A model generated the notes under the pieces. It was given only the letters and a program-made list of their open reading frames with translations, ran no database searches and was not told the DNA's origin. From Olavius algarvensis associated proteobacterium Delta 3 (lineage in GTDB: Bacteria; Desulfobacterota; Desulfobacteria; Desulfobacterales; CAFBRK01), in assembly GCA_903231505.1 (NCBI GenBank), contig CAFBRK010000226.1, positions 1 through 64,000 on the forward strand: a stretch of DNA of 64,000 nt, read 5' to 3'. Shown in pieces: positions 1 to 64,000 of the stretch; within the stretch, counting starts at the first letter, position 1, and every line of letters begins with the position of its first letter. The position numbers and the translations under genes are program-made.

Positions 1-18
1 ACTCAGATCGCAATTAAA

Positions 19-306
19 TCATGCTCCCATGTTGGTTGAAAGAGCATGCGTCATGGAGCTAAAGACGGCTCGATAAAACCGGTTCGGGCAACAGCCCGTG
101 AAATCCTGGACCCAGGTGCGGCTCAGAACGTCGCCGATCATCTCTTCCGCCACCAGTCGGGAGTCCGTGTCGTTCCACTGTCCGCTCAAATCGATGGTCT
201 CGTCCACATCCACCCGCTTGACGCTGGTAGAGGAGCACCCGGTCAGCAACATACCGGATACGGATAGAGACAGGACAGCCAGAAACAATAGTATGCCGGT
301 TCTCAT
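19..306 (-). CDS. Truncated LpoB-like lipoprotein
   Basis: The start is the ATG at 306, preceded by AAAAAAGGAG at good spacing; an upstream in-frame ATG at 342 has no such site. The product (95 residues) has a lipoprotein signal: a hydrophobic stretch ending in LLTGC, followed by SSTSVKRVDVDET. The segment DLSGQWNDTDSRLVAEEMI is the hallmark start of LpoB-type penicillin-binding-protein activator lipoproteins, which are anchored to the outer membrane and stimulate peptidoglycan synthases. After about residue 67 the similarity stops: the expected segment around a GRKPVVIVG-like motif is absent and an unrelated tail of about 28 residues leads to TGA. Family members are about 200 residues, so this is probably a 5-prime remnant created by deletion or frameshift. 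I checked the other two frames downstream and saw no continuation before the window edge. Confidence 0.6.
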   Translation of the reverse strand: MRTGILLFLAVLSLSVSGMLLTGCSSTSVKRVDVDETIDLSGQWNDTDSRLVAEEMIGDVLSRTWVQDFTGCCPNRFYRAVFSSMTHALSTNMGA

Positions 307-539
307 TCGGATTCTCCTTTTTTCAGGGCATCTCCGGGCCATGACCCGCTCGAAACGCGCTAGATTGGAAACGGATGAATTATATCGGTGTCCCCTGCAG
401 ATGTCAAATGATCCGCCTCTCCGGGGAAATATTTAACATATTGAATTTATTTATGATATAACAGATTGGCGGGCATTACAGCGATTACGGAACCCGTTTG
501 CACACCAACGCCCCACGGCGTCCCGCCTTGCCAACCTAT

Positions 540-563
540 AACGGCGGACATCCGTCCGCCGTT
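540..563 (-). terminator. Hairpin downstream of the HdrA-like gene
   Basis: AACGGCGGAC and GTCCGCCGTT form a perfect 10-bp stem with the loop ATCC, 31 bases past the stop of the minus-strand HdrA-like gene. No clear T-run follows on the minus strand, so it may be a weak or factor-assisted terminator or a 3-prime mRNA stabiliser. Confidence 0.5.
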
Positions 564-593
564 ATTCGAGTAACGATGAGCTGTTTTTGGGAT

Positions 594-3500
594 TTACGTG
601 TGTTCCAACAGGCAATCGATCTTGCACGTGATCTGATCGTCTGCATAATTGCTCAAATCGATCGTTTGCCGCGGACACACCGCCGTGCATACCCCGCAAC
701 CCTGGCACAGGGCGTCATCGATAACAATCTGTTTGCGCGCCTCGTCGAAGTACGGAACTTCAAACGGGCACGAGCGGGCACAGGTCAGGCATTTGACACA
801 ATTGTCGGCATCCAGTTTTGCCGTAATCGCAGACAGCTTGATCTCGGGCTTGGATAGAAAGGTCACTGCCCGTGATGCCGCTGCCCGGGCCTGGGAGATC
901 GTTTCCGATATCAGTTTCGGGCCATGGGCGGTACCGCAGAGGAAAACACCCTCCGACGGCATATCCACCGGTCGCAGCTTGACATGGGCTTCAATGAAAA
1001 AGCCGTCCGGATTGCGCCCCAGCTTCATAATGCCGGACAGATCCTCGGTGTCGGTCGCCCGCATCCCGGCGCTCAGTGTTAGGAGATCGGCCTGTATTTC
1101 GATGTCCTGTTTCAGCACGTGATCTTCCACCCGAACCAGCAGGTCGTCACCGTCGGTCCTGACGACTGGAGGATGTTCCTGATCAAACCGCACGAAAAGG
1201 ACCCCTTCGTTGCGGGCCTGCTTGTAGTAGTCCTCCATGAGACCATAGGTTCGCAGGTCCCGGTACAACACGAAAACGTTGGCATCCGGATTCCGCTTCT
1301 TGACGGCCAAGGCGTTCTTGATCGCATTCTGGCAGCAGATCCGCGAGCAATTTTCGAACTCCTCGTTCCGCGATCCGACACACTGGATCATGACCACCGT
1401 CTGCAGATCGTCGGCTCCCTTCTCTTCCAGCCGCCGGCTCAGCTCGACCTGGGTCACAATCCGGTCATCGGTTCCGTAAAGGTATTCGGTCGGCTGGTAT
1501 TCGACCGCTCCGGTCGAAACCACGATGACCCCATGATTGATGGTCACCGGTGTCCGGTCCGGGCCCACAATCAATTCCGTTTGAAAATTCCCCTGGTAAC
1601 CCGAAAACCCGTCGATGGTGGCGTGGGTCACGATATCGATGTCCGGATGTGCCTGCACCGCCTCGATGACGGATTGCAGATAGGCCTGAATATCGCCGCC
1701 TTCGATGGTGTGTTTCAGGTGCCGCGCATACCCTCCCAGGGTCGCATCCTTTTCTACGAGGGTGACCGCAAAACCCTGCCCGGCAATGTCCAGGGACGCA
1801 TTCATTCCGGCAACGCCTCCGCCGATGACCAGGGCGCGCTGTTTGACGGGAATGTTCCGCTCCGATAGCGGCTTCAGGGTGGCTACCCGTCCCACGGCCA
1901 TCCGAACCAGGTCTTTGGCTTTTTCCGTGGCGGTTTCAGGATCGTTGGCGTGGACCCAGGAATTCTGGTTTCGGATATTGGCCATTTCAAAGAGATATTT
2001 GTTGAGGCCGACAGCAACCAGGGTGTCCATGAAAATGGCGTTGTGGGTTTTGGGGCTGCAGGAAGCCACCACAACACGGTTGATCTGTTTTTCCTGAAGG
2101 ACTTCCTTGATCCGATCCTGACTGTCCTGACTGCAGGTAAACAGGTTTTCGTCGGCGTGGACCACGCCGGGAAGTCCGGCGGCGTATTCCCGGACCGCCG
2201 GGACATCGACCACCCCGCCGATGTTGATACCGCAGTTGCAGACGAAGACACCGATCCGCAGATCTTCCAACGTCACATCACGTTCGTCGGGAAGCACCAT
2301 CTCCTTGGTGTCGGTGCCCCGGGCATCGACGATCATCGCCCCGGCCGCGGCCGCCGCCGCGCCGGCCTGGGTGACCGATTCCGGAATATCCTTCGGGCTC
2401 TGGGACACACCACAGGCAAACACACCCGGCCGGGAGGTTTCCACCGGCTGGAATACATCCGAATCGACAAACCGGTACGTGTCCAGGTTCACACCGAGAC
2501 GATCGGCCAGATCGGTGAAATCGGATGGAACCTGAAGGCCCACCGAGAGCACCGCCATGTCGAAAACCTCTTCCTGCATGGCGCCGGTGTCGTCGGCATA
2601 TTTTATCACCAGGTCATCGGTGCCCGGCTTTTCCGTAATCGAGTGCACCCGGGATTTAATAAAGCGCACCCCTTCCCGATCCCTGGCCCTCAGGTAATAT
2701 GTTTCATAATCCTTCCCAAAGGTGCGGATATCCATGTAGAACACCGCACAATCCAGGTCGCCGGAGGCATGTTCCTTGGCGATCATGGCATCCTTCACCG
2801 CATACATACAGCAAACCGATGAGCAGTACCCGTTGCCGCACCGGTTGGTGTCCCGGGAGCCGATGCACTGGAGCCAGGCGATCTTCTCGGGCTCCTTTTC
2901 GTCGGAGGGCCGGACCAGATGCCCCAGGGTCGGTCCGGAGGCGCTCAGGATCCGCTCGAACTCCAGACTGGTAACCACATTGGGATTGATCTTGTAACGG
3001 TATGTGTCGGAGAGCAGCAGCGGGTCATAGGGTTCGCTTCCGGAGGCCAGAACCACCGAACCCACTGTCAGATCGACCTCTTCGGCCTTCTGTTCGTGAT
3101 CGACGGCACCCGCCAGACAAGCGTCGACGCACTGGTAGCACTCGCTGCAGATGCCGCAGCTCAGGCAGCGTTCGGCTTCCTGCTTGGCTTCTTCCTCGCT
3201 GTAGCCAAAAGACACCTCGAGAAAATTGCATTCCCGGGCTTCGGGGTCGAGGCAGCGTACCGGCACCCGGTGGGCCGTCGTCTCGCCCGAGGTGTCGGGT
3301 TTTTCAAAATCCCACGCTTTCTCCCGACCGTCATGAAGATCTTGACCGGTGAGCTGTCTGTGAATGCTTTCCGCGGCCTGTTTGCCGCTGGCGACGGCAT
3401 CCACAACGGACTTGGGGCCATACAACGCATCCCCGCCGGCGAAAACCCAATCGATGCTGGTTTGCAGGGTGACCGGATCGGCGTCCAGGCCGCCCCGGGG

Positions 3501-5021
3501 GGTCATGCCGATGCCTTCCTTTTCGAGGGCGGAAAGTAGGGCGCTCTGGCCGATGGAGACGATGACCGTGTCGCCGAACATGGCCTCGCACTGGCTGTCG
3601 TCATACGCGGGACTGAAGCGCCCTTCCTCGTCGAAGACAGCCGTACAGGTCTTAAAATCCAGACCCGACACTTTTTTGCTCTTGTCGATGAAAAACGCCT
3701 TGGGCCCGAAACTGTTCACGATCCTGATGTCGCCTTCAAGGGCCTCTTCGATCTCATGCTCCCAGGCCGGCATCTCGTCGCGCCGCTCCAGACAGACCAG
3801 GGTAACGTTTTTTGCCCCCTTCCGTTTGGCGGTCAGCGCGACATCGATGGCGACATTTCCGCCGCCCACGACGATGACGTCGTCGCCGATCTCCACCTCT
3901 TTGCCCAACGCGGCCTCCCGGAGAAAGTCGACGCCCTGGAGGACGCCTTCCGCATCCTCGTTCTCGACACCCAGACTGCGCCCGCCGTGGAGTCCCACAG
4001 CGATGAACAGGCTTGAAAAACCGTCGGCCTTGAGGCTGTCCAGGGTCACATCTTCGCCGAAGGTCACACCGGTTTTGATGGTCACACCCATTTTCTCGAT
4101 AACGCTGATCTCCCGCGCCAGAATATCCCTTGGCAGGCGATACCCGGGGATCCCTACGGCCATCATGCCGCCGACGACATCCATGGATTCAAAAACGGTG
4201 ACCCGGTACCCCTGCTTGGCGAGGAAAAATGCGGCGGCAAGCCCGGCCGGGCCGGCCCCCACAATGGCGACTTTTTCGTCGCGCGGTTCGGCCACAGCCG
4301 GAACGACCGGCTCCCCTTGCGAAAACTCCCAGTCGGCAAGAAACCGGTGCAGTTCCCGAATCGCCAGAGGTTGATCCACTTCGCCCCGGGTGCACACTTC
4401 CTCGCAGGGATGGTGGCAGACCCGGCCGCAAACCGCCGGAAAGGGGTGGTCCTCCCGGAACAGCTTGAGCGCCTCGGCATACTGCCCGGTGTTGATCAGG
4501 GCAATGTACCCCTGGATGCTGACATGGGCCGGGCAGGTGGCCTTGCAGGGCGACACGCTCCGCTTGGATATGCCGTAGGCACCGGGAATGGCCTGTGGGT
4601 ACCGTTTGTAAACGGCCTTGCGGGTGTTTAACCCCTGGTTGTATTCATCAGGGACCTCGATGGGGCAGACCTTTGTGCAGTCTCCGCAGCTGGTACATTT
4701 GGAGAGGTCTACAAAACGCGGTTTTTTCCTCACCCGCGCCGTAAAACTGCCGGGATCGCCTTCCAGGGCGAGCAGCTCCGTATCGGTCAGTAGTTCGATG
4801 TTCAGATGCCGGCCGACCTCGACCAGTTTCGGTGAGATCACTCACATGGCACAGTCGTTGGTGGGGAACGTCTTGTCGAGCCGGGACATCAACCCGCCGA
4901 TGGCCGGCTCCTTTTCGACCAGATAGACATAGTAACCGGATTCGGCCAGGTCCAGCGAACATTGCATGCCGGCAATGCCGGCCCCGACCACCATGACAGA
5001 ACCGCTTTTGGGGTGACTCAT
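594..5021 (-). CDS. Selenocysteine-containing HdrA-like/GltD-like iron-sulfur flavoprotein
   Basis: The reading frame starts at ATG 5021 (AGAGG seven bases upstream) and reads through an in-frame TGA at 4842-4844 as selenocysteine, giving 1475 residues. Residues 9-20 ([12 protein letters not shown]) begin an FAD fold. NDCAMU at 55-60 matches the HdrA motif NDCxMC, with Sec60 in place of the second Cys; this is the position occupied by Sec in known seleno-HdrA proteins. Next come a 4Fe-4S motif (Cys109, 112, 115, 119), a glutamate-synthase-small-subunit-like insert ([10 protein letters not shown] from about residue 251, and a second dinucleotide fold [12 protein letters not shown]), more Fe-S cysteines ([13 protein letters not shown]), the rest of HdrA, a second HdrA-like flavin module ([22 protein letters not shown]) and two C-terminal ferredoxin clusters ([24 protein letters not shown]). 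HdrA proteins are the flavin-bifurcating cores of heterodisulfide-reductase-type complexes, so a cytoplasmic electron-transfer role is likely. Partner subunits are not adjacent; the physiological donors and acceptors are unknown. Confidence 0.9.
4809..4844 (-). promoter_or_regulatory. Selenocysteine UGA codon and SECIS-like hairpin
   Basis: The UGA codon occupies 4844-4842. Starting 18 bases after its first base, CUGGUCG and CGGCCGG form a 7-bp stem (two G-U pairs near the base and one inside) around the loop AGGU, at 4826-4809. Bacterial SECIS elements sit just 3-prime of the UGA, with a small apical loop that carries a G in its first two positions; the spacing and the G at loop position 2 fit. 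The selenocysteine call itself rests on the conserved protein context on both sides of the UGA. No folding program was run. Confidence 0.75.
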
Positions 5022-5216
5022 CGGTAACCTCTTTCGGGTATGTGGGGTTCATTGTTTCACGACGCAAGGCGCGCGGCGGGCGGGTAACATTCAGTTTACC
5101 GGGTAACGCCCGATCGCCCATGCCGGGGCTCGCGCGCCGCACGAAAAATACCTTCTCGACCAATCTGGTCGAGTTATCAAAAAGACCGCTTTCCGTCAAT
5201 GCGAAAAAGAAACGAA

Positions 5217-5252
5217 AAAAGGCGTTTGCCGCAACTGCGGCAAACGCCTTTT
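5217..5252 (-). terminator. Strong rho-independent terminator
   Basis: A perfect stem of GGCGTTTGCCGCA and TGCGGCAAACGCC with the two-base centre AC is flanked by A-runs and T-runs, extending the pairing to 17 bp. On the minus strand the hairpin is followed by TTTTTT, 24 bases past the stop of the clostripain-like gene, and T residues follow on the plus strand as well, so it can act in both directions. It also isolates the HdrA-like gene from read-through. Confidence 0.9.
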
Positions 5253-5276
5253 GTGGAGGGTATATGTTGGGTACGG

Positions 5277-8200
5277 TTAATAGCTGTCCGGCGTATACCG
5301 ATTGGAACGATCATACCAGTACTCAAGCAGCTCGCGCCAGTTTTCTATGCTGTTTTGCATAGATCCAGATGTACAAAAATCCAAGTGGCCGTACAATGGA
5401 TCGCTCAAATATTGTGGGCGAGCAGGGGAAGACATATTTCCGGTCCAAGTTTCAGTGTCACCGGCGGTGTACCACCACTGGTAGGCATAGGCAGGTCCTC
5501 CTGTCCAGATAAGGAAATCGCCGTCAGGGAAGAAAAACGCCAGTCCATTAACACCATCTGAAAGCGGCAATTCTGTCCCCTGCCTTCCGTTGAAATAGGC
5601 TCGGGTCACCTTTCCAGAAGAGCTCAGCACACAGGTCTCAACGGTCCCGGTCAGATCAGCGGCTGCCATCCTGACATTTGCTGGTATGGAACCAGCAGAT
5701 AATGCGTTGGAAAATGAATACAGATCGAACAATGGTGTCTGAAGCCAGTTCGACGGGGCTGACAAACCATCCGGATTTCCCATATTCCTTATCAATTGAT
5801 CGTCGAAGTATTCAATGATCGGCGGACCGTTGTATAACCTGGGGCCCCCGTTGGCCGAATATCCGCGAACGCTCTTTGCGAAATTCCAAGTGTTCGGATT
5901 CCGGCGAATCGCAGAAGCCAGTTGATCGAATTTTGCCTTTACGTCTGCTACCGCAACCAATGCATAGGCACTCAGGGCGTTGTCCTGAATGCCTGGATCC
6001 GAATAGGCCTCTGCCACGATGGTCCTGGCAAACAGCTCCGGCGTCAGCTCTGCGACGTCACCCAGGGAGTCCAGAATAACGGAGTAATCCCATCCCTCGG
6101 ATAATGCCTTGGCCGGTGACGCAACCATATAGTCGGCCCCGAATTTTCCGGACTCCGGCCGATATTGATACGCCGTCTCCACGGTGCCCATAAAACCGGT
6201 ATCCAGACCGAGTAGATCGACCGACTCGGTTTCGCCAAGTCCGTCGGTGACTTCGCCCACATACAGTCGGTCATCGCCGCTGGTCTCATCCCAGAGGATG
6301 TATTTTGCCGGGCTGGAGGTGTAATTTTTTCCCATATTGAATATCGATGGCGAGGCCACTGCCTCACCGTGGTTGGCCAGAATCAGGGCATAATTCGGCG
6401 CTTCGTATTCCTTTTGGGAAAACCGGATAAAATCCTTGAGGGTTTGCGGATGGCCCATATTGACCTCGCCAAGGTAAGGATCGATCACCTCGGAAACAAT
6501 CTCGCCACCGGGTGACGGGTCCGGCTGGACCAGATAGCGGACCGAATTGTCGCCCCCCCTCCCGTCGAATTGAACCACCAACGCCAGTTTATGGATTACA
6601 TCCGGGTCCGTTTCCATCGCCTTGAATAACCCGTATTCCATCTCCTGAAGGTCGTTCAACATGTGGGTTTCGTTTTCGTTGTCCCCGTTGAGGTACACCA
6701 TAAAGGTCCACTCCCGGTCGGGGATGTTCACCGGTTCCCACTCGATGGTGGCTTCAAACAGCGCCCACTCGTATCCGCGGTAGGCATCGCTGCCATAGAT
6801 GGCCAGCACATTGCGCCCTTTCTCCAGGTACGGGAGGATATCGACGGTCACCAGGCCGTTATGCGCCGGGCTGTCCCAGTTGGAGACCACGAACTTCCCA
6901 TTGACATAGAAATCGTAGACGTCGTCCACGGCCAGCGTCACCGCCGCGCTGGTCAGGGCGGAAGGCGCCACCGGCAGCTCGAAGGACTTGCGGAACCAGA
7001 CATCCGCCGGCCCGTTGTAGCCGGTCATCTCCCCGCCGCCCGGAAAATCCCACATGTACTGGGCGTTGGTGCCGGGGATGCGGAACCAGTGATTTGCCGG
7101 TTTCCGGTTCGGATAGGGTGCTGCGGCCTGGCGCCAATCACTATCATCAAATTCCGGCGCCGACCATCCCTCGTATTCCTGATCCGTGGATTTCCAGGAG
7201 TTGTCACTGTAAATTTTCAGGCCATTGACGCCCAGGGCCGTGTCGAAGGCCGCCTCGAGAAGCCGGCGACCGTCCGCATTGAGTTTCTTGGGGGTATATT
7301 TATCAAAGAAAAGCCCGATCCTGCGGGCCGGAGCCGGGAAGCCGCCCGGCATTTCCGTGTCGACATCGTAATAAAATACGGCCGCTTTATCCAAGTCCCC
7401 GACCAGGGTGGCCACCACTTCGGCCGTGTCCGTGGGCATAGCCCATCCGAACCGGGTCGGACAGCGGGTCACCGGCGTATCTTTTTCCAAATTGGCGGCC
7501 ATGGGGTGATCCGGCTGGACCACGTGGATCTCGCGCTGTCGATATTCATACCCGAAGTCGATGCCGGCCGCCGCACCGGTCATTCCCAGGTCATCGAAGA
7601 GATACGGCTCCCAGCAGATAATCGGAACCTGTACCTGGGCAAATTTATCCCCGACCCGCTTGGAGTAAACAGTTTCCGAAAGCAGGATCAGGTCCTTTCC
7701 CTCTGCATCGGCGGCCTCGACCTCATCGTCATCTTTGACCATCACGGAAAAGCCTCGGCTCTCGAGGCGGCTTTTCACCAGTGCATCGCTGAAATTGAGC
7801 CGGGTTTTTCCAACCACCATCAACGCCTTCCGCTTCCAGGGCTCGTCCGGTACCGCCACCACAAAGTAATTGCTCCAGGCCTTATGCCCGCCGTTGAAAC
7901 GGTTTCCACCGAGTTCGGCCACCTCGTCGCTGTCGAAACTCCGGCTGAACACCACCATGGGGGAGGCGCGATAATCCCCGGTGCGAACGGTCAGATCCGT
8001 GAGCTTCCATTCATCAAGCCATTGGGGCGGGTCGGCGCTGCCCCGTTTATCGTAGGCCACAAACAGGGTCGCCGGCTTGTACACATAAAGGCTCAGATGA
8101 TTCTCGGCAGTGTTCCGCTTATCGTTATTGGCCGTCCGCACCAGGACGCCGCCGTCCAGCTCATGGCTCAGGGTCTTGATACGATATCTGCGGTCAATGT

Positions 8201-8849
8201 AGGCCCTTGCTCCCCGTTTTGCCTCGGAAACCCGGTAGCGCCGGTTCGATGACACCTGTAAAATTTCCACGAGTTGGCTGCCGGGATTGAGAAATTTGAC
8301 AACGACGAAAAAGTTGCTTCTCGCCCCGTTATCGCCACCGTAGTGATTTCCCCTCAAGGGAATGGGGTCGCCGCCATCCACCGTTTTTCGAAAGACGACC
8401 ATTGGAGACGCCGGCCAATCGCTGGTAATGATGGATTCGTCCTTCATTTCTTCCCACCCGTCATCTCCAAGCCATTCCGGCGCCGAGCCCTGTTGATGAA
8501 AGGCCCGTTGATCAAAACAGATGTACACGAACGCGTCCTGGTCGGCGTTGAGCGTAAAGAGGCGCTCTTTGCTGAACCATTTGTCGTTGTTGGCGGTCCT
8601 CACCAGGACCCCGCCGGCTAGTCCCGGCGTGATCTGGCGGATCTGATAGCGACGATCGATGTAGGGTCTGGCGCCGATTTCAGCCCAGGCTGTTCTGTAA
8701 TGTCGGTGTGTGGCCACGTCGCTGACGTGCACCAGACCGGTGGCTTTTTGGCATCCCGAAGCGGTATTGGGCAAAAAGGATAACGCACCGGTGATTCCGA
8801 CACACAGCATCAGGATGACCAGGCGATGCAGCCGTTGGTTGCGTTTCAT
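5277..8849 (-). CDS. Secreted clostripain-like (C11) protein lacking the catalytic cysteine
   Basis: 1190 residues, started at ATG 8849 after GGAAGGAG. A Sec signal peptide covers about residues 1-32; ASGC at its end is a possible but atypical lipobox. Residues of about 40-340 hold two copies of a 140-residue module (shared motifs: YIDRRYxI, GGVLVRTANNDK, ASPMVVF, SNFFVVV/SNYFVVA). About 345-560 resembles a ThuA-like fold, then a jelly-roll-like carbohydrate-type module (residues of about 570-740), then a C11 peptidase region from REWTFMVYLNGDNE to near the end. C11 enzymes use a His-Cys dyad; His827 is present (ILANHG) but the usual DACLM motif reads DTGFM, with Gly885 where Cys should be (codon GGT at 6197-6195). 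It is therefore probably an inactive, binding-type member. It lies alone, with its own terminator. Confidence 0.8.
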   Translation of the reverse strand: MKRNQRLHRLVILMLCVGITGALSFLPNTASGCQKATGLVHVSDVATHRHYRTAWAEIGARPYIDRRYQIRQITPGLAGGVLVRTANNDKWFSKERLFTLNADQDAFVYICFDQRAFHQQGSAPEWLGDDGWEEMKDESIITSDWPASPMVVFRKTVDGGDPIPLRGNHYGGDNGARSNFFVVVKFLNPGSQLVEILQVSSNRRYRVSEAKRGARAYIDRRYRIKTLSHELDGGVLVRTANNDKRNTAENHLSLYVYKPATLFVAYDKRGSADPPQWLDEWKLTDLTVRTGDYRASPMVVFSRSFDSDEVAELGGNRFNGGHKAWSNYFVVAVPDEPWKRKALMVVGKTRLNFSDALVKSRLESRGFSVMVKDDDEVEAADAEGKDLILLSETVYSKRVGDKFAQVQVPIICWEPYLFDDLGMTGAAAGIDFGYEYRQREIHVVQPDHPMAANLEKDTPVTRCPTRFGWAMPTDTAEVVATLVGDLDKAAVFYYDVDTEMPGGFPAPARRIGLFFDKYTPKKLNADGRRLLEAAFDTALGVNGLKIYSDNSWKSTDQEYEGWSAPEFDDSDWRQAAAPYPNRKPANHWFRIPGTNAQYMWDFPGGGEMTGYNGPADVWFRKSFELPVAPSALTSAAVTLAVDDVYDFYVNGKFVVSNWDSPAHNGLVTVDILPYLEKGRNVLAIYGSDAYRGYEWALFEATIEWEPVNIPDREWTFMVYLNGDNENETHMLNDLQEMEYGLFKAMETDPDVIHKLALVVQFDGRGGDNSVRYLVQPDPSPGGEIVSEVIDPYLGEVNMGHPQTLKDFIRFSQKEYEAPNYALILANHGEAVASPSIFNMGKNYTSSPAKYILWDETSGDDRLYVGEVTDGLGETESVDLLGLDTGFMGTVETAYQYRPESGKFGADYMVASPAKALSEGWDYSVILDSLGDVAELTPELFARTIVAEAYSDPGIQDNALSAYALVAVADVKAKFDQLASAIRRNPNTWNFAKSVRGYSANGGPRLYNGPPIIEYFDDQLIRNMGNPDGLSAPSNWLQTPLFDLYSFSNALSAGSIPANVRMAAADLTGTVETCVLSSSGKVTRAYFNGRQGTELPLSDGVNGLAFFFPDGDFLIWTGGPAYAYQWWYTAGDTETWTGNMSSPARPQYLSDPLYGHLDFCTSGSMQNSIENWRELLEYWYDRSNRYTPDSY

Positions 8850-9182
8850 GTTCTACTCCTTCCATGATTCAGTCAGAAAGGGGTAGGCCCGGGCCATCTT
8901 TCCCGGAAACCACCGTTAATCTTTCCGATAATTATATGTGCTGTATTGGTAATAATGGTGTTATCGGAAACCGCAAAATTGGTGCCATGGGTGTCATGAG
9001 AACGTCGTAATGGGACAAGTAATTGTATCGAAAGGAGATTTTTATAATATCGACACTATTGTGGGATGGGTCTGAGTTGGGAAACGCAATAAATGTCATC
9101 GCGATGACATTTTTTGTCACCTGAAACGGGAACCTTCGGCATCCGCACGCGTGGAACCCCGTCCAGGATATCACCGAAGGCG
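8850..9182. other. Noncoding gap with a perfect 20-bp palindrome at 9092-9111
   Basis: No convincing gene is present. AATGTCATCG followed directly by CGATGACATT forms a perfect palindrome, flanked by AAT on one side and TTTTT on the other. It lies 72 bases past the stop of the exported-protein gene and about 240 bases upstream of the C11-like gene, so it could be a terminator for the former or an operator for the latter. The sequence alone does not decide. Confidence 0.5.
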
Positions 9183-10112
9183 TTACCGCCGCCGATCGAT
9201 ACCCAATTTATCCAGCAACGACCGATCCGTATTCCTGTTTTTGTTCCAATAATCGGTCATTAGGGTATGGGTCCGCTCGGCCCGAGTGGTCAAGCGGGGC
9301 CGCCCACCCCGAAAATCATCGGGGTAGGTATCCTCCCAGCCTTGAATCCGATGGGGAAATTCGGCTTCGAAAAAAATGGTCAGTGTACGATCATCCTGAG
9401 ACATATGGACACGATAGGCCATGAGCGGAAGCCCCTCCAGGCTTTTTTTCCGGATGGACCACAATTCGGCCTCTGCCGGCTGCGGTGCAAGGCGTGTGTG
9501 GCGAAACCGGGAGTAGAGCGTCCCCGGGATCAGTTGAAACCGCCCCTCCGGCAACGTGGCCGGCGCCATCCGAATCCGGTTCCACAAGGCATCCTCGGAC
9601 AGGGCCGTTGCAATGGTCATCGTTTGATCCGCTTCAGTTTCGAAATACGAGTAGGAATGCACCTGGTAGGTCGTGCCCCTCAGATTCAGCTGTGTCCAGA
9701 CCTGCCCGCACCACTCCTGCCCGCTGAATGTTATTTTGAGGGGAAACGGCCTCTTTTGGAAATCCACAGGGGAAAACACCGACGTCATCACCGAATAGGG
9801 GTAGATACCGGTGAAAAACGTTCGGGTGGCATTCAACTTCAGAACCGGAATGTCTCCGTCACCGGGCCGGTCCGCTTTCACCTGGAGAGCGGGATTCATG
9901 GACTCGGTGACAAAAATGAGCACCGCATCACCCTGGTGGATCTCCCCGTAACGGGCCTGCTCGAGGGTAAACCGGGAAATCTCCGCGCCCTTCGGATACC
10001 AATAGGCGTTGAACTGATCGATGGTGGGGTTTATGGGTTTCGACTGGGCGTGTGCAACGACCCCGGTTGCCATAGCTACCCATGCGATACAAAAGAATAT
10101 GACCCGTCTCAT
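9183..10112 (-). CDS. Conserved exported protein of unknown function
   Basis: 309 residues from ATG 10112, with GGAGG seven bases upstream. A signal peptide (about residues 1-23, ending AHA-QS) predicts export to the periplasm. The mature start, with DQFNAYWYPKGAEISRF and ARYGEIHQGDAVLIFVTE, is the signature of a family of small secreted proteins that is common in Bacteroidetes and some deltaproteobacteria and is sometimes mislabelled as a septum inhibitor. Nothing in it suggests catalysis: there is no conserved Ser/His/Asp triad, metal site or transmembrane segment after the signal. The neighbours in the same direction are an ECF sigma/VWA pair 236 bases upstream and the C11-like gene downstream, but spacing is too wide to claim one operon. 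Confidence 0.7.
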   Translation of the reverse strand: MRRVIFFCIAWVAMATGVVAHAQSKPINPTIDQFNAYWYPKGAEISRFTLEQARYGEIHQGDAVLIFVTESMNPALQVKADRPGDGDIPVLKLNATRTFFTGIYPYSVMTSVFSPVDFQKRPFPLKITFSGQEWCGQVWTQLNLRGTTYQVHSYSYFETEADQTMTIATALSEDALWNRIRMAPATLPEGRFQLIPGTLYSRFRHTRLAPQPAEAELWSIRKKSLEGLPLMAYRVHMSQDDRTLTIFFEAEFPHRIQGWEDTYPDDFRGGRPRLTTRAERTHTLMTDYWNKNRNTDRSLLDKLGIDRRR

Positions 10113-10348
10113 TCCCTTACCTCCAATGACTGGATGTCAGACCCTTACCATAGGGCGCACGATCACTTTTTCAAAGGGACAGATATAGACGTTTTCTGAC
10201 ATGCCATTTTTCCGGCATTGTTGCTTTTCCCTGGCTGAAAAAAATTTGGGGAACGACACGCCTATCCGATCTGAATGAATGCCGCTTCCGACCGTCGAGT
10301 GCATTTTCATATCCCCTGGCTGAAAATATTTCATGAGATGCCAAAGGG

Positions 10349-12295
10349 TTAGCGGTCACCCATAGCCCGCGCCGTCTTGGCCAGACGGACCAGACCCAGA
10401 AACTCCGCACGGTAGCCGAACGGATCGCTGCCCCTGGCGGAGTTCGCCAGCGCAAGCACATCGTCCCACGAAAAGTCCGTTGTGTAGGGGTCGTCTCGGA
10501 GGATCTGCCCGAAAGCGGCCACGGCCGCCGCAAAGCGGGCCTCCGTCGGCGCCTCATCGATTGTCGGGGTTTTCTCTGTCGCGTTGATGGGTTTTTGGAT
10601 CAGCCGGCTGCGATCGGCATCCGGTAACTTGTATCGAATTTTCAGAAACGCAAGTTCACCGGCGGTGTTGGCCGGCGCCGCGGACGTTCCCTTCGGCGGA
10701 CCGTAGCGCAGATCGTCAACCAGCCTGTTCGAACTTCCCACCGGAGTCACTTCGTATAGTGCGGTGACACTGTGCCCGGCCCCGATTTCACCGGCGTCGA
10801 CACGGTCGTTATTGAAGTCTTCTCGCCGAAGTTGCCGCGTTTCGTACCCAATGAGCCGGTACTCGGCCACCATTGACGGATTAAATTCCACCTGGATTTT
10901 GACGTCCTTGGCGATGGGAAAGAGCGTGGACCCGGCTTCGTCAACCAGCACTTTCCGGGCCTCGTTCAGGGAATCGATATAAGCGGCGTTGCCGTTTCCG
11001 TTTTGAGCCAGCTTCTGCATCAAGGCATCGTTGTAGTTTCCCTGCCCAAACCCCAGCACCGACAGATAAATCCCGCTTCGGCGCTTTCGTTCCACAAAAT
11101 TTTTAAGCGTCTCAGGGTCCCGGATGCCCACATTGAAATCCCCGTCGGTGGCCAAAATCACCCGGTTGACACCCTCCGGATCGAAATTCGATTCCGCCAG
11201 TGCATAGGCCTTTCGAATGCCGGCCCCGCCTGCTGTGGAACCACCGGCCCGAAGATTACCGAGGGCCGCCAGTATCTTCCCTTTTTCCCGGATCGGTGTA
11301 GGCTCCAGGACGGTCCCTGCCGCTCCGGCGTAAACAACCATAGATACCCTGTCTTCCGGTTCCAGGGTCTTTACCAACAGTCGGAACGCGTTTTTCAGCA
11401 ACGGCAGTTTATCGGGCATGTTCATTGAACCGGAAACGTCGATCAAAAACACCAGATTGGCCTTCGGTCGATGGTCCGGGATCAGGTTGAAGCCTTTGAT
11501 ACCGATATGCACCAGGAGATTTTCCGGGTTCCAGGGCGCGGGGAAAACCGAAGTTGTTGGTTTAAATGGTGTCTGTCGATCCGCCGGGAGCGGATAGTCG
11601 TAATCGAAATAATTGATCAGTTCCTCGATTCGAACGGCGTGCCGCGGGGGCATGTGCCCATTATTCAATGCCCGTCTGACAAATGCATACGCTGCCGTGT
11701 CCACGTCAATGGAAAACGTGGACACCGGGTCCTCGGCGGCCCGCTTGACCGGATTGGGATCAAAGGCTTCGAAACGATCGCGCCCGATATATTCCTGTTG
11801 AATCGGAGCTGAGTCTTTTCTCATCAACGCCGGAGCGCTTCTCATCTTGGCAGGAGATCTACTCTCTGCGTCGGCACCGGCTGCGACCCGGAACGGATCG
11901 GCCGTTATCTCCCTGGCGGCAGTGTCCGTCGATGGTGTTACCGTTTGGGGTACCTCGGACTTCCGGGCCGGTGCTTCCGGCGCCGGGGTGTTCACCGGAC
12001 CCGTTTGGACGCGACGATAGGAAACGAAATTGGGCGTGACCATCATGAACAGCACGGTCAAAGCGAGACAAACACTCATTGTGACAGCAATCGGCTTAAC
12101 CATGGCGGGACCTCCTGTTAGGGTTTTACCTAATAGACGCCACCGCCGGGCAAATCCTTTGGTTGTTTTTTCCCCGGCTTTGAATTGCCGGTCAAATTCG
12201 TCCGTTGCCTCCCGGACAGCCCGTTGACGGGCCTCCGTCCGAGGCTCGGGAATTGGAAGTGCTCCCATCCGTTTTTGTAGGTCTTCATCTCTCAT
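10349..12295 (-). CDS. VWA-domain protein, YfbK/calcium-activated-chloride-channel-like
   Basis: 648 residues. The N-terminal 60 residues are charged and cytoplasmic, like the zinc-finger-free tail seen on proteins cotranscribed with ECF sigma factors; one membrane segment follows (about residues 66-88, ending LTVLFMMVTPNF). A Pro/Ala-rich linker leads to a von-Willebrand-factor-A-associated domain (FSIDVDTAAYAFVRRAL), then the VWA domain with an intact MIDAS motif (FLIDVSGSM, later ATDGDFNVG), and a C-terminal DUF3520-like region. Proteins of this build are surface or periplasmic, metal-binding and thought to mediate protein contacts. Its ATG overlaps the stop of the sigma-factor gene (ATGA), so the two are translationally coupled. 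The N-terminal part may bind that sigma factor; this is inference. Confidence 0.85.
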   Translation of the reverse strand: MRDEDLQKRMGALPIPEPRTEARQRAVREATDEFDRQFKAGEKTTKGFARRWRLLGKTLTGGPAMVKPIAVTMSVCLALTVLFMMVTPNFVSYRRVQTGPVNTPAPEAPARKSEVPQTVTPSTDTAAREITADPFRVAAGADAESRSPAKMRSAPALMRKDSAPIQQEYIGRDRFEAFDPNPVKRAAEDPVSTFSIDVDTAAYAFVRRALNNGHMPPRHAVRIEELINYFDYDYPLPADRQTPFKPTTSVFPAPWNPENLLVHIGIKGFNLIPDHRPKANLVFLIDVSGSMNMPDKLPLLKNAFRLLVKTLEPEDRVSMVVYAGAAGTVLEPTPIREKGKILAALGNLRAGGSTAGGAGIRKAYALAESNFDPEGVNRVILATDGDFNVGIRDPETLKNFVERKRRSGIYLSVLGFGQGNYNDALMQKLAQNGNGNAAYIDSLNEARKVLVDEAGSTLFPIAKDVKIQVEFNPSMVAEYRLIGYETRQLRREDFNNDRVDAGEIGAGHSVTALYEVTPVGSSNRLVDDLRYGPPKGTSAAPANTAGELAFLKIRYKLPDADRSRLIQKPINATEKTPTIDEAPTEARFAAAVAAFGQILRDDPYTTDFSWDDVLALANSARGSDPFGYRAEFLGLVRLAKTARAMGDR

Positions 12296-12831
12296 GATGT
12301 TACCGACAGCATTTCCTTGAGTTTCTCCCTGGCCTGAAACAGGTGTCCGGACACGGTTGCCTCGGCGCAGGATAATACCCGGGCCGCTTCCTTGTGGGTC
12401 AACCCTTCTGCCCAGACCAACATGGCCGCAGCCTTTTGCCGAGGCGGCAGCCGGTCGATGGCGCCATATAGCTGGCGGGCTGCAACGACAGCCTCTCCCC
12501 CGGGATTCGCATGATCCGGTGCCGGTTCCTCATTGCCGGATGTCTCATACACCCGGCGGGTGGCACGTTTTCGTCCGAGATCCTTCGCGGTGTTGATGGT
12601 AATCCGATAGAGCCATGTCTTAAAGGAGGATCGCCCGGCAAACGTCTTCAGTTTTCGGGCGACCTTCAAAAACACATCCTGGGCAATATCTTCGGCGTCC
12701 TCACGATTGCCGCACCACCGGTACGCCGTACGGTAAACGGTGGTATAGTTATGCTGCACCAGCTGTTCGAAGGCCCTCGTATCCCCCTTGCGGGCGCGAT
12801 CGACCAGGTCTATGTCATTCAGTTTATCCAT
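12292..12831 (-). CDS. ECF-family RNA polymerase sigma factor
   Basis: 179 residues. Region 2 is clear (FEQLVQHNYTTVYRTAYRW, then DAEDIAQDVFLKVARKL and SSFKTWLYRITINTAKD), and region 4 has the helix-turn-helix segment LPPRQKAAAMLVWAEGLTHK followed by EAARVLSCAEATVSGHLFQA. There is no region 1.1 or 3, as expected for group IV sigma factors. It directs RNA polymerase to a small regulon, usually including its own operon. It is the first gene of a two-gene operon with the VWA protein, with a 4-base overlap. No classical anti-sigma gene is present; the membrane-anchored VWA protein is the obvious candidate for that role. Confidence 0.92.
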   Translation of the reverse strand: MDKLNDIDLVDRARKGDTRAFEQLVQHNYTTVYRTAYRWCGNREDAEDIAQDVFLKVARKLKTFAGRSSFKTWLYRITINTAKDLGRKRATRRVYETSGNEEPAPDHANPGGEAVVAARQLYGAIDRLPPRQKAAAMLVWAEGLTHKEAARVLSCAEATVSGHLFQAREKLKEMLSVTS

Positions 12832-12924
12832 TCAGGGTACCCGGTATGCTCACCCTGTTAGACGCACGTGGCGGCAAGATCCTTTGGTCCGGCATGACAA
12901 CAAATGCAGGCAATCATACATTTT

Positions 12925-12957
12925 CGGGTGACACGCTGTGGGTAAACCCATCACCCG
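12925..12957. repeat. Nested inverted repeat in a divergent intergenic region
   Basis: CGGGTGA and TCACCCG enclose a second hairpin, TGGGT-AA-ACCCA. It lies between the divergent starts of the ECF sigma gene (12831) and the first GGDEF-AAA-HEAT gene (13117), so an operator or a structured leader is possible. No promoter could be assigned with confidence in this 285-base gap. Confidence 0.45.
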
Positions 12958-13116
12958 TATTCATTAAGGATATAGTTGCAATAGTACCAAGGTACTAGTA
13001 AAATAGGCAAGGTTCTTGCATTCTGTGTGCTGAGAAGCATATCCACCCTAAACCGCCTCGGCGAAATATAATGGTTCGACCGGGGCGCACTGTCAGCCGT
13101 CGGCAGGGGAATTGTC

Positions 13117-16100
13117 ATGGAAGAATTTGAACTCGTCCAATTTTTGCATTCAGCTGGAAAGGATCCGGCTCGATTGGTCTTTGAGGACGAGCTCACAAAA
13201 ATTTATAATAGACGGTTTTTATTCCAGTATCTGGAGTCAAAGGTACCATGGGAACAATTCAACGGCAATTCTATCTCGCTTCTCATGATGGACCTGGACC
13301 ATTTTAAGTCCGTAAACGATACGTTCGGGCACCCGGTCGGGGACCAGGCCCTGATCTGGCTCGCCGACCACCTGAAAGAGCTGGTTCACGATATTGGTTT
13401 GCCGATCCGGTACGCCGGCGACGAGTTTATGGTGCTACTGACGAACACCGGCAAAACATCCGCAACAGAATGTGCCCAACAACTTATGGAACGGATCCAC
13501 GAGGATCGCTTCCAGCCACCGGGCATCGAAAAGGATATCCACCTGACCATCAGTGTGGGGGTCGCCACAGCTCCGACGGACGCCGATAACTGGAAAGATT
13601 TTATCCAGAAGGCCGACATGGCACTGTATCTTGCCAAGAAGCGTGGACGGGACCAGATGGCGGATGCGGCGGAAATTTTCAATGATACGATTTCCGACAA
13701 GGTGGCCCTTTATCGGCTCGATGGGGTAAAAATTGCCGGTCGGGTCGCTCAAATCGCCCGAATCAATGCGGCTCTGAAAGAGTTTCAGCAGAAAAAAGGC
13801 CAATTCGTGCTGCTCGAAGGTGCCGCCGGTATGGGCAAAACAGAATTTCTAAACACCCTCCGAACCGGTACAACCGGAGGCCGCTTCATATCGGTCAAGA
13901 CCATGGGCATGCCCCAGGAAATGTACCGTCCCTACTATCTGGCAGAAAGTATGATCGTCAACCTCCTGATGCAGCAGGAAGACAGCGGGGTCGATATCCT
14001 GGAACAAATAGGTTCAAAGGAGCGGGCTTTCCTGGCTCAGATTGTCCCACGTCTCGGTAGTGAGGAGGACCCTTCGCCGGCCCTCGATGCTCCGATCCTG
14101 CGCGAGGCTATCTTTGGCGCCGTTATCAAATTTTTTTCTCTGGCCGTGGGTGAACAGCCACTGTTTCTCTTCATCGATGACCTGCATTATGCAGACGAGG
14201 CGACCCTTTTGCTGATCCGGCAACTCATGAAGCGGGGCGAAATCAGGTTTTTTGTGATCGGAACGACTATTGAAGCGGGCGAACGCAGTGCAGGCATGCT
14301 GCCGGGTCCGCTGGATCGTTTCGTCACCCACCACGGGGAAGAACTCGGACTGGTCCATACGACGCTGACCTCACTGAAGGCCGATGACATCACCAAACAC
14401 ATTAAGGGTTTGTTTCCGAAAATTGAGCTGCCGGACGGGTTTATTGACAACCTGGTGGCCATCACCCAGGGTAACCCGCTATTTCTTGCCGAAATCCTGC
14501 GAAAACTGGTGCTCGATCACCAGATCACCCTGGTCGGTCAACAGTGGACCTTGCATCCATTTGAAGACGGGTATCTGCCAAAGTCCATGGAAGAAATCGT
14601 TACCGAAAAAATAGCCGACTTTGGCGAAGATAACCGGCAGATTTTAGATCAGGTGTCGGTCATGGGAGAGAATGTTTCCCTGAGCAGGCTGGTCGGCGGA
14701 TCCGACCAAATGGAAGCCACGGTGCTCCAATTTATCGATGAGGCGGCAGCCCAGGGCTTGCTGAAATCAGAATTTGATCTCAACGATGACAACGTCCGGT
14801 TTCTCGGCAAACGCATTCTGGAGATCACCTACAACGCCATCGAACCGGAACGTAAAGAACAACTGCACGAGCAGATCGGATCATACCAGGAGAGCCTGTA
14901 CCAAAAACTCCAGGCCTCCGCCGCATCTCTGGCCTATCATTTCAAGCGGTCGACCGACAAACAAAAGGCCGAAACATACGAACATATCCAGGCGGAAACC
15001 AGCCAGCGCACCTTCAATCCCGAAGAGGCGATATCCTACAGCGGCGCCATCCCGGCAGAAGCATTTCTCGACGAAGAACCCCTCACGAGGGAAGGGGTAT
15101 CTGAAGTACCCAATTTCATCCGCAAATTCATGGTCGCCCTCCGAAACATCCGGCTTTACCCACCCGGCAGCAAATCGGTTATCGGCGCCAATCAGGATTT
15201 GAAGCAGATCATCGATCACATTTTAAAGGACAACAGATCTTTCAGCCTGGCCCAGCAGGAGGACCAATTACTCATCAACGGAGAGGAGGGCACGACCGAC
15301 GACTTCAAGCCGGCTGCCGAGGCGTTTATCCAGATCCTCAAGCGTTACGATCTAAAGCAGGTGGCGTTTCGCCAAGGGCTGACCGCCAAGGAAATCGGCT
15401 TTTTCACGGATAAACTGGCCCACAGCGAACAGCGGGCGTTTCATGAAAAATTCTGGAGACAGTTCTCCGCTGATCACGAATTAAACAACCTTCTGTTAAA
15501 GCAGGTCCGTTACAAGTCCAAGACGTCCGACGCGCCCCAGACGACGGAAACGGGAACATACACGGGAATTCCGACCGGGCCGCCAGGCCAGGCCCTGGAT
15601 GATGCGCTACTCTCAAAAATCCCGGATATCCTGAGGGCGTTTTTGAGCGCCATCCGGACAACCAAGCTCTATCCGTTAACCAGCCGGGCAGCCACTCGCG
15701 CCCTATCCCATTTACTGGAAAACCTGCAGGGGTTTCTCTCGGTCGAGAGAGTATTGACGCTGTCCGAGGTGGACAGGTCTCTACTGATCAATGGGAAGAA
15801 AATCGACACATCGGCATTCGTCTTTCAGGCAGAGGAGTTTTTCAATTTTCTCGACGTCTCCGGGATCAGAAGTCTGACGTTCCTGCAAAACCTGTCACAG
15901 GAAGAGATCACCTCTTTTGTCAATGCCGTGGTCAATCAACAGGCGACCGACAACGGTACGGATTACTGGAGACACAGAATACAGCAGCTGGGATTGAGCC
16001 GGGTTCTTGTTGATCAACACCTTTACGACATTAAAAACCTTCAAAAAGGCGAGGCATCCGAGGACGGGCTGGATATTGAACCACAACGCGCGGGTGCCGG

Positions 16101-17346
16101 GATCGAATCGGCCGAACGGATTTTTTCCGAGGACGACATCCGCACTATCATCGACGGCATGCCCGAATCCGTGATCGATCATTTTCTCAAGGGCCAAGGG
16201 ACGGCAGTGCACGCGCTCATGACGGATCTGTTCGCCGATTACGCCAAGTGTCGAGTGTCGACCCGAAAAGATGTCATCGGCATCTGCAACGAAACGATGG
16301 ATGCACTGGCCCCGGCCGTTCAGCACGATTATGCCCTGATTTTAACAGATCCTCTGATCCGGAGATTTCTCGAGGAAGAGGATTCCGAACTCATTATTCA
16401 GGCTGCCAGCCTCGTGTACCGTGTGGCCGAAGGGCTCATTCAGTTCAGGGCATATCCCTATGCCGCACGGCTGCTGACAGCGGTCCGCCAACAGATGGGC
16501 TGGCTTCAGAAAACGGGCCATGCATCTCTGGAAAAACTGCTCGTCAAAATCGATGGATTGCTAAACCCATCCACCCAGAAGCTTCTTGCCGATGATCTCA
16601 AGTCAAGAGAGTCGGTGCGGCAGCGAAATGCCGCTCAACTGGTCGCCGGTCTCGGGAGATCCGCCGTTCCCATGCTCATCGAGCTTTTGCGATCAACCGA
16701 GGATTATCGAATCCGATATATATGCATGAACCTCCTGGATAAACTGGGGGAGAAGGCTGTGGAGCAGCTAAAGCGGGCCCTGGCGCTGGAGATTACACCC
16801 CGGGAGCGGGTTCGGATTCTCGAGGTCATTGACCTTCTGACGATGGATTTAACGGCTGAACTGGGTCGTGCCATCGGGGATTCCAACCGTGAAGTCCGGT
16901 TGGCCGCCCTCCGGATTGCCGAGCGTCTCACGGATCCAAGTATCCCGCAGATACTGTGCCACCTGGCAAAGAAAGCCGACATTGAGATTGCACTGGACGC
17001 GTTCAGTTGTCTGGGCCGCATGAAGTCGCCGGAGGCCGTCGAGGAACTGGTCGATATACTCAATTCTTCGAAAGAGGAGAGCCGGTCTGCCGCCTGTTGT
17101 TTAGCCCTCGGCAACATCGCCTCCAAGGAATGTGTCGAACCCCTGGCGAGAATACTCGATAGGGAGGGTTCCATATTGTCCCGCAAGCGCTATACATCGG
17201 AAGTCAGGGTGGCCGCAGCAGCAGCCCTTGCACGTATCGAACGTCCGGAGGCTCTAAAGATCCTGACCCTGCACATGACCCATCGAGATCCCCGGGTCCA
17301 GCAGATTGCTGCCGCTGCGGTTAAAGCAAAACCGTCATTCCAATAA
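13117..17346 (+). CDS. GGDEF-AAA ATPase-HEAT signalling protein (copy 1)
   Basis: 1409 residues; the ATG follows AGGGGA. Residues 1-190 form a diguanylate-cyclase domain with LTKIYNRRF, DLDHFKSVND and the active-site variant AGDEF (100-104). The inhibitory RxxD site is absent (HDIG in that place), so synthesis of c-di-GMP is plausible without product feedback. An STAND/MalT-like ATPase follows: Walker A GAAGMGKT at about 235 and Walker B LFLFIDDLH at about 349. From about 650 to 1000 there are two copies of a module centred on LYPPGSKS and LYPLTSRA, each followed by LLINGxxxxT. The C-terminus (about 1165-1409) is a HEAT-like repeat array. The protein is cytoplasmic, with no membrane segment. 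The architecture suggests a nucleotide-driven switch that couples partner binding on HEAT repeats to c-di-GMP output; this is inference. It is followed by a paralogue 892 bases downstream. Confidence 0.85.
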   Translation: MEEFELVQFLHSAGKDPARLVFEDELTKIYNRRFLFQYLESKVPWEQFNGNSISLLMMDLDHFKSVNDTFGHPVGDQALIWLADHLKELVHDIGLPIRYAGDEFMVLLTNTGKTSATECAQQLMERIHEDRFQPPGIEKDIHLTISVGVATAPTDADNWKDFIQKADMALYLAKKRGRDQMADAAEIFNDTISDKVALYRLDGVKIAGRVAQIARINAALKEFQQKKGQFVLLEGAAGMGKTEFLNTLRTGTTGGRFISVKTMGMPQEMYRPYYLAESMIVNLLMQQEDSGVDILEQIGSKERAFLAQIVPRLGSEEDPSPALDAPILREAIFGAVIKFFSLAVGEQPLFLFIDDLHYADEATLLLIRQLMKRGEIRFFVIGTTIEAGERSAGMLPGPLDRFVTHHGEELGLVHTTLTSLKADDITKHIKGLFPKIELPDGFIDNLVAITQGNPLFLAEILRKLVLDHQITLVGQQWTLHPFEDGYLPKSMEEIVTEKIADFGEDNRQILDQVSVMGENVSLSRLVGGSDQMEATVLQFIDEAAAQGLLKSEFDLNDDNVRFLGKRILEITYNAIEPERKEQLHEQIGSYQESLYQKLQASAASLAYHFKRSTDKQKAETYEHIQAETSQRTFNPEEAISYSGAIPAEAFLDEEPLTREGVSEVPNFIRKFMVALRNIRLYPPGSKSVIGANQDLKQIIDHILKDNRSFSLAQQEDQLLINGEEGTTDDFKPAAEAFIQILKRYDLKQVAFRQGLTAKEIGFFTDKLAHSEQRAFHEKFWRQFSADHELNNLLLKQVRYKSKTSDAPQTTETGTYTGIPTGPPGQALDDALLSKIPDILRAFLSAIRTTKLYPLTSRAATRALSHLLENLQGFLSVERVLTLSEVDRSLLINGKKIDTSAFVFQAEEFFNFLDVSGIRSLTFLQNLSQEEITSFVNAVVNQQATDNGTDYWRHRIQQLGLSRVLVDQHLYDIKNLQKGEASEDGLDIEPQRAGAGIESAERIFSEDDIRTIIDGMPESVIDHFLKGQGTAVHALMTDLFADYAKCRVSTRKDVIGICNETMDALAPAVQHDYALILTDPLIRRFLEEEDSELIIQAASLVYRVAEGLIQFRAYPYAARLLTAVRQQMGWLQKTGHASLEKLLVKIDGLLNPSTQKLLADDLKSRESVRQRNAAQLVAGLGRSAVPMLIELLRSTEDYRIRYICMNLLDKLGEKAVEQLKRALALEITPRERVRILEVIDLLTMDLTAELGRAIGDSNREVRLAALRIAERLTDPSIPQILCHLAKKADIEIALDAFSCLGRMKSPEAVEELVDILNSSKEESRSAACCLALGNIASKECVEPLARILDREGSILSRKRYTSEVRVAAAAALARIERPEALKILTLHMTHRDPRVQQIAAAAVKAKPSFQ

Positions 17347-17640
17347 ACATGTGGGGCACTGCCGGTATGGGATGAACTGCGGATCAGCGTTTCAACCCCA
17401 TTGACGGCAACCACCCCACCGACACCCGGCCACCATGCGCCTGGCATAGACCCTATTTCTCGTATTCGGTTAATAAACCAACCCCCGGACAACCGCCAGC
17501 CACCCGAAAACAACCCTTTTGTCGATCCGGAGGGCAATGTCCATACACCTTTCCCAGGGGACTAGGTCATGTCGATACCCCAATGGCGCCGGTCAGTGAA
17601 TTCCGCAGCAGTGAAATGGATTGGTTCATAACCATAGCCC

Positions 17641-17730
17641 GAACATTGCATGAAATCTTTTCAGCAAATGTCTTAGAAGAAACAATATCGGTGCATTAAC
17701 GTGAATACTGACGCATCGAGCTGCGACGCC
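17641..17730 (+). repeat. 90-bp dispersed element, copy A
   Basis: Aligned without large gaps to 22511-22600, with roughly 80-85 percent identity by eye. The core AGAAACAATATCGGTG and TTAACGTGAAT are shared. Translated from the ATG at 17650 it reads MKSFQQMS then a TAG stop, followed in frame by KKQYRCINVNTDA; copy B reads the same frame open (MTSFRQMSLEKQYRCLNVNPDA). It may be a decayed small gene or a conserved RNA element duplicated together with the paralogues. Confidence 0.7.
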
Positions 17731-17783
17731 ATGTGTCATGTTGAAAAACGGATGAACGGCCTGAAAAGATTTCACCCTGCGGG

Positions 17784-17881
17784 CCAAACGGAGACCTCCA
17801 TGGCCTGCGTTATTCGATATTCGCGGTAGTCAGACTACAGCTTCATCTCGAAGTGCCTTGCCCATGAAGGTCTCCATTTGG
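17784..17881. repeat. Inverted-repeat element with a central hairpin
   Basis: A 20-bp arm starting CCAAACGGAGACC at 17784-17803 pairs with 17862-17881 (two mismatches). Between them lies a perfect inner hairpin GTAGTC-A-GACTAC, itself flanked by TTCGA and TCGAA. The nested symmetry looks like a miniature mobile element or a structured RNA. There is no coding sequence inside, and I found no second copy in this window. Confidence 0.55.
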
Positions 17882-18238
17882 TGCAATGTCCGGGCTAGTA
17901 CGTAGCGCTCATCAGTTTTTCGTATACGCATCATGAAAATACGAAAAGAATACTAGCACCTTGGGCAAACTCCTTGCATGTGGATACCCCTCAGACAAAA
18001 CGCGCGTCGGCCTTACGGCATATAGTGGATCGTCCGATGATGCCACAGCACGACACAAAATACGATAGGTGCCCGATGCCATCCCGGTCGAGAGGATCGA
18101 CTTGACACAAGTTATCTGATTTATTATAATTTTTTATTAATCTGAAGCGATGCAGCCGATGAGGCAAAACGGCGGGTGTGATCTTCGGCAAAACCGTCAC
18201 TCGGATGCGTCGTAACCTATTATGTGAGGGACACGCCC

Positions 18239-21200
18239 ATGGAAAATCAGGATCTCGTCCAATTTCTGGAATCTGTCGGAAAAGATCCCTCCCGCCTGGT
18301 TTTTGAAGATGAACTGACCGGCATCTTCAACCGGCGGTTTCTTCTTCGCTATCTGAGTACAAAAATTCCATGGGATCAGTTCGACAATCGACAACTGTCC
18401 CTTATCATGCTGGATTTGGATCATTTCAAGTCCATCAATGACACCTATGGGCATCAGGTCGGCGACCAGGCATTGGTGTGGCTATCGACTCATCTGAAGG
18501 CTTCTGTCGGTGAGGACGGCCTGCCCATTCGATATGCCGGTGACGAATTCATGCTGCTTCTGGAACGGAGCGGGAAATCGTCCGCCGTGGCCGTGGGTCA
18601 GGGGTTGATTGATAAAGTTCGCGCCATGCCTTTCCCCATCCCGGAGGCAGATACCTCTGTGAAACTCACGGTCAGCTTGGGGGTGGCCACCGCGCCGGTT
18701 GATGCCACGGACTGGAAAGGATTTGTCCGACAGGCGGACATGGCTCTATACCTGGCAAAGAAGCGTGGTCGAAATCAGCTGGCCGATGCCGCTGAAGTCA
18801 TTCAGGAAGAGGTGTCCGAAAAGGCTGCCGTCCATCAACTAGACTCGATTAATATCGTCGGTCGCAAGACACAGCTCTCCAAAATTAAGGCAGCCGTAAA
18901 GGCCTTTCGCCAGCAGAAGAGTCAGTTTCTGCTGATCGACGGCTCAGCCGGAATGGGGAAAACCGAATTTCTGACATCCGTTGCAAAAAGTCTGAGCCGC
19001 AGCAAGGCAGCTCAGGTCAAGACATATGGTAATCCACAGGAAATGTTCCGCCCCTATTATCTCATGGAGACCGTCGCCGTTGGCTTGATGAACCAGAGAG
19101 AAGACAAGGGGTGGGGCATTCTCGAGCAGCTGAGTTCGGAAGAACAGGGATTTCTCTCTCAGATCCTGCCGGGACTTGGCCTTGATGCAACCCCCCCGGA
19201 GGGCATCGATGAGAGTGCGCTGCGCAAAGGTGTTTTTGGGGCCTTTGTGGTGTTCCTAAACAGGGCGCTGGGGAATTTACCCCTGTTTTTGTTTGTCGAC
19301 GACATGCATTATGGAGACGAAGCGACCTTTCAACTCTTGCGTCGTTTGATATTGCGCGACGAGTTGAAATTATTTGTCATCGGTACAACCTCCGAGGGAA
19401 GCGAATCCGGCGCCGATGAAACCCCTGGGCCATTGGAACGGTTTGTCGCGAACTACGGGAAGGAACTGGAGATAACACGGTTTCCGCTGACACCGCTGAC
19501 GGCAGAAGATACCCTTTTGCACATTCAGCGATTATTTCCGAATATCCAGCTTCCCTCGGAATTTGCGAACAATATCGTCAAAACCAGCCAGGGGAATCCG
19601 TTGTTTTTAGCCGAAATCCTGAGAAAGCTGGTGCTCGACCACCAGATTACGCTGGTGGGGCAGCAATGGACCTTACACCCGATTGAAGAGGGTTATCTTC
19701 CGGGATCCATGGAAGAAATCGTCACCGAAAAGATTGCGGCGCTCGATGAGGAAAGCAGACAGCTCCTGGACCAGGTATCGGCATTGGGAGAAAATGTCTC
19801 CCTGAGCGTTTTAATCGGCAGTTCCGACAAGATGGAGGCCAAGGTTCTTGAGTTTATCGACCAGGCAGCGGCCCAGGGCTTGCTGAAATCCGATTTTGCT
19901 CTCAATGATGAAAATATCCGGTTTCTGGGAAAGCGGATTCTAAACATTACCTACAATGCCATCGAACCGGAGCGAAAGGAGCAACTCCACGAGCAGATCG
20001 GGTCCTATCAAGAGGGTCTCTACGAAAAGCTTCAGGCATCTGCGGCATCCCTGGCATACCATTTCAAGCGATCCAACGATACCAAGAAGGCGGAGAACTA
20101 TGAGCGCGTTCAGGCAGAGTCCGACCGCCGCCACTTTAATGCCCAGGAAGCTGCCGAATACACCGGAGATATGCCTTCCGATGAGCCTCCGGAAGAAGAG
20201 CCGCTGTCACGGGAAGGGTTGGTCCATGTGCCGGGTTTGATCCGTACATTTACCGTGGCGCTTCGGAATATCAAGCTGTATCCTCCAGGCAGCAAATCGG
20301 TTGTCAAGGTAAACGCGGATTTAAAAAAAGCGTTGGATCAGATTCTCATGGACAACGAGTGCCTCAGCCTGTCCCAGAGTAAAAACGCCCTTGTCATTAA
20401 CGGCCAGCGGATGGACATTACTGATTTTAAGCTGGTGGCGGATTCATTTATTGAAATTCTGGAACGGTTTGATCTCAAAGGCATCGCGTTTCATAAGGGC
20501 GTCATGGAAGAAGAGCTGGCCGCCTTGACCGACGAACTTGGGCGTAGTGAAAAGAAAGTCTTCGAGGAAGACCATTGGGGGACCTTTTCGAGAGAGCATG
20601 CGCTGAAGTGCATCGATCTCAAGCAGATGCGTTATGCCATGCAAAAATCCGCGCCGGGAGTCGGCAAGGAGGGAGCACCAGGTGGTCCGGCCCCGCGCAT
20701 GGACGCGGATGCGTTGGGACTGGTCCCGGAAATTGTTCGAGCACTTCTGAGTGCGGCAAGAACCATAAAACTCTATCCGATCACCAGCAACGCCTCAGAA
20801 AACGCCGTCGATCTTCTCGCCAATGCGTTGCGGAATTTTTTAAGTCGCTATTCCTTGCTGACCCTGTCCCACGTGGGCGGCTCGCTGCTGATCAATGGCG
20901 AAAAAATCGACACCTCAGAGTACAAGGCGCTCGCCGAAGGGTTACTGAAATATCTCGATGCCATCGGCTTGAGCAGCCTCACGTTCCTGGACAGTCATAC
21001 CAAGGACGAACTCAAAACACTGATCGGCACCCTGGGGGACCTCCCCGCAACCGGGACGGACCCGAAGTTCTGGAAGGGACTGGCAAGGGAGAAAAAACTG
21101 GCCGGCATTCTTTTCGATCAACATATGTTTGAAGTCAAAATCAAGCATACGGCCGGGGGCGGAGGCAGGAGCGCCGGCGGACAAACGGCGACCGCGAGAC

Positions 21201-22483
21201 AGCAGGCTCCCAGCGCCGAACTGACCGTCCAGGAAGGGGAGCCGGAACCATCCGAGGTGTCCATCGATGCCGTGATTGAAAACATGCCGGAGGTCGTCTC
21301 GGATCTTTTCCTCAGGGATAACATCGCCAGTGTCAGCGCCCTGACGAAAAGAGTGTTCCGTAAGTATCCGAGCTGTGATGCACCCATCCGTGAAAAGATT
21401 CTTGAGGCCTGTCGCAAAACCATTGATCAACTGACGCCGGCCTACCAGCAGGATTTCGCTCGAATCATCTCGGATCATCTGCTACGGGTGTTTTTGGAAG
21501 AAAAAGATTCCAACCTGATCGTACAAACCGCGGCGTTTATGCATCGTCTGGCAGCCCCACTGATTCAGTTTAGCGATTATCCCCACGCTGCCCGGCTGCT
21601 TATGGCGCTCAACAAACGGGGGAAGGATCTTAGAGAAGCAGATAGTGCCATGGCGCAATCCCTCGCCAGAAACATTGGCGCCCTGGTGAATCCGACAATT
21701 CAGAAATTGCTGGTCGAAGATTTTTTGTCAGGTGACACCAAAAGACAGCGGAGTGCCGCTCAACTGATTGCCAGTTTTGGGCCGGCCGCAGTCCCAATGC
21801 TCATCGATGTTATAAAAACAGTTGACGATTACCGGACCCGTCACGTGAGCATGATGCTACTGGAAAAAAGCGCTCCCCAGGCGGGAGAGCGCCTGAAGAG
21901 AGTCCTTATGCAGGAGAGCGCCGTGGAAGAAAAGATCCGGATACTTGAAGTGATCGAAATCCTGACGCGGGAAATCGAGGGGGAGATCGGCCAACTGCTC
22001 AGTGATGAAAATGTCCAGGTCCGGCAGGCTGCTCTGAAAGTATTGGAACGCATCAATGATCCGAAGATGGCTAACATGCTACTCCACGCAGCCAAAGGCC
22101 CAAAAATGGAGCTGGCCGTGGAGGCGATTTCCTGTATCGGCAAATTAAAGCCACCCGGAATCGTCGATGAATTGACCGATGTGCTTAACGATACCAGGGA
22201 GGAACCCCGAATGAAGGCATGCTGCCTTGCACTCGGCGAAATCGCCAGCAAGGAGGGCATCGCTCCCTTAACGAAGGTGCTCAACTATAAGGGATTCTTC
22301 TTTCGCCGGAAACAGTTTTCGGATGACGTTCGTGCGGCCGCTGCGTTTGCCCTTGGCAAAATTAACCACCCGGACGCGCGTGAGGCTCTCAAACCCCACC
22401 TCGACCACCCCGATCCGAGGATCCGACAGATCGCCGCAGCAAAAACCGGCGCCATGCCGTCACCACCTCCGAAAAAAGAGTAG
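18239..22483 (+). CDS. GGDEF-AAA ATPase-HEAT signalling protein (copy 2)
   Basis: 1414 residues. The ATG at 18239 was chosen over the GTG at 18224 because it is preceded by GAGGGA and aligns with the start of copy 1 (MENQDLVQFL versus MEEFELVQFL). It has the same domain order as copy 1: GGDEF domain with LTGIFNRRF and AGDEF, no RxxD inhibitory site, Walker A GSAGMGKT, Walker B LFLFVDDMH, two LYP modules (LYPPGSKS, LYPITSNA) each with LLINGEKIDT- or LVINGQRMDI-like sequence, and C-terminal HEAT-like repeats. A glycine-rich linker (GGGGRSAGG) that copy 1 lacks precedes the HEAT part. The two are clearly a tandem gene duplication that has since diverged. A hairpin CCGGGC-TGCAAT-GCCCGG about 100 bases past the stop could end transcription, though no T-run follows. 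Confidence 0.85.
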   Translation: MENQDLVQFLESVGKDPSRLVFEDELTGIFNRRFLLRYLSTKIPWDQFDNRQLSLIMLDLDHFKSINDTYGHQVGDQALVWLSTHLKASVGEDGLPIRYAGDEFMLLLERSGKSSAVAVGQGLIDKVRAMPFPIPEADTSVKLTVSLGVATAPVDATDWKGFVRQADMALYLAKKRGRNQLADAAEVIQEEVSEKAAVHQLDSINIVGRKTQLSKIKAAVKAFRQQKSQFLLIDGSAGMGKTEFLTSVAKSLSRSKAAQVKTYGNPQEMFRPYYLMETVAVGLMNQREDKGWGILEQLSSEEQGFLSQILPGLGLDATPPEGIDESALRKGVFGAFVVFLNRALGNLPLFLFVDDMHYGDEATFQLLRRLILRDELKLFVIGTTSEGSESGADETPGPLERFVANYGKELEITRFPLTPLTAEDTLLHIQRLFPNIQLPSEFANNIVKTSQGNPLFLAEILRKLVLDHQITLVGQQWTLHPIEEGYLPGSMEEIVTEKIAALDEESRQLLDQVSALGENVSLSVLIGSSDKMEAKVLEFIDQAAAQGLLKSDFALNDENIRFLGKRILNITYNAIEPERKEQLHEQIGSYQEGLYEKLQASAASLAYHFKRSNDTKKAENYERVQAESDRRHFNAQEAAEYTGDMPSDEPPEEEPLSREGLVHVPGLIRTFTVALRNIKLYPPGSKSVVKVNADLKKALDQILMDNECLSLSQSKNALVINGQRMDITDFKLVADSFIEILERFDLKGIAFHKGVMEEELAALTDELGRSEKKVFEEDHWGTFSREHALKCIDLKQMRYAMQKSAPGVGKEGAPGGPAPRMDADALGLVPEIVRALLSAARTIKLYPITSNASENAVDLLANALRNFLSRYSLLTLSHVGGSLLINGEKIDTSEYKALAEGLLKYLDAIGLSSLTFLDSHTKDELKTLIGTLGDLPATGTDPKFWKGLAREKKLAGILFDQHMFEVKIKHTAGGGGRSAGGQTATARQQAPSAELTVQEGEPEPSEVSIDAVIENMPEVVSDLFLRDNIASVSALTKRVFRKYPSCDAPIREKILEACRKTIDQLTPAYQQDFARIISDHLLRVFLEEKDSNLIVQTAAFMHRLAAPLIQFSDYPHAARLLMALNKRGKDLREADSAMAQSLARNIGALVNPTIQKLLVEDFLSGDTKRQRSAAQLIASFGPAAVPMLIDVIKTVDDYRTRHVSMMLLEKSAPQAGERLKRVLMQESAVEEKIRILEVIEILTREIEGEIGQLLSDENVQVRQAALKVLERINDPKMANMLLHAAKGPKMELAVEAISCIGKLKPPGIVDELTDVLNDTREEPRMKACCLALGEIASKEGIAPLTKVLNYKGFFFRRKQFSDDVRAAAAFALGKINHPDAREALKPHLDHPDPRIRQIAAAKTGAMPSPPPKKE

Positions 22484-22510
22484 AACCAATCTCAAGCTCG
22501 TGTTTCACCA

Positions 22511-22600
22511 GAACATCGCATGACATCATTTCGGCAAATGTCTTTAGAGAAACAATATCGGTGTCTTAACGTGAATCCTGACGCACCGGGCTGCAATGCC
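22511..22600 (+). repeat. 90-bp dispersed element, copy B
   Basis: Second copy of the element at 17641-17730, beginning 28 bases after the stop of the second paralogue. An open frame of 78 codons starts at its ATG (22520), but the part beyond the shared core has no recognisable features and the shared frame is interrupted in copy A, so I do not call a gene. The remainder of the gap up to 22814 shows only the hairpin CCGGGC/GCCCGG near 22585-22604. Confidence 0.65.
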
Positions 22601-22814
22601 CGGGCTGATAGCCCGTGGTCCAAGCGCCGGTGGGATTGCGGGCAAATCGCAGGTCCCCTTCTCCTCGCCTCTGCTGCAAAGGCTCATATACTGCCGTCTG
22701 CGCTCCGCTTTCGTTTCGCTCCGAACCTTCTCCGCGACCTATCGGAATATACATAAGTCAATCGCTGCAGATCGCGCTGTTTGCCGTTGCGGCCCGGTGT
22801 GGGCAAAAATCGAA

Positions 22815-25284
22815 TCAGCCGGATTCAGTGGAGTGTGTAAACTCAAGGGTTGACTTATCCATCTTCATTGCGGGCTCCCCCTCGGTATCGGGAACCGTTG
22901 TCACCGCCGTATCCGGAAGTGGTTCCATGTCACCGCCCATGACGGTGGCAACCCGTTCGAACATTGCTTCCAGTAAATCCTTAACCGGATATCGAGGCAA
23001 TTGGGATAAAAATGTCTCGTTGAGGTGCTGCAGCCGCTCCTGCCGTAATTTCATCGCTGCAAGTTCCTGGCAAAAGGCAATAAATCGCTCGGATTGGGGC
23101 GACTTCCCCCTGTGTGACTTTTCAATGGCCTGCATTACGGCGCGAGAGGAGCATCCCCGAAATTTACGACGTGCCTCTTCATTTCGGATCAGGGATTGAT
23201 TCGTCACGGCATCATCCACGCGAGAACTCTGGGTAGATATGGCTTCGACCAGAAACGATCGCAGCTGCTCAAGAATCGGTTCCGGAGCCTCTGCGATGAC
23301 CGTGGTCAAGAATGGGGCATTGCGGGCGGTTTTCTTATTAAATTCATCTCTGGCCATCAGCCAGAATCGATCATTGCAAGACCAATAGATTTGATCCACC
23401 GGCTTGTTCTGAGTTTTCGACTGCTTCAAGGAATAGATGATACCTCCAAAAAGTTCGGCCGTCCGTTGAAACAGCCGTTCACCGGTGACGACGGTAAAGA
23501 CAATACCTATCAGTGCATACCAGTCCTGCATGAAAAAAATTTGGCCCAGATCCGGAAACCACTCACCGAGCAGTTTGTTTGGTATAAAATGGGACGGTGT
23601 GGCGTAGGTCGGCGTACCCCCGAGCTGAGGCTGGGGATAAGGGGTTTCAGGCGACGTTGGACAGATGATGGCTGTTTCGAGATCGATCAGCCCTACGGAA
23701 AAATCCTGGGCAGATGATAAAAACAATGGATAGCGGGACGGATCCCCGGATACAAATAGATTGTCCGGTTTCAAATCACGGATCGCCACACGTCGCTCTC
23801 CCAGCCATTGGAGTAAATCCAGCAGGTTGCTCACCAGGGAATTCCGAACATGCTGGTTCCGCTTGAAGGAGACATCACGGGCTTTTTCGAGCGCCAGTTT
23901 CCGGTAGGTCGTGACCAGCTCCGGTTGATCCTTTAAAATGGAACCGAGAAGTTCGCTGGCAGCCTGGCGGAAGGATCCGGATCCCCACCGGATTGGAGCC
24001 GACGGTTCACATAGACGATCGTGAAACCATTCTCTGAGTTGGGCATCGCCCGGGGCATCCTCCGGACCAAATGATCGCTGCATCTGCCGAATACCCTTTA
24101 CAAATCGGGTATACAGCTTTTGAAGATCAAAACAGATCCAGACATTGTCCGTTCCGTATCGAGACTCAAAACCATCACAGTCTGCCGTCATCCCGGCATC
24201 TTCGGATAGGCGTTCCCGTACGTCCTGTTTTCCGATGCCGGCCATCACATGGCCGAGGAAGTAGTCGCGGGAAAGATCCATGAAAAACACAAACGTGCCC
24301 TCGATCTGCAAACCGCGTTGCAATGCCGGAGTGCCTTCCAGGAGGTCGATATAGTCGGTTTCAGCCTGCTCCGGTGTCCGGGAGGCTGCGCCTCCAATCC
24401 GATGGACCTTGCTCAAGATGACCGACAGGTTGGGTATGAGACACTTGCGCGGTGAAAGGGCCCTTGACCACGCCGGCCTCATATTGAATGCGGCGAATGT
24501 AATCCGAATAGTCACGGATCGGTACCGGTGGTATTTTAACGACCATGTGCGTGTCGTAGATGACATAAAAGCATTGGCTTCTGCTGGCGGAAGTATCGCC
24601 GATGGGGCTGATCGTCATGCGCCGCGATTTCCATTTGTCGCGGATCTCCACACTGAGTTGATAGAGATTGCCGGGCCCGTGGTGTTCCTTTTCAAGGGAT
24701 TCTATTTTTCCTGACGCATCGGCGGGAGCCCCCACCTGCATCCGGTACAGTTCCAGAAAGAACCGTACGACATCCTCCTGTTTGATGAGACGCGGTGTCA
24801 GAGGTTCCGTGCGGGTTTTTTTGCTTTTAGTGGTTGTCTTTCGGCGGATTTTCGGTGTGGCCTCGCGTCGTAGCCGTTTTCTCACGAAAAGACCGGCCGC
24901 CGGCACCAGCATGAATAGAACGAGAATGACAAGGAGCGGAATGCCGGCAATGCGTTTTGAAACAAGGGAAAACAGGTCACCACCGGCATCGCCCGTCGAC
25001 TGCCGTGCAAGTGCCGCGTAATAGGATAGCCGACGTCGGATATCCCCCTTGGCAAAGGAAAAGGGAGGTACATGGGCCGATAGATCCTTTGTGTTCACCA
25101 CGAGGATCTTTTCACCGGATTTGTAAAAGGTGACACCCAAAACCTCCCAGGCTTCTTTTGCTTCTATCCCCCGACCATCCGGGAACAGCAAAAGATGCCG
25201 ACGCATCAAAGAATAGCAGCCAATTGCGGATAGACCAACGATGAAGGTCGTAATCAGTCCTATGACAAGCAGTCTTTTTCGCAT
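22815..25284 (-). pseudogene. Membrane-anchored Ser/Thr protein-kinase-like gene split by a frameshift
   Basis: Two overlapping open frames form one protein. The first starts at ATG 25284 and runs to 24361; it has two membrane segments (about residues 7-25 and 117-135), a basic linker and the start of a kinase-like fold (CFYVIYDTHMVVKIPP, with the beta-3 lysine). The second, open from 24566 to 22815, continues with LIPNLSVILSKV, the catalytic loop AIRDLKPDNLFV, a metal-binding DLE in place of DFG (GLIDLETA), GTPTYATP and a helical C-lobe. Both frames are open across 24361-24566; skipping one base near 24445-24455 joins them into about 822 residues (2470 bases is 3n+1). The RD dyad and DLKPDN suggest the intact protein would phosphorylate. 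It may be a true pseudogene, a sequencing error, or recoding; no strong slippery site is seen. Confidence 0.75.
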
Positions 25285-25720
25285 GGAATCGGTTTGGATG
25301 AAGAGGAGGCCTTCAGCAGGTCTCTGCTTCTCGCCAGGAGGGAACCCGTACAGACATATTTAACACAATACATACTTAACAAAAAATAGACTTGTCTGCC
25401 ATGAAAAAAACAGACAACGGATCAGCGGGTCGGCGATTCCCGCTTCTGAAACCGGCGCCACGATGTGGTGCTCCGGACGGGGTCGATGGCCGGCAGTGAT
25501 CGGACTCGTTCCATTCGGAATCGAAAAACACCCTGATATCAACCGGCACGCTGTCTTTATACCCGATATTCGGGTATAATACGGCATTGCACCCATGTGT
25601 GAAGCCCTTGGGACCTGTCTGTATACCAATTGACAACTGCAAATGGCGCCGGTGGATCAGCTTGGTCTGACAGATCGCCATCGATACGGAGACAAAAAAA
25701 AGCTCAATAGAAAGGGGTGT
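25285..25720. other. Noncoding gap with an inverted repeat at 25557-25579
   Basis: No gene is evident in this divergent region between the kinase gene and the zinc-ribbon gene. TTATACCCGA and TCGGGTATAA form a perfect 10-bp inverted repeat with a three-base centre, about 140 bases before the start of the downstream gene. Its position suits an operator or a small leader hairpin. Confidence 0.5.
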
Positions 25721-26644
25721 ATGGCGGTGACGAACCCGAACGTGCACGGCAATTTTCCCGTAATTGGGGTGAAGTATCATAAAGTATTCGGGCTTCCCGT
25801 GGATCAGGATATCATCTTTTCCAACTCCCGGAACAAATACAAGCCCCGCATTGAAAAACGCCAGCGAAAGCTGATCATCAAAATACCATTTATACGGCCC
25901 TTTCTGGATCCCGACGAAAACATCCTTTTAGTCACGACAGGGCACTCGCCCCCCACGGTTTTCGAAAAGCTGGGTATCGGCTGGTTTTTTATCTACCTGA
26001 AACGATCCCTTTTGATCTTTACCGATCGTCGCATCTTCCACGTTCCCACCACGTCCAAATACACCTATCGCAATTGCATCGCCCAGATTTATTATGCATT
26101 CTGTGAATCGATACAAGTAAAGGGCCGAAGCCTGGTGGTGAATTACAACGGCGGGGAAAAAACTGAGAAATTTGTCAGTCTTTCCGGCCGGGAGAAAAAA
26201 AAGATCGGGGCGCTGTTAAAGATCGTATCATTTGCAGACAAGCAAGCCGGTGCCGCCCGCAGGGTACACCTTTGCCCGCAATGTGCAACAGGGTTAAACG
26301 ATGAGATTTCCGACTGCCGGAAGTGCGGGCTCAAGTTCAAGAGCAGTACCGTTGCCACCTTGCTCGCGATCCTCTTCCCGGGGGGCGGATATTTTTATCT
26401 GCGGCAGCCGTTTCTGGGTATGATTACTGCCTTGCTCGAGATGTGTGCGGCAATTATGATCGGCCTCCCTGTCAACGATCTGATCAACGGCGTCCCTTCG
26501 AACCTGCTGTGGTTGGGCGGGGGCACCCTGCTGCTATGCCTTTTGAAAGCGTTTGCCGTGGTCCATGCCCGCGTCATCGTCAACGAGTTTATCCCGCGCA
26601 AGAAGACGATCAACTTCCAGACTGCCGCGGCAATGACCCGTTGA
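25721..26644 (+). CDS. Zinc-ribbon membrane protein with an N-terminal PH-like domain
   Basis: 307 residues from ATG 25721, preceded by AAAGGGG; the in-frame ATG at 25643 has no such site. The first 200 residues look like a bacterial PH-like or YcxB-type sheet domain (DENILLVTTGHSPP, LKRSLLIFTDRRIFHVPTT). A zinc ribbon follows (CPQCATGLND, CRKCGLKF), and the C-terminus has two to three membrane helices (VATLLAILFPGGGYFYL, LLEMCAAIMIGL, LLWLGGGTLLLCLLKAFAV) and the FPGGGYFYLRQ motif seen in small TM2-like membrane proteins. It is an inner-membrane protein with a cytoplasmic head; its function is unknown. It is codirectional with the DMT transporter gene 71 bases downstream. Confidence 0.7.
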   Translation: MAVTNPNVHGNFPVIGVKYHKVFGLPVDQDIIFSNSRNKYKPRIEKRQRKLIIKIPFIRPFLDPDENILLVTTGHSPPTVFEKLGIGWFFIYLKRSLLIFTDRRIFHVPTTSKYTYRNCIAQIYYAFCESIQVKGRSLVVNYNGGEKTEKFVSLSGREKKKIGALLKIVSFADKQAGAARRVHLCPQCATGLNDEISDCRKCGLKFKSSTVATLLAILFPGGGYFYLRQPFLGMITALLEMCAAIMIGLPVNDLINGVPSNLLWLGGGTLLLCLLKAFAVVHARVIVNEFIPRKKTINFQTAAAMTR

Positions 26645-26715
26645 ACGGATCCCGGAATTGGCATGCCATTTTCGGGATCATCGATATTTGCCTTCATTTC
26701 TGCTAATGATGCCGC

Positions 26716-27588
26716 ATGCAACAATCGGCACAAAGGCTCGGCGGGTCCCTGGCCGTATTCGCCTCGGCGTTCTGTTTCTACCTTTCGACCGTTGTGATCC
26801 GCTGGTCACGCGCTGAGGTGTCGATCGACCCCGCCTATTTTGCCTTTGTCAGGTTCCTCCTCGGATTCCTGGTGGTGTGCGCCATTATGGGGTATCGCCG
26901 GCAGCGGCCCAAGCCCCGCAGCTATCATCTGCTGATCGGCAGAACCCTGGCCAATTGTGTGGCCGTCTACTGTTTCTATATGGCTGTCAAATACACTTCC
27001 GTTGCCGAAGCCAACATCCTGAACATGACCTATCCGGTGTTTGTCGCCGTCATTTCCTGGGCGGCGCTCCGACACCAGCGAGACCCGGTTGCCCTGGCCA
27101 TGGTGGGCATCGCCGTTGCCGGCATATGGCTTATCCTGGCACCCGGCGAAATGACGTTTCGCACCGACAGCTTGTGGGGTTTGGCATCGGGTCTTTCCGC
27201 GTCGGTGGCCATTGTTTATCTCAATGTCAGCCGCCGGTACCACGACGTAAACACGGTGTTATTCTTTATGTTCGGCATGGGGGCCGTCATCATGTTTGCC
27301 GGCTTCCATGCACACTTTTTCTGGCCGGATCAGCGATCTCTCAATTACTTGACCTTGTGTGCGGCCAGCGGCATCGCCGGACAGTTTCTGCTCACCATCG
27401 GATTTCGATACGTCACAGCGGTGGAAGGCAGCATTATGTCATCCATGCGCATCCTTCTGGCCGCCCTGCTCGGTCCGGTTTTGGCCGGTGATCCTGCCCT
27501 GGGATCATCCGGCTGGGTGGGCGCCCTGCTGCTCTTCGGTGCCAACGCCGTTCTGGCATGGCGCAGGCCGCAACCGGAACCGGAATGA
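26716..27588 (+). CDS. DMT-superfamily (EamA) transporter
   Basis: 290 residues with about ten hydrophobic helices arranged as two EamA repeats (the first from LAVFASAFCFYLSTVVIRW, the second from SLWGLASGLSASVAIVYL). Typical family features are visible: NILNMTYPVFVAVISW at the end of the fourth helix and a C-terminal VLAWRR tail. Such proteins export amino acids or other small metabolites across the inner membrane; the substrate cannot be read from the sequence. No strong ribosome-binding site precedes the ATG, and it may be translated after the zinc-ribbon gene. Confidence 0.85.
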   Translation: MQQSAQRLGGSLAVFASAFCFYLSTVVIRWSRAEVSIDPAYFAFVRFLLGFLVVCAIMGYRRQRPKPRSYHLLIGRTLANCVAVYCFYMAVKYTSVAEANILNMTYPVFVAVISWAALRHQRDPVALAMVGIAVAGIWLILAPGEMTFRTDSLWGLASGLSASVAIVYLNVSRRYHDVNTVLFFMFGMGAVIMFAGFHAHFFWPDQRSLNYLTLCAASGIAGQFLLTIGFRYVTAVEGSIMSSMRILLAALLGPVLAGDPALGSSGWVGALLLFGANAVLAWRRPQPEPE

Positions 27589-27725
27589 TCCCAAACGCGC
27601 AGGCTACCTTTCCATACCGGTCATTTTATCCGGCGTTATGTCATAGCGACTTGCGTAAGGGATCGAAATGGTCCATAACCACTCGATTATGTTTCTGTCC
27701 CGACTGCCCCTGAACAACTCGTGCC

Positions 27726-29000
27726 ATGGCGGATAATTCCGTCTCCGGGTACCGCGCCCCCCACCGATGGGTCGTGTTCTCCGTTTTCTCCCTGATCTAT
27801 TTTTTCGTTTACTTTCACCGGGTGTCGACATCGGTGATCGTTTCGGACCTGCTGGCGGCGTTCCACACCAATGCCACCGCTCTCGGGTTCATGTCCTCCA
27901 TGTACTTTTACCTGTACGCCTTTGTTCAGCCGGTGGTCGGCTACCTCAGTGACCGGCTTGGCCCCCGTCGGGTCATCGCCTACTGGTCCCTTGCAGCCGC
28001 GGCCGGTTGCTTTGTGTTCGGGCTGGCGCCGACAATCGGGTGGGCGTCGGTGGGGCGGGCGCTGATCGGATTTGGGGTGGGGGGCGTCTACGTGCCAACG
28101 GTCAAAGCCATTTCCCAATGGTTTCGGAAAGGTGAATTTACCACCATACTCGGATGTTTTATGGCCATTGGAAATGTCGGTGCCGTGATCGCCACAACCC
28201 CGTTGGCCTGGGCCACCGATAGCTGGGGATGGCGATCGACGTTCTTTCTGATAGGCGGCATCACACTTATTCTGGCACTCTCTGCGCTTTTGTTCACTAG
28301 GGATGCTCGCGTGACCGATGACAAGGCCTTTGCAACGGGGGTATCTGTTCCCGAGAGAAGATCGGGTTTGTGGACAAACATTGCACGGGTCACGGCGTCC
28401 GGGCAGTTCTGGCTGGCGGCGATCATCTTTTTTGGACTTTATGGAACACTGGTGACCATTCAAGGATTGTGGGCCACACCGTTTCTGATGACCGTTCTGG
28501 GAATCGAACGGATCCTGGCCAGCAAACTGAACATGGTCATCCCCATCGGGGTGATTATCGGTGCCCCCCTGTTCGGCTGGCTCACCGACCGGTTTGCCCT
28601 GGAAAAGCGAAATATCATGATTGGTATTGTCGCCCTTTACACGCTAACCTGGGTGGGCGTCACGTTTCTGTTTTCACTATTGGGAATGATCGGGCTGGCG
28701 CTGGTGCTGCTGATCATGGGGATGGCCACCGGCGGGTTCATCAGCGTGCTGTGGGGCCATATCCGGGAAAACACACCGGCGGACATCATGGGCCTGACAT
28801 CCGGCCTGTTGAATCCGGCGCCCTTTTTAGGGGTTGCCGTGTTTCAGGTCATTACCGGGGCCATTCTCGACCGGGCCGGACGTGTCGGGGATCTGTATCC
28901 GGTGGCGGGCTTTAAAAACGCGTTTGCGGTGTGTCTGGCAGTCAGCGTTGTCTGCCTGATGCTGTCTTTTCTGTTGCGCAAATCAAAAGCGAAAACCTGA
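27726..29000 (+). CDS. MFS transporter
   Basis: 424 residues with twelve predicted membrane helices. The helix 2-3 loop reads GYLSDRLGPRRVIAYW, the classic MFS signature (G-x-x-x-D-R-x-G-R-R), and its counterpart in the second half is GWLTDRFALEKRNIM. The N-terminus (HRWVVFSVFSLIYFFVYFHRVS) resembles the family of MFS proteins in deltaproteobacteria and clostridia related to NarK or hexuronate-type carriers. Solute and direction cannot be assigned. It starts 137 bases after the DMT gene in the same direction. Its end is followed by about 170 bases without a clear terminator. Confidence 0.85.
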   Translation: MADNSVSGYRAPHRWVVFSVFSLIYFFVYFHRVSTSVIVSDLLAAFHTNATALGFMSSMYFYLYAFVQPVVGYLSDRLGPRRVIAYWSLAAAAGCFVFGLAPTIGWASVGRALIGFGVGGVYVPTVKAISQWFRKGEFTTILGCFMAIGNVGAVIATTPLAWATDSWGWRSTFFLIGGITLILALSALLFTRDARVTDDKAFATGVSVPERRSGLWTNIARVTASGQFWLAAIIFFGLYGTLVTIQGLWATPFLMTVLGIERILASKLNMVIPIGVIIGAPLFGWLTDRFALEKRNIMIGIVALYTLTWVGVTFLFSLLGMIGLALVLLIMGMATGGFISVLWGHIRENTPADIMGLTSGLLNPAPFLGVAVFQVITGAILDRAGRVGDLYPVAGFKNAFAVCLAVSVVCLMLSFLLRKSKAKT

Positions 29001-29170
29001 TCCGGCCCGATGCTAACGGGAAGCGGGAATCGTCAGATGTTCTGCGATGATGCTTCTTTCCTGACCTGTGCGGACAAATAGCCGGTTTGCGCGACGGTTA
29101 ATCTCCTGATGCACCTTCGGGGTCGGTACCGGAATCAGTTTTGTTAAGCGGGTTTATCTGCAACCGGATG

Positions 29171-29464
29171 TCACCCATTGGAAAGCATTTCTTCGACCAG
29201 AGCTTCCCACTCCTCCTCCAAAGGCATGTCCGGCCGTGACCGCCCGGCCCTGGAATACCAGTAGTCGGCATTCCAGATCACGCCCTCTTCCCGGTGCAGG
29301 TAGGCGTGCACGGCGCTCCCCTGGACGGAGGGAATTTCCTGGGCGATGGAATGGGCCGTGTCCCAATCCCCCTTCTTATCCCACCACAGGGAGGTCAGCG
29401 TCTCCGAAAGCTGAAGAGGCGGCTGTTTATCGTCCATGCTGTTGATGAATTCTTCGTAAGTCAT
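29171..29464 (-). CDS. Conserved hypothetical protein, about 100 residues
   Basis: 97 residues from ATG 29464 with a strong AGGAGG upstream. The sequence SLWWDKKGDWDTAHSIAQEI, then VHAYLHREEG and NADYWYSRAG, is the signature of a widespread small conserved family of unknown function: W-W-D-x-K-G-D-W-x-x-A-H, then V-H-A-Y-L-H-R-x-E-G and N-A-x-Y-W-Y-x-R-A-G. The many aromatic and charged invariant residues suggest a binding or enzymatic site, but no activity is known to me. It is soluble and cytoplasmic, without a signal or membrane segment, and stands alone. Confidence 0.8.
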   Translation of the reverse strand: MTYEEFINSMDDKQPPLQLSETLTSLWWDKKGDWDTAHSIAQEIPSVQGSAVHAYLHREEGVIWNADYWYSRAGRSRPDMPLEEEWEALVEEMLSNG

Positions 29465-29655
29465 TGCGCCTCCTGTAGGAAATATCAGGTTCCATGAGAA
29501 CGAGGACTTTTAATTACCCGCCGGGAGATTGTACCCGTCTTCCTGTGGGGTCGCGCCCCTATCCCGAAACGCGTAGTGGTAAGTGTAATGTGAAGACTGG
29601 CGTCTTTGCGCTGTAATTGCAGTCCCGGGATATCCTTGGCAAATGGGTTAACATT

Positions 29656-29848
29656 GAATCTGTCTCAAAAATGTGGGTCAGGGTTCAGGGCCCCGCCTAT
29701 CGGCGGGATTTCACATCCTGTTGTATTGAACGTGTGTTCAACAAGCGGGGGGCGGCAAGAAATCGGAGCATACACGATAGTATGTGAGCATTTCTTGTCG
29801 ACCCACAACACCGCCACGGACCCTCAGACACGACTTTGAGACAGATTC
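29656..29848. mobile_element. MITE-like inverted-repeat element
   Basis: A perfect 14-bp terminal inverted repeat, GAATCTGTCTCAAA at 29656-29669 and its complement at 29835-29848, bounds 193 bases without a gene. An inner palindrome near 29756-29800 pairs CAAGAAAT with ATTTCTTG around smaller ATAC/GTAT pairs. The shape (short, noncoding, terminal inverted repeats, internal hairpin) is that of a miniature element moved by a transposase encoded elsewhere. Its right end overlaps the stop codon of the neighbouring minus-strand gene. The remaining noncoding bases 29465-29655 show nothing else. Confidence 0.6.
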
Positions 29849-31941
29849 TATTTTTTCTTGAAGGATCCGATCACCACCCGCTGCCAGTCTTCGGCGTAGC
29901 CGTCCGCCTCGGGGACATGGGACATGTTGCGCGTATGGGCAAAATTAATACGGACAAAATCCCGGAATTTTTTCTCCACCACCTGTTGCAGCGGCGGGTA
30001 TAGCCGCTGGTACATGCCGTCGTCGATCAGATTGAAATCGAAGAAGCTGGCCAGAATGTTGGTGATGCTCTGCCGGCTCGTCGGGGCGGAGTCCTGAGTG
30101 TCCAGCGCATCCAGCATCAGGTTCGCAATATCTATCAGGCCGTGAAGTATCTTTCTCCGGATGCCGCTGAGTTGGGCATCCGTCCAGAACAGCCGGTTTC
30201 TGTCCATGCTCAGCTCACATTTTTCCTCCCCCATGAGGTTGATCCGGCCGATAACGTAGTTTCTGGCCCCATCTGGGAGCAGGGTATCGATCTGGGTAAC
30301 GAAAATCCCATCCTGGAAGACGGACACGCCGCCGCTGACGGTTTCCAGGGCCACGATCCGGTCTGCCGGTTTTTTCCCGCGCAGCAGCAGGTATCCCTCG
30401 GAACTGGAAAAGTCCAGCGGGGCAATAAATTCCGTTTCGGTCCGTTCATCCCGTTCGTAGGCAAAGGTCTCCTCACCAATGATGGTATGCTTCCCGGTTT
30501 CGCTCTCGAAGTCCACCGGGACTTTGAGGAACCGGATGTTCGTCTTCAGATAACCAAGGTATTCGAGGCTTCGGCAGTAATCGATGGCAGACGGCTTGAG
30601 ATGAATGGAGACCTCGGTTCCCGCCGGAAAATCCGTGCCCAGGGAGCGGACATCGAAATAGTCCTCCAGGTCGGTAATGGTAATCATCAGGCCGGGCTGG
30701 GAGGGCTTGCGCGTTTTGATGACGATCTTGTCAGAGACCAGAAAGCTCGACAGAAAGCCGATCCCGAATTGGCTGATGAAGCTGAAATCCAGACGGGTGT
30801 CCCGGTTGATACGTCGGATATCGTCCGACTGGTAGAAGGAGATGCCGATTTTTAAAAAATATTTCTCTATCCATTGCCGGTCCATTCCGATACCGTTGTC
30901 CCGGATGGTAATGATGCTGATATCCTCGTTGAACTTCAGGGAGATCGATGGTTCATAATGTTTGTCCGACAGTCTCCTGAGGTTGCAGGCATCGATGGCA
31001 TTCTGGATCAGTTCCCGAAGAAACACCCGCTTGTCCGAATAGAGCCGGTTTCCCATAAACAGCTGCAGCGCGGCAGACGAGTCGACCGAAAATTTCAGGT
31101 CCACCGGGGAATACCCCTCCGGTTCAATTTCATAGATCACATCGGAGTAGAGAAAACGCGGCCGGACGCTTCTGTTGATGTTGTTTAACAGATTCTGGAC
31201 GGCCCGTTCATGGTGTTTCAGGGCCCGGTGGATCTCCGGGTGTCGACAATGGATGTTTACCTGAATGGTTCCGGGAAAGGTCGGGTGGGGACCGGCTCCG
31301 AGCAGATCAAAATACTCAGCCACCCGGGTCCCGTCCATGCGATTTTCCGGGGACAGATAGTCACAAATGCGCAAAGCCGCGGTACCCGGAGTCAGATCCA
31401 GTTCCCTGGATAGCCGGATGGTGGCGGATATGAGTCTTAAATTCGGACTTGCGCCCGACGTCGAACCGCCTGCCGATTCCGGCAGCTCGAGATTCGTATC
31501 AAAATCCCTGTCACTGACCAGGCACACTCGGGCAATCTCTTCGGCCGCATGTAAATCAAATGCGCCTGATTGCTGCCACGATTGTCGTATCCCCTGGTGC
31601 GCCCGTGAAACCATGTCGGTATGGGCCTGATCGTTACCGTCCCCGACCGCATTCCCGTTTAATACACATGAAAAACCATCGGCAGAACCAATGTCGCACA
31701 TGGCGACCGCCGCATAGAGGGTCAACACATCCCGGGGATCTGTTGCCAGGGCCTGTTTTTGTTCGACGTCCAGCAGCCAGCTGTTAATGGCAAAAAGTCT
31801 GTGCTCGAGGGATAACAGAAAATCTGCGGCCCCGTTGTTTCCCCTCGGCAGTTCTCCTTCGACAAACTGTCGTACCGACGATTGAATCTCGTCAAGACTT
31901 TTTTTCCAGGTGTCCGGCAATTGTTCCAGCATCGTGTTCAT
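29848..31941 (-). CDS. GHKL/Hsp90-type ATPase with an N-terminal HD-like domain
   Basis: About 697 residues from ATG 31941 (GGGG nearby); an in-frame start at 32064 adds a stretch that does not look coding. The first 250 residues resemble the HD-like domain fused to Hsp90-type ATPases in bacteria: LTLYAAVAMCDIG sits where the HD pair is expected (Cys replaces His), then RAHQGIRQSW and LISATIRLSRELDL. The ATPase core has all Bergerat motifs: ELIQNAIDA (N box), IRDNGIGMD (G1) and SQFGIGFLSSFLVSD (G2). It therefore likely binds and hydrolyses ATP. Relatives with this HD-Hsp90 layout have been proposed to act in conflict or stress responses; nothing adjacent confirms that. Its last codons (KKK-stop) touch the inverted-repeat element, which may have supplied the stop codon. 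Confidence 0.78.
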   Translation of the reverse strand: MNTMLEQLPDTWKKSLDEIQSSVRQFVEGELPRGNNGAADFLLSLEHRLFAINSWLLDVEQKQALATDPRDVLTLYAAVAMCDIGSADGFSCVLNGNAVGDGNDQAHTDMVSRAHQGIRQSWQQSGAFDLHAAEEIARVCLVSDRDFDTNLELPESAGGSTSGASPNLRLISATIRLSRELDLTPGTAALRICDYLSPENRMDGTRVAEYFDLLGAGPHPTFPGTIQVNIHCRHPEIHRALKHHERAVQNLLNNINRSVRPRFLYSDVIYEIEPEGYSPVDLKFSVDSSAALQLFMGNRLYSDKRVFLRELIQNAIDACNLRRLSDKHYEPSISLKFNEDISIITIRDNGIGMDRQWIEKYFLKIGISFYQSDDIRRINRDTRLDFSFISQFGIGFLSSFLVSDKIVIKTRKPSQPGLMITITDLEDYFDVRSLGTDFPAGTEVSIHLKPSAIDYCRSLEYLGYLKTNIRFLKVPVDFESETGKHTIIGEETFAYERDERTETEFIAPLDFSSSEGYLLLRGKKPADRIVALETVSGGVSVFQDGIFVTQIDTLLPDGARNYVIGRINLMGEEKCELSMDRNRLFWTDAQLSGIRRKILHGLIDIANLMLDALDTQDSAPTSRQSITNILASFFDFNLIDDGMYQRLYPPLQQVVEKKFRDFVRINFAHTRNMSHVPEADGYAEDWQRVVIGSFKKK

Positions 31942-32139
31942 AGAACCCCGCAAGTTGTGCCGCCCGGCAGACCGCCGGAGAATGTTGAATCCTTCACAAG
32001 CTCCAATCAGGTAAAACCGTTCGGGGAATAAAAAATTTTTCTGATGATAATACCGAAACACCACCCTTGCAAAGAATGGCTCGGTCCGTGACAGGCAGAC
32101 ATCACGCTGGCCCGGAAAAGAGATCGTGATTGGTCTGGG

Positions 32140-32499
32140 CTAGTCTTCTACCTGCACCAGCTCGCTGTCTCTTGCCATGACATAAACGTGGGAAAATTCG
32201 GATTTCTCAGTTGCGCCGTGCCAGTGCTTCTGCCCCGCGGGTATCCGTACGATGTCCCCGACGGTGACCAGCCGCTGCTGTGTTTCGGTGGCGACTATTC
32301 CGGTGCCGGCGGTCACAATCAAAATCTGCTCGGTGGTGTGGGTGTGCAGCTTGTTTCGAATGCCTTTTCCAAAGTTGACGATGTTGATCGTGAACTCTTC
32401 GCTGTCGGGCAGGATTTCCTGGATGGTCACGTCTTTTCCGGTGAATATATCCATTTCAAGCGGTTCCGTTGCTACCTTGTGTATCGATACCACATCCAT
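32140..32499 (-). CDS. Cupin-domain protein
   Basis: 119 residues from ATG 32499, with AAAGGAG eight bases upstream; an in-frame upstream ATG lacks this site. The single cupin barrel shows motif 1 as HTHTTEQILIVTAGTG and motif 2 as VGDIVRIPAGQKHWHGA, with the metal-binding His, His, Glu and His residues in place. Small single-cupin proteins bind a metal and small acids or sugars or act as sensors; no specific substrate is visible. It is 51 bases upstream of, and codirectional with, no other gene closely enough to call an operon except possibly the isochorismatase-like gene that precedes it by 51 bases. Confidence 0.85.
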   Translation of the reverse strand: MDVVSIHKVATEPLEMDIFTGKDVTIQEILPDSEEFTINIVNFGKGIRNKLHTHTTEQILIVTAGTGIVATETQQRLVTVGDIVRIPAGQKHWHGATEKSEFSHVYVMARDSELVQVED

Positions 32500-32550
32500 G
32501 ACGGTTCTCCTTTCAGGCTGAAACGATCTCACGAAAACCTCGGGCGGTTA

Positions 32551-33555
32551 CTACCAACGCACCCGCTTCACCACTGACACTCCGGAGTTCGCCATCTGTT
32601 CCAGAGCGGAACCTGCCGGCGAAACACCTCCGAATTCAGGGGACGGTAAATAATTTTTTCCCCGTGCCCCGCAGAGACTCACATCGACAATAACCTGAAG
32701 CTGCTCGGCAGGAAAAAGGGATTGGACCTCCATGGACGATACCCGCACACAGCTGTTCAGGGTGCATCCACCGATGACCAACGACCGGATGCCCTCATCG
32801 ATGCATCGGTCGATCCACGGACGAAATCCATTGGTGGGTGGAAAAAGGATACTGTTTCCCGGCTTGATAACGTATGGCTGTCCGTCGTCCAGGATGTCCG
32901 CCAGCGGGTCGCACCAATCGTAGCTCCCAGGCGGAAACGGACAGCGACTGAACATGACCTCCATTCGGCCGTAAAGGCGATCTAATACCATGGCACACTG
33001 GTCGAACGCCAGCCGGATGGGTGCCACATCGCTCTCGGCCCGGGAGCCGATCGATCGCATCCAGGCACCGCTGATAAAGGACCTTTGTGGGTCAATGATA
33101 ACCAGCGCGGCCCTGCCTCTGGAAAGGGGCAGCGTACCAAGAGAGCCCAGCAATCGCCCGTAGGCATTCGATACATCGAGCCCGGCATGCTCCGACAGGT
33201 ACGCGACGGCCGAGGCAACCGAGCTGTGTTTCGCCTCGTACGTCCCGGATAAGCGGGAGGATTGTGATCTGAGAGTTCCGACGGGACGCGGTCTGACCCT
33301 TCCGACTGCGCCCGGGGTTTTCAGCAGCACATCGCCATAGGGTTCCATGGGATCCCCGGCCATCTGCTGAAGGATTTCAATGAATCGATCTTTTGATAGA
33401 GGTTTGGATACCGTCAGATAATCGAGCAGCGCAAACAGGGGCGCCTCTTTCCAGTACCAGCCAAGATCTTTGGCCACCGTGTGCAGCTCAGATCTGGATA
33501 GTTCACCGTCTTGATTCACATCCAGGATGTCAAAGATTGTCCACGGCACCGGCAT
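32551..33555 (-). CDS. EF-hand/isochorismatase-like fusion protein
   Basis: 334 residues from ATG 33555; no alternative start exists before an in-frame stop, and a GGGGA lies ten bases upstream. A canonical EF-hand calcium loop is at residues 12-23 (Asp12, Asn14, Asp16, Gly17, Glu23). After an Arg/Ser/Pro-rich linker the isochorismatase/cysteine-hydrolase fold starts at about 148: catalytic Asp155 (VIIDPQRSF), Lys in YVIKPGNS and Cys in GGCTLNSCVRVSS, so the Asp-Lys-Cys triad is complete. The enzyme family hydrolyses amide or vinyl-ether bonds in small molecules. EF-hands before an isochorismatase domain are unusual; calcium could regulate or stabilise it. The substrate is not known. Confidence 0.8.
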   Translation of the reverse strand: MPVPWTIFDILDVNQDGELSRSELHTVAKDLGWYWKEAPLFALLDYLTVSKPLSKDRFIEILQQMAGDPMEPYGDVLLKTPGAVGRVRPRPVGTLRSQSSRLSGTYEAKHSSVASAVAYLSEHAGLDVSNAYGRLLGSLGTLPLSRGRAALVIIDPQRSFISGAWMRSIGSRAESDVAPIRLAFDQCAMVLDRLYGRMEVMFSRCPFPPGSYDWCDPLADILDDGQPYVIKPGNSILFPPTNGFRPWIDRCIDEGIRSLVIGGCTLNSCVRVSSMEVQSLFPAEQLQVIVDVSLCGARGKNYLPSPEFGGVSPAGSALEQMANSGVSVVKRVRW

Positions 33556-33640
33556 GTACGGAACGTCCCCATCAGCGTTAATCCGGACAGAAATTTATCT
33601 GCTGCCTCCAACCGACACACCACCCCGGGGTCACCAGGTA

Positions 33641-34189
33641 TCAGGGTGTTTTTCTGTTCTCCCGCAACCATCTTTCGATCGTATTCAGGGACATGTGATC
33701 CCCGATGTCTTTCCCGTAATAGGCTTCCTGCACGATCAGGTCCGGACCGATCAAAAAGTCGGCCGGTATCATGGCGGCGTGTCCTTCGATCCTTCCCGGT
33801 TTGAATCCCCTTAAGATTGCCCGTATCAGTGTCGGCATTCGGAGCATCCCTTTCAGGGCCCCCGTCAAGGAGGGCTCCACGCCGTAGGCTCGGTAAACCG
33901 CCCGCTCGGGATCGCCCACAATCGGAAACGGAGCGTCCTGCTTGCCCACGTAATGCAGGATGCTGTGCCGAGGTGACTGAAAAAATGCCAGAATATTCAG
34001 GCCAAGACGCTTGAAACGGGGGTACATGAGCACAAGGGATTCCATACGATAGTTACAGAGTGGACACGCGGCGTACCGGTAGAAGGACAGCAGCAGGCGT
34101 TTGCCCCTGTACCCTCGAAGAGTGATTCTCTCACCAAAAATATCATGGACCTCGAAATCGACAGCCGGATAGCCTGGCTTGATAACCAT
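33641..34189 (-). CDS. Peroxiredoxin-like (AhpC/TSA) protein
   Basis: 182 residues from ATG 34189 after AAAGGGA. The thioredoxin fold is evident (LRGYRGKRLLLSFYRYAACPLCNYR). CPLC takes the place of the usual P-x-x-x-T-x-x-C peroxidatic motif, as in the AhpC/TSA-like family annotated as peroxiredoxin-like proteins, so a peroxidase or thiol-disulfide role is possible. The later stretch DFLIGPDLIVQEAYYGKDIGDH is typical of that family. Cytoplasmic, no signal peptide. It is 86 bases upstream of the EF-hand/isochorismatase gene in the same direction. Confidence 0.82.
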   Translation of the reverse strand: MVIKPGYPAVDFEVHDIFGERITLRGYRGKRLLLSFYRYAACPLCNYRMESLVLMYPRFKRLGLNILAFFQSPRHSILHYVGKQDAPFPIVGDPERAVYRAYGVEPSLTGALKGMLRMPTLIRAILRGFKPGRIEGHAAMIPADFLIGPDLIVQEAYYGKDIGDHMSLNTIERWLRENRKTP

Positions 34190-34333
34190 TCCGAATCCCT
34201 TTAACCTAGTGGCAGGAAGTGTTGCTCAGGTCTGATGGTCCCAGATAGGAAATATACGTGTCTCTTTAGGAAAAGATCAATATTTCTTTGAATCGGGAAT
34301 CCGAACAGAAAAGCGGGTCGGTGCATTAACGCA

Positions 34334-35149
34334 CTAGATCGACGATATATCGAGAGGGGCAACCATTCCACGGGCTGCGTCGGTAGACCTGGCGAAAGGC
34401 ACGGCAGGTTCTTTGGGCTGGATGTCGAAATCCCAAAGCAGCGGCAGGTGGTCGGACAATTTGACGTGGGGTACCTCAAAACCGATGGATCGGATTTCCG
34501 GGCTGTGGAATATGAAATCGAGCTCTCTGACAGGGAAATTGCTGGGGAAAGAGGATTCGCAGTGCATGTTGGCACTGACCATTCCGCTGGCAGCGAGAAA
34601 CAGTTCCAATTCCCTGTCCCCCCGGAAGGCATTGAAGTCTCCCGCAACGATCACCGGTTTGTCTTGTTTGGTGATAAGCCGGTGCAGTTGGTTGAGTTGA
34701 TACTGACGATGGCGGAATTTGAGTGAGAGGTGCACTAAAAATATGCTCAATTCCGGCAACTCGACTTCAATGACCAGTCGTTTGACCCCGTTATTGAAAA
34801 AATGAAAGCGCTGATTCACGATCTCCAAATTGGTCAGAATCGCGTTTCCCTGCTTGTTCATCAGGGGGATCTTTCGGGCCATGGACTGTGCTGAATATTT
34901 GGATTCATACACCACCCGGTGATCCAGGCGATCCGCAATCACCTCAGCCTGATTGCACTTTTCAACACGGTAGGAGCCGAAATCGACCTCCACGAGACCA
35001 ACAATGTCGGGCCCGACGGACTTAATGAACTCCATAATTTTACTGAAGTGACCGTTCGTCGGCTTGAGATAACCGCAATACGGCACCGGAAGGTGAAATT
35101 TGGGGCCCACCCCGGCGCCGTATCGGATGTTATATAATAGAAATCTCAT
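34334..35149 (-). CDS. Endonuclease/exonuclease/phosphatase-family protein
   Basis: 271 residues. The EEP fold's landmarks are all present in order: LLYNIRYG (Asn), DIVGLVEVD (catalytic Glu), FLVHLSLKFRHRQ (His), VIVAGDFNAF (Asp-x-Asn), ELDFIFHS (Asp) and KLSDHLPLL (final Asp-His). It should be a magnesium-dependent phosphodiesterase or phosphatase of DNA, lipid or nucleotide type; the substrate is unknown. No export signal is seen. There is no good ribosome-binding site before ATG 35149. About 145 bases separate it from the peroxiredoxin-like gene. Confidence 0.85.
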   Translation of the reverse strand: MRFLLYNIRYGAGVGPKFHLPVPYCGYLKPTNGHFSKIMEFIKSVGPDIVGLVEVDFGSYRVEKCNQAEVIADRLDHRVVYESKYSAQSMARKIPLMNKQGNAILTNLEIVNQRFHFFNNGVKRLVIEVELPELSIFLVHLSLKFRHRQYQLNQLHRLITKQDKPVIVAGDFNAFRGDRELELFLAASGMVSANMHCESSFPSNFPVRELDFIFHSPEIRSIGFEVPHVKLSDHLPLLWDFDIQPKEPAVPFARSTDAARGMVAPLDISSI

Positions 35150-36009
35150 AATGACGACGTTTAGATGATAACAAAAAATTTGGATTACGTATACTGGTCA
35201 TTATCTGTCCAGATTGCAAGTGATGATTTTCCGCACCTGTTTTTCCAGGTGGTATCCATCTTCCCAAACCGATGCGGCAGGTTTTCTGAAAAATTCCAAC
35301 GTGGATGTCCGTGGCCGCTTCAGAAAACCACATGCAAGAACAGAACCAACCTGAATATTTCCATAACAGATTGTTTTTTAGAGCATTTTTAAAAAATCGG
35401 GTTTGAAAAAGGGCCTACCTGAGGAAAAAAACGACAATCCTGAAAGACAGTTTTGGCGTCGGTCGGGAATGGGCGGATCGAAATCGGCACAAAACCGCAA
35501 TTACCGCACAGGTCATCTTTATCCTGCCGCCCAACGCTACTCGTCTGTCTGTTCGTGATGATCCCGGAATGTTACCTGTTTCCTGAATGAACACCAGTTG
35601 CCATAAATATGTCTCGAAAGACTGTAGGGGCCCGATGTCTGATTTCGAAAACGGCAATCTGGCAGTCGCTATCGTTTTCCTTCACTCTCATGTATTGCAT
35701 CCCAACGTAATGCATTTTATTTTTTTGTCCTTGACATTATGCGCCAACATGTTGATCGACCGCGCCAAGTTCTCCAATCATTATAATTAGCTGGGGGCAT
35801 GCAAACCCATGTCTCCCCTAAAGCACTTGGCTGAAACCACGCGCAACACTGAAAACCGGTTGGTTCACTGCACGCTGACGATCCACACGAACCGTCGGGA
35901 ATGTAAACGATAGTATCCGATTTGATGTAACTCGAGCCGGGTTCCTCAGGGGATGACGAATTGCATCACGGTCCGGCTGAAGGTTTTACCCGGTCCCCCT
36001 ATATCTCAA
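35150..36009. other. Noncoding gap of 860 bases
   Basis: I see no supported gene, tRNA or terminator here. Several short open frames exist but none has a ribosome-binding site, a recognisable motif or coding-like composition, and the region is richer in A and T than its surroundings, especially 35330-35430. Confidence 0.55.
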
Positions 36010-36312
36010 CTACTTGAAATGGGAAGCCGCTTTTTTAAACGAGTCGCTGAGTGCCGTCCAGGCCTTCTCCGTCCCGTCCTTCAGATCTTCCCATGCATTG
36101 TCGCTGGCCACGTCCAAATCGACAATCTTTTCCTGCATCTCTTTGCGAAACTTGCGAAACTCTTCGCGTTCGTCCTCAAACTGCTTTCTTGCCTCAGCGG
36201 TGGCGTGCTGGGCTTTTGCTTCGAATTTGTTGCGTTCAATGTTCCATTGGTAATTCAGGTCTTCAAGCTGCTTTTTCATCTCTTCCAGAAATTCGTTTTT
36301 GGTCTTCGACAT
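36010..36312 (-). CDS. Small coiled-coil protein
   Basis: 100 residues from ATG 36312, with AGAGGAGA upstream; the longer in-frame start lacks a site. The product is almost entirely charged helix (EEMKKQLEDLNYQWNIERN, then KQFEDEREEFRKFRKEMQEK) with a C-terminal amphipathic segment DSFKKAASHFK. It is soluble, with no signal. This small coiled-coil family is common in Desulfobacterota and of unknown function; the layout suggests a structural or stress-type dimer. It stands alone between two long noncoding stretches. Confidence 0.8.
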   Translation of the reverse strand: MSKTKNEFLEEMKKQLEDLNYQWNIERNKFEAKAQHATAEARKQFEDEREEFRKFRKEMQEKIVDLDVASDNAWEDLKDGTEKAWTALSDSFKKAASHFK

Positions 36313-36685
36313 GGTTTTATCTCCTCTGCATTGGCTTAAGGGCGACAAACGTGAAGGGTTGATGGATCACACAAAACCGGCTCTATACGCGTTTAAGTTG
36401 GCAACGTCGAAAGACCATGTCAATAATAAACAGATAATCGGGTGCCCGGTAACCATACTCTGTGCTAGAAATATGTTCCGTTTGAACATCGTGAGTTTCT
36501 GTTAAGCGGATGCCGCTTCGGGGGAGTCCGGATACGGCCATGTCCGATATCGATATCGGAATCGAGACAGAATGGCCGACTTCGACGTCGATACCGTTCC
36601 CGAACCCGATAACTCGGTAACTTTCATCCGCGTCAACAACCCGCAAATCGGAACGAAATTCTGACAGTTGCGATAATACCCATAC
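36313..36685. other. Noncoding gap with an 18-bp palindrome
   Basis: TCCGATATCGATATCGGA at 36543-36560 is a perfect palindrome, followed by several further GATAxCG-rich near-repeats (CGACGTCGAT, CCGATAACTCGG). No gene is supported. The position is upstream of the coiled-coil gene (start 36312) and downstream of the radical SAM gene (end 36686), so it could be an operator for the former or a 3-prime structure of the latter. Confidence 0.5.
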
Positions 36686-37828
36686 CTATATGTTGTAGAG
36701 ATAATGACACACCTGACATCCCTTCGGGGCTGGAGGCATGGCCTTCCGGGCGTTTTCGAGAGCTTCCTTGATCTTGGGCAGGGATGGCTCCAGATCGCTG
36801 CGTGTAAATCCGGTTTCATAGGCGTTCATCCGCAACTCGAAACGCTCCCGGTAGAATCGGCAGGTATTTGCCTCCCAGAGATCCAACAGATCGTCTTCGG
36901 GCAACCGGCCGTAATGCACGGTGGGCATCTCAACTTCCTTTCCAAGGAAGGTCGTAAGCCCCCCCAGGGCCAGATTGATGCATGGCGCCAGGCTGCCGTC
37001 GTGTCGAATGAACATGCTGTTTCTCGGATCCTGATCGCAGACCGGCATTTCCTCAGGCACCCAGGCAAAGGCGGTGGTCTCAATCCGTTTCTTCTTTGCC
37101 AGTCGCCTGGCCCGCTGGAGCAGCTTTTCCATTTTTCGGATTTCCCGCGTGGTTTTGTCGGCAAACAGGCCGAAGCCCCTGCCGCTGTCGCCCCGGATCA
37201 CATCACACTGTTTAAAATTAATCCGGTCTACTCCGAGCCGGTCCGCCAGTTCCACCAAGGCGTCCAGCTGATGGACATTGTCCTGCATCATGACAAAATT
37301 GATCATCACCTTTGGCCGTTTCCCGATACGCTGTGCTGTGAGCCGGGATAGGTGATCGCAAACGGTATGAAATCGAGCCCCGGAGCGTATCTTTTCGTAT
37401 ATGTCGGCAGTCGCTCCGTCCATGGAGATGCAGATCCAGTCGATACCGGCCTTGATCAGTTGCTGGGACGTCGCTGCCGTGAGCAGGGTCCCGTTGGTCA
37501 GCAACCCTGTTTCACATCCCGCCTCGCCAGCCTCGCGGACCCATTCGATCAAATGGGGTTGCAGCAGGGGTTCTCCCCCGCCGGTGAAATCAATGGATTG
37601 AACGTCCTCAAGATAGGGAGAGATGGCCCCCCATATGTCAGGTTCCAGATGGCCTTTACGGGCATGTTGATGGGCCAGTTCCCGCCATGGGCACATGATG
37701 CACTTCAGGTTGCAGGCAATGGATCTTTCCACCTGGAGCAGCCGCCAACGGCGCGGTTTTTCCGCTGCCCGTCGTGTTTCCGGTATCGTGCCACCCGAAA
37801 GGAGCTTATCCAACCAGCGGGGCAGCAT
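36686..37828 (-). CDS. Radical SAM/SPASM-domain protein
   Basis: 380 residues. The radical SAM motif CNLKCIMC (C-x3-C-x2-C) begins at about residue 39 and is followed by FTGGGEPLL and GLLTNGTLL, both typical of SAM-binding barrel strands. The C-terminal half has the auxiliary Fe-S (SPASM-type) cysteines: VCDQDPRN, LAPCINLALGG and GCQVCHYLYN. Such enzymes mature peptides or modify cofactors by radical chemistry. No precursor peptide gene, transporter or protease is adjacent, so the substrate is unknown. The start at ATG 37828 gives a sensible N-terminus (MLPRWLDKLLSGG), but another start cannot be excluded. Confidence 0.85.
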   Translation of the reverse strand: MLPRWLDKLLSGGTIPETRRAAEKPRRWRLLQVERSIACNLKCIMCPWRELAHQHARKGHLEPDIWGAISPYLEDVQSIDFTGGGEPLLQPHLIEWVREAGEAGCETGLLTNGTLLTAATSQQLIKAGIDWICISMDGATADIYEKIRSGARFHTVCDHLSRLTAQRIGKRPKVMINFVMMQDNVHQLDALVELADRLGVDRINFKQCDVIRGDSGRGFGLFADKTTREIRKMEKLLQRARRLAKKKRIETTAFAWVPEEMPVCDQDPRNSMFIRHDGSLAPCINLALGGLTTFLGKEVEMPTVHYGRLPEDDLLDLWEANTCRFYRERFELRMNAYETGFTRSDLEPSLPKIKEALENARKAMPPAPKGCQVCHYLYNI

Positions 37829-38132
37829 CGAACCCTCCGGTGGCGTCGGTGGTCAACGGGGTCGTGTCGATGAAATGGGATGTCTCCATGATCTCCTGAT
37901 GCATGGCGCGGCATGAAATCTGTTCATCTGAAAATTGAATGATTCCAAGGCATGGTTTGTCGAGAATTGGGAACGGCTGCGCTGGCGCACGCCATATGGG
38001 AAACGGTGCCGGGATAGGGAGCAGGGGCGGCAGATGGCCGCCCATGGCCCAGCGGCGATCACCGGAGTGTCTGCCTTGCCGAATCGTTTGGTCTGGGTCT
38101 GTCAAGGGTCTGTTTCTGGGTACAGGAAAGAT
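37829..38132. other. Noncoding gap of 304 bases
   Basis: No supported gene. A hairpin GGGCGGC-AGATG-GCCGCCC lies near 38025-38043, about 90 bases past the stop of the small membrane-protein gene (38133), without a T-run. It may mark the 3-prime end of the UPF0324 operon transcript. Confidence 0.5.
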
Positions 38133-38720
38133 CTAGGGAAAGATGCGCTCCGCCTCTGCACGCCGCATCTGCTCCACCTGAGTTTCCATGAGGGTGATGG
38201 TTTCCATGACGTCCGGGATGTCCACCTCCAACCCGGGGGTCAGCGCCCGATTCAGTTTGTGCTCGATACGGTTGAGGCGGTTCAAGAACAGCAGATAATT
38301 CCCCCGGCCGTCGTAAGCCGATCGTATCAGGTCCTCGCAGCAGGTACCGTCGCACCGCAGCAGGTCGGTGTAGTGATCGACCAGGACACGGATCCAGGCA
38401 ATATATTGCGGTGTCGCCTCAGCAGGGACGGTGGTAAACTCCCTGAAGCTGTCGATATCCGGCGGACGGTGTGTTTCAACGGCGTCGGCAACCTCCTCGA
38501 GGGCCCTTCTCCGGGAGAGCATATAGTTGTGAACGAAGTCTTTCCGGCTTTGGGAGTATTTTTGCAACCGGTAAAAATAGTAAATGAAGATGAGCGGCAT
38601 CAGAATGTACCATGCCGTCAACGGCGGTTTAAAAATGACGCGACCGGCCAGAATTTGCGCCTGGAGTTCCTCGTACTGTAGGATCAGGTCTTTTTTTTCA
38701 CTCATTCTCATGACGGGCAT
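38133..38720 (-). CDS. Small membrane protein of the UPF0324 operon
   Basis: 195 residues from ATG 38720 (ATGs at 38711 and 38705 are also possible; none has a clear ribosome-binding site). One membrane segment lies at about residues 35-50 (TAWYILMPLIFIYYFYRL), followed by a long helical cytoplasmic part rich in Arg and Glu, with a Cys-pair (CDGTCCEDL) near the middle. I recall related proteins beside UPF0324 transporters in sulfate reducers, without a known function. It is the third gene of a unit running from the transporter (39282-41039) through a 123-residue membrane protein. An accessory or assembly role for the transporter is the natural inference. Confidence 0.7.
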   Translation of the reverse strand: MPVMRMSEKKDLILQYEELQAQILAGRVIFKPPLTAWYILMPLIFIYYFYRLQKYSQSRKDFVHNYMLSRRRALEEVADAVETHRPPDIDSFREFTTVPAEATPQYIAWIRVLVDHYTDLLRCDGTCCEDLIRSAYDGRGNYLLFLNRLNRIEHKLNRALTPGLEVDIPDVMETITLMETQVEQMRRAEAERIFP

Positions 38721-38754
38721 GGGTAGGCGGGTATAATGGCCGGTGGGCCGGTGG

Positions 38755-39123
38755 TCAGTCCACGGGCATGAATCGGAAACCGAGCCACAGGATAACCAAA
38801 CAGATCACAATCCCGGAAATAAAGGGCCACGTCCACCCGGCTTGATCCGGCACGCCCTGCTCGAGGGCACTCCGAAGGTAGGGCTCCGCGTCGTAGGATG
38901 CCTTGATTTCCGAATAAAAATAAGCGTTGGAATCGATGTCCTGTTTTTCGATGGTCTCGACGATCTTGTTGAACACCGGAATGCGGGTCTCCAGCCAGGG
39001 ACCCACCACGGTGCCGAACATCCATACCAGGAAGAAGGCGCCGACAAGTTGCCCCCAGGCCTTCAGGCGTTTATGGCGCCGGGGCTGTTCGGCGTGCGCG
39101 TTGTCTTCGTTCGCTGGCGTCAT
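38755..39123 (-). CDS. Two-helix membrane protein of the UPF0324 operon
   Basis: 122 residues from ATG 39123, with AGGAGA six bases upstream; the longer frame to 39192 would run into the hairpin at 39156-39189. Two membrane segments (LVGAFFLVWMFGTVVGPWL and FISGIVICLVILWLGFRFM) flank a periplasmic loop of about 55 residues with an acidic, Tyr-rich stretch (DIDSNAYFYSEIKASYDAE). No catalytic motif is visible. It lies between the transporter gene and the 195-residue protein and is likely a transporter partner. Confidence 0.7.
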   Translation of the reverse strand: MTPANEDNAHAEQPRRHKRLKAWGQLVGAFFLVWMFGTVVGPWLETRIPVFNKIVETIEKQDIDSNAYFYSEIKASYDAEPYLRSALEQGVPDQAGWTWPFISGIVICLVILWLGFRFMPVD

Positions 39124-39155
39124 CAGGCGTCTCCTGGGGTATGGCGATACCGGGA

Positions 39156-39189
39156 TTGTACCGGCGGGAAAGAATTCCCGCCGGTACAA
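39156..39189 (-). promoter_or_regulatory. Perfect 15-bp intercistronic hairpin
   Basis: TTGTACCGGCGGGAA and TTCCCGCCGGTACAA form a perfect 15-bp stem with an AGAA loop, in the 158-base gap between the UPF0324 gene and its two downstream genes. There is no T-run, so it is probably not a simple terminator. Such hairpins often protect the upstream mRNA and lower expression of the downstream genes. Confidence 0.7.
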
Positions 39190-39281
39190 CATTGTTTAAT
39201 ATTAACCCGGGTTCTTCATGTTGTCCAGGGTCGTGTCCGCCCCGGAAGTGCATGAAACGGAAGATTTCATACAACTTCGGG

Positions 39282-41039
39282 TTAGATGGTGGCCGTCAGT
39301 TCCGGGAAGACCACGTAGAACATGATATAGGCCATTATCAGAGTCAGCATCAGGTTGAACGACTGGCCGCACACGTACAGGATAAACGGCTTTCCGCCGA
39401 CAAGATGCTCTTTCAGCTCCCTGAAGTTGGTGGCCAGCCCGATGCTGACAAAAGACAGCGAGAAGAACCAGCCTCGGAAGAGGTCTCCCATCCCCTTGAT
39501 GACCCCCTGGTCGACCATGGACGCTCCCAGTCCTGCGATTTGTCCGTTAAAATAGGTGTAAAATCCTGAAAAGATCAGGGACGCCGCGATGAAACCGAGA
39601 ACGAATTTGGGGAATCGATACCAGATTTCCATGGGGCCGACTTTCACACCGGTCTCTGCCACTTCCACCCGGGTGGTAAAGTAGAGCGCCACGAAAAAGG
39701 CGATCACCCCGATAAGAACATTCTGGATCATCTTGATCGTCGCGGCCACAAACAGGGCTTTTTCGCCGAGAAAGGCCCCGGCTGCGGCCACGGCCCCGGT
39801 GGCATCGATGGTGCCGCCCATCCACGCACCGCCCAGGATGAGCTGCTTATCCACGGGAAAGGTGGCTTTGATAACGATCGGCATGACGATCATCATGATC
39901 GAGGTAAATACCAACGACAACCCGACGGCCAGGGTCAGTTCTTCCTTCTTGGCCTTACAGGCGGCCGCCGTGGCGATGGCCGCCGACACGCCGCACACCG
40001 ACATGTCCGAACAGATGGTGGCATTGAGGCGCTTGGACTGCATCTTTAACACACGCTGACCAAACCAGTAGGTCACCAGCCAGACGGTGGGCGTCACCAC
40101 CCAGGCCACGAAGATACCGGCGGTGCCGATAACGATGATCTTTTCAAACAGGATCTTGGCGCCGAGGAGCACCAGACCGGTTTTGATGTAGTACTCGGTC
40201 TGTACCGCCGGCATGGCCCATTTTGGAGTGCCCACGGTGTTGCTGATCAGCATGCCGAAGAGAATCGCCCAGGCCGCGTATCCGATCCCGTAGTGTTTCA
40301 TGGTGGCCTGGTTGGCGGCCAGCCAGGCCAGCAACGTCACGCCAAACACGAACACAAAACCGAGGGCGAATTTCCCGAAGGATTTGCCCATGGCGGCCAG
40401 CCCGATACCGAAGAATATGGCGAATGCCACACCCAGTCCAATCAGCCACGGGATTTGATTGTAGGGTTTGGCTCCGGTTTTCTTCTTGGCCTTTCCGGCA
40501 GCCAGGTGGGTGTCCCGCCATGTTTCGATCTTGGCTTTGGCCTCGGCATTCAGCCCGGCATCGTCGAACCCGGCAGCCTGGGCAGCCTGTTCCGCGGCAA
40601 CCGCAACAGCCAACGCGGCTTTTTCCTTGGCCTTGGCCGCTTCATACTTTGGCATGGCCTTGGCCTTTTTCGCCGCCGCCTTCTCCTTGCTCATGACAAA
40701 GGCATCCACCGGGTTGGAAGTCCATTTTTTCGGCTTGGACGAAAACTTCTTCAACCACTTGCCGGCGGGGACGTTCAGGGCCTTTACCTTTTTCCGGGCA
40801 TCGTAGAGTTGAAACCAACCGACCGTCTTGAACTTGTCCGTTTTCTGGGCTTCCGCCATGTACTTGCCTTCGGCGGCCTCAAGCTTGGCCTTCATTTCGC
40901 CGGCATGGGGAAAATAGATCAGGGCTCCGGCGATCAGAAGGGCAAACCCGAGCCATACGGCCCACCAATCTTCCTTTCGGATCAGTTCAGACCAGTCCCA
41001 TTTACCGACATCCTTTACAACATCGGAATTATTCGCCAT
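39282..41039 (-). CDS. UPF0324 (YeiH-like) putative sulfate/sulfonate exporter
   Basis: 585 residues from ATG 41039, with AAGGAG upstream. The first 35 residues are cytoplasmic, then one membrane helix (AVWLGFALLIAGALIYF), then about 170 residues that are rich in Ala and Lys and likely coiled-coil; the family's usual transporter core (about 350 residues, ten helices) follows from PWLIGLGVAFAIFFGIG. Family landmarks are visible: FGMLISNT, TGLVLLGAKILFEKI, ICSDMSVCGVSAAIA and GAWMGGTIDATGAVAAAGA. The family is thought to export inorganic sulfate or related anions, as with TauZ-like proteins. The N-terminal Ala/Lys-rich insert is not typical of the family. Its promoter has a sigma-54 element, and a sigma-54 activator and heme sensor kinase lie just upstream. 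Confidence 0.85.
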   Translation of the reverse strand: MANNSDVVKDVGKWDWSELIRKEDWWAVWLGFALLIAGALIYFPHAGEMKAKLEAAEGKYMAEAQKTDKFKTVGWFQLYDARKKVKALNVPAGKWLKKFSSKPKKWTSNPVDAFVMSKEKAAAKKAKAMPKYEAAKAKEKAALAVAVAAEQAAQAAGFDDAGLNAEAKAKIETWRDTHLAAGKAKKKTGAKPYNQIPWLIGLGVAFAIFFGIGLAAMGKSFGKFALGFVFVFGVTLLAWLAANQATMKHYGIGYAAWAILFGMLISNTVGTPKWAMPAVQTEYYIKTGLVLLGAKILFEKIIVIGTAGIFVAWVVTPTVWLVTYWFGQRVLKMQSKRLNATICSDMSVCGVSAAIATAAACKAKKEELTLAVGLSLVFTSIMMIVMPIVIKATFPVDKQLILGGAWMGGTIDATGAVAAAGAFLGEKALFVAATIKMIQNVLIGVIAFFVALYFTTRVEVAETGVKVGPMEIWYRFPKFVLGFIAASLIFSGFYTYFNGQIAGLGASMVDQGVIKGMGDLFRGWFFSLSFVSIGLATNFRELKEHLVGGKPFILYVCGQSFNLMLTLIMAYIMFYVVFPELTATI

Positions 41040-41128
41040 GTGTCGTGTTCTCCTTTCTGTTCGTTGACCTGATGGTTCATTGAACGGCAGTTGAAGTTTG
41101 CCGGTGCATGCTTAACCCGGAGAGCGTA

Positions 41129-41143
41129 GCAACATCGATGCCA
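41129..41143 (-). promoter_or_regulatory. Sigma-54 (-24/-12) promoter of the UPF0324 gene
   Basis: On the minus strand TGGCAT-CGATG-TTGC matches the sigma-54 consensus TGGCAC-N5-TTGC with one mismatch; GG and GC are exactly ten bases apart. Transcription would start at about 41117, leaving an untranslated leader of about 78 bases with AAGGAG before the start codon at 41039. Found by eye only. Confidence 0.75.
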
Positions 41144-41198
41144 CGCTCGTGTACATTTTTAACCATCTGTAATTTATATGTATTTAAATAAAATAGGC

Positions 41199-41227
41199 GG
41201 AAGTGGCATGTCGCTGTCGCCACCTCC
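41199..41227. promoter_or_regulatory. Candidate activator-binding dyad
   Basis: GGAAGTGGC and GCCACCTCC (one mismatch in nine pairs) are separated by eleven bases. The dyad lies about 56-84 bases upstream of the -24 element of the sigma-54 promoter, a normal distance for an NtrC-type enhancer site. The adjacent sigma-54 response regulator is the likely ligand. Confidence 0.55.
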
Positions 41228-41439
41228 GGGTGGCACCACAGGATCGGCAGGAAGGCCTCAGCGAATTCCGGCTGTTTCAAAAAGATTGTATTTTCAGAAT
41301 CTTATGGAGAAACTCGGGAATGCTGGGAATGGGCAATTACGGATCGGCAAAGGTGCCGCCTTGAGTTGGCAGCGCCGCTTTCAGGATGCAGTGCTGAAAG
41401 GGGGCTGTTTTTGGAGAAATACGACCTTGAATCAGTCCA

Positions 41440-42840
41440 TCATCCCGATCGCTCCCGAAATCGTGTCACATTGATACCATAACGTTTAATGATCTTTTGC
41501 AGGGATTGCCGCTTCATGCCGCTGATCTGGGCTGCCGACGATATGTTTCCTTGGGTTTGCCCCAGGAGCCGTTCCAGATACTCCCGGCTAAAGGATGCAA
41601 TCGCCCGATCCTTGAGGTCCTGGTAGGGTTGATCCAGCGGCAGCGCGGTTTGCCTGGGCACGTTTGGATGTCCCTCCGCTCTCAGATGCCGCAAGCTGAT
41701 TTCCTGCTCCCCGGTGATGGCGTACCATCCCCGGATCAGGTTCTCCAGTTGCCGGGTATTGCCGGGCCAGTCTCGCCCCAACAGGACATCGAGAACTTCC
41801 GGTGTCACCGTTTTCCTGGGTTTGTTCTGCTCGCAGGCCACCAACTCCAGAAAATGATCCACCAGCAGTGGAATGTCCTCTCGGATGCCTCTCAGGGGCG
41901 GCATCATGAGGGTGACCACATCCAGCCGGTAAAAGAGATCCTTCCGAAAGAGGTTTTGTTTCATTTTCGCCTTCAGGTTCTGGTTGGTGGCGGCGAGAAT
42001 TCGAACGTCCACGGTGTGGCTGTCGCTGGCACTCAGGGGATGGATCTTCTTGTCCTGAAGGACGCGCAGCAGCTTGGTCTGAACAGCCGGCGAGAGATCG
42101 CCGATTTCGTCGAGAAAAATCGAACTGCCATGGGCCTGATGAAATAGTCCGCGACGGTCCTCCCTGGCATCTGTGAAGGCGCCTTTGCGATACCCGAACA
42201 ACTCACTTTCCAGAATAGTTTCCGGCAGGGCCGGGCAGTTGACGGTAATGAGTTTACGGTTCCCGCGGCCACTCAGATCATGAATCGCCAGAGCGGCCAG
42301 CTCCTTGCCGGTGCCGGTCTCACCCTGGATCAGGACGGTGGCATCGGACTGGGCGAGCATACGGATTTTTTCAAACGTGGACCTCATGGGGCGGCTGCGC
42401 CCCACCATGTTTGCAAAACTGTCCTGGAGGCACATCTGCTCCATGAGACGGGCATTTTCCCGGACCAGCCGGTTCAGTTCGAGGCCCTTGTTTAACAGGT
42501 GGAGCAAGCGTTCCTCATCGATCGGTTTCTGAATGAAATCATAGGCGCCGTTTTTAATGGCTTCCACGGCCTTTTCGATGGTCCCGTAGGCCGTCATCAT
42601 GATCACCGTGATGGCCGGGTCCCAGGCCTTGACCTCCCGAAGCAGCGCGAAACCGTCCATCTCCGGCATCTGAATATCGGCCAGAATCAGATCCACCGGA
42701 TGGGTTTCGAGAATTTTCAGGGCCTCGCGGGCGGTCTCCGCGGTCAGCGAGCGGCAGTCGAGTTCCATCCCAAGGAACCGCTTCAAGCCGCGAAGCAAAT
42801 CAGCTTCATCGTCCACAATAAGAATCGTATCAGTGGGCAT
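41440..42840 (-). CDS. NtrC-family sigma-54 response regulator
   Basis: 466 residues from ATG 42840, preceded by AAGGAG; it overlaps the end of the sensor kinase gene by 11 bases, so the two are coupled. The receiver domain has the acidic pair and phosphoacceptor Asp in LILADIQMPEMDG. The AAA+ domain has Walker A GETGTGKE, Walker B SIFLDEIGDL and, in place of the sigma-54-contacting GAFTGA loop, GAFTDA. The C-terminal Fis-like helix-turn-helix reads SSAAQISGMKRQSLQKIIKR. It should activate sigma-54 promoters when phosphorylated; the UPF0324 promoter, 300 bases downstream, is the best candidate target. Confidence 0.93.
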   Translation of the reverse strand: MPTDTILIVDDEADLLRGLKRFLGMELDCRSLTAETAREALKILETHPVDLILADIQMPEMDGFALLREVKAWDPAITVIMMTAYGTIEKAVEAIKNGAYDFIQKPIDEERLLHLLNKGLELNRLVRENARLMEQMCLQDSFANMVGRSRPMRSTFEKIRMLAQSDATVLIQGETGTGKELAALAIHDLSGRGNRKLITVNCPALPETILESELFGYRKGAFTDAREDRRGLFHQAHGSSIFLDEIGDLSPAVQTKLLRVLQDKKIHPLSASDSHTVDVRILAATNQNLKAKMKQNLFRKDLFYRLDVVTLMMPPLRGIREDIPLLVDHFLELVACEQNKPRKTVTPEVLDVLLGRDWPGNTRQLENLIRGWYAITGEQEISLRHLRAEGHPNVPRQTALPLDQPYQDLKDRAIASFSREYLERLLGQTQGNISSAAQISGMKRQSLQKIIKRYGINVTRFRERSG

Positions 42841-44797
42841 CGTCGTCTCCTTGGGCGGCTTCATCTAAAGGCAGCACCACGGTAAAGGTAGCTCCCGTGC
42901 CGGGTGCGCTCAGAACGGTAATCTCGCCACCGTGCCGCTCCACAATTCCGTAGCTGACCGCCAACCCGAGTCCGGTTCCCTTACCCGCGCTTTTGGTTGT
43001 GAAAAATGGATCGAAAATGCGGTTCAGGTGCTTTTCGGAAATGCCCACACCGGTATCGCTCACGTTAATGTGAACCTGCCTTAGCGCATCGTCCGTTTGG
43101 ACCGTCACGCGGATGGCGCCGCCCCCGGGCATGGCCTGAATCGCGTTGATGATCAGATTCATAAACACCTGTTTCATCTGAGGCTCATCCAGTACGATGG
43201 GCGGCAGATCCGAGTCTGCCTCGACGTGAACCGTCACCGCCTCCTTTCTCATTTGCGGTTCGAGAACCGCCAGCACATCATCCAGACAGGAACGGATGTC
43301 GCACTGTGATTTGCGCGGTTCCGAGGCCCGGGCAAAATTCAGGAGCGCCTGCACCACCGACGTGCACTGCTCGGTATGCTTTTGTATGACACGGATGTCT
43401 TCGGCGATTTGGATGTCCAGGGGTTCTGTTTTTGCGATCAGATTTGAATACACCCGGATCACGCCCAGGGGATTGTTGATCTCGTGGGCCACCCCGGACG
43501 CCAGTTCCCCGATGGAGGCCAGCTTCTCCGTCCGGGCCAGGTGCCGTTCCATCTTCCGCTGCCGGGTCACATCGTGGAGCCGGGCATCGATGCCGTCCAC
43601 CATGCCGTCTTCATCGAGACGACGGGCTCCGGATATCATGACAATGAGCCGCTGCCCCTGCCGGTCCACCATCGGCATCTCCACCCCTTCCACGTACCCT
43701 TTGTTTTGAATCATCGCTGAAAGGGTTCTGGCGTCCCGGGTATCCCAGAAAAGCTGATAGCAGGTTTCGATGGAAAGGGCTTCAGCTTTATCCTGAAATC
43801 CGAAAAGCGTGAGGCCGGCTTCGTTGATGTCGACAAGACGGTTTTCCCGGTCACAGATGATAATCGTGTCACGGCTGCTCTCGAATAACGTCCGGTATTT
43901 ACTCTCGGAAGCACGCAGTTCGTCATGGGTTTGTTTCAGGTCCACGGCGACCTTTTCAAAGGCGAACTTGAGCTGCTCGAATTCGTCCGCGGTATCCATG
44001 GACCGCAGGATTTCAGGAGCATTATCCGGTTTGTCGTAGATGCTGCGAAACCGGGACAGAAGCCCGTCCATTTGCAGGATAACTGTTCGATTGAAAAGCA
44101 GGAAAAAAAGGCCCAGCAATGCGAACAGACTGATGGCCGCGATCAGAAAAATGTTCCAGGCGGTCTCCTTGACATGCAAAAAGGCCACATCCACCGGGAT
44201 GTATATGGTGTCTGCCGCCACCACCTCTCCGACCCGATAGTAAAACCCGCCTGCGGTACCGTAGATTTCTTTCATCTGCCGGGGAGCATCTTTCGGGTCG
44301 CCGTGACAGCGAAGGCATTCGGCCTCGGCCAGTATGGCCCGGAAGCGGGCGTAATAGGAACGATCCCCTTTGCGTATCAACCCATGCCATTCTCCCCTGT
44401 CCGGATTTTCCCGAAACCACGTGAGTTTTTCCACCTCCAGGGAATCGGCCCGGTTCATCGGGTTGGTGGGATTATCGGAGGCCCGCTTGTAACTGAAGTG
44501 CGGAAACCGGTTGCGCAGCCGGCTCATGACTTCCCGCCCGACGAAGGTCGTGGACATGGCATTGGGAATGAAATCATCGGAAGACACCATATCTGCGATG
44601 GTCGGTCTGAGCACGTCCTTTACGTAGAGACGTGTGGCGTCCGCTGTTCCGATAAAAATTTCGGTCTCCCTGTAAATCCGCTCAGTGGCTAGATCTTTCA
44701 GGAAGACATAGACGATAATGGCGACGCTGGTGCAGATCACCAGAGAAATCACCGCCGCGCCGATGCGGAATCTGGTTTTGATGGAAAACTTTTTCAT
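42830..44797 (-). CDS. Heme-binding (DUF3365) PAS sensor histidine kinase
   Basis: 655 residues. An N-terminal membrane helix is followed by a periplasmic DUF3365 (Tll0287-like) domain containing one c-type heme motif, CLRCH (in AECLRCHGDP), so the sensor can covalently bind a heme and read redox state or a small gas. A second membrane helix (IFLIAAISLFALLGLFFLLF) leads to a HAMP-like linker, a PAS domain (ESKYRTLFESSRDTIIICDR), the histidine box SGVAHEINNPLG and an intact ATPase domain (NLIINAIQAM, DTGVGI, GTGLGLA). The paired regulator follows with an 11-base overlap. Its periplasmic ligand is not known. Confidence 0.92.
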   Translation of the reverse strand: MKKFSIKTRFRIGAAVISLVICTSVAIIVYVFLKDLATERIYRETEIFIGTADATRLYVKDVLRPTIADMVSSDDFIPNAMSTTFVGREVMSRLRNRFPHFSYKRASDNPTNPMNRADSLEVEKLTWFRENPDRGEWHGLIRKGDRSYYARFRAILAEAECLRCHGDPKDAPRQMKEIYGTAGGFYYRVGEVVAADTIYIPVDVAFLHVKETAWNIFLIAAISLFALLGLFFLLFNRTVILQMDGLLSRFRSIYDKPDNAPEILRSMDTADEFEQLKFAFEKVAVDLKQTHDELRASESKYRTLFESSRDTIIICDRENRLVDINEAGLTLFGFQDKAEALSIETCYQLFWDTRDARTLSAMIQNKGYVEGVEMPMVDRQGQRLIVMISGARRLDEDGMVDGIDARLHDVTRQRKMERHLARTEKLASIGELASGVAHEINNPLGVIRVYSNLIAKTEPLDIQIAEDIRVIQKHTEQCTSVVQALLNFARASEPRKSQCDIRSCLDDVLAVLEPQMRKEAVTVHVEADSDLPPIVLDEPQMKQVFMNLIINAIQAMPGGGAIRVTVQTDDALRQVHINVSDTGVGISEKHLNRIFDPFFTTKSAGKGTGLGLAVSYGIVERHGGEITVLSAPGTGATFTVVLPLDEAAQGDDDAH

Positions 44798-45042
44798 GAG
44801 CGTTCATGCTCCGTGTGGGTTTCAAATTGAAATATCGCAAGAGCACCTCTTTTCTGTCAACGGCGGAAGTTCTTATTTATTTGGGAAATATGATATAGTT
44901 ATGGGTATATTTCAAAATTTCATCGTCCCTGCGACCATGGCCGATGGAAGCGGAACTTCCGATTCGCCGGTTTTTCGGGTATACATCCACATTGCCGCCG
45001 ACTGGGACGGCACCGCATATCCGCCAGTCACTTTGGATGCCC

Positions 45043-46500
45043 ATGCATTTTACATCGATAGCCAATGTCTTCGGAAAACTGCTGATCATTACCGGCAGTT
45101 CCATGATTCTGCCGATAATCTGCTCTCTGTACTACGGAGGCGCCGATCTTCGCGCGATCCTGGTTTCAGGCATCATCACGGTGGCATGCGGTCTCCCCCT
45201 GTGGTGGGTGTTTCGCCACCGGTATGAATTGAATATCAAAGATGGATTTTTCATTGCTGTCTTTGGCTGGGTGCTGATTTCCGCCATTTCCGCTCTGCCC
45301 TTCATGATCCATGGCTCAATTCCATCCTTTACCGACGCGTTCTTTGAAATGATGTCGGGATACACCACCAGCGGCGCCACCATCCTCACCGATATCGAGG
45401 TGGTACCCCACGGGTTGCTGTTCTGGCGGAGCCAAACCCATTTGCTCGGTGGCATGGGGTTCCTCACCCTGACGGTGATCTTTCTCCCCCACGGGATGGG
45501 AGGCCTTCGCATATTCCGGGCAGAATCGAGCCCCGGACAGGTCATAACCAAAGAAAAATTTATCCCCCGCAACCGGAACACCATGATTTGGCTCTGGGGA
45601 ATCTACATGGCCCTGAACGTTCTGGAGACCATTCTGCTGAGTGCCGGCGGCATGTCCCTTTTCGATTCACTGTGCCACTCCTTCGGAACCGTATCCACCT
45701 CCGGCTATTCACCCTGGAACGCCAGTATCGGGCATTATAACAATGCCTATTTTGACTGGGTCATCATCCTGTTCATGTTCCTGGGCGGCATGACCTTCAT
45801 GCTGTTCTATCACATGCTGATGGGCAACTGGAACGTTCTGAGAATAAACACCGAATTTCGCTGGTATTTAGGATTTATGCTGTTTTTTTGCGGCATGGTG
45901 TCCTGGATATTATGGAGGGAAAACACTTATGGCGGGCTGATGGAAGCGATCCGTTATGGTACCTTCCAGGTGACGTCCATTTTAACGACCACCGGCTTCA
46001 CCACCGCCGATTATGAAAAATGGCCCCAGGCCGCCCAGATGTTTCTCTACGCCGTGTGCTTTATCGGCGCCTGCGCCGGGTCGACAACCAGCGGCATCAA
46101 GATCGTCCACTACGTGATTATCTGTAAATTTATGGCCGCGGCGATCAAAAAACTGTTCCTTCAGCCCATGTCGGTGATTTCTGTTAGGATGAACCAGCGT
46201 CCGGTTGACGACTCCATTATCTACCTGTCGGTCTGCTATTTCATCGTGAACATTTTTTTGGTGCTGGGCGGGGGGTGCTTTATGGTGCTGGTGGACGACA
46301 TGGATTATGTCACCGGTATGAGCTCGGTGATTGCAACCCTGATGAATATCGGCCCGGGGTTCGGCGCCATCGGGCCCGCGGAGAATTATGCCCACATCTC
46401 AGATGTGGGAAAATGGTTTTTGTCCTGGAACATGCTGGTCGGCAGACTGGAGATGTTTTCCGCCCTGGTGGTGTTTTATCCGTCGTTCTGGAAACGATAA
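45043..46500 (+). CDS. trkH: TrkH-family potassium uptake protein
   Basis: 485 residues from ATG 45043, chosen because the hydrophobic start (MHFTSIANVFGKLLIITGSS) matches the family; in-frame starts at 45037 and 44944 exist, and none has a clear ribosome-binding site. Four pore-forming M1-P-M2 repeats are visible, with selectivity-filter-like segments such as SGYTTSGATI, FGTVSTSGYSPWN, LTTTGFTTADYE and MNIGPGFGAIGP. The inner-membrane protein takes up K+ with TrkA as the nucleotide-binding gate. It converges with trkA (46691-48097), leaving a 190-base gap between the stops. Confidence 0.88.
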   Translation: MHFTSIANVFGKLLIITGSSMILPIICSLYYGGADLRAILVSGIITVACGLPLWWVFRHRYELNIKDGFFIAVFGWVLISAISALPFMIHGSIPSFTDAFFEMMSGYTTSGATILTDIEVVPHGLLFWRSQTHLLGGMGFLTLTVIFLPHGMGGLRIFRAESSPGQVITKEKFIPRNRNTMIWLWGIYMALNVLETILLSAGGMSLFDSLCHSFGTVSTSGYSPWNASIGHYNNAYFDWVIILFMFLGGMTFMLFYHMLMGNWNVLRINTEFRWYLGFMLFFCGMVSWILWRENTYGGLMEAIRYGTFQVTSILTTTGFTTADYEKWPQAAQMFLYAVCFIGACAGSTTSGIKIVHYVIICKFMAAAIKKLFLQPMSVISVRMNQRPVDDSIIYLSVCYFIVNIFLVLGGGCFMVLVDDMDYVTGMSSVIATLMNIGPGFGAIGPAENYAHISDVGKWFLSWNMLVGRLEMFSALVVFYPSFWKR

Positions 46501-46690
46501 GAAGACTATAAATTTACCGCAGAGACGCCAGATTTCTCATAAGGCGGCGACCCGGCAAGCAGGGCTCCCATCCGAATATCGGTTTGGCAACGGGATCGCA
46601 ACGTTCATCCCCGAATGCAATCCTCCAAACAGGATGTGATTCCGATATTTTCTGATGTTGGAGAGGGTAAATATCGTGCTCTGCAGACGG

Positions 46691-48097
46691 TCAGCCCAGG
46701 AACAGCTGCTGCACATCCCTGAGTTGCAGCGGTTTACAAAAGACAATGGCGCGCTCGTTCTCGTGGATTTGAGTGTCCCCCACCGCAGTTTGCCACTTTC
46801 CCTCACGGAAAACACCCCCCACCAGAATGTTGCCGTAAAACGACGGCCCCAGCTTGGATAGTGGCTTTCGGGTAATGGGTGAGTCGGTTGCGGCCACCAA
46901 TTCAACAACCTCCGCATCGAATCCATGAAGGTGGGCAACAGAAAGAAGTTCCTCTCTTCGGATGAATTTGAGAATTTCGGTACCTGCCAGAATTTTCGTG
47001 TTCAGGGCGATATCCGAACCGCTGGTGGCGGCAAGGACCAGGTACGCCTCTTTGTTGCAAAGGGAGATCGTCTTGCGTTCGTGGTCTGTCGACGTGCCAT
47101 TTTCGGTGGACATCAGGTGCTTCGCCAACAGGCTGCTCATAATATTGGTCTCATTTTCGCCTGTTGCGGTAATAAAGGTATCCATTTCCGACAATCCAGC
47201 CTGCTCCAGAACCTCCGCGTCCGATCCGTCCCCATGGAGCACTTCAGCGTGTTTTAACTGGAAAGACAGCTCTTCGGCCCGATCTTTATCCTTTTCGATG
47301 ATTCTCACCTGAACGTCTTTTCCCAGCAACTCGGCCACGCGGCTCCCCACCAGGCCCCCGCCGAGGATCATCACCCGGTGGCGACGCTGCTGCTTGATGC
47401 CGATCAGGGTCATGAGCCGGGGTAAATCCTCCTTGCTGGCCATGACGAAGACCTGATCCTGGGGTAAGATCTCCTGATCCCCGCCGGGGAGAATCGTGGT
47501 GATGCCCCGGGCCAACGCCACCACCCGAAACGGAAAATCATGGTGGGTCCGGGAAATATCCTTGAGATTCTGGTGAGCCAAAGGGGAGGCAGCATGAATA
47601 CGGGTCGCAATAACCTGCATTTGCCCGTCGGCGATATCGATGATTTCGTTTCCGGCGGTGCGCTGGATCAATCTCACGATCTCCTGGGCGGCCAGTTCCT
47701 CAGGATGTATGATCAGATCGATGTTCAGATCCGCCATATCCAGCACGGAATCCTTCGAACCGAACTCCAGGGAGCGGACCCGGGCAACCTTCAGAGGGAT
47801 GCCGAAACGATCTGCGATCAAGCACGACAGCATATTAATGGCGTCATGATCCGTAACGGCGATCAGGATGTCTGCCGATCCGGCATTGGCTTCTTTCCAG
47901 CATTCGATACTCATGGCGGATCCGTGGATCAGGCGGGCATCCATACGCTGGTCCGCATAACGGATCAGGCTGTTGTTCGGCTCAATGGCGGTCACCGGAT
48001 AGCCGTCATGGGCCAGACGTTTTGCCAGGTAGTAGCCGACGCCGCCAAGACCGAGGATCAATACGTTTTGCAGGGAATTGGATTTGTTCAGGATCAT
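46691..48097 (-). CDS. trkA: Trk system potassium uptake protein TrkA
   Basis: 468 residues from ATG 48097; a GTG at 48118 is also possible and no strong ribosome-binding site supports either. It has the duplicated RCK layout: VLILGLGGVGYYLAKRL with an acidic NAD end at the following strand, and a second RVMILGGGLVGSRVAEL, each followed by a TrkA-C-like domain. It binds NAD(H) or ATP and gates TrkH. Convergent orientation with trkH means the two are transcribed separately. Confidence 0.9.
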   Translation of the reverse strand: MILNKSNSLQNVLILGLGGVGYYLAKRLAHDGYPVTAIEPNNSLIRYADQRMDARLIHGSAMSIECWKEANAGSADILIAVTDHDAINMLSCLIADRFGIPLKVARVRSLEFGSKDSVLDMADLNIDLIIHPEELAAQEIVRLIQRTAGNEIIDIADGQMQVIATRIHAASPLAHQNLKDISRTHHDFPFRVVALARGITTILPGGDQEILPQDQVFVMASKEDLPRLMTLIGIKQQRRHRVMILGGGLVGSRVAELLGKDVQVRIIEKDKDRAEELSFQLKHAEVLHGDGSDAEVLEQAGLSEMDTFITATGENETNIMSSLLAKHLMSTENGTSTDHERKTISLCNKEAYLVLAATSGSDIALNTKILAGTEILKFIRREELLSVAHLHGFDAEVVELVAATDSPITRKPLSKLGPSFYGNILVGGVFREGKWQTAVGDTQIHENERAIVFCKPLQLRDVQQLFLG

Positions 48098-48326
48098 GGG
48101 TAATTTGATGAGACTCACCCGACCATGTCATAAAAAAGATGTCACGCGATGATCGGGTTCAGATGAATCTTTCCCGACGGAATGAACAGCCAACGTCGAA
48201 TGGCACGTGTGTCGTGATTCCGGCACGCCTTTCCACAGGTGGCTCCGGTTTGCCAAACACACCATAGTACATCTGCAACGCCGAGGCAATCATTCCAACG
48301 CCCGCGCCATGTTTCAACCGGGCATG

Positions 48327-50435
48327 TTATTGCCGATCGTTAGTTTCCCACGTGGACCCCTCGATGGACACGCCATCGGGCAGAACCCCCTGAACTCTTG
48401 AAAGTTCGGCCAGGGCGATATTGTAATTTATGACAGCGCGAACGAAATTGCGGCTGTTGGCAGCAAGCAGATCCTGGGCCCGGAGCAGTTCTTCATTGGT
48501 TGTCTGGCCGATTTCGAATCGAGCAAATTCTCCTTCCACCACTCGTGCAGCGGAATCTTTTGCCACCTTCGTGGAGTCGATCTCCCCTTTGGCAAACATA
48601 ATGGCAAGCAGTACTTCTTTGACGTCTTGCTTGACCTTATTTTGCACCCGCTTTATTTGAGCGGAAGCCTGGTGGCGCTCGAGGGATTTTTTCCGATATC
48701 GTGCCTGGGCCGAACGGTTGCCGAGGGGATACGCAAAATTCAATCCGGCAGCCCAGGCATCATTATCATTGATACCGGTGTCATCGACAGCGCTCGAAAA
48801 ATCGCGGCCGTATCCACTCACGGCGTATCGTCCGAACACATCCAGTATCGGAAGACGCAAGTGGCGTGAGAGGGTTTCCTCCACCTTACGGATTTCCAAT
48901 CGTTGTCTGGCCCGCTCGATTTCCGGCCGATGTTTCAACGCTATGTCAATGGCTTCTTGTTCATCCACGTCCTTGACCATGGTCTGAGGCGTATCAATGG
49001 GAACAATGTCCACCGTTGAATCGATGGTCAGGTTCGACCAATTGAGCAGCAGCTTCAGCTGGTCCAGTGTGACGCGAAACCGTTCCTTGGTTTTTACAAG
49101 GTTGCCGCGTCGCCGATGGGCGTTGCTGCGGGCACGCTCAACATCAAGCTGCTGAGAAATGCCCTCTGCCACCCGCACCGACTCCCGGCGGTAGACCTCT
49201 TCGGCCATGTCGAAATTCTGCTCATCGATCTTCACAAGCTCTATCAGCAGAAAGAGCTGCCAATAGGCTCTGGAGATGCGGGTCACCGTTTCCAATACCT
49301 TTTCGCGAAACGCTTCATCCGATATGCTGACCTGGTAATTCGCGATAGTGATGGCGGCCCGCTGCTCCCTGCCGCCGACATTCTTGAGCAGGGGTTGTCT
49401 GATTTCCAGGGTTGGGGCAAATGTGTACCGGTAAACCCGATCAAAATCCGCATTGTTTAAATTCCCGTAGCGCATCTCCAGGGCCGTGGAGATGCTGCCG
49501 CCGGTTCCGAGGGGCTTTCGGATTCCGGTTTGAACGAGGCCGTCATCTTCGGTGACAATGGTGGTTACACTCGATTGCAGGTTCGGATCGCGCCGGAATG
49601 CGCTGTCGGCAAAGACTTCCGCGTCGAAAACCGACTCGGTGCCAGCCAGTTCCTCTCGTGTCTGCCGGGGAGTGAAGGATACGACCCGTATATCCTGGTT
49701 GCCTTCCATTCCGTATTGAATGGCATCGATCAGGGATAATGGAACCGTGTCCGCCGGCAGGGCAGGTTCAGGACCTGGAGAGGCTTCGGGCAGCGGCGCA
49801 GGTTGCGGACCGGGAGAGGATTCCAGCACGGATGACGGCATTGACCGGGTACCGGATAAAACCGGTTCGCTAGGTTGCGCCCCGGGATCGATTCGGGTGA
49901 CATCCAAATCGTCAGAAAGGCGCCGTGCCGCCGCAGGGCTGCTGTAGATGTGAATTTCAACCCGTCGATTCTTCTGACGGCCTTCAAATGTATCGTTGGT
50001 GGCAACCGGATTGGATGCACCATAGCCCTCTGCAACAATTCTATCCCTTTGGATGGCCATGGCAGGGTTTGTCACAAGCAGTTGTTTTAAGGCCTCAGCC
50101 CGTGTTCGGGAGATTTCGAGATTTCCTTCCGGCGACCCGCTGTTGTCTGTAAATCCCTTTAAAACAATGCCGTAGTTTTTTCGACGCTCCGTCTTGAGGG
50201 CGTCGGCCAGCTGAATCAGATCGGGAAGATACATATCTGCGGCAGCGACCCGGTACGCCGGATAAATCAAGGTCATCACGCGCCCGAGATAGATATCCCC
50301 CTGCACGTCGCTGTGAGCCATCTCCTGGGTTTTCAAAACACCCGGGGGCGACGGATCAGACTGTCCGCCTGCCACAGGAACAAGTACGAACACCAAGAAA
50401 ACGGCCACAATGCTTTGTGTGGTGGGACGCTTCAT
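48327..50435 (-). CDS. OmpA-TolC fusion outer-membrane channel
   Basis: 702 residues from ATG 50435, with AGGTGA upstream. A signal peptide ends near residue 25. Residues of about 45-165 form an OmpA-like peptidoglycan-binding domain (GFTDNSGSPEGNLEISRTRA, then GYGASNPVATNDT and KNRRVEIHI). A Pro/Ser-rich linker (about 170-230) leads to a TolC-type outer-membrane channel domain (two long helical-hairpin repeats, e.g. ISRAYWQLFLLIELVKIDEQ and LDVFGRYAVSGYG). The OmpA part would clamp the channel to peptidoglycan. It is the last gene of the export gene series, 152 bases downstream of the SecA-like gene, and supplies the outer-membrane exit. A short inverted repeat (CGACAACC/GGTTGTCG at 50498-50539) lies in that gap. 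Confidence 0.88.
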   Translation of the reverse strand: MKRPTTQSIVAVFLVFVLVPVAGGQSDPSPPGVLKTQEMAHSDVQGDIYLGRVMTLIYPAYRVAAADMYLPDLIQLADALKTERRKNYGIVLKGFTDNSGSPEGNLEISRTRAEALKQLLVTNPAMAIQRDRIVAEGYGASNPVATNDTFEGRQKNRRVEIHIYSSPAAARRLSDDLDVTRIDPGAQPSEPVLSGTRSMPSSVLESSPGPQPAPLPEASPGPEPALPADTVPLSLIDAIQYGMEGNQDIRVVSFTPRQTREELAGTESVFDAEVFADSAFRRDPNLQSSVTTIVTEDDGLVQTGIRKPLGTGGSISTALEMRYGNLNNADFDRVYRYTFAPTLEIRQPLLKNVGGREQRAAITIANYQVSISDEAFREKVLETVTRISRAYWQLFLLIELVKIDEQNFDMAEEVYRRESVRVAEGISQQLDVERARSNAHRRRGNLVKTKERFRVTLDQLKLLLNWSNLTIDSTVDIVPIDTPQTMVKDVDEQEAIDIALKHRPEIERARQRLEIRKVEETLSRHLRLPILDVFGRYAVSGYGRDFSSAVDDTGINDNDAWAAGLNFAYPLGNRSAQARYRKKSLERHQASAQIKRVQNKVKQDVKEVLLAIMFAKGEIDSTKVAKDSAARVVEGEFARFEIGQTTNEELLRAQDLLAANSRNFVRAVINYNIALAELSRVQGVLPDGVSIEGSTWETNDRQ

Positions 50436-50587
50436 AATCACCTATGGGTCGGCGTTCGGCGATTACGCCGGTCATTAAATTAGAGGAAAATGTGGGGCGA
50501 CAACCGTCCCTATTCCCGAATTTTGATTTGTGGTTGTCGGTCCTTTATTTTTAACTAGTTAGTGAAACAATTGCATGCAGGGTCAGG

Positions 50588-52576
50588 TCAAAGGCCCTTG
50601 ACGGTAAACCCCAAATGCTCGTCGAGCCACGTATCCGTGCGAAGTACTTCCCGCCGTTGACGGAACGACGCCCGTTCGGCGCGGACCTGAGCCCCATCGA
50701 CAAGCCTTTTCGACCACGCAGACGATATCTCATGATCCGTGTTACGGGAATATCGTGCCAGCACAGCAGACGCCATACCGGGATGACGCCGCATCAGCTC
50801 GTCATCCATGCTGACATAGGCCCGGGCGCTGCCCGGATCGCCCTGGCGGGCGCACCGCCCGAACAGCTGTCGATCGATCCTGCGGGCTTCATGACGTTCG
50901 GTGGCGATGACATGCAGGCCGCCCAAAGCGTCCACCCCGGATCCCAAACGGATATCGGTTCCTCTACCGGCCATGTTGGTCGCCACGGTGATACGCCCTT
51001 TCTGTCCGGCTCCGGCAATTATCTGCGCTTCGCGGTCTTGGTGCACAGCGTTCAGTACCTGGCGCGAAAGCCCTTCGTCCATCAGCAGGCGGCCGAGATT
51101 TTCACTGGCCTGAACGCTTCGTGTGCCGATCAATATTGGGCGCCCGGTTTGATGCACACGATGCACCTCAGCCATTACCGCCTTCCATTTACCGGCGGCC
51201 CCGGCGAAAATACGATCCGAAAGGATGTTCCGCCGGCTGGGGCGGCGGGGTGGAATGACAACCACGGGAAGACGATATGTCTGCCACAGCTCAGACCGGG
51301 TCTCGGTCCCTGTGCCGGTCATTCCCGACAAATTCCGATACAGCCTGAAAAATCGTTGAAAACTGATGCGCGCATAGGTCTCCTTGGCCGGGTTCACGTC
51401 AAGCCCCTCTTTGGCCTCGATAGCCTGATGAAGACCATCGCGCCATGTCCGATCCGGCATTTGCCTCCCGGTGAATTCATCGATGATCACAGCCTTTCCG
51501 TTGTCCACGATGTAGTGCTTGTCCCGAAGAAAGAACTCACCGGCCACCAGGGCCTGGACGACAAGCTCCTCCCGGCGGCGGGGACAAGCCCAGATCCCGC
51601 CGAGGGGTTCGGACAACTCGGCCAGTCGACGTCTGCCGATCCGGGTGAGATTGATTTCGCGAAACCGTTTATCGCTGCTGTAATCGCTTTTGGAAATGAG
51701 TTCGCCGGCCAATCGGGCCGCCTGCTCATAGGCTTCCACCTGATCCGGATTCCGACCGGCACCGGAAATAATCAACGGCGTCACGGCCTCGTCGATAAGA
51801 ACCGAGTCCGCTTCGTCCACGATGGCGCACTCCAGTCCGCGCTGGATCAGATGGTTCAGGTCGACATCGGGATTGCCGCTGATCTTCCTCAGCAGAGCCG
51901 TCGGCAGGCTCTGAAACCGACCCAGAGTGAGCCGGTCCCGAAGAAAATCGGCTGCCGCTTCCTGGCTGGTGCAGTAGGTGATATCGGCGTTATAGATGTG
52001 CTTCCGTTCGGCGGGCGTCATGGTGTTTTCGATACACCCCACGGTCATCCCGCAGAAGCTGAAGATTGGCGCCATCCATTCGGCATCCCGTTTCGCCAGA
52101 TATTCATTTGCCGTGATAACGTGGCACCCTCGGCCGCGCCAGCCGGCGATAACCGCCGGCATCGTGGCCGCCAGTGTTTTCCCCTCTCCGGTGGCCATCT
52201 CCGCAATGCTGCCCGAGGCCATGGCAAGTCCTGCGGCGATCTGAACAGTGAACGGCCGAAGACCGACAGTCCTGTCCGCCACCTCGCGTACGATGGCAAA
52301 TGCACGGATGCAATCCTCGGCGGATTCGCGACCCAGGCAAAATCGGTCTCGCACTTGGGAGATCACGTCCCGCAGCCGTTGATCAGAGAGGTGGCGAAAT
52401 CGCTTCTCCATGGACACGATATCTTCCGCCTGGCGGAGAAGGGCGCCTTTTCTACCCGTCATCCGCTTGGCGATACCGGTGGCGCGATGCCACATGGCAT
52501 CCAGGCCTTGGGGCAACGCCACGCTGGCAGGCCCGTTGGAAAGCATTCGCCAGGTTGTGCTGGGCACGTGTTCCAT
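50588..52576 (-). CDS. Short SecA-like ATPase of the export gene series
   Basis: 662 residues from ATG 52576, one base after the stop of the M50 fusion gene; longer in-frame starts lie inside that gene. SecA landmarks: LPQGLDAMWHRATG, Walker A ATGEGKT at about 128-134, DEAD-like VDEADSVLIDEAVTPLIISG, then the substrate-binding region and motif VI QLFGRCARQGDPGS. At about 660 residues it lacks most of the helical wing and the zinc-binding C-tail of housekeeping SecA (about 830-900 residues). SecA pushes unfolded proteins through a membrane channel using ATP; here it sits between an M50-HlyD fusion and an OmpA-TolC protein, so it is likely the motor for the giant repeat protein rather than the general Sec pathway. 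No accessory SecY is present. Confidence 0.85.
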   Translation of the reverse strand: MEHVPSTTWRMLSNGPASVALPQGLDAMWHRATGIAKRMTGRKGALLRQAEDIVSMEKRFRHLSDQRLRDVISQVRDRFCLGRESAEDCIRAFAIVREVADRTVGLRPFTVQIAAGLAMASGSIAEMATGEGKTLAATMPAVIAGWRGRGCHVITANEYLAKRDAEWMAPIFSFCGMTVGCIENTMTPAERKHIYNADITYCTSQEAAADFLRDRLTLGRFQSLPTALLRKISGNPDVDLNHLIQRGLECAIVDEADSVLIDEAVTPLIISGAGRNPDQVEAYEQAARLAGELISKSDYSSDKRFREINLTRIGRRRLAELSEPLGGIWACPRRREELVVQALVAGEFFLRDKHYIVDNGKAVIIDEFTGRQMPDRTWRDGLHQAIEAKEGLDVNPAKETYARISFQRFFRLYRNLSGMTGTGTETRSELWQTYRLPVVVIPPRRPSRRNILSDRIFAGAAGKWKAVMAEVHRVHQTGRPILIGTRSVQASENLGRLLMDEGLSRQVLNAVHQDREAQIIAGAGQKGRITVATNMAGRGTDIRLGSGVDALGGLHVIATERHEARRIDRQLFGRCARQGDPGSARAYVSMDDELMRRHPGMASAVLARYSRNTDHEISSAWSKRLVDGAQVRAERASFRQRREVLRTDTWLDEHLGFTVKGL

Positions 52577-52577
52577 G

Positions 52578-54755
52578 TCAGACGTGAAACCTTTTCTGGA
52601 AAAGCTGCAACAGGATTCGCAGGCCTTGCTCGAGCAACGGTTGCGGGGACGTTTCAAATCGTAACACCATGATCTGGCCCGGTCTCAATCGACCCGACGC
52701 CGGGACCTCCGGTATCACCAGGATTTCAAAGAACGGCTCTGCCGCCAGCCGGCCGTCAGAGTCTTCCAACGCGATTTCCGTTGCGCCCCCCCCGGCATAC
52801 CCGAGGGCCGCCGAGGGTAAACGATCCTGTCCTGCAGGGATAATCGTCTCGATACGGCCGGCCACCTCCAGTTCCGGCTGTCCCTTCACCCGGATGGCGA
52901 CAAGCGGTTTCGTTTCCTTTATCAGCCGCGCCGCGACACTCTGGCCGGCGACGGCCCGAATACGCAGATCATTCAGATCGGCGACAATACCGATTTTTTG
53001 GCCCTGCTTCAGATATCGGCCCGAGTACCGGTCGATCTCGGGCGCCACCCAAGTCCCCGGGATCGGTGACCCGAGATGCAGGTCGTTCAGATCCTGATGA
53101 TTACGGGAAATCTGTTCATGCAATGCCGCCACTTTTTCCGACATAATCTGGACCGCGGCGGCCTCTGTGGTGTGGGCATGCTGCCGCTGAATCCGAAGTT
53201 GGTTGAGTTCGGCGGCAAGCCGCTCGCGCTTCGCTTCCAGGGCAGGAGACGACGCCTCGATGAGCGGCGGGCCGCCCGGTTCGATTTCGGTCCCGGAATC
53301 AAGTCCCCGCCGGACGAAGCCGTCTGTTTTCATATGAATTTCTGCGTAGGTATACGGCTCGACCACGCCCTCTATTCGGAATCGATCCGGTGCTCTGATC
53401 AGTCCGACAAAAACAATCAGGGCGAAACAACCGGCAGATGTGGTCATGGCCGCCCGCATCCGCTGCCGGTTGAGTTCAGGGCTGGTGGCCAGATAGCGAA
53501 ACAGATTCGCCAGGGGCCTTACCAGCCAGAGAGTCACCAGAATGGCGGCGACCAGTAACCCGATGGAGAAGAACCGGCTACCGACAAACAGAATAATCGC
53601 TGCGAAAACGACCGCACGACAGATCACGGAGGCCACGGCATAAAAAGCGAGCCATCCCTTCTCTTCCGACCCGTGGCTCGGATCATGGGCCTTGCGGATG
53701 CCCCACAGATATCGCTTCACCAGGTAAGCCACGTAGGTTCTGGAACGTGAATCAAGGTTGGGAATCTCGAGGGCATCCAGAAGGATGTAGTATGCGTCAT
53801 ACCGAAGCAGGGGATTTCCGTTGAACAGCAGAGTAGACACGCTGGCAATGAACATCATGTTGTAGGCAATGGCATGGACCGTGGTCCCTTCGGCGGTATG
53901 GACCCATAGAATGGCCGCCAGGGAGGCAATCGCGAGTTCCACGAGCATTCCGCTGGCCCCCACGACGATCCGTTGCCGCTTGTCCCGCAATGCCCACGCG
54001 CTGGACGCATCGACAAACGGCAGGGGGGCAAAAACGAGAAACATGATGCCCATCTGGTGTACTTCACCGCCCGTACCGCTCTGTCTTCCAAAATGTTTGC
54101 AGGAAAAGGCATGACCCATTTCGTGGCAGAGCTTTCCGATAACCAGGGCAACATACAGTAGCGGCAGGTTGTCCGGATTCAGGACACCTGACGCTTGCCG
54201 GGTCATATCTCCCATGTGTCCGCCGATCGCCCACAGCCCGGCCCCGACAATAGCGGCCCAGGCGAAAAACCCGTATAGGGTGAACCATTTGCCGAAGACA
54301 CCGACCCACCTGCCCAGGAATCGATCCGGATCCCACAACGGCACACGGATGAACAGGAAATTGGTCAGCAGGCCTCTGACCTCCCGCCATTTTCGCCTCC
54401 GGTGACGCTGGAAGAGTTCCTCGGCATCGGGCGCGAAATCGCCCTGCAGCAGATTGGCCGCATACAGCCGGCTCAACACATCGATGACCTCGCCCTGGGT
54501 CGGCGCAGCGTCGCCGAATCGCTCCATGCATATCCGCCAGACGCCATTGACGGTTCGTCGGCCATCCAGCATCGCTGCAAAGTGATACGCAGGCGCGCTC
54601 AGCCGGAAATAGTCATTGCTGGACGGATTCTGAAGAACGTACCACCTCAGACCTCTGAAATGCTGTCGCTGTACATTGACGGCGCCGAGCAGTCGCGGGG
54701 TCAAATCGGATACCCGATACCAGGATTCTATGAATGTCGGACGGTCGACCGGCAC
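52578..54755 (-). CDS. PqqD-like/M50 protease/HlyD fusion membrane protein
   Basis: 725 residues. Residues 35-105 resemble a PqqD-type peptide-binding winged helix. A site-2-protease (M50) core follows: HEMGH at 211-215, a third ligand in NPLLRYD at 314-320 (the usual NPxDG reads RYDAYY) and several membrane helices (e.g. FAWAAIVGAGLWAIGG, LPLLYVALVIGKL, LVELAIASLAAILWV, CFALIVFVGLI). After about 450 the chain becomes a periplasmic HlyD-like adaptor: a barrel-sandwich start at VVEPYTYAEIHMKTDGFVRRG, a coiled hairpin (LEAKRERLAAELNQLRIQ) and beta-barrel end. It is thus a protease or pseudo-protease fused to a membrane-fusion protein. It starts 13 bases after the GAF-HlyD gene and is immediately followed by the SecA-like gene. 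Confidence 0.82.
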   Translation of the reverse strand: MPVDRPTFIESWYRVSDLTPRLLGAVNVQRQHFRGLRWYVLQNPSSNDYFRLSAPAYHFAAMLDGRRTVNGVWRICMERFGDAAPTQGEVIDVLSRLYAANLLQGDFAPDAEELFQRHRRRKWREVRGLLTNFLFIRVPLWDPDRFLGRWVGVFGKWFTLYGFFAWAAIVGAGLWAIGGHMGDMTRQASGVLNPDNLPLLYVALVIGKLCHEMGHAFSCKHFGRQSGTGGEVHQMGIMFLVFAPLPFVDASSAWALRDKRQRIVVGASGMLVELAIASLAAILWVHTAEGTTVHAIAYNMMFIASVSTLLFNGNPLLRYDAYYILLDALEIPNLDSRSRTYVAYLVKRYLWGIRKAHDPSHGSEEKGWLAFYAVASVICRAVVFAAIILFVGSRFFSIGLLVAAILVTLWLVRPLANLFRYLATSPELNRQRMRAAMTTSAGCFALIVFVGLIRAPDRFRIEGVVEPYTYAEIHMKTDGFVRRGLDSGTEIEPGGPPLIEASSPALEAKRERLAAELNQLRIQRQHAHTTEAAAVQIMSEKVAALHEQISRNHQDLNDLHLGSPIPGTWVAPEIDRYSGRYLKQGQKIGIVADLNDLRIRAVAGQSVAARLIKETKPLVAIRVKGQPELEVAGRIETIIPAGQDRLPSAALGYAGGGATEIALEDSDGRLAAEPFFEILVIPEVPASGRLRPGQIMVLRFETSPQPLLEQGLRILLQLFQKRFHV

Positions 54756-54768
54756 GTGACCACCTCAA

Positions 54769-56652
54769 TCAAATCCACAGTTTCATGCGCAACCAGTCGG
54801 CAAGGCGATGGAACCAGATCCACACGTAGGGCTTTTTCCCCGCGGAGATCTTGGCGACACCTTCCATACCCGGGCGCATCCAGTCCGCCTGATCGTGCAG
54901 CTTGGCGCGTACCTTAAATACATTTATCTGATTGACGACTTCGGCGATGGGATTGATCTGTTGGACAGTGAACCGGATTTTCTGATCCGGGTGACCAACG
55001 GATGCCAGTTCGCCGGTTTGTCCCACGAGGACCCGGGCTATGGATTCTTCGGGAACAAAGAGCTCTGCCCGCAATGCGTCGATACGGGCGATCTCAAAAA
55101 GAACGTCGCCGGTCTCAACCGGTGCCCCGAGCCGACGCTTCAGGTTTTTAGAAACGATCCAACCGGAGATGGGTGCCACGAGGGTGGCTTGATCTCTATT
55201 GAATTCGATCAGGCGTATGTCAGCGGCAAGTTTGTCGCTCTGCGTCTGGGCAATCTGGGCGCCGGCTGTCTTTCCATCCCTCATCGATGCGGCCCGCTGC
55301 TTCTGATAACCGAGCTGCTCAGCTTTCAATGACGCCAATGTTAACCGGAGTTCCGAGGTGTCGAGTCTCCCCAGAATGGTTTCGTCTGCCTGGACCGAGT
55401 CTCCCGGCTCTACCGACACATCTTTGATAAACGTGTCAAACGGTGCCACCACGGATTGCTGGACTGTCGCCTGGAAGATAAATGGCGCGTCGATACGGTA
55501 ATCCCCTTTTGCGAAGATCAGCCATCCCGCCACCAGGAGGATCAGGACCGTCCACACTTTTATCCAGGTGTGTCGGGGCCCCAGAACCGTCGCCAGTCCA
55601 TCGCGAGCCGTCACGGCGGCGCGGGCACCAAACCACTGGTCCTTTTTGTGAAGTTCCATCAGTCGGGGCGTGCATAGATCGCAGGCAAGCCGGATCGTTT
55701 CGATCTCCTCAACTGTAAACGGCCTCTCCGGGGTTCGCTCCAGTGTTAGGACACCGGCCACGTCATTGTTCTGCCGAATCGGCACACTCAATACGGCAAG
55801 CGGTCCATGCCGTTTGGCAAACTGCTTGGCGGCACGGCGGACATGGGAGGAATCCTCGGCGGGCGGGTAAAGCACCTCGATATCCTGGTCCAGGCATTCC
55901 TCCATGACCGCTTCGATATCCTGCGTCAGTCTCATCTCCGGACGGAAGGTGTCGGTGCGGCTCATGGCCCGGACTCGCACAGAGCGTCCTTTCAATACGC
56001 CCAGGCTGACCCGGCGGCAATCCATGCGATCGGCGAATTCGTTACACAGCGCCATCGCCGCGCTGATAAACTGGGCGGCCCGGTTGACGACCGAAATAAT
56101 CTCCAGCGTCAGGGTGAGGCGCCGCAGGGCTTTCCGGCCTTCCGTGACTGCCAGTTGCAGTTCATGATGCTCCCCTAAAAATGAAAAGAGCTCCAGGCGT
56201 TCACGAATTGCGGCAATCTCCATGGGGCCTTGGGCGGCCACCACGAAGGCGGCAACAGCGGAAACGAGATCTTCCTTTTTAACGGGAATAACGATGACGT
56301 GACGCCGACCCGAAGCGTCGGGGCCTTGGAGCGGCTCCAGAGGTGCAATGGCCGCCTCGCCGCTGGACAGGACTTTCAAACAGAGGGGTGTGATTCTGCC
56401 GATCCTGTCCGTTGCCCCACCGCCCATTCGCACCGGTGGATATGCTGCCAGAATCTCCAGACCCGTATCGTTGTCCCCATGAAGCACAGCACTGCTGTCT
56501 GCACCGGCCAGGCGGCATTGCAGCGCGAGCAGTTTTGACAGAAAACGGCCGGGTGGGCCGTCAAATTTGAGCAGAGCCGCGACCTCCGAAAGTACGGAAA
56601 GGTCTTCCGGAGATCGGCGTTGCGATAACATAGCGTATGTCTTCCCTGACAT
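54769..56652 (-). CDS. GAF-GAF-TM-HlyD sensor/adaptor
   Basis: 627 residues from ATG 56652 (start uncertain; a longer frame to 56703 exists). A soluble N-terminal part holds two GAF-like domains (about residues 25-170 and 200-345; e.g. LQCRLAGADSSAVLHG and MALCNEFADRMDCRRVSLGV), then one membrane segment (WTVLILLVAGWLIFA) and a periplasmic HlyD region: QSVVAPFDTFIKDVSVEPGD, coiled hairpin and LVAPISGWIVSKNLKRR. Thus a cytoplasmic ligand-sensing head is joined to an export adaptor. GAF domains bind cyclic nucleotides or other small molecules; control of the exporter by a cytoplasmic signal (perhaps c-di-GMP or a related nucleotide) is inference. It starts 113 bases after the periplasmic HlyD gene. 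Confidence 0.8.
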   Translation of the reverse strand: MSGKTYAMLSQRRSPEDLSVLSEVAALLKFDGPPGRFLSKLLALQCRLAGADSSAVLHGDNDTGLEILAAYPPVRMGGGATDRIGRITPLCLKVLSSGEAAIAPLEPLQGPDASGRRHVIVIPVKKEDLVSAVAAFVVAAQGPMEIAAIRERLELFSFLGEHHELQLAVTEGRKALRRLTLTLEIISVVNRAAQFISAAMALCNEFADRMDCRRVSLGVLKGRSVRVRAMSRTDTFRPEMRLTQDIEAVMEECLDQDIEVLYPPAEDSSHVRRAAKQFAKRHGPLAVLSVPIRQNNDVAGVLTLERTPERPFTVEEIETIRLACDLCTPRLMELHKKDQWFGARAAVTARDGLATVLGPRHTWIKVWTVLILLVAGWLIFAKGDYRIDAPFIFQATVQQSVVAPFDTFIKDVSVEPGDSVQADETILGRLDTSELRLTLASLKAEQLGYQKQRAASMRDGKTAGAQIAQTQSDKLAADIRLIEFNRDQATLVAPISGWIVSKNLKRRLGAPVETGDVLFEIARIDALRAELFVPEESIARVLVGQTGELASVGHPDQKIRFTVQQINPIAEVVNQINVFKVRAKLHDQADWMRPGMEGVAKISAGKKPYVWIWFHRLADWLRMKLWI

Positions 56653-56765
56653 GGTGTGTAGATTCCGGCGCCGGCCGCCCCTGGCCGACCGGCGACAGTT
56701 CATGAAAAAAATTCAAGACAGGTTCAGGTTCACCCGGGCATTTCACCAACATGACATATTCGGGC

Positions 56766-57641
56766 TCACTCAGGATTCTTATCTGTTATGGTTCTTGCCT
56801 CGCGGACCTGAGGAAACCCGACGACGACCCGCTCGCCCGCAGGCCGCCCTGCGGGGTTGGCGATCTCGATGCGGACAAGCAATGTATCACTGGCGGCATC
56901 GGCAACCGACGAAATATGGATGATCCGGCCCGTTCCGGAACCACCGGTTTCTCCTCCGGGGAACGTCACGAGAACGGACTGCTCCAGCGCCAAGGGTGGG
57001 GCATAGATCAGCGGGACAGAAACATCGAGCCAAAGCGGATCGATCTTGACCAGGTGGATCACCGGCCCGAGCTTTTCAACGGCTTCGCCGGTTTCGACAA
57101 ATACTTTCTCTACCCGCCCCGCGGAGGGAGACGCGAGTCGCATCCGTTGGAGTTGACTCAACGCCTGGGCATAACGACGTTGATATTGCTCCCGTTCAAT
57201 TTTGGCCGCCGCAAGGGAAAGCTCGGCAATTCTGACGCTCAGGCCCATGTGCTCGATTTCCCAGTCACTGGCCGCCCCTTTGTTCCTCGCCGCTTTAAGT
57301 TTCTCCAAATCCACCTTCTTTTGAGCAAACTCTGCGTTGGCCGACAGGATCCGATTCCTGTCGGCGGCCTGGATTTTCAATTGCTGGGCTTGAATTCTCT
57401 CGGGCTCATCGTCCAGATAAGCCAGCAGCTGGTCCTTATGGACAACGTCGCCCTCCTTGACCCGAATCTCTGCCATCCTGCCGGGCACAATGAACGACAG
57501 CGTGATGTCCGCGCTGGGCTTGGTAATGGCCTGGACCTCCAGAGGCTCGGCCGAAGGAGATCCGCTGAGAGCCAGCCAAACGATCACCGATAGCAATGCG
57601 TGCCAGGCCCACCTGGCGCTTAGGAGCCGATCATTGAACAT
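56766..57641 (-). CDS. Periplasmic HlyD-type adaptor
   Basis: 291 residues from ATG 57641 (an upstream in-frame start adds 12 basic residues). A signal sequence (about 1-33, ending SPSA-EP) predicts export. The mature part is a compact membrane-fusion protein: ITLSFIVPGRMAEIRVKEGD (lipoyl-like half-motif), an amphipathic hairpin (KKVDLEKLKAARNKGA ... IERE), the returning half-motif RLASPSAGRVEKVFV, and a beta barrel. It would bridge the inner-membrane parts and the TolC-type channel. It is the third adaptor in the series, which suggests different adaptors for different contacts. Confidence 0.83.
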   Translation of the reverse strand: MFNDRLLSARWAWHALLSVIVWLALSGSPSAEPLEVQAITKPSADITLSFIVPGRMAEIRVKEGDVVHKDQLLAYLDDEPERIQAQQLKIQAADRNRILSANAEFAQKKVDLEKLKAARNKGAASDWEIEHMGLSVRIAELSLAAAKIEREQYQRRYAQALSQLQRMRLASPSAGRVEKVFVETGEAVEKLGPVIHLVKIDPLWLDVSVPLIYAPPLALEQSVLVTFPGGETGGSGTGRIIHISSVADAASDTLLVRIEIANPAGRPAGERVVVGFPQVREARTITDKNPE

Positions 57642-57707
57642 ATGACATTTCTTTCTGACACGTGGCATGGCCGCCACGCCCGATATGCCGGAACGTTTTT
57701 ATGACAT

Positions 57708-59468
57708 TCAATGCGATGAGGGTAGCAGTTCCGATATCTCGAATTTTGAGAGCGGCATACTGAACAACGCCCCCTGATACAGGTCGCATCCCTCGTCCCG
57801 CAGGAACTGAAGTTGTTCTTCTGTCTCCACCCCTTCTGCAACCGTGCGCAAGCCGAAATTTTTGCCGAGATAGATCACCGACGAGGCAAGGGCCCGGTTG
57901 TTGGCATCTTTAGACATATCCAATAGAAAGGACCGATCGATTTTCAGCTCGTCCAGGGGAAGCCGTTTCAGGTAATTCAGAGACGAGAACCCCGTGCCGA
58001 AATCGTCAAGGGCCAGTTTCAGGCCGATGTCTTTCAGACGCTGCATCATACCGATTTTTTCCTCGACATGGTGCATCAAGATGTCTTCCTTTAATTCGAG
58101 TGATACAAGCTGCGGATCCAGACCATAATTTTCCACAATGCGTCTGATCAGGATCGGTAGTTCCCGGTTCTGAAACTGGATCGCCGACAGGTTCACCGAC
58201 AAACCGATGGCGATACGCCCTTCCCGGCGCCACTCCGCCAGTTGCAGACAGGCAGCGTTGAGCACCCACTCACCGATGGGGATGATGAGTCCGGTTTCTT
58301 CCGCCACGGGGATGAATTCGCTCGGCGGAATCAGGCGACGATCGGCACTTTCCCAGCGAAGCAACGCCTCAACACTTTCGATGGCACCGGTTAGCACATT
58401 CACCCTGGGTTGGTAGAACAAGAAAAGCTCGTTTCTCTCCAGGGCTTTTCGGAGTCCGGCTTCCAGATCGAGGCGCTCCCTGGACTGTTGATCGATTTGA
58501 CGGGAAGAAAACTGAAATGAGTCGCCGCCCATATTTTTGATATAATCTCTGGCGCTGGAAGCGAGCCGGAGTAGTCCAAAATTGTCCGTTTCCTCGATGG
58601 GATAGGTGGCAATCCCGATACTGGCCGTCAGATATATCTCGGTATTATCGATTACCAGGGGCTCCCTAAAGGAATCCAGCAGTCGTCTCGCCACCAGCGC
58701 AGCAATGCCCTCGCTGGGGATTTGGTGAAGAAGCAGGGAGAAAACACCGCCCTCCAGGCTAAACAGGTGGACATCGGAATCTTCCTTAACGTCAAAATGT
58801 GCCAGCGCGTCCATGCTTCTGATCACGTTTTTTATGAGCTGGGCGACTTTGCGCAGAACTTCATCACCGGCAAGCAACCCGACCGCGTTGCTGATCGTTT
58901 CAAACTGGTCCAGCTCGATGCTCAGCAGCGCCAGCCGGTGGTCATCACGCTTGGCCCATTTCAGGGCCCACTCCAGGTGCTCCATAAACATGTGCCGGTT
59001 GGGCAGGTTGGTCTGGCGGTCGTAGAAGGCCAACTGATCTAAATACGCCTTGGCCGCAAGGGTGTTTCGCACTCGCAGTCGAAGCTCACTCGAATCCACC
59101 GGCTTGGCCAGAAAATCCGTCGCCCCAAGGTCCAGGCAGCGGAGCTTGTCCTCTGCTTCCGCCGAGGATGTCAGAATGATGATGGGAAGATGCTTGAGTT
59201 TCGGCTGTAACCGTATGGCATCCAGAATGTCAAAGCCCGAGACATCGGGCATCATCAGATCGAGCAACAAAACATCGGGACGGGATTCTTCGATCGCCGC
59301 CATCGCTTTGCCGGAGTCCTCGATCAATATAAAGTTTCGATACCCGTCTTCCTCCAGAAAAGCCCTTACCATCTCCATGGTAATCGGCTCATCATCCACC
59401 ATCATAATCGTTGCGTCTAAAAGCTCCCCCAAGTCATCCGGTAATGCAGAGCTGCCGTCAGAATTCAT
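57708..59468 (-). CDS. Receiver-GGDEF-EAL response regulator
   Basis: 586 residues. The receiver domain has phosphoacceptor Asp in [13 protein letters not shown]. The GGDEF domain is degenerate ([10 protein letters not shown] where GGDEF belongs), so no c-di-GMP synthesis is expected. The EAL domain retains [30 protein letters not shown] and KIDRSFL and the late EGVETEEQL; the third metal motif reads ELKED instead of ELTES. Likely a c-di-GMP phosphodiesterase switched by phosphorylation, possibly by the adjacent hybrid kinase 34 bases upstream. Removal of c-di-GMP could set whether the surface protein is retained or released, as for LapA-type adhesins; this is inference. Confidence 0.88.
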
Positions 59469-59502
59469 CTTGTTATCCTGATGTATTGTTTACAGTTGAA
59501 TG

Positions 59503-62442
59503 CTACCCGGACTGGGCGTAACGCCGCCCATGCTCCATCGGATGGTCTCTATTGCCACCCGGCGGAACGATCGCAAGTGTCAGGCCTTTCACCCGGGTCA
59601 GCATTTGGCCGGCTTTCTCCGTCTCCCGCGCTTTTGCAGATTCTTCCAGGATCGTTGCAGGTTCGGTAAAGTCATCGAATCCGACCGTGCCGCCCGCTCC
59701 CTTCAGCCAATGAGCCAGGAAGGCAAGCTGTTCCATATCGCCTTTCTGATAAGCGTGCTCCATCTCACCGACGGTGGTTTCAAGCTTTTCGATAAAGGTG
59801 AAAAGTATATCCCGGAACCTCGGCTCGTCACCGAAACGGGAGACCACCGGTTTTTCCGGTGCTAACCCAAGTTCGGTAACCGGAGAGCCGTGACCCGACA
59901 TGTTCTCCCCGGGAGGGTCGACATTGACAGCGGCAGAAGAAGCGGCGCCATTTTCAGAGATGACCAGGCGGCCGGCCATGTCACGGAGCTGTTCCATGGT
60001 CTGTAGGATTTCGGTTTCCCGGGAGCCTTCCCTTGCGAGCATTTCAAGCCGAGCGGCCGGTTCTGTAAACTGATCAAACCCCATGGTGCCTCCGGATCCT
60101 TTCAACCAATGGGCAAAGTCTGCGACTTTCCCGAAGTCGCCTTCGCTCCGGGCTTGCTCCACAGCATCGAACCGGTCCTGGAGACTGGAGATAAAGCGAG
60201 CAATCAAATCCCGAAATTTCGCGTTGTCGGCTGGGAGTTTGGATACTATCGGTATCGGTCCGCCGGTCTGCGCCGTTTTCCCACCGCTTGACTCCGCTCC
60301 AGGCCCATTATCGGACGTTCCGGGGTCGGCGGCAATCTGCCGGCCACCCAGGAGGTCCGCCATCAAATGCATGAATTGGTCGATATCGATCGGCTTGGTG
60401 ATATAATCGGAGTACCCGGCATCCAGACAGTCTTTCTCGAAGCCCTTCATGGCATTGGCGGTCAATGCAATGATGGGCGTTTTCAACCCCTGCCGGCGCA
60501 GCTTTTCGGTGGCCGTAAAGCCATCCATGACAGGCATATTCACATCCATCAGGATGGCATCGTAGTGCTCCGCGACCGCCTTGTTCACGCCCTCCTGGCC
60601 GTTTTCCGCTTCGTCGATGTGAAGCCCTGCCTTTTCGAGCAATAGCCGGACCAACATCCGGTTTTCGATGCCGTCCTCCACAATGAGTACCCGGGAGGCG
60701 GGAAACTGCCATTGGGATTCGTCGCCTTGGTTGAGCTGGCCCCCCAGCATTTCAATCTCTTCAGGCGACAGAAACTCTACACCGTCAAGATTACCGGTAT
60801 CCACGGAAACCGTAAAGGTGCTCCCCTCGCCAGGCGTGCTGGTTGCGGTGATGTCGCCCCCCAGAGCTTGTGCGAATTTACGGCTGATGGAAAGACCGAG
60901 ACCGGTTCCACCGAAACGGCGGGTAACCGACGAATCCGCCTGGGTAAATGGATCGAAGATGGCGTTCACATTGTCCGGGGAGATTCCGATCCCGGTGTCG
61001 GTAACGTCGATAAACATCCGGGGGCCGGCAGAGGTTTTCTCGAAGCGGCAGGTCACGGTAACGCCTCCCGCATCCGTAAACTTAATCGCGTTGCCAACCA
61101 GGTTGAAAATGATCTGCCGGAATCGTGTCGGGTCGGTTTCGATCTTCTCAGGCAGAGCGTTCTGCACGTTTAAATCGAGGGCAATCCCTTTTTCATTTGC
61201 CTGGACGTTCAGCATCTGAAGGACCTCATGGATGGTCCTGTGGGGCTCGGTCCAGGTTTTTTCTACCTCCAAACGGCCGGATTCGACCTTGGAAAGATCG
61301 AGTATGTCATTGATCAGTTCCAAAAGATTCTTCCCGCTGGAATGAATGGTATTAAGGTACCGTTGGTTATCTTCCTGACTCTGAGCATAGCCGCGCTTGA
61401 GTCTCTCCGTAAAACCGAGGATGGAATTCATGGGTGTACGGATTTCGTGACTCATATTCGCGAGAAATTCGCTCTTCGCGTGATTGGCCTGTTCGGCATC
61501 TTCCTTGGATTTGCGCAGTTCGATTTCCTTCTGCTCGAGCTGGGTTACGTCGTCAAAACTGATCAGCACACCGGCGTATTTCCCGCCGGTGCTGAGAACC
61601 GGAGAACAATTGATATTAAACGTCAGCCAGTCGTCATCCGAATGCTGCAGGCGAAGTATACTGTTCTTTTGCGGTTCTCCTTTCTCCAGAGCCTGTACCC
61701 ACGGTCGGCCATTCGTTTCAGTGGTGTTTCCGTTCATGTCCCTCCAGGGGAACTCTCCGGCCTGGCGGCCGAGCAGGTTTTCCGGCGATTTTCCAACCAT
61801 CTCCGAAAAAGCCTGATTGGCGAGCACGATTTGTTCTTTGTGATCGACCACCAGGAGCCCTTCTGCCATGGTGTCGAGCGCGGATCGCACCCTTCCGGGT
61901 ACGGCCTTCGCGGGATCCAGTTGGCGAAGTACACGACCCAGATAAAAGTAAAAGGCGATAAAGCACCCCAATCCCAAAAACAACCCGATGCGCACCGATG
62001 GAATTTGAAACACCCCGTAAATCCCGGGTTTCGCCAGCGGCTTGAAACGAAGCTCGAGTTGCCCCCATTTGTACTCGCCACTGTAGAGGGGCACCCTGAC
62101 TTGTTCTTCCCTTGAATATTCTCCTTCCATCGGCTGCCAGTTCTGTTCATGTTCTCTTATAGCGAAAAAGGAGCGGCCATCTTTGCGGCGCAGGGCAAGA
62201 GACAACAGATCGTCATTGCGTTCCGCGACCAGTTTCAGGTCGACTTTCAGGCGCCGCATGTCGTTCTTCATCAGCAACGCTGTCGAGTGTATGGCGATAG
62301 TCTCCGCCAAATGGGTGCGACCTTCCCGAACGGCACGAACTCTGTCCGGGACGATGCCCAAATAGGTGGCCAAGAAAACGAGACTGACCGTTAGGCCGAC
62401 CATCCCGATGACAACGCGGAATTTTACACTCACCTTTTTCAT
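59503..62442 (-). CDS. Hybrid histidine kinase with two Hpt domains
   Basis: 979 residues, starting 3 bases after the stop of the repeat-protein gene. Two membrane helices (about 8-25 and 150-170) enclose a periplasmic sensor; a PAS domain follows (LDTMAEGLLVVDHKEQIVL), then the histidine box NMSHEIRTPMNSI, the ATPase (NLVGNAIKF, DTGIGI, GTGLGLS), a receiver domain (ILMDVNMPVMDG) and two near-identical Hpt domains, FAHWLKGSGGTMGFDQFTEP and LAHWLKGAGGTVGFDDFTEP. The full phosphorelay chemistry is therefore in one chain, ready to pass phosphate to a separate receiver such as the EAL protein encoded next. The spacing makes it part of the export series. Confidence 0.9.
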   Translation of the reverse strand: MKKVSVKFRVVIGMVGLTVSLVFLATYLGIVPDRVRAVREGRTHLAETIAIHSTALLMKNDMRRLKVDLKLVAERNDDLLSLALRRKDGRSFFAIREHEQNWQPMEGEYSREEQVRVPLYSGEYKWGQLELRFKPLAKPGIYGVFQIPSVRIGLFLGLGCFIAFYFYLGRVLRQLDPAKAVPGRVRSALDTMAEGLLVVDHKEQIVLANQAFSEMVGKSPENLLGRQAGEFPWRDMNGNTTETNGRPWVQALEKGEPQKNSILRLQHSDDDWLTFNINCSPVLSTGGKYAGVLISFDDVTQLEQKEIELRKSKEDAEQANHAKSEFLANMSHEIRTPMNSILGFTERLKRGYAQSQEDNQRYLNTIHSSGKNLLELINDILDLSKVESGRLEVEKTWTEPHRTIHEVLQMLNVQANEKGIALDLNVQNALPEKIETDPTRFRQIIFNLVGNAIKFTDAGGVTVTCRFEKTSAGPRMFIDVTDTGIGISPDNVNAIFDPFTQADSSVTRRFGGTGLGLSISRKFAQALGGDITATSTPGEGSTFTVSVDTGNLDGVEFLSPEEIEMLGGQLNQGDESQWQFPASRVLIVEDGIENRMLVRLLLEKAGLHIDEAENGQEGVNKAVAEHYDAILMDVNMPVMDGFTATEKLRRQGLKTPIIALTANAMKGFEKDCLDAGYSDYITKPIDIDQFMHLMADLLGGRQIAADPGTSDNGPGAESSGGKTAQTGGPIPIVSKLPADNAKFRDLIARFISSLQDRFDAVEQARSEGDFGKVADFAHWLKGSGGTMGFDQFTEPAARLEMLAREGSRETEILQTMEQLRDMAGRLVISENGAASSAAVNVDPPGENMSGHGSPVTELGLAPEKPVVSRFGDEPRFRDILFTFIEKLETTVGEMEHAYQKGDMEQLAFLAHWLKGAGGTVGFDDFTEPATILEESAKARETEKAGQMLTRVKGLTLAIVPPGGNRDHPMEHGRRYAQSG

Positions 62443-62445
62443 ACC

Positions 62446-64000
62446 CTATCCCATCACCTTCATGGTGCCGGAAGACGCATTCTTTATTTTATCATTTTTT
62501 TCGGAGTTTTGGGGGCCTTTTTTTAAAATTGTCTCTAAAGACTCCTCATCGTCATCTTCGGCATCCTCTCTTTTTCCCGCCAAAATCGGCAGCGGATCTA
62601 ATATCTGCCAGGCAGGCATGGAGGAAAGAAAAGAACTGAGAAGAATTCCACTTCGAATCAACCAGATGACGTAGCCCACGGAAAGCCCCGATGTGACTGC
62701 AATCGCGGAACTGGCGACAATATCCTGAAACTGGACCTCGCTGGTTGCTTCCCGTTTCAATTCATCCAGGGAGTTCATTAAAAATTCGTATTCAAGAGCG
62801 GACAGGGGATCAAAGCCGCGCTGATTGAAAAATTGTTCTACGGCTTGGACGATCGCCGCCGGCTCGGGAGAGGACGCTTCTCTGCTCAACAGAAATTCAA
62901 CCACAGTGTTTAGGTCCATATTCGCAAAACCGGCAAGTTTTAAATTACTTCCCTCTGCATTCGAAAATGCACGGAACGTTTTTGCTACCGCGCTCTTTTG
63001 GGCGCCGTTTTGACGGACGGGAGAAAGATCAGAGTCGACCGTCCCATCTTCTGTACCGCCTTCGTCCAGAGGATCTTCTTCACCGGTGTCTTCTTCGTCA
63101 TCGCCGTCACCGGGGTCGTCTTCAGGATCGGGGTCCGTGGTATCCGACGGGTCTTCCTCGGGCCCCGGATCGTCTATCGGATCATCATCCGGAGGCGGGG
63201 TGACGCCGTCGTTTACCGGTGTCCCGGTCATGTTCTTCACACCGACAAGGGGCGGGGTGGTGCCATCGTCTGCGGTGACGGTGATTGTGAAATTACTGTT
63301 GTAATCGGCGGTGGGTGTGAATACAGCACTTGCCAGAAGGGCGTTGACATCGGAGATGGTTCCGCTGGCAGTCCACACACCGGCCGAAAAGGTCGACGTA
63401 ACCGTTCCCGACGTTCCGGTGCTCAGCGTGCCGGCCGTCAGGTCCGACAGGGTCATCGTCACAGTGACCGTTGCGCTGTCCACATCACTGATGACCATAT
63501 CGTTCAGATTCAACGGTATGTCTTCGGTATACGTCTCGGACGTATTTAGATTGGAGGCGGTCGGCGGTTCAGGGCCGTTGTTCACCGTGACGCCGATGGA
63601 CTGCACAGTGGTGCCGCCGCTACCGTCATTTGCGGTGACCTGGACTTCATAGACATTGTCGGTGTCGGCATCGACCGGGTTCTCGTAATCCGGCGCGGCA
63701 GTAAAGACCAGCTCATTGGAGCCGTTGATGCTGAACCACCCCTGGTCCGCACCGCCGGTGATGGTAAAGCCGACGGCCTGGGCCGGAAGGTCGACATCGG
63801 TGGCCGTCAGGGTGTGCACCACAGTCTGGTTCTCATCGATGGAGGCGGCTGCCGCCGATGTAAATGCGGGGGCATTGTCATTGACCGGGTTGACCGTGAC
63901 ATTGATCGTCTGGGTCGTGGTATTGCCCGCACCGTCATTGGCGGTGACTTCGACCTCATAGATATTGTCGGTATCGGCATCGACCGGGTTCTCATAATCA
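62446..64000 (-). CDS. Giant cadherin-like repeat surface protein, C-terminal part
   Basis: Partial: the frame runs off the window at 64000. The visible 517 residues begin with tandem repeats of about 103 residues (309 bp): DYENPVDADTDN occurs at the very edge and again at 63690, nearly identical in DNA. Each ends with VNDN/VNNGPE-type linkers and TATDVDLPAQ, as in cadherin-like or tandem-95 repeats. A more divergent repeat (ISDVDSATVTVTMTLSDL) and a Pro/Asp/Glu-rich linker follow. The last 150 residues form a conserved-looking tail: a hydrophobic segment SVGYVIWLIRSGILLSSFL then SSMPAWQILDPLPIL, ending in charged residues. I recall this hydrophobic-PAW-DPLP pattern at the end of giant surface proteins. 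It is the probable cargo of the export series downstream. Confidence 0.85.
   Translation of the reverse strand, partial: DYENPVDADTDNIYEVEVTANDGAGNTTTQTINVTVNPVNDNAPAFTSAAAASIDENQTVVHTLTATDVDLPAQAVGFTITGGADQGWFSINGSNELVFTAAPDYENPVDADTDNVYEVQVTANDGSGGTTVQSIGVTVNNGPEPPTASNLNTSETYTEDIPLNLNDMVISDVDSATVTVTMTLSDLTAGTLSTGTSGTVTSTFSAGVWTASGTISDVNALLASAVFTPTADYNSNFTITVTADDGTTPPLVGVKNMTGTPVNDGVTPPPDDDPIDDPGPEEDPSDTTDPDPEDDPGDGDDEEDTGEEDPLDEGGTEDGTVDSDLSPVRQNGAQKSAVAKTFRAFSNAEGSNLKLAGFANMDLNTVVEFLLSREASSPEPAAIVQAVEQFFNQRGFDPLSALEYEFLMNSLDELKREATSEVQFQDIVASSAIAVTSGLSVGYVIWLIRSGILLSSFLSSMPAWQILDPLPILAGKREDAEDDDEESLETILKKGPQNSEKNDKIKNASSGTMKVMG
63630..64000 (-). repeat. Tandem 309-bp coding repeats of the surface protein
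   Basis: The segment starting GATTATGAGAACCCGG at 63999 recurs at 63690 with only a few synonymous or conservative changes over about 68 bases, giving a 309-base (103-codon) period. Low divergence at the DNA level indicates recent duplication or gene conversion. Further copies are expected beyond the window. Confidence 0.8.

Follow-up and report, generated by a model that had tools for sequence, protein, structure and literature searches.

Tandem proteins joining a GGDEF domain to a STAND NTPase, duplicated LYP modules and HEAT repeats

Our analysis of the window (the whole stretch of DNA analysed, 64,000 nucleotides) revealed two tandem paralogous genes whose products share one domain order: a GGDEF domain, a STAND NTPase, two LYP modules and HEAT repeats. 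We lean, by a modest degree, towards reading each protein as a stimulus-gated diguanylate cyclase on the NLR/STAND plan, with the GGDEF domain as the N-terminal effector, the NTPase as the central switch and the LYP/HEAT part as the C-terminal sensor. Without a stimulus, the LYP/HEAT part would keep the ADP-bound NTPase closed and monomeric. Binding of a ligand or partner protein to the LYP/HEAT part would lead to exchange for ATP and to STAND oligomerisation, which would pair the N-terminal GGDEF domains as the dimers required for c-di-GMP synthesis, and ATP hydrolysis would end the output. Because the RxxD site is absent, this output would escape product inhibition. To our knowledge, the activation route of most diguanylate cyclases is unknown; a cyclase coupled to an NLR-type ATPase provides a concrete, testable path to stimulus-triggered, feedback-free production of c-di-GMP.

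Gene pair and its surroundings

The two proteins are 51% identical in an end-to-end alignment, and both open reading frames run uninterrupted over the coordinates first given for them (Table 1). The sequence-only reading had described two tandem proteins of about 1.4 kilo-residues with GGDEF, STAND, duplicated LYP and HEAT parts, and the open reading frames, the full-length alignment and the Pfam scan confirmed this description (proteins 1 and 2, respectively: GGDEF, E 3e-41 and 1e-39; AAA_16, E 1e-17 and 5e-17; HEAT_2, E 5e-17 and 2e-23). The reading frame of gene 2 opens at a GTG codon, but the start is most likely the ATG at 18239, because a GAGG Shine-Dalgarno sequence at 18226 serves this codon and the resulting start agrees with that of protein 1.

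The genes are separated by approximately 880 bp containing a MITE-like repeat, and a perfect match to a sigma-70-type promoter lies upstream of gene 2; they are therefore probably separate transcription units. The repeat has no part in the function of the two proteins. No Rfam element was found between positions 9000 and 30000. Comparison of the family loci revealed no neighbour gene common to the whole family and no conserved neighbour that would name the stimulus; synteny was clade-specific, with the local order kept within clades. A weak kinase-like gene (22815-24566) and its neighbours were rejected as conserved partners, as they had no counterpart beside the relatives.

Table 1. Positions of the two genes, their domains and the intergenic elements
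Feature	Position	Strand	Details
Gene 1, GGDEF-STAND-LYP-LYP-HEAT protein	13117..17346	+	1409 aa
Gene 1 GGDEF domain, aa 23-180, motif RYAGDEF	13183..13656	+	Pfam, residues checked
Gene 1 AGDEF motif, HDIG just upstream in place of RxxD inhibitory site	13414..13428	+	sequence
Gene 1 STAND NTPase core (AAA_16 match), Walker A GAAGMGKT, Walker B FLFIDD	13732..14244	+	Pfam, alignment, model
Gene 1 helical/winged-helix STAND part, GNP motif	14245..15036	+	homology to modelled gene 2 segment
Gene 1 LYP module 1, aa 655-803	15079..15525	+	module alignment
Gene 1 LYP module 2, aa 827-974	15595..16038	+	module alignment
Gene 1 HEAT-repeat array, about aa 1155-1405	16579..17331	+	Pfam HEAT_2, 4 stretches
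MITE-like repeat, intergenic	17635..17897	.	263 bp, 22-bp terminal inverted repeats; sequence
Sigma-70-type promoter match TTGACA-17-TATAAT	18102..18130	+	perfect, 12/12
Gene 2 open reading frame from GTG 18224	18224-22483	+	1419 aa
Gene 2, GGDEF-STAND-LYP-LYP-HEAT protein	18239..22483	+	1414 aa from ATG 18239
Gene 2 GGDEF domain, aa 28-185 (from GTG)	18305..18778	+	Pfam
Gene 2 AGDEF motif	18536-18550	+	sequence
Gene 2 STAND NTPase core, Walker A GSAGMGKT, Walker B FLFVDD	18854..19375	+	Pfam, alignment, model
Gene 2 helical/winged-helix STAND part, GNP motif	19424..20158	+	alignment, model
Gene 2 LYP module 1	20201..20647	+	module alignment
Gene 2 LYP module 2	20699..21142	+	module alignment
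Gene 2 HEAT-repeat array	21704..22453	+	Pfam

Predicted cyclase and NTPase switch

As judged from the sequence, the AGDEF site is intact and the RxxD feedback site is absent in both proteins. The domain had been called a diguanylate cyclase without an inhibitory site; the assignment to the GGDEF family stands, but the signature is RYAGDEF and the literal GGDEF motif is not present. The inhibitory site is indeed missing: protein 1 has HDIG and protein 2 GEDG at its position. Among 43 family members, the signature is AGDEF in 33 and GGDEF in four, so that 37 have a complete motif of either kind. In the family alignment (protein 2 numbering, counted from GTG 18224), the metal Asp66 and Asn72 are invariant (43/43 each), the base-selecting Asp81 is found in 40/43 and Glu108 in 39/43; D66, N72 and D81, which bind metal and base, are all present in proteins 1 and 2. 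The Hypr GGDEF type, which makes cGAMP, requires the base-selecting Asp to be replaced by Ser or Thr (PMC6456294); it was rejected, since both window proteins carry Asp, as do 40 of the 43 members. The enzyme VCA0965, whose active site reads AGDEF as in the window proteins, makes c-di-GMP in vitro, but differs from them in having an RxxD site and other partner domains (PMC3974145). The GGDEF domain begins approximately 20 residues from the N-terminus in both proteins, with no sensor or stalk ahead of it, and therefore control must act from the C-terminal side.

The motif lacks its catalytic Glu in one clade (L128, L133, L134 and L136), which has kept the remainder, and L132, L135 and L138 show other active-site changes, suggesting that cyclase activity is not essential in every member. 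In L135, the protein of the cultured Desulfatibacillum alkenivorans DSM 16219, the motif reads RYGADEF and Thr occupies the base-selecting position. The GGDEF domain could accordingly be conceived mainly as a c-di-GMP/GTP receptor or docking domain, with the STAND part as a scaffold and protein interaction by LYP/HEAT as the real output. The non-canonical AGDEF, the retention of the architecture in the clade without catalytic residues, and the fact that HEAT arrays are typically interaction surfaces agree with this explanation. We nevertheless consider it improbable: most members have a complete motif and near-invariant metal- and base-binding residues, AGDEF is active in VCA0965, and the RxxD site, which GGDEF receptors often use, is missing.

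The NTPase part, previously described as STAND-like, is a STAND module according to its structure model, though the usual sensor-1 arginine is absent. The model of the gene 2 segment (pLDDT 85.8) aligned with STAND structures across residues 13-446 of 468, with Z-scores of 20.3 for PH0952, 20.1 for Apaf-1, 19.9 for MalT and 18.7 for NRC2, clearly above those for ORC/Cdc6 (at most 14.9); a sequence search for solved relatives of the segment gave none at E 0.01. In the family alignment, the Walker A Lys and the Walker B DD are invariant (43/43 each), as are the G and N of the GNP motif (P, 42/43) and the GR of an hhGRE-like motif before the P-loop, in which the next E is mostly K. The sensor-1 position reads FVIGTTSE or FICGTAxD, with no conserved Arg among the 43 members. 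A sensor-1 arginine is common in STAND NTPases, although it is not known to be strictly required; its absence suggests that the details of switching may differ from those in Apaf-1.

The window proteins resemble PH0952, MalT, Apaf-1, NLRs and Avs in the NTPase/helical/winged-helix core, which superimposes in the predicted model (Z approximately 18-20), and in the order of effector, NTPase and repeats. They differ in the effector, a predicted c-di-GMP synthase, in the LYP-LYP-HEAT sensor, and in lacking the customary sensor-1 arginine. The plan in common with Avs (effector, STAND and repeat sensor; PMC12931631), weak PADLOC matches to HEAT-ARM_XIII and Avs2, and the presence of Avs3 in the Foldseek list raise the idea of antiphage sensors, in which LYP/HEAT would recognize a phage protein and c-di-GMP would serve as an alarm signal. 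We regard this as very unlikely, as the PADLOC scores were marginal and reflected HEAT and NTPase parts of a generic kind, no defence island was seen near the window genes, and local synteny is kept within clades. Furthermore, the C-terminal part is mostly not hypervariable: mean pairwise identity across the family is 44% for HEAT and 39-43% for LYP, compared with 47-55% for GGDEF and NTPase, and falls to 30% in the helical segment that separates LYP2 from HEAT.

LYP module and family distribution

The two LYP copies inside each protein are approximately 27% identical and have invariant positions in common. Profile searches of Pfam and NCBIfam (at the curated cut-off) and of PDB sequence families gave no match to LYP, and Pfam gave nothing credible over the LYP region of proteins 1 and 2. 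PDB sequence matches covered approximately 30-40 residues, the best being Octarellin and a cytochrome c555 trimer, both products of protein design or engineering; these were discounted, as were weak Foldseek matches to phytochrome/GAF (E 0.086-0.1, best 0.086; TM-score approximately 0.1). Matches to VIA were confined to a helical hairpin in the second copy. These results support the earlier suggestion that LYP is an undescribed domain, and the search for a known LYP domain and for a common occurrence of the combination, which the sequence-only reading had set as its own test, found neither. LYP is, however, not special to the window proteins: it is present in 120 of the 297 Desulfobacterota genomes sampled, mainly in LYP-HEAT proteins. 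A plasmid search gave no match to LYP.

The LYP of HD-GYP/PilZ-type proteins is the same module (profile comparison, 99.3%, E 2.4e-20). All 12 LYP-HD-GYP genes examined adjoin a LYP partner gene on the same strand, three LYP-HEAT proteins carry PilZ, and LYP also stands at the N-terminus of histidine kinases. The lack of a database family and the occurrence on HD-GYP and PilZ proteins indicate, at the sequence level, that LYP is a hitherto undescribed domain linked to c-di-GMP metabolism; its phylum-wide occurrence on predicted synthases, predicted phosphodiesterases and probable receptors of c-di-GMP points to an unstudied control of this signal. The adjacent LYP-HEAT/LYP-HD-GYP pairs of Desulfobacterota, for which our searches found no name, resemble the window proteins in their homologous LYP, HEAT repeats and c-di-GMP chemistry, but are separate proteins with a phosphodiesterase-type output and one LYP each. 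We propose that LYP is a regulatory module for synthesis in the window proteins and for degradation in these pairs. The broader view, that LYP is an unnamed regulatory domain dedicated to the c-di-GMP circuits of Desulfobacterota (synthesis and breakdown) and that the proteins form a new NLR-like class of c-di-GMP synthases switched by STAND oligomerisation, is put forward tentatively, with slightly less than even confidence. Naming LYP would annotate at least one protein in approximately 40% of sampled Desulfobacterota genomes and join uncharacterised HEAT, HD-GYP, PilZ and kinase proteins under one signalling theme.

Within the gated-cyclase model, the STAND part might tune c-di-GMP to the energy or nutrient state in the manner of MalT, with LYP binding a small metabolite instead of a protein. 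MalT ranks among the three nearest structures, the model of LYP suggests a compact alpha/beta domain, and its N-terminal place in histidine kinases is the usual one for sensor domains; on the other hand, LYP showed no recognisable pocket, cofactor or ligand, and no significant match to a solved fold covered a module, and we rate this version as rather unlikely. For the gated-cyclase model itself, we counted the full-length homology of the pair, the constant architecture of the family, its near-invariant metal- and base-binding residues, the GGDEF domain without an N-terminal sensor, the intact STAND motifs, the alignment of the NTPase model with STAND structures, the activity of AGDEF in VCA0965 and the occurrence of LYP on HD-GYP/PilZ proteins; against it, we counted the absent sensor-1 Arg, the active-site losses in some members and the lack of a conserved neighbour gene.

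Across Desulfobacterota-type genomes, among them that of the cultured Desulfatibacillum alkenivorans, 43 full-length proteins share this constant architecture, and GGDEF, AAA_16 and HEAT_2 were found in all 26 family members scanned. We found no paper describing this type of protein. The window proteins correspond to a known cyclase-STAND architecture, in which GGDEF replaces a class III cyclase. Class III adenylate/guanylate cyclase-AAA_16 (STAND)-TPR proteins likewise begin with a nucleotide cyclase, continue with an AAA_16-type STAND NTPase and in most cases end in helical repeats; they differ in the cyclase class, in having TPR instead of HEAT repeats and no LYP, and often in an N-terminal zinc ribbon. 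The source genome encodes five class III cyclase-AAA_16 proteins, four with TPR matches, and the non-family STAND relatives that we read from the phylum sample and a rhizobial plasmid were of this kind. Two of the broad matches in the plasmid search were read and rejected as relatives: one was a class III cyclase-AAA_16 protein and the other joined AAA_16 to an N-terminus of DNA-binding type, neither with GGDEF. The earlier claim that joining a c-di-GMP output to STAND is unusual therefore holds for GGDEF in the cyclase position, as the full combination occurs in only nine other genomes among the 297, but cyclase-STAND fusions as such are ordinary. In the family tree, the protein L102 groups with gene 2 (SH-aLRT 90), but a constraint keeping the two window copies together as closest kin was not rejected (p-AU 0.17).

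A predicted STAND-type switch behind an N-terminal GGDEF domain

The two window proteins, encoded in tandem on the same strand and 51% identical in an end-to-end alignment, each matched GGDEF, AAA_16 and HEAT_2 in Pfam above the curated cut-offs. Structure modelling of residues 195-662 of protein 2 (pLDDT 85.8, pTM 0.85) showed that the NTPase part has a predicted STAND fold. The best seven PDB chains were all STAND proteins, namely PH0952 (Z 20.3 over 332 residues), Apaf-1 (20.1), MalT (19.9), an Apaf-1 mutant (19.0), NRC2 (18.7), NRC1 (18.4) and Apaf-1 (15.7), while ORC/Cdc6-type AAA+ proteins reached Z ≤14.9 against the same model. Foldseek's own ranking intermixed the two groups; therefore, the assignment relies on the second structural alignment, along with a GNP motif and a winged-helix region. 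The Walker A Lys, the Walker B DD and the GN of the GNP motif were invariant in all 43 full-length relatives (the two-LYP family). At the usual sensor-1 position, the family has no arginine.

Both window proteins carry the signature RYAGDEF, and the RxxD inhibitory position reads HDIG in protein 1 and GEDG in protein 2, which bore out the sequence-only reading that the inhibitory site is missing. Among the 43 relatives, the motif began with Ala in 38 cases and with Gly in the other 5, and the complete motif was AGDEF in 33 and GGDEF in 4. AG(D/E)EF has been estimated at ~1.6% of GGDEF domains, and the AGDEF enzyme VCA0965 synthesizes c-di-GMP in vitro (PMC3974145). The metal Asp and base-binding Asn were invariant, and the base-selecting Asp was present in 40/43. 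Asp at this position marks canonical c-di-GMP synthesis, not the cGAMP-making Hypr type, which has Ser/Thr (PMC6456294). Some relatives may be inactive as cyclases, since the small clade L128, L133, L134 and L136 has lost the motif Glu (AGDNF, AGDKF, AGDNF and AGDSF, respectively), with STAND motifs intact, and the active site is altered in other ways in L132, L135 and L138; L132 and L135 (Desulfatibacillum) carry Thr at the base-selecting position plus other altered active-site residues.

The GGDEF domain is preceded by ~20 residues and by neither a sensor nor a stalk; thus, its regulation would have to come from the C-terminal side. The window proteins resemble Avs and NLR proteins in having the tripartite effector-NTPase-repeat plan (PMC12931631). 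The best-supported mechanism is that the LYP/HEAT region would bind a stimulus, the STAND core would oligomerise in an ATP-driven manner, and the GGDEF domains would then dimerise, free of product inhibition. The analysis demonstrates which domains are present, which residues are conserved and that the NTPase model has a STAND fold; the ligand, oligomerisation, activity and product of the window proteins are inferred.

The LYP module and its partners

In each window protein, two ~150-residue modules with an LYP motif follow the NTPase and precede the HEAT array. The two copies within one protein are ~27% identical and have invariant positions in common. The module had been thought undescribed, and indeed no match in Pfam or NCBIfam and no meaningful PDB sequence match was found. 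In the double-module model (pLDDT 83.5), the predicted order of elements in each copy is two long helices, beta hairpin, helix, strand, two helices, strand. Foldseek gave no significant match to this model; the VIA match lay mainly in the second copy's helical hairpin.

A profile search found LYP modules in the window's genome only in genes 1 and 2 (four modules). Across 297 sampled Desulfobacterota genomes, matches occurred in 88 with a profile of 8 modules and in 120 with one of 61. We scanned 43 LYP proteins that do not belong to the two-LYP family, picked from stronger matches of the 8-module profile, so that the proportions are not a census: HEAT_2 was found in 28, HD_5 in 12, GGDEF plus AAA_16 in 4, PilZ plus cNMP_binding in 3 (L078, L083 and L097, LYP-HEAT proteins with both domains C-terminal) and histidine kinase domains in 2. 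All 12 HD-type genes adjoin a same-strand LYP partner gene (L082, L084, L086, L087, L088, L089, L091, L093, L095, L096, L098 and L100), and HEAT was present in the partners of L084, L086, L093 and L098 when these were scanned directly. This recurrent two-gene unit has no name in the databases searched. The nine HD sequences that were read contain HD-x-GK and a motif of the HHxxxxxxGYP type; they therefore resemble HD-GYP phosphodiesterases in which another residue takes the place of the usual HHE glutamate. Profile comparison matched the modules of the two-LYP family to the HD-type modules (99.3% probability, E 2.4e-20).

Distribution and history of the family

Two-LYP GGDEF-STAND proteins occurred in 9 sampled genomes besides the window's own; one of the nine, G188, has a C-terminal fragment only. 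Scanning of named genomes with one peptide pattern gave at least 41 loci, including L142, a different LYP protein; nearly all were in uncultured Desulfobacterota-type MAGs, together with Desulfatibacillum alkenivorans DSM 16219. The claim that joining c-di-GMP output to STAND switching is unusual thus holds for this architecture. It does not extend to effector-STAND fusions as a kind, which are ordinary, because the window's genome also encodes five class III cyclase-AAA_16 proteins (L144-L148, on contigs C267, C133, C15, C106 and C184; TPR matches in 4/5), one protein kinase-AAA_16 protein and one receiver-AAA_16-TPR-LuxR protein. Other phyla are known to have kinase-AAA_16-GAF-GGDEF proteins.

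In a tree of 61 LYP modules, in which many deeper branches were weak, the two-LYP family formed a single clade (98), nearest to single-LYP GGDEF-AAA_16-LYP-HEAT proteins (83). Module 1 copies (94) and module 2 copies (95) formed separate clades; therefore, a single doubling of the module, ahead of the family's spread, is probable. In the other tandem pairs (L111, L113, L114, L122 and L123), first and second copies fell in separate clades. The window pair stands apart, in its own clade with the L102 protein (100); the tandem arrangement therefore has at least two origins, or a single origin followed by much loss.

The gene pair and its surroundings

Gene-neighbourhood comparison found no neighbour gene conserved across the two-LYP family. 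The probable true start of gene 2 is preceded by a GAGG Shine-Dalgarno sequence at 18226. The genome has ~40 complete or partial copies of the MITE-like element that lies between the genes, spread over many contigs; most are 75-94% identical. Elsewhere in the window, a weak protein-kinase-like gene overlaps an ORF without a Pfam match, and the two are possibly a single frameshifted gene.

Features of the window
Feature	Position	Strand	Details
Peptidase gene	5277-8849		1190 aa, clostripain-family (Peptidase_C11) domain
Gene 1	13117-17346	+	1409 aa
MITE-like element	17635-17897		263 bp; 22-bp terminal inverted repeats starting/ending in TA; internal hairpins
Sigma-70-type promoter match	18102-18130		perfect 12/12; ~110 bp upstream of gene 2 start
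Gene 2	18224-22483	+	1419 aa from 18224; probable true start ATG 18239
Protein-kinase-like gene	22815-24566		weak
ORF	24361-25284	-	307 aa
Receiver-GGDEF-EAL protein and adjoining large hybrid histidine kinase	57708-62442		kinase with Hpt domain
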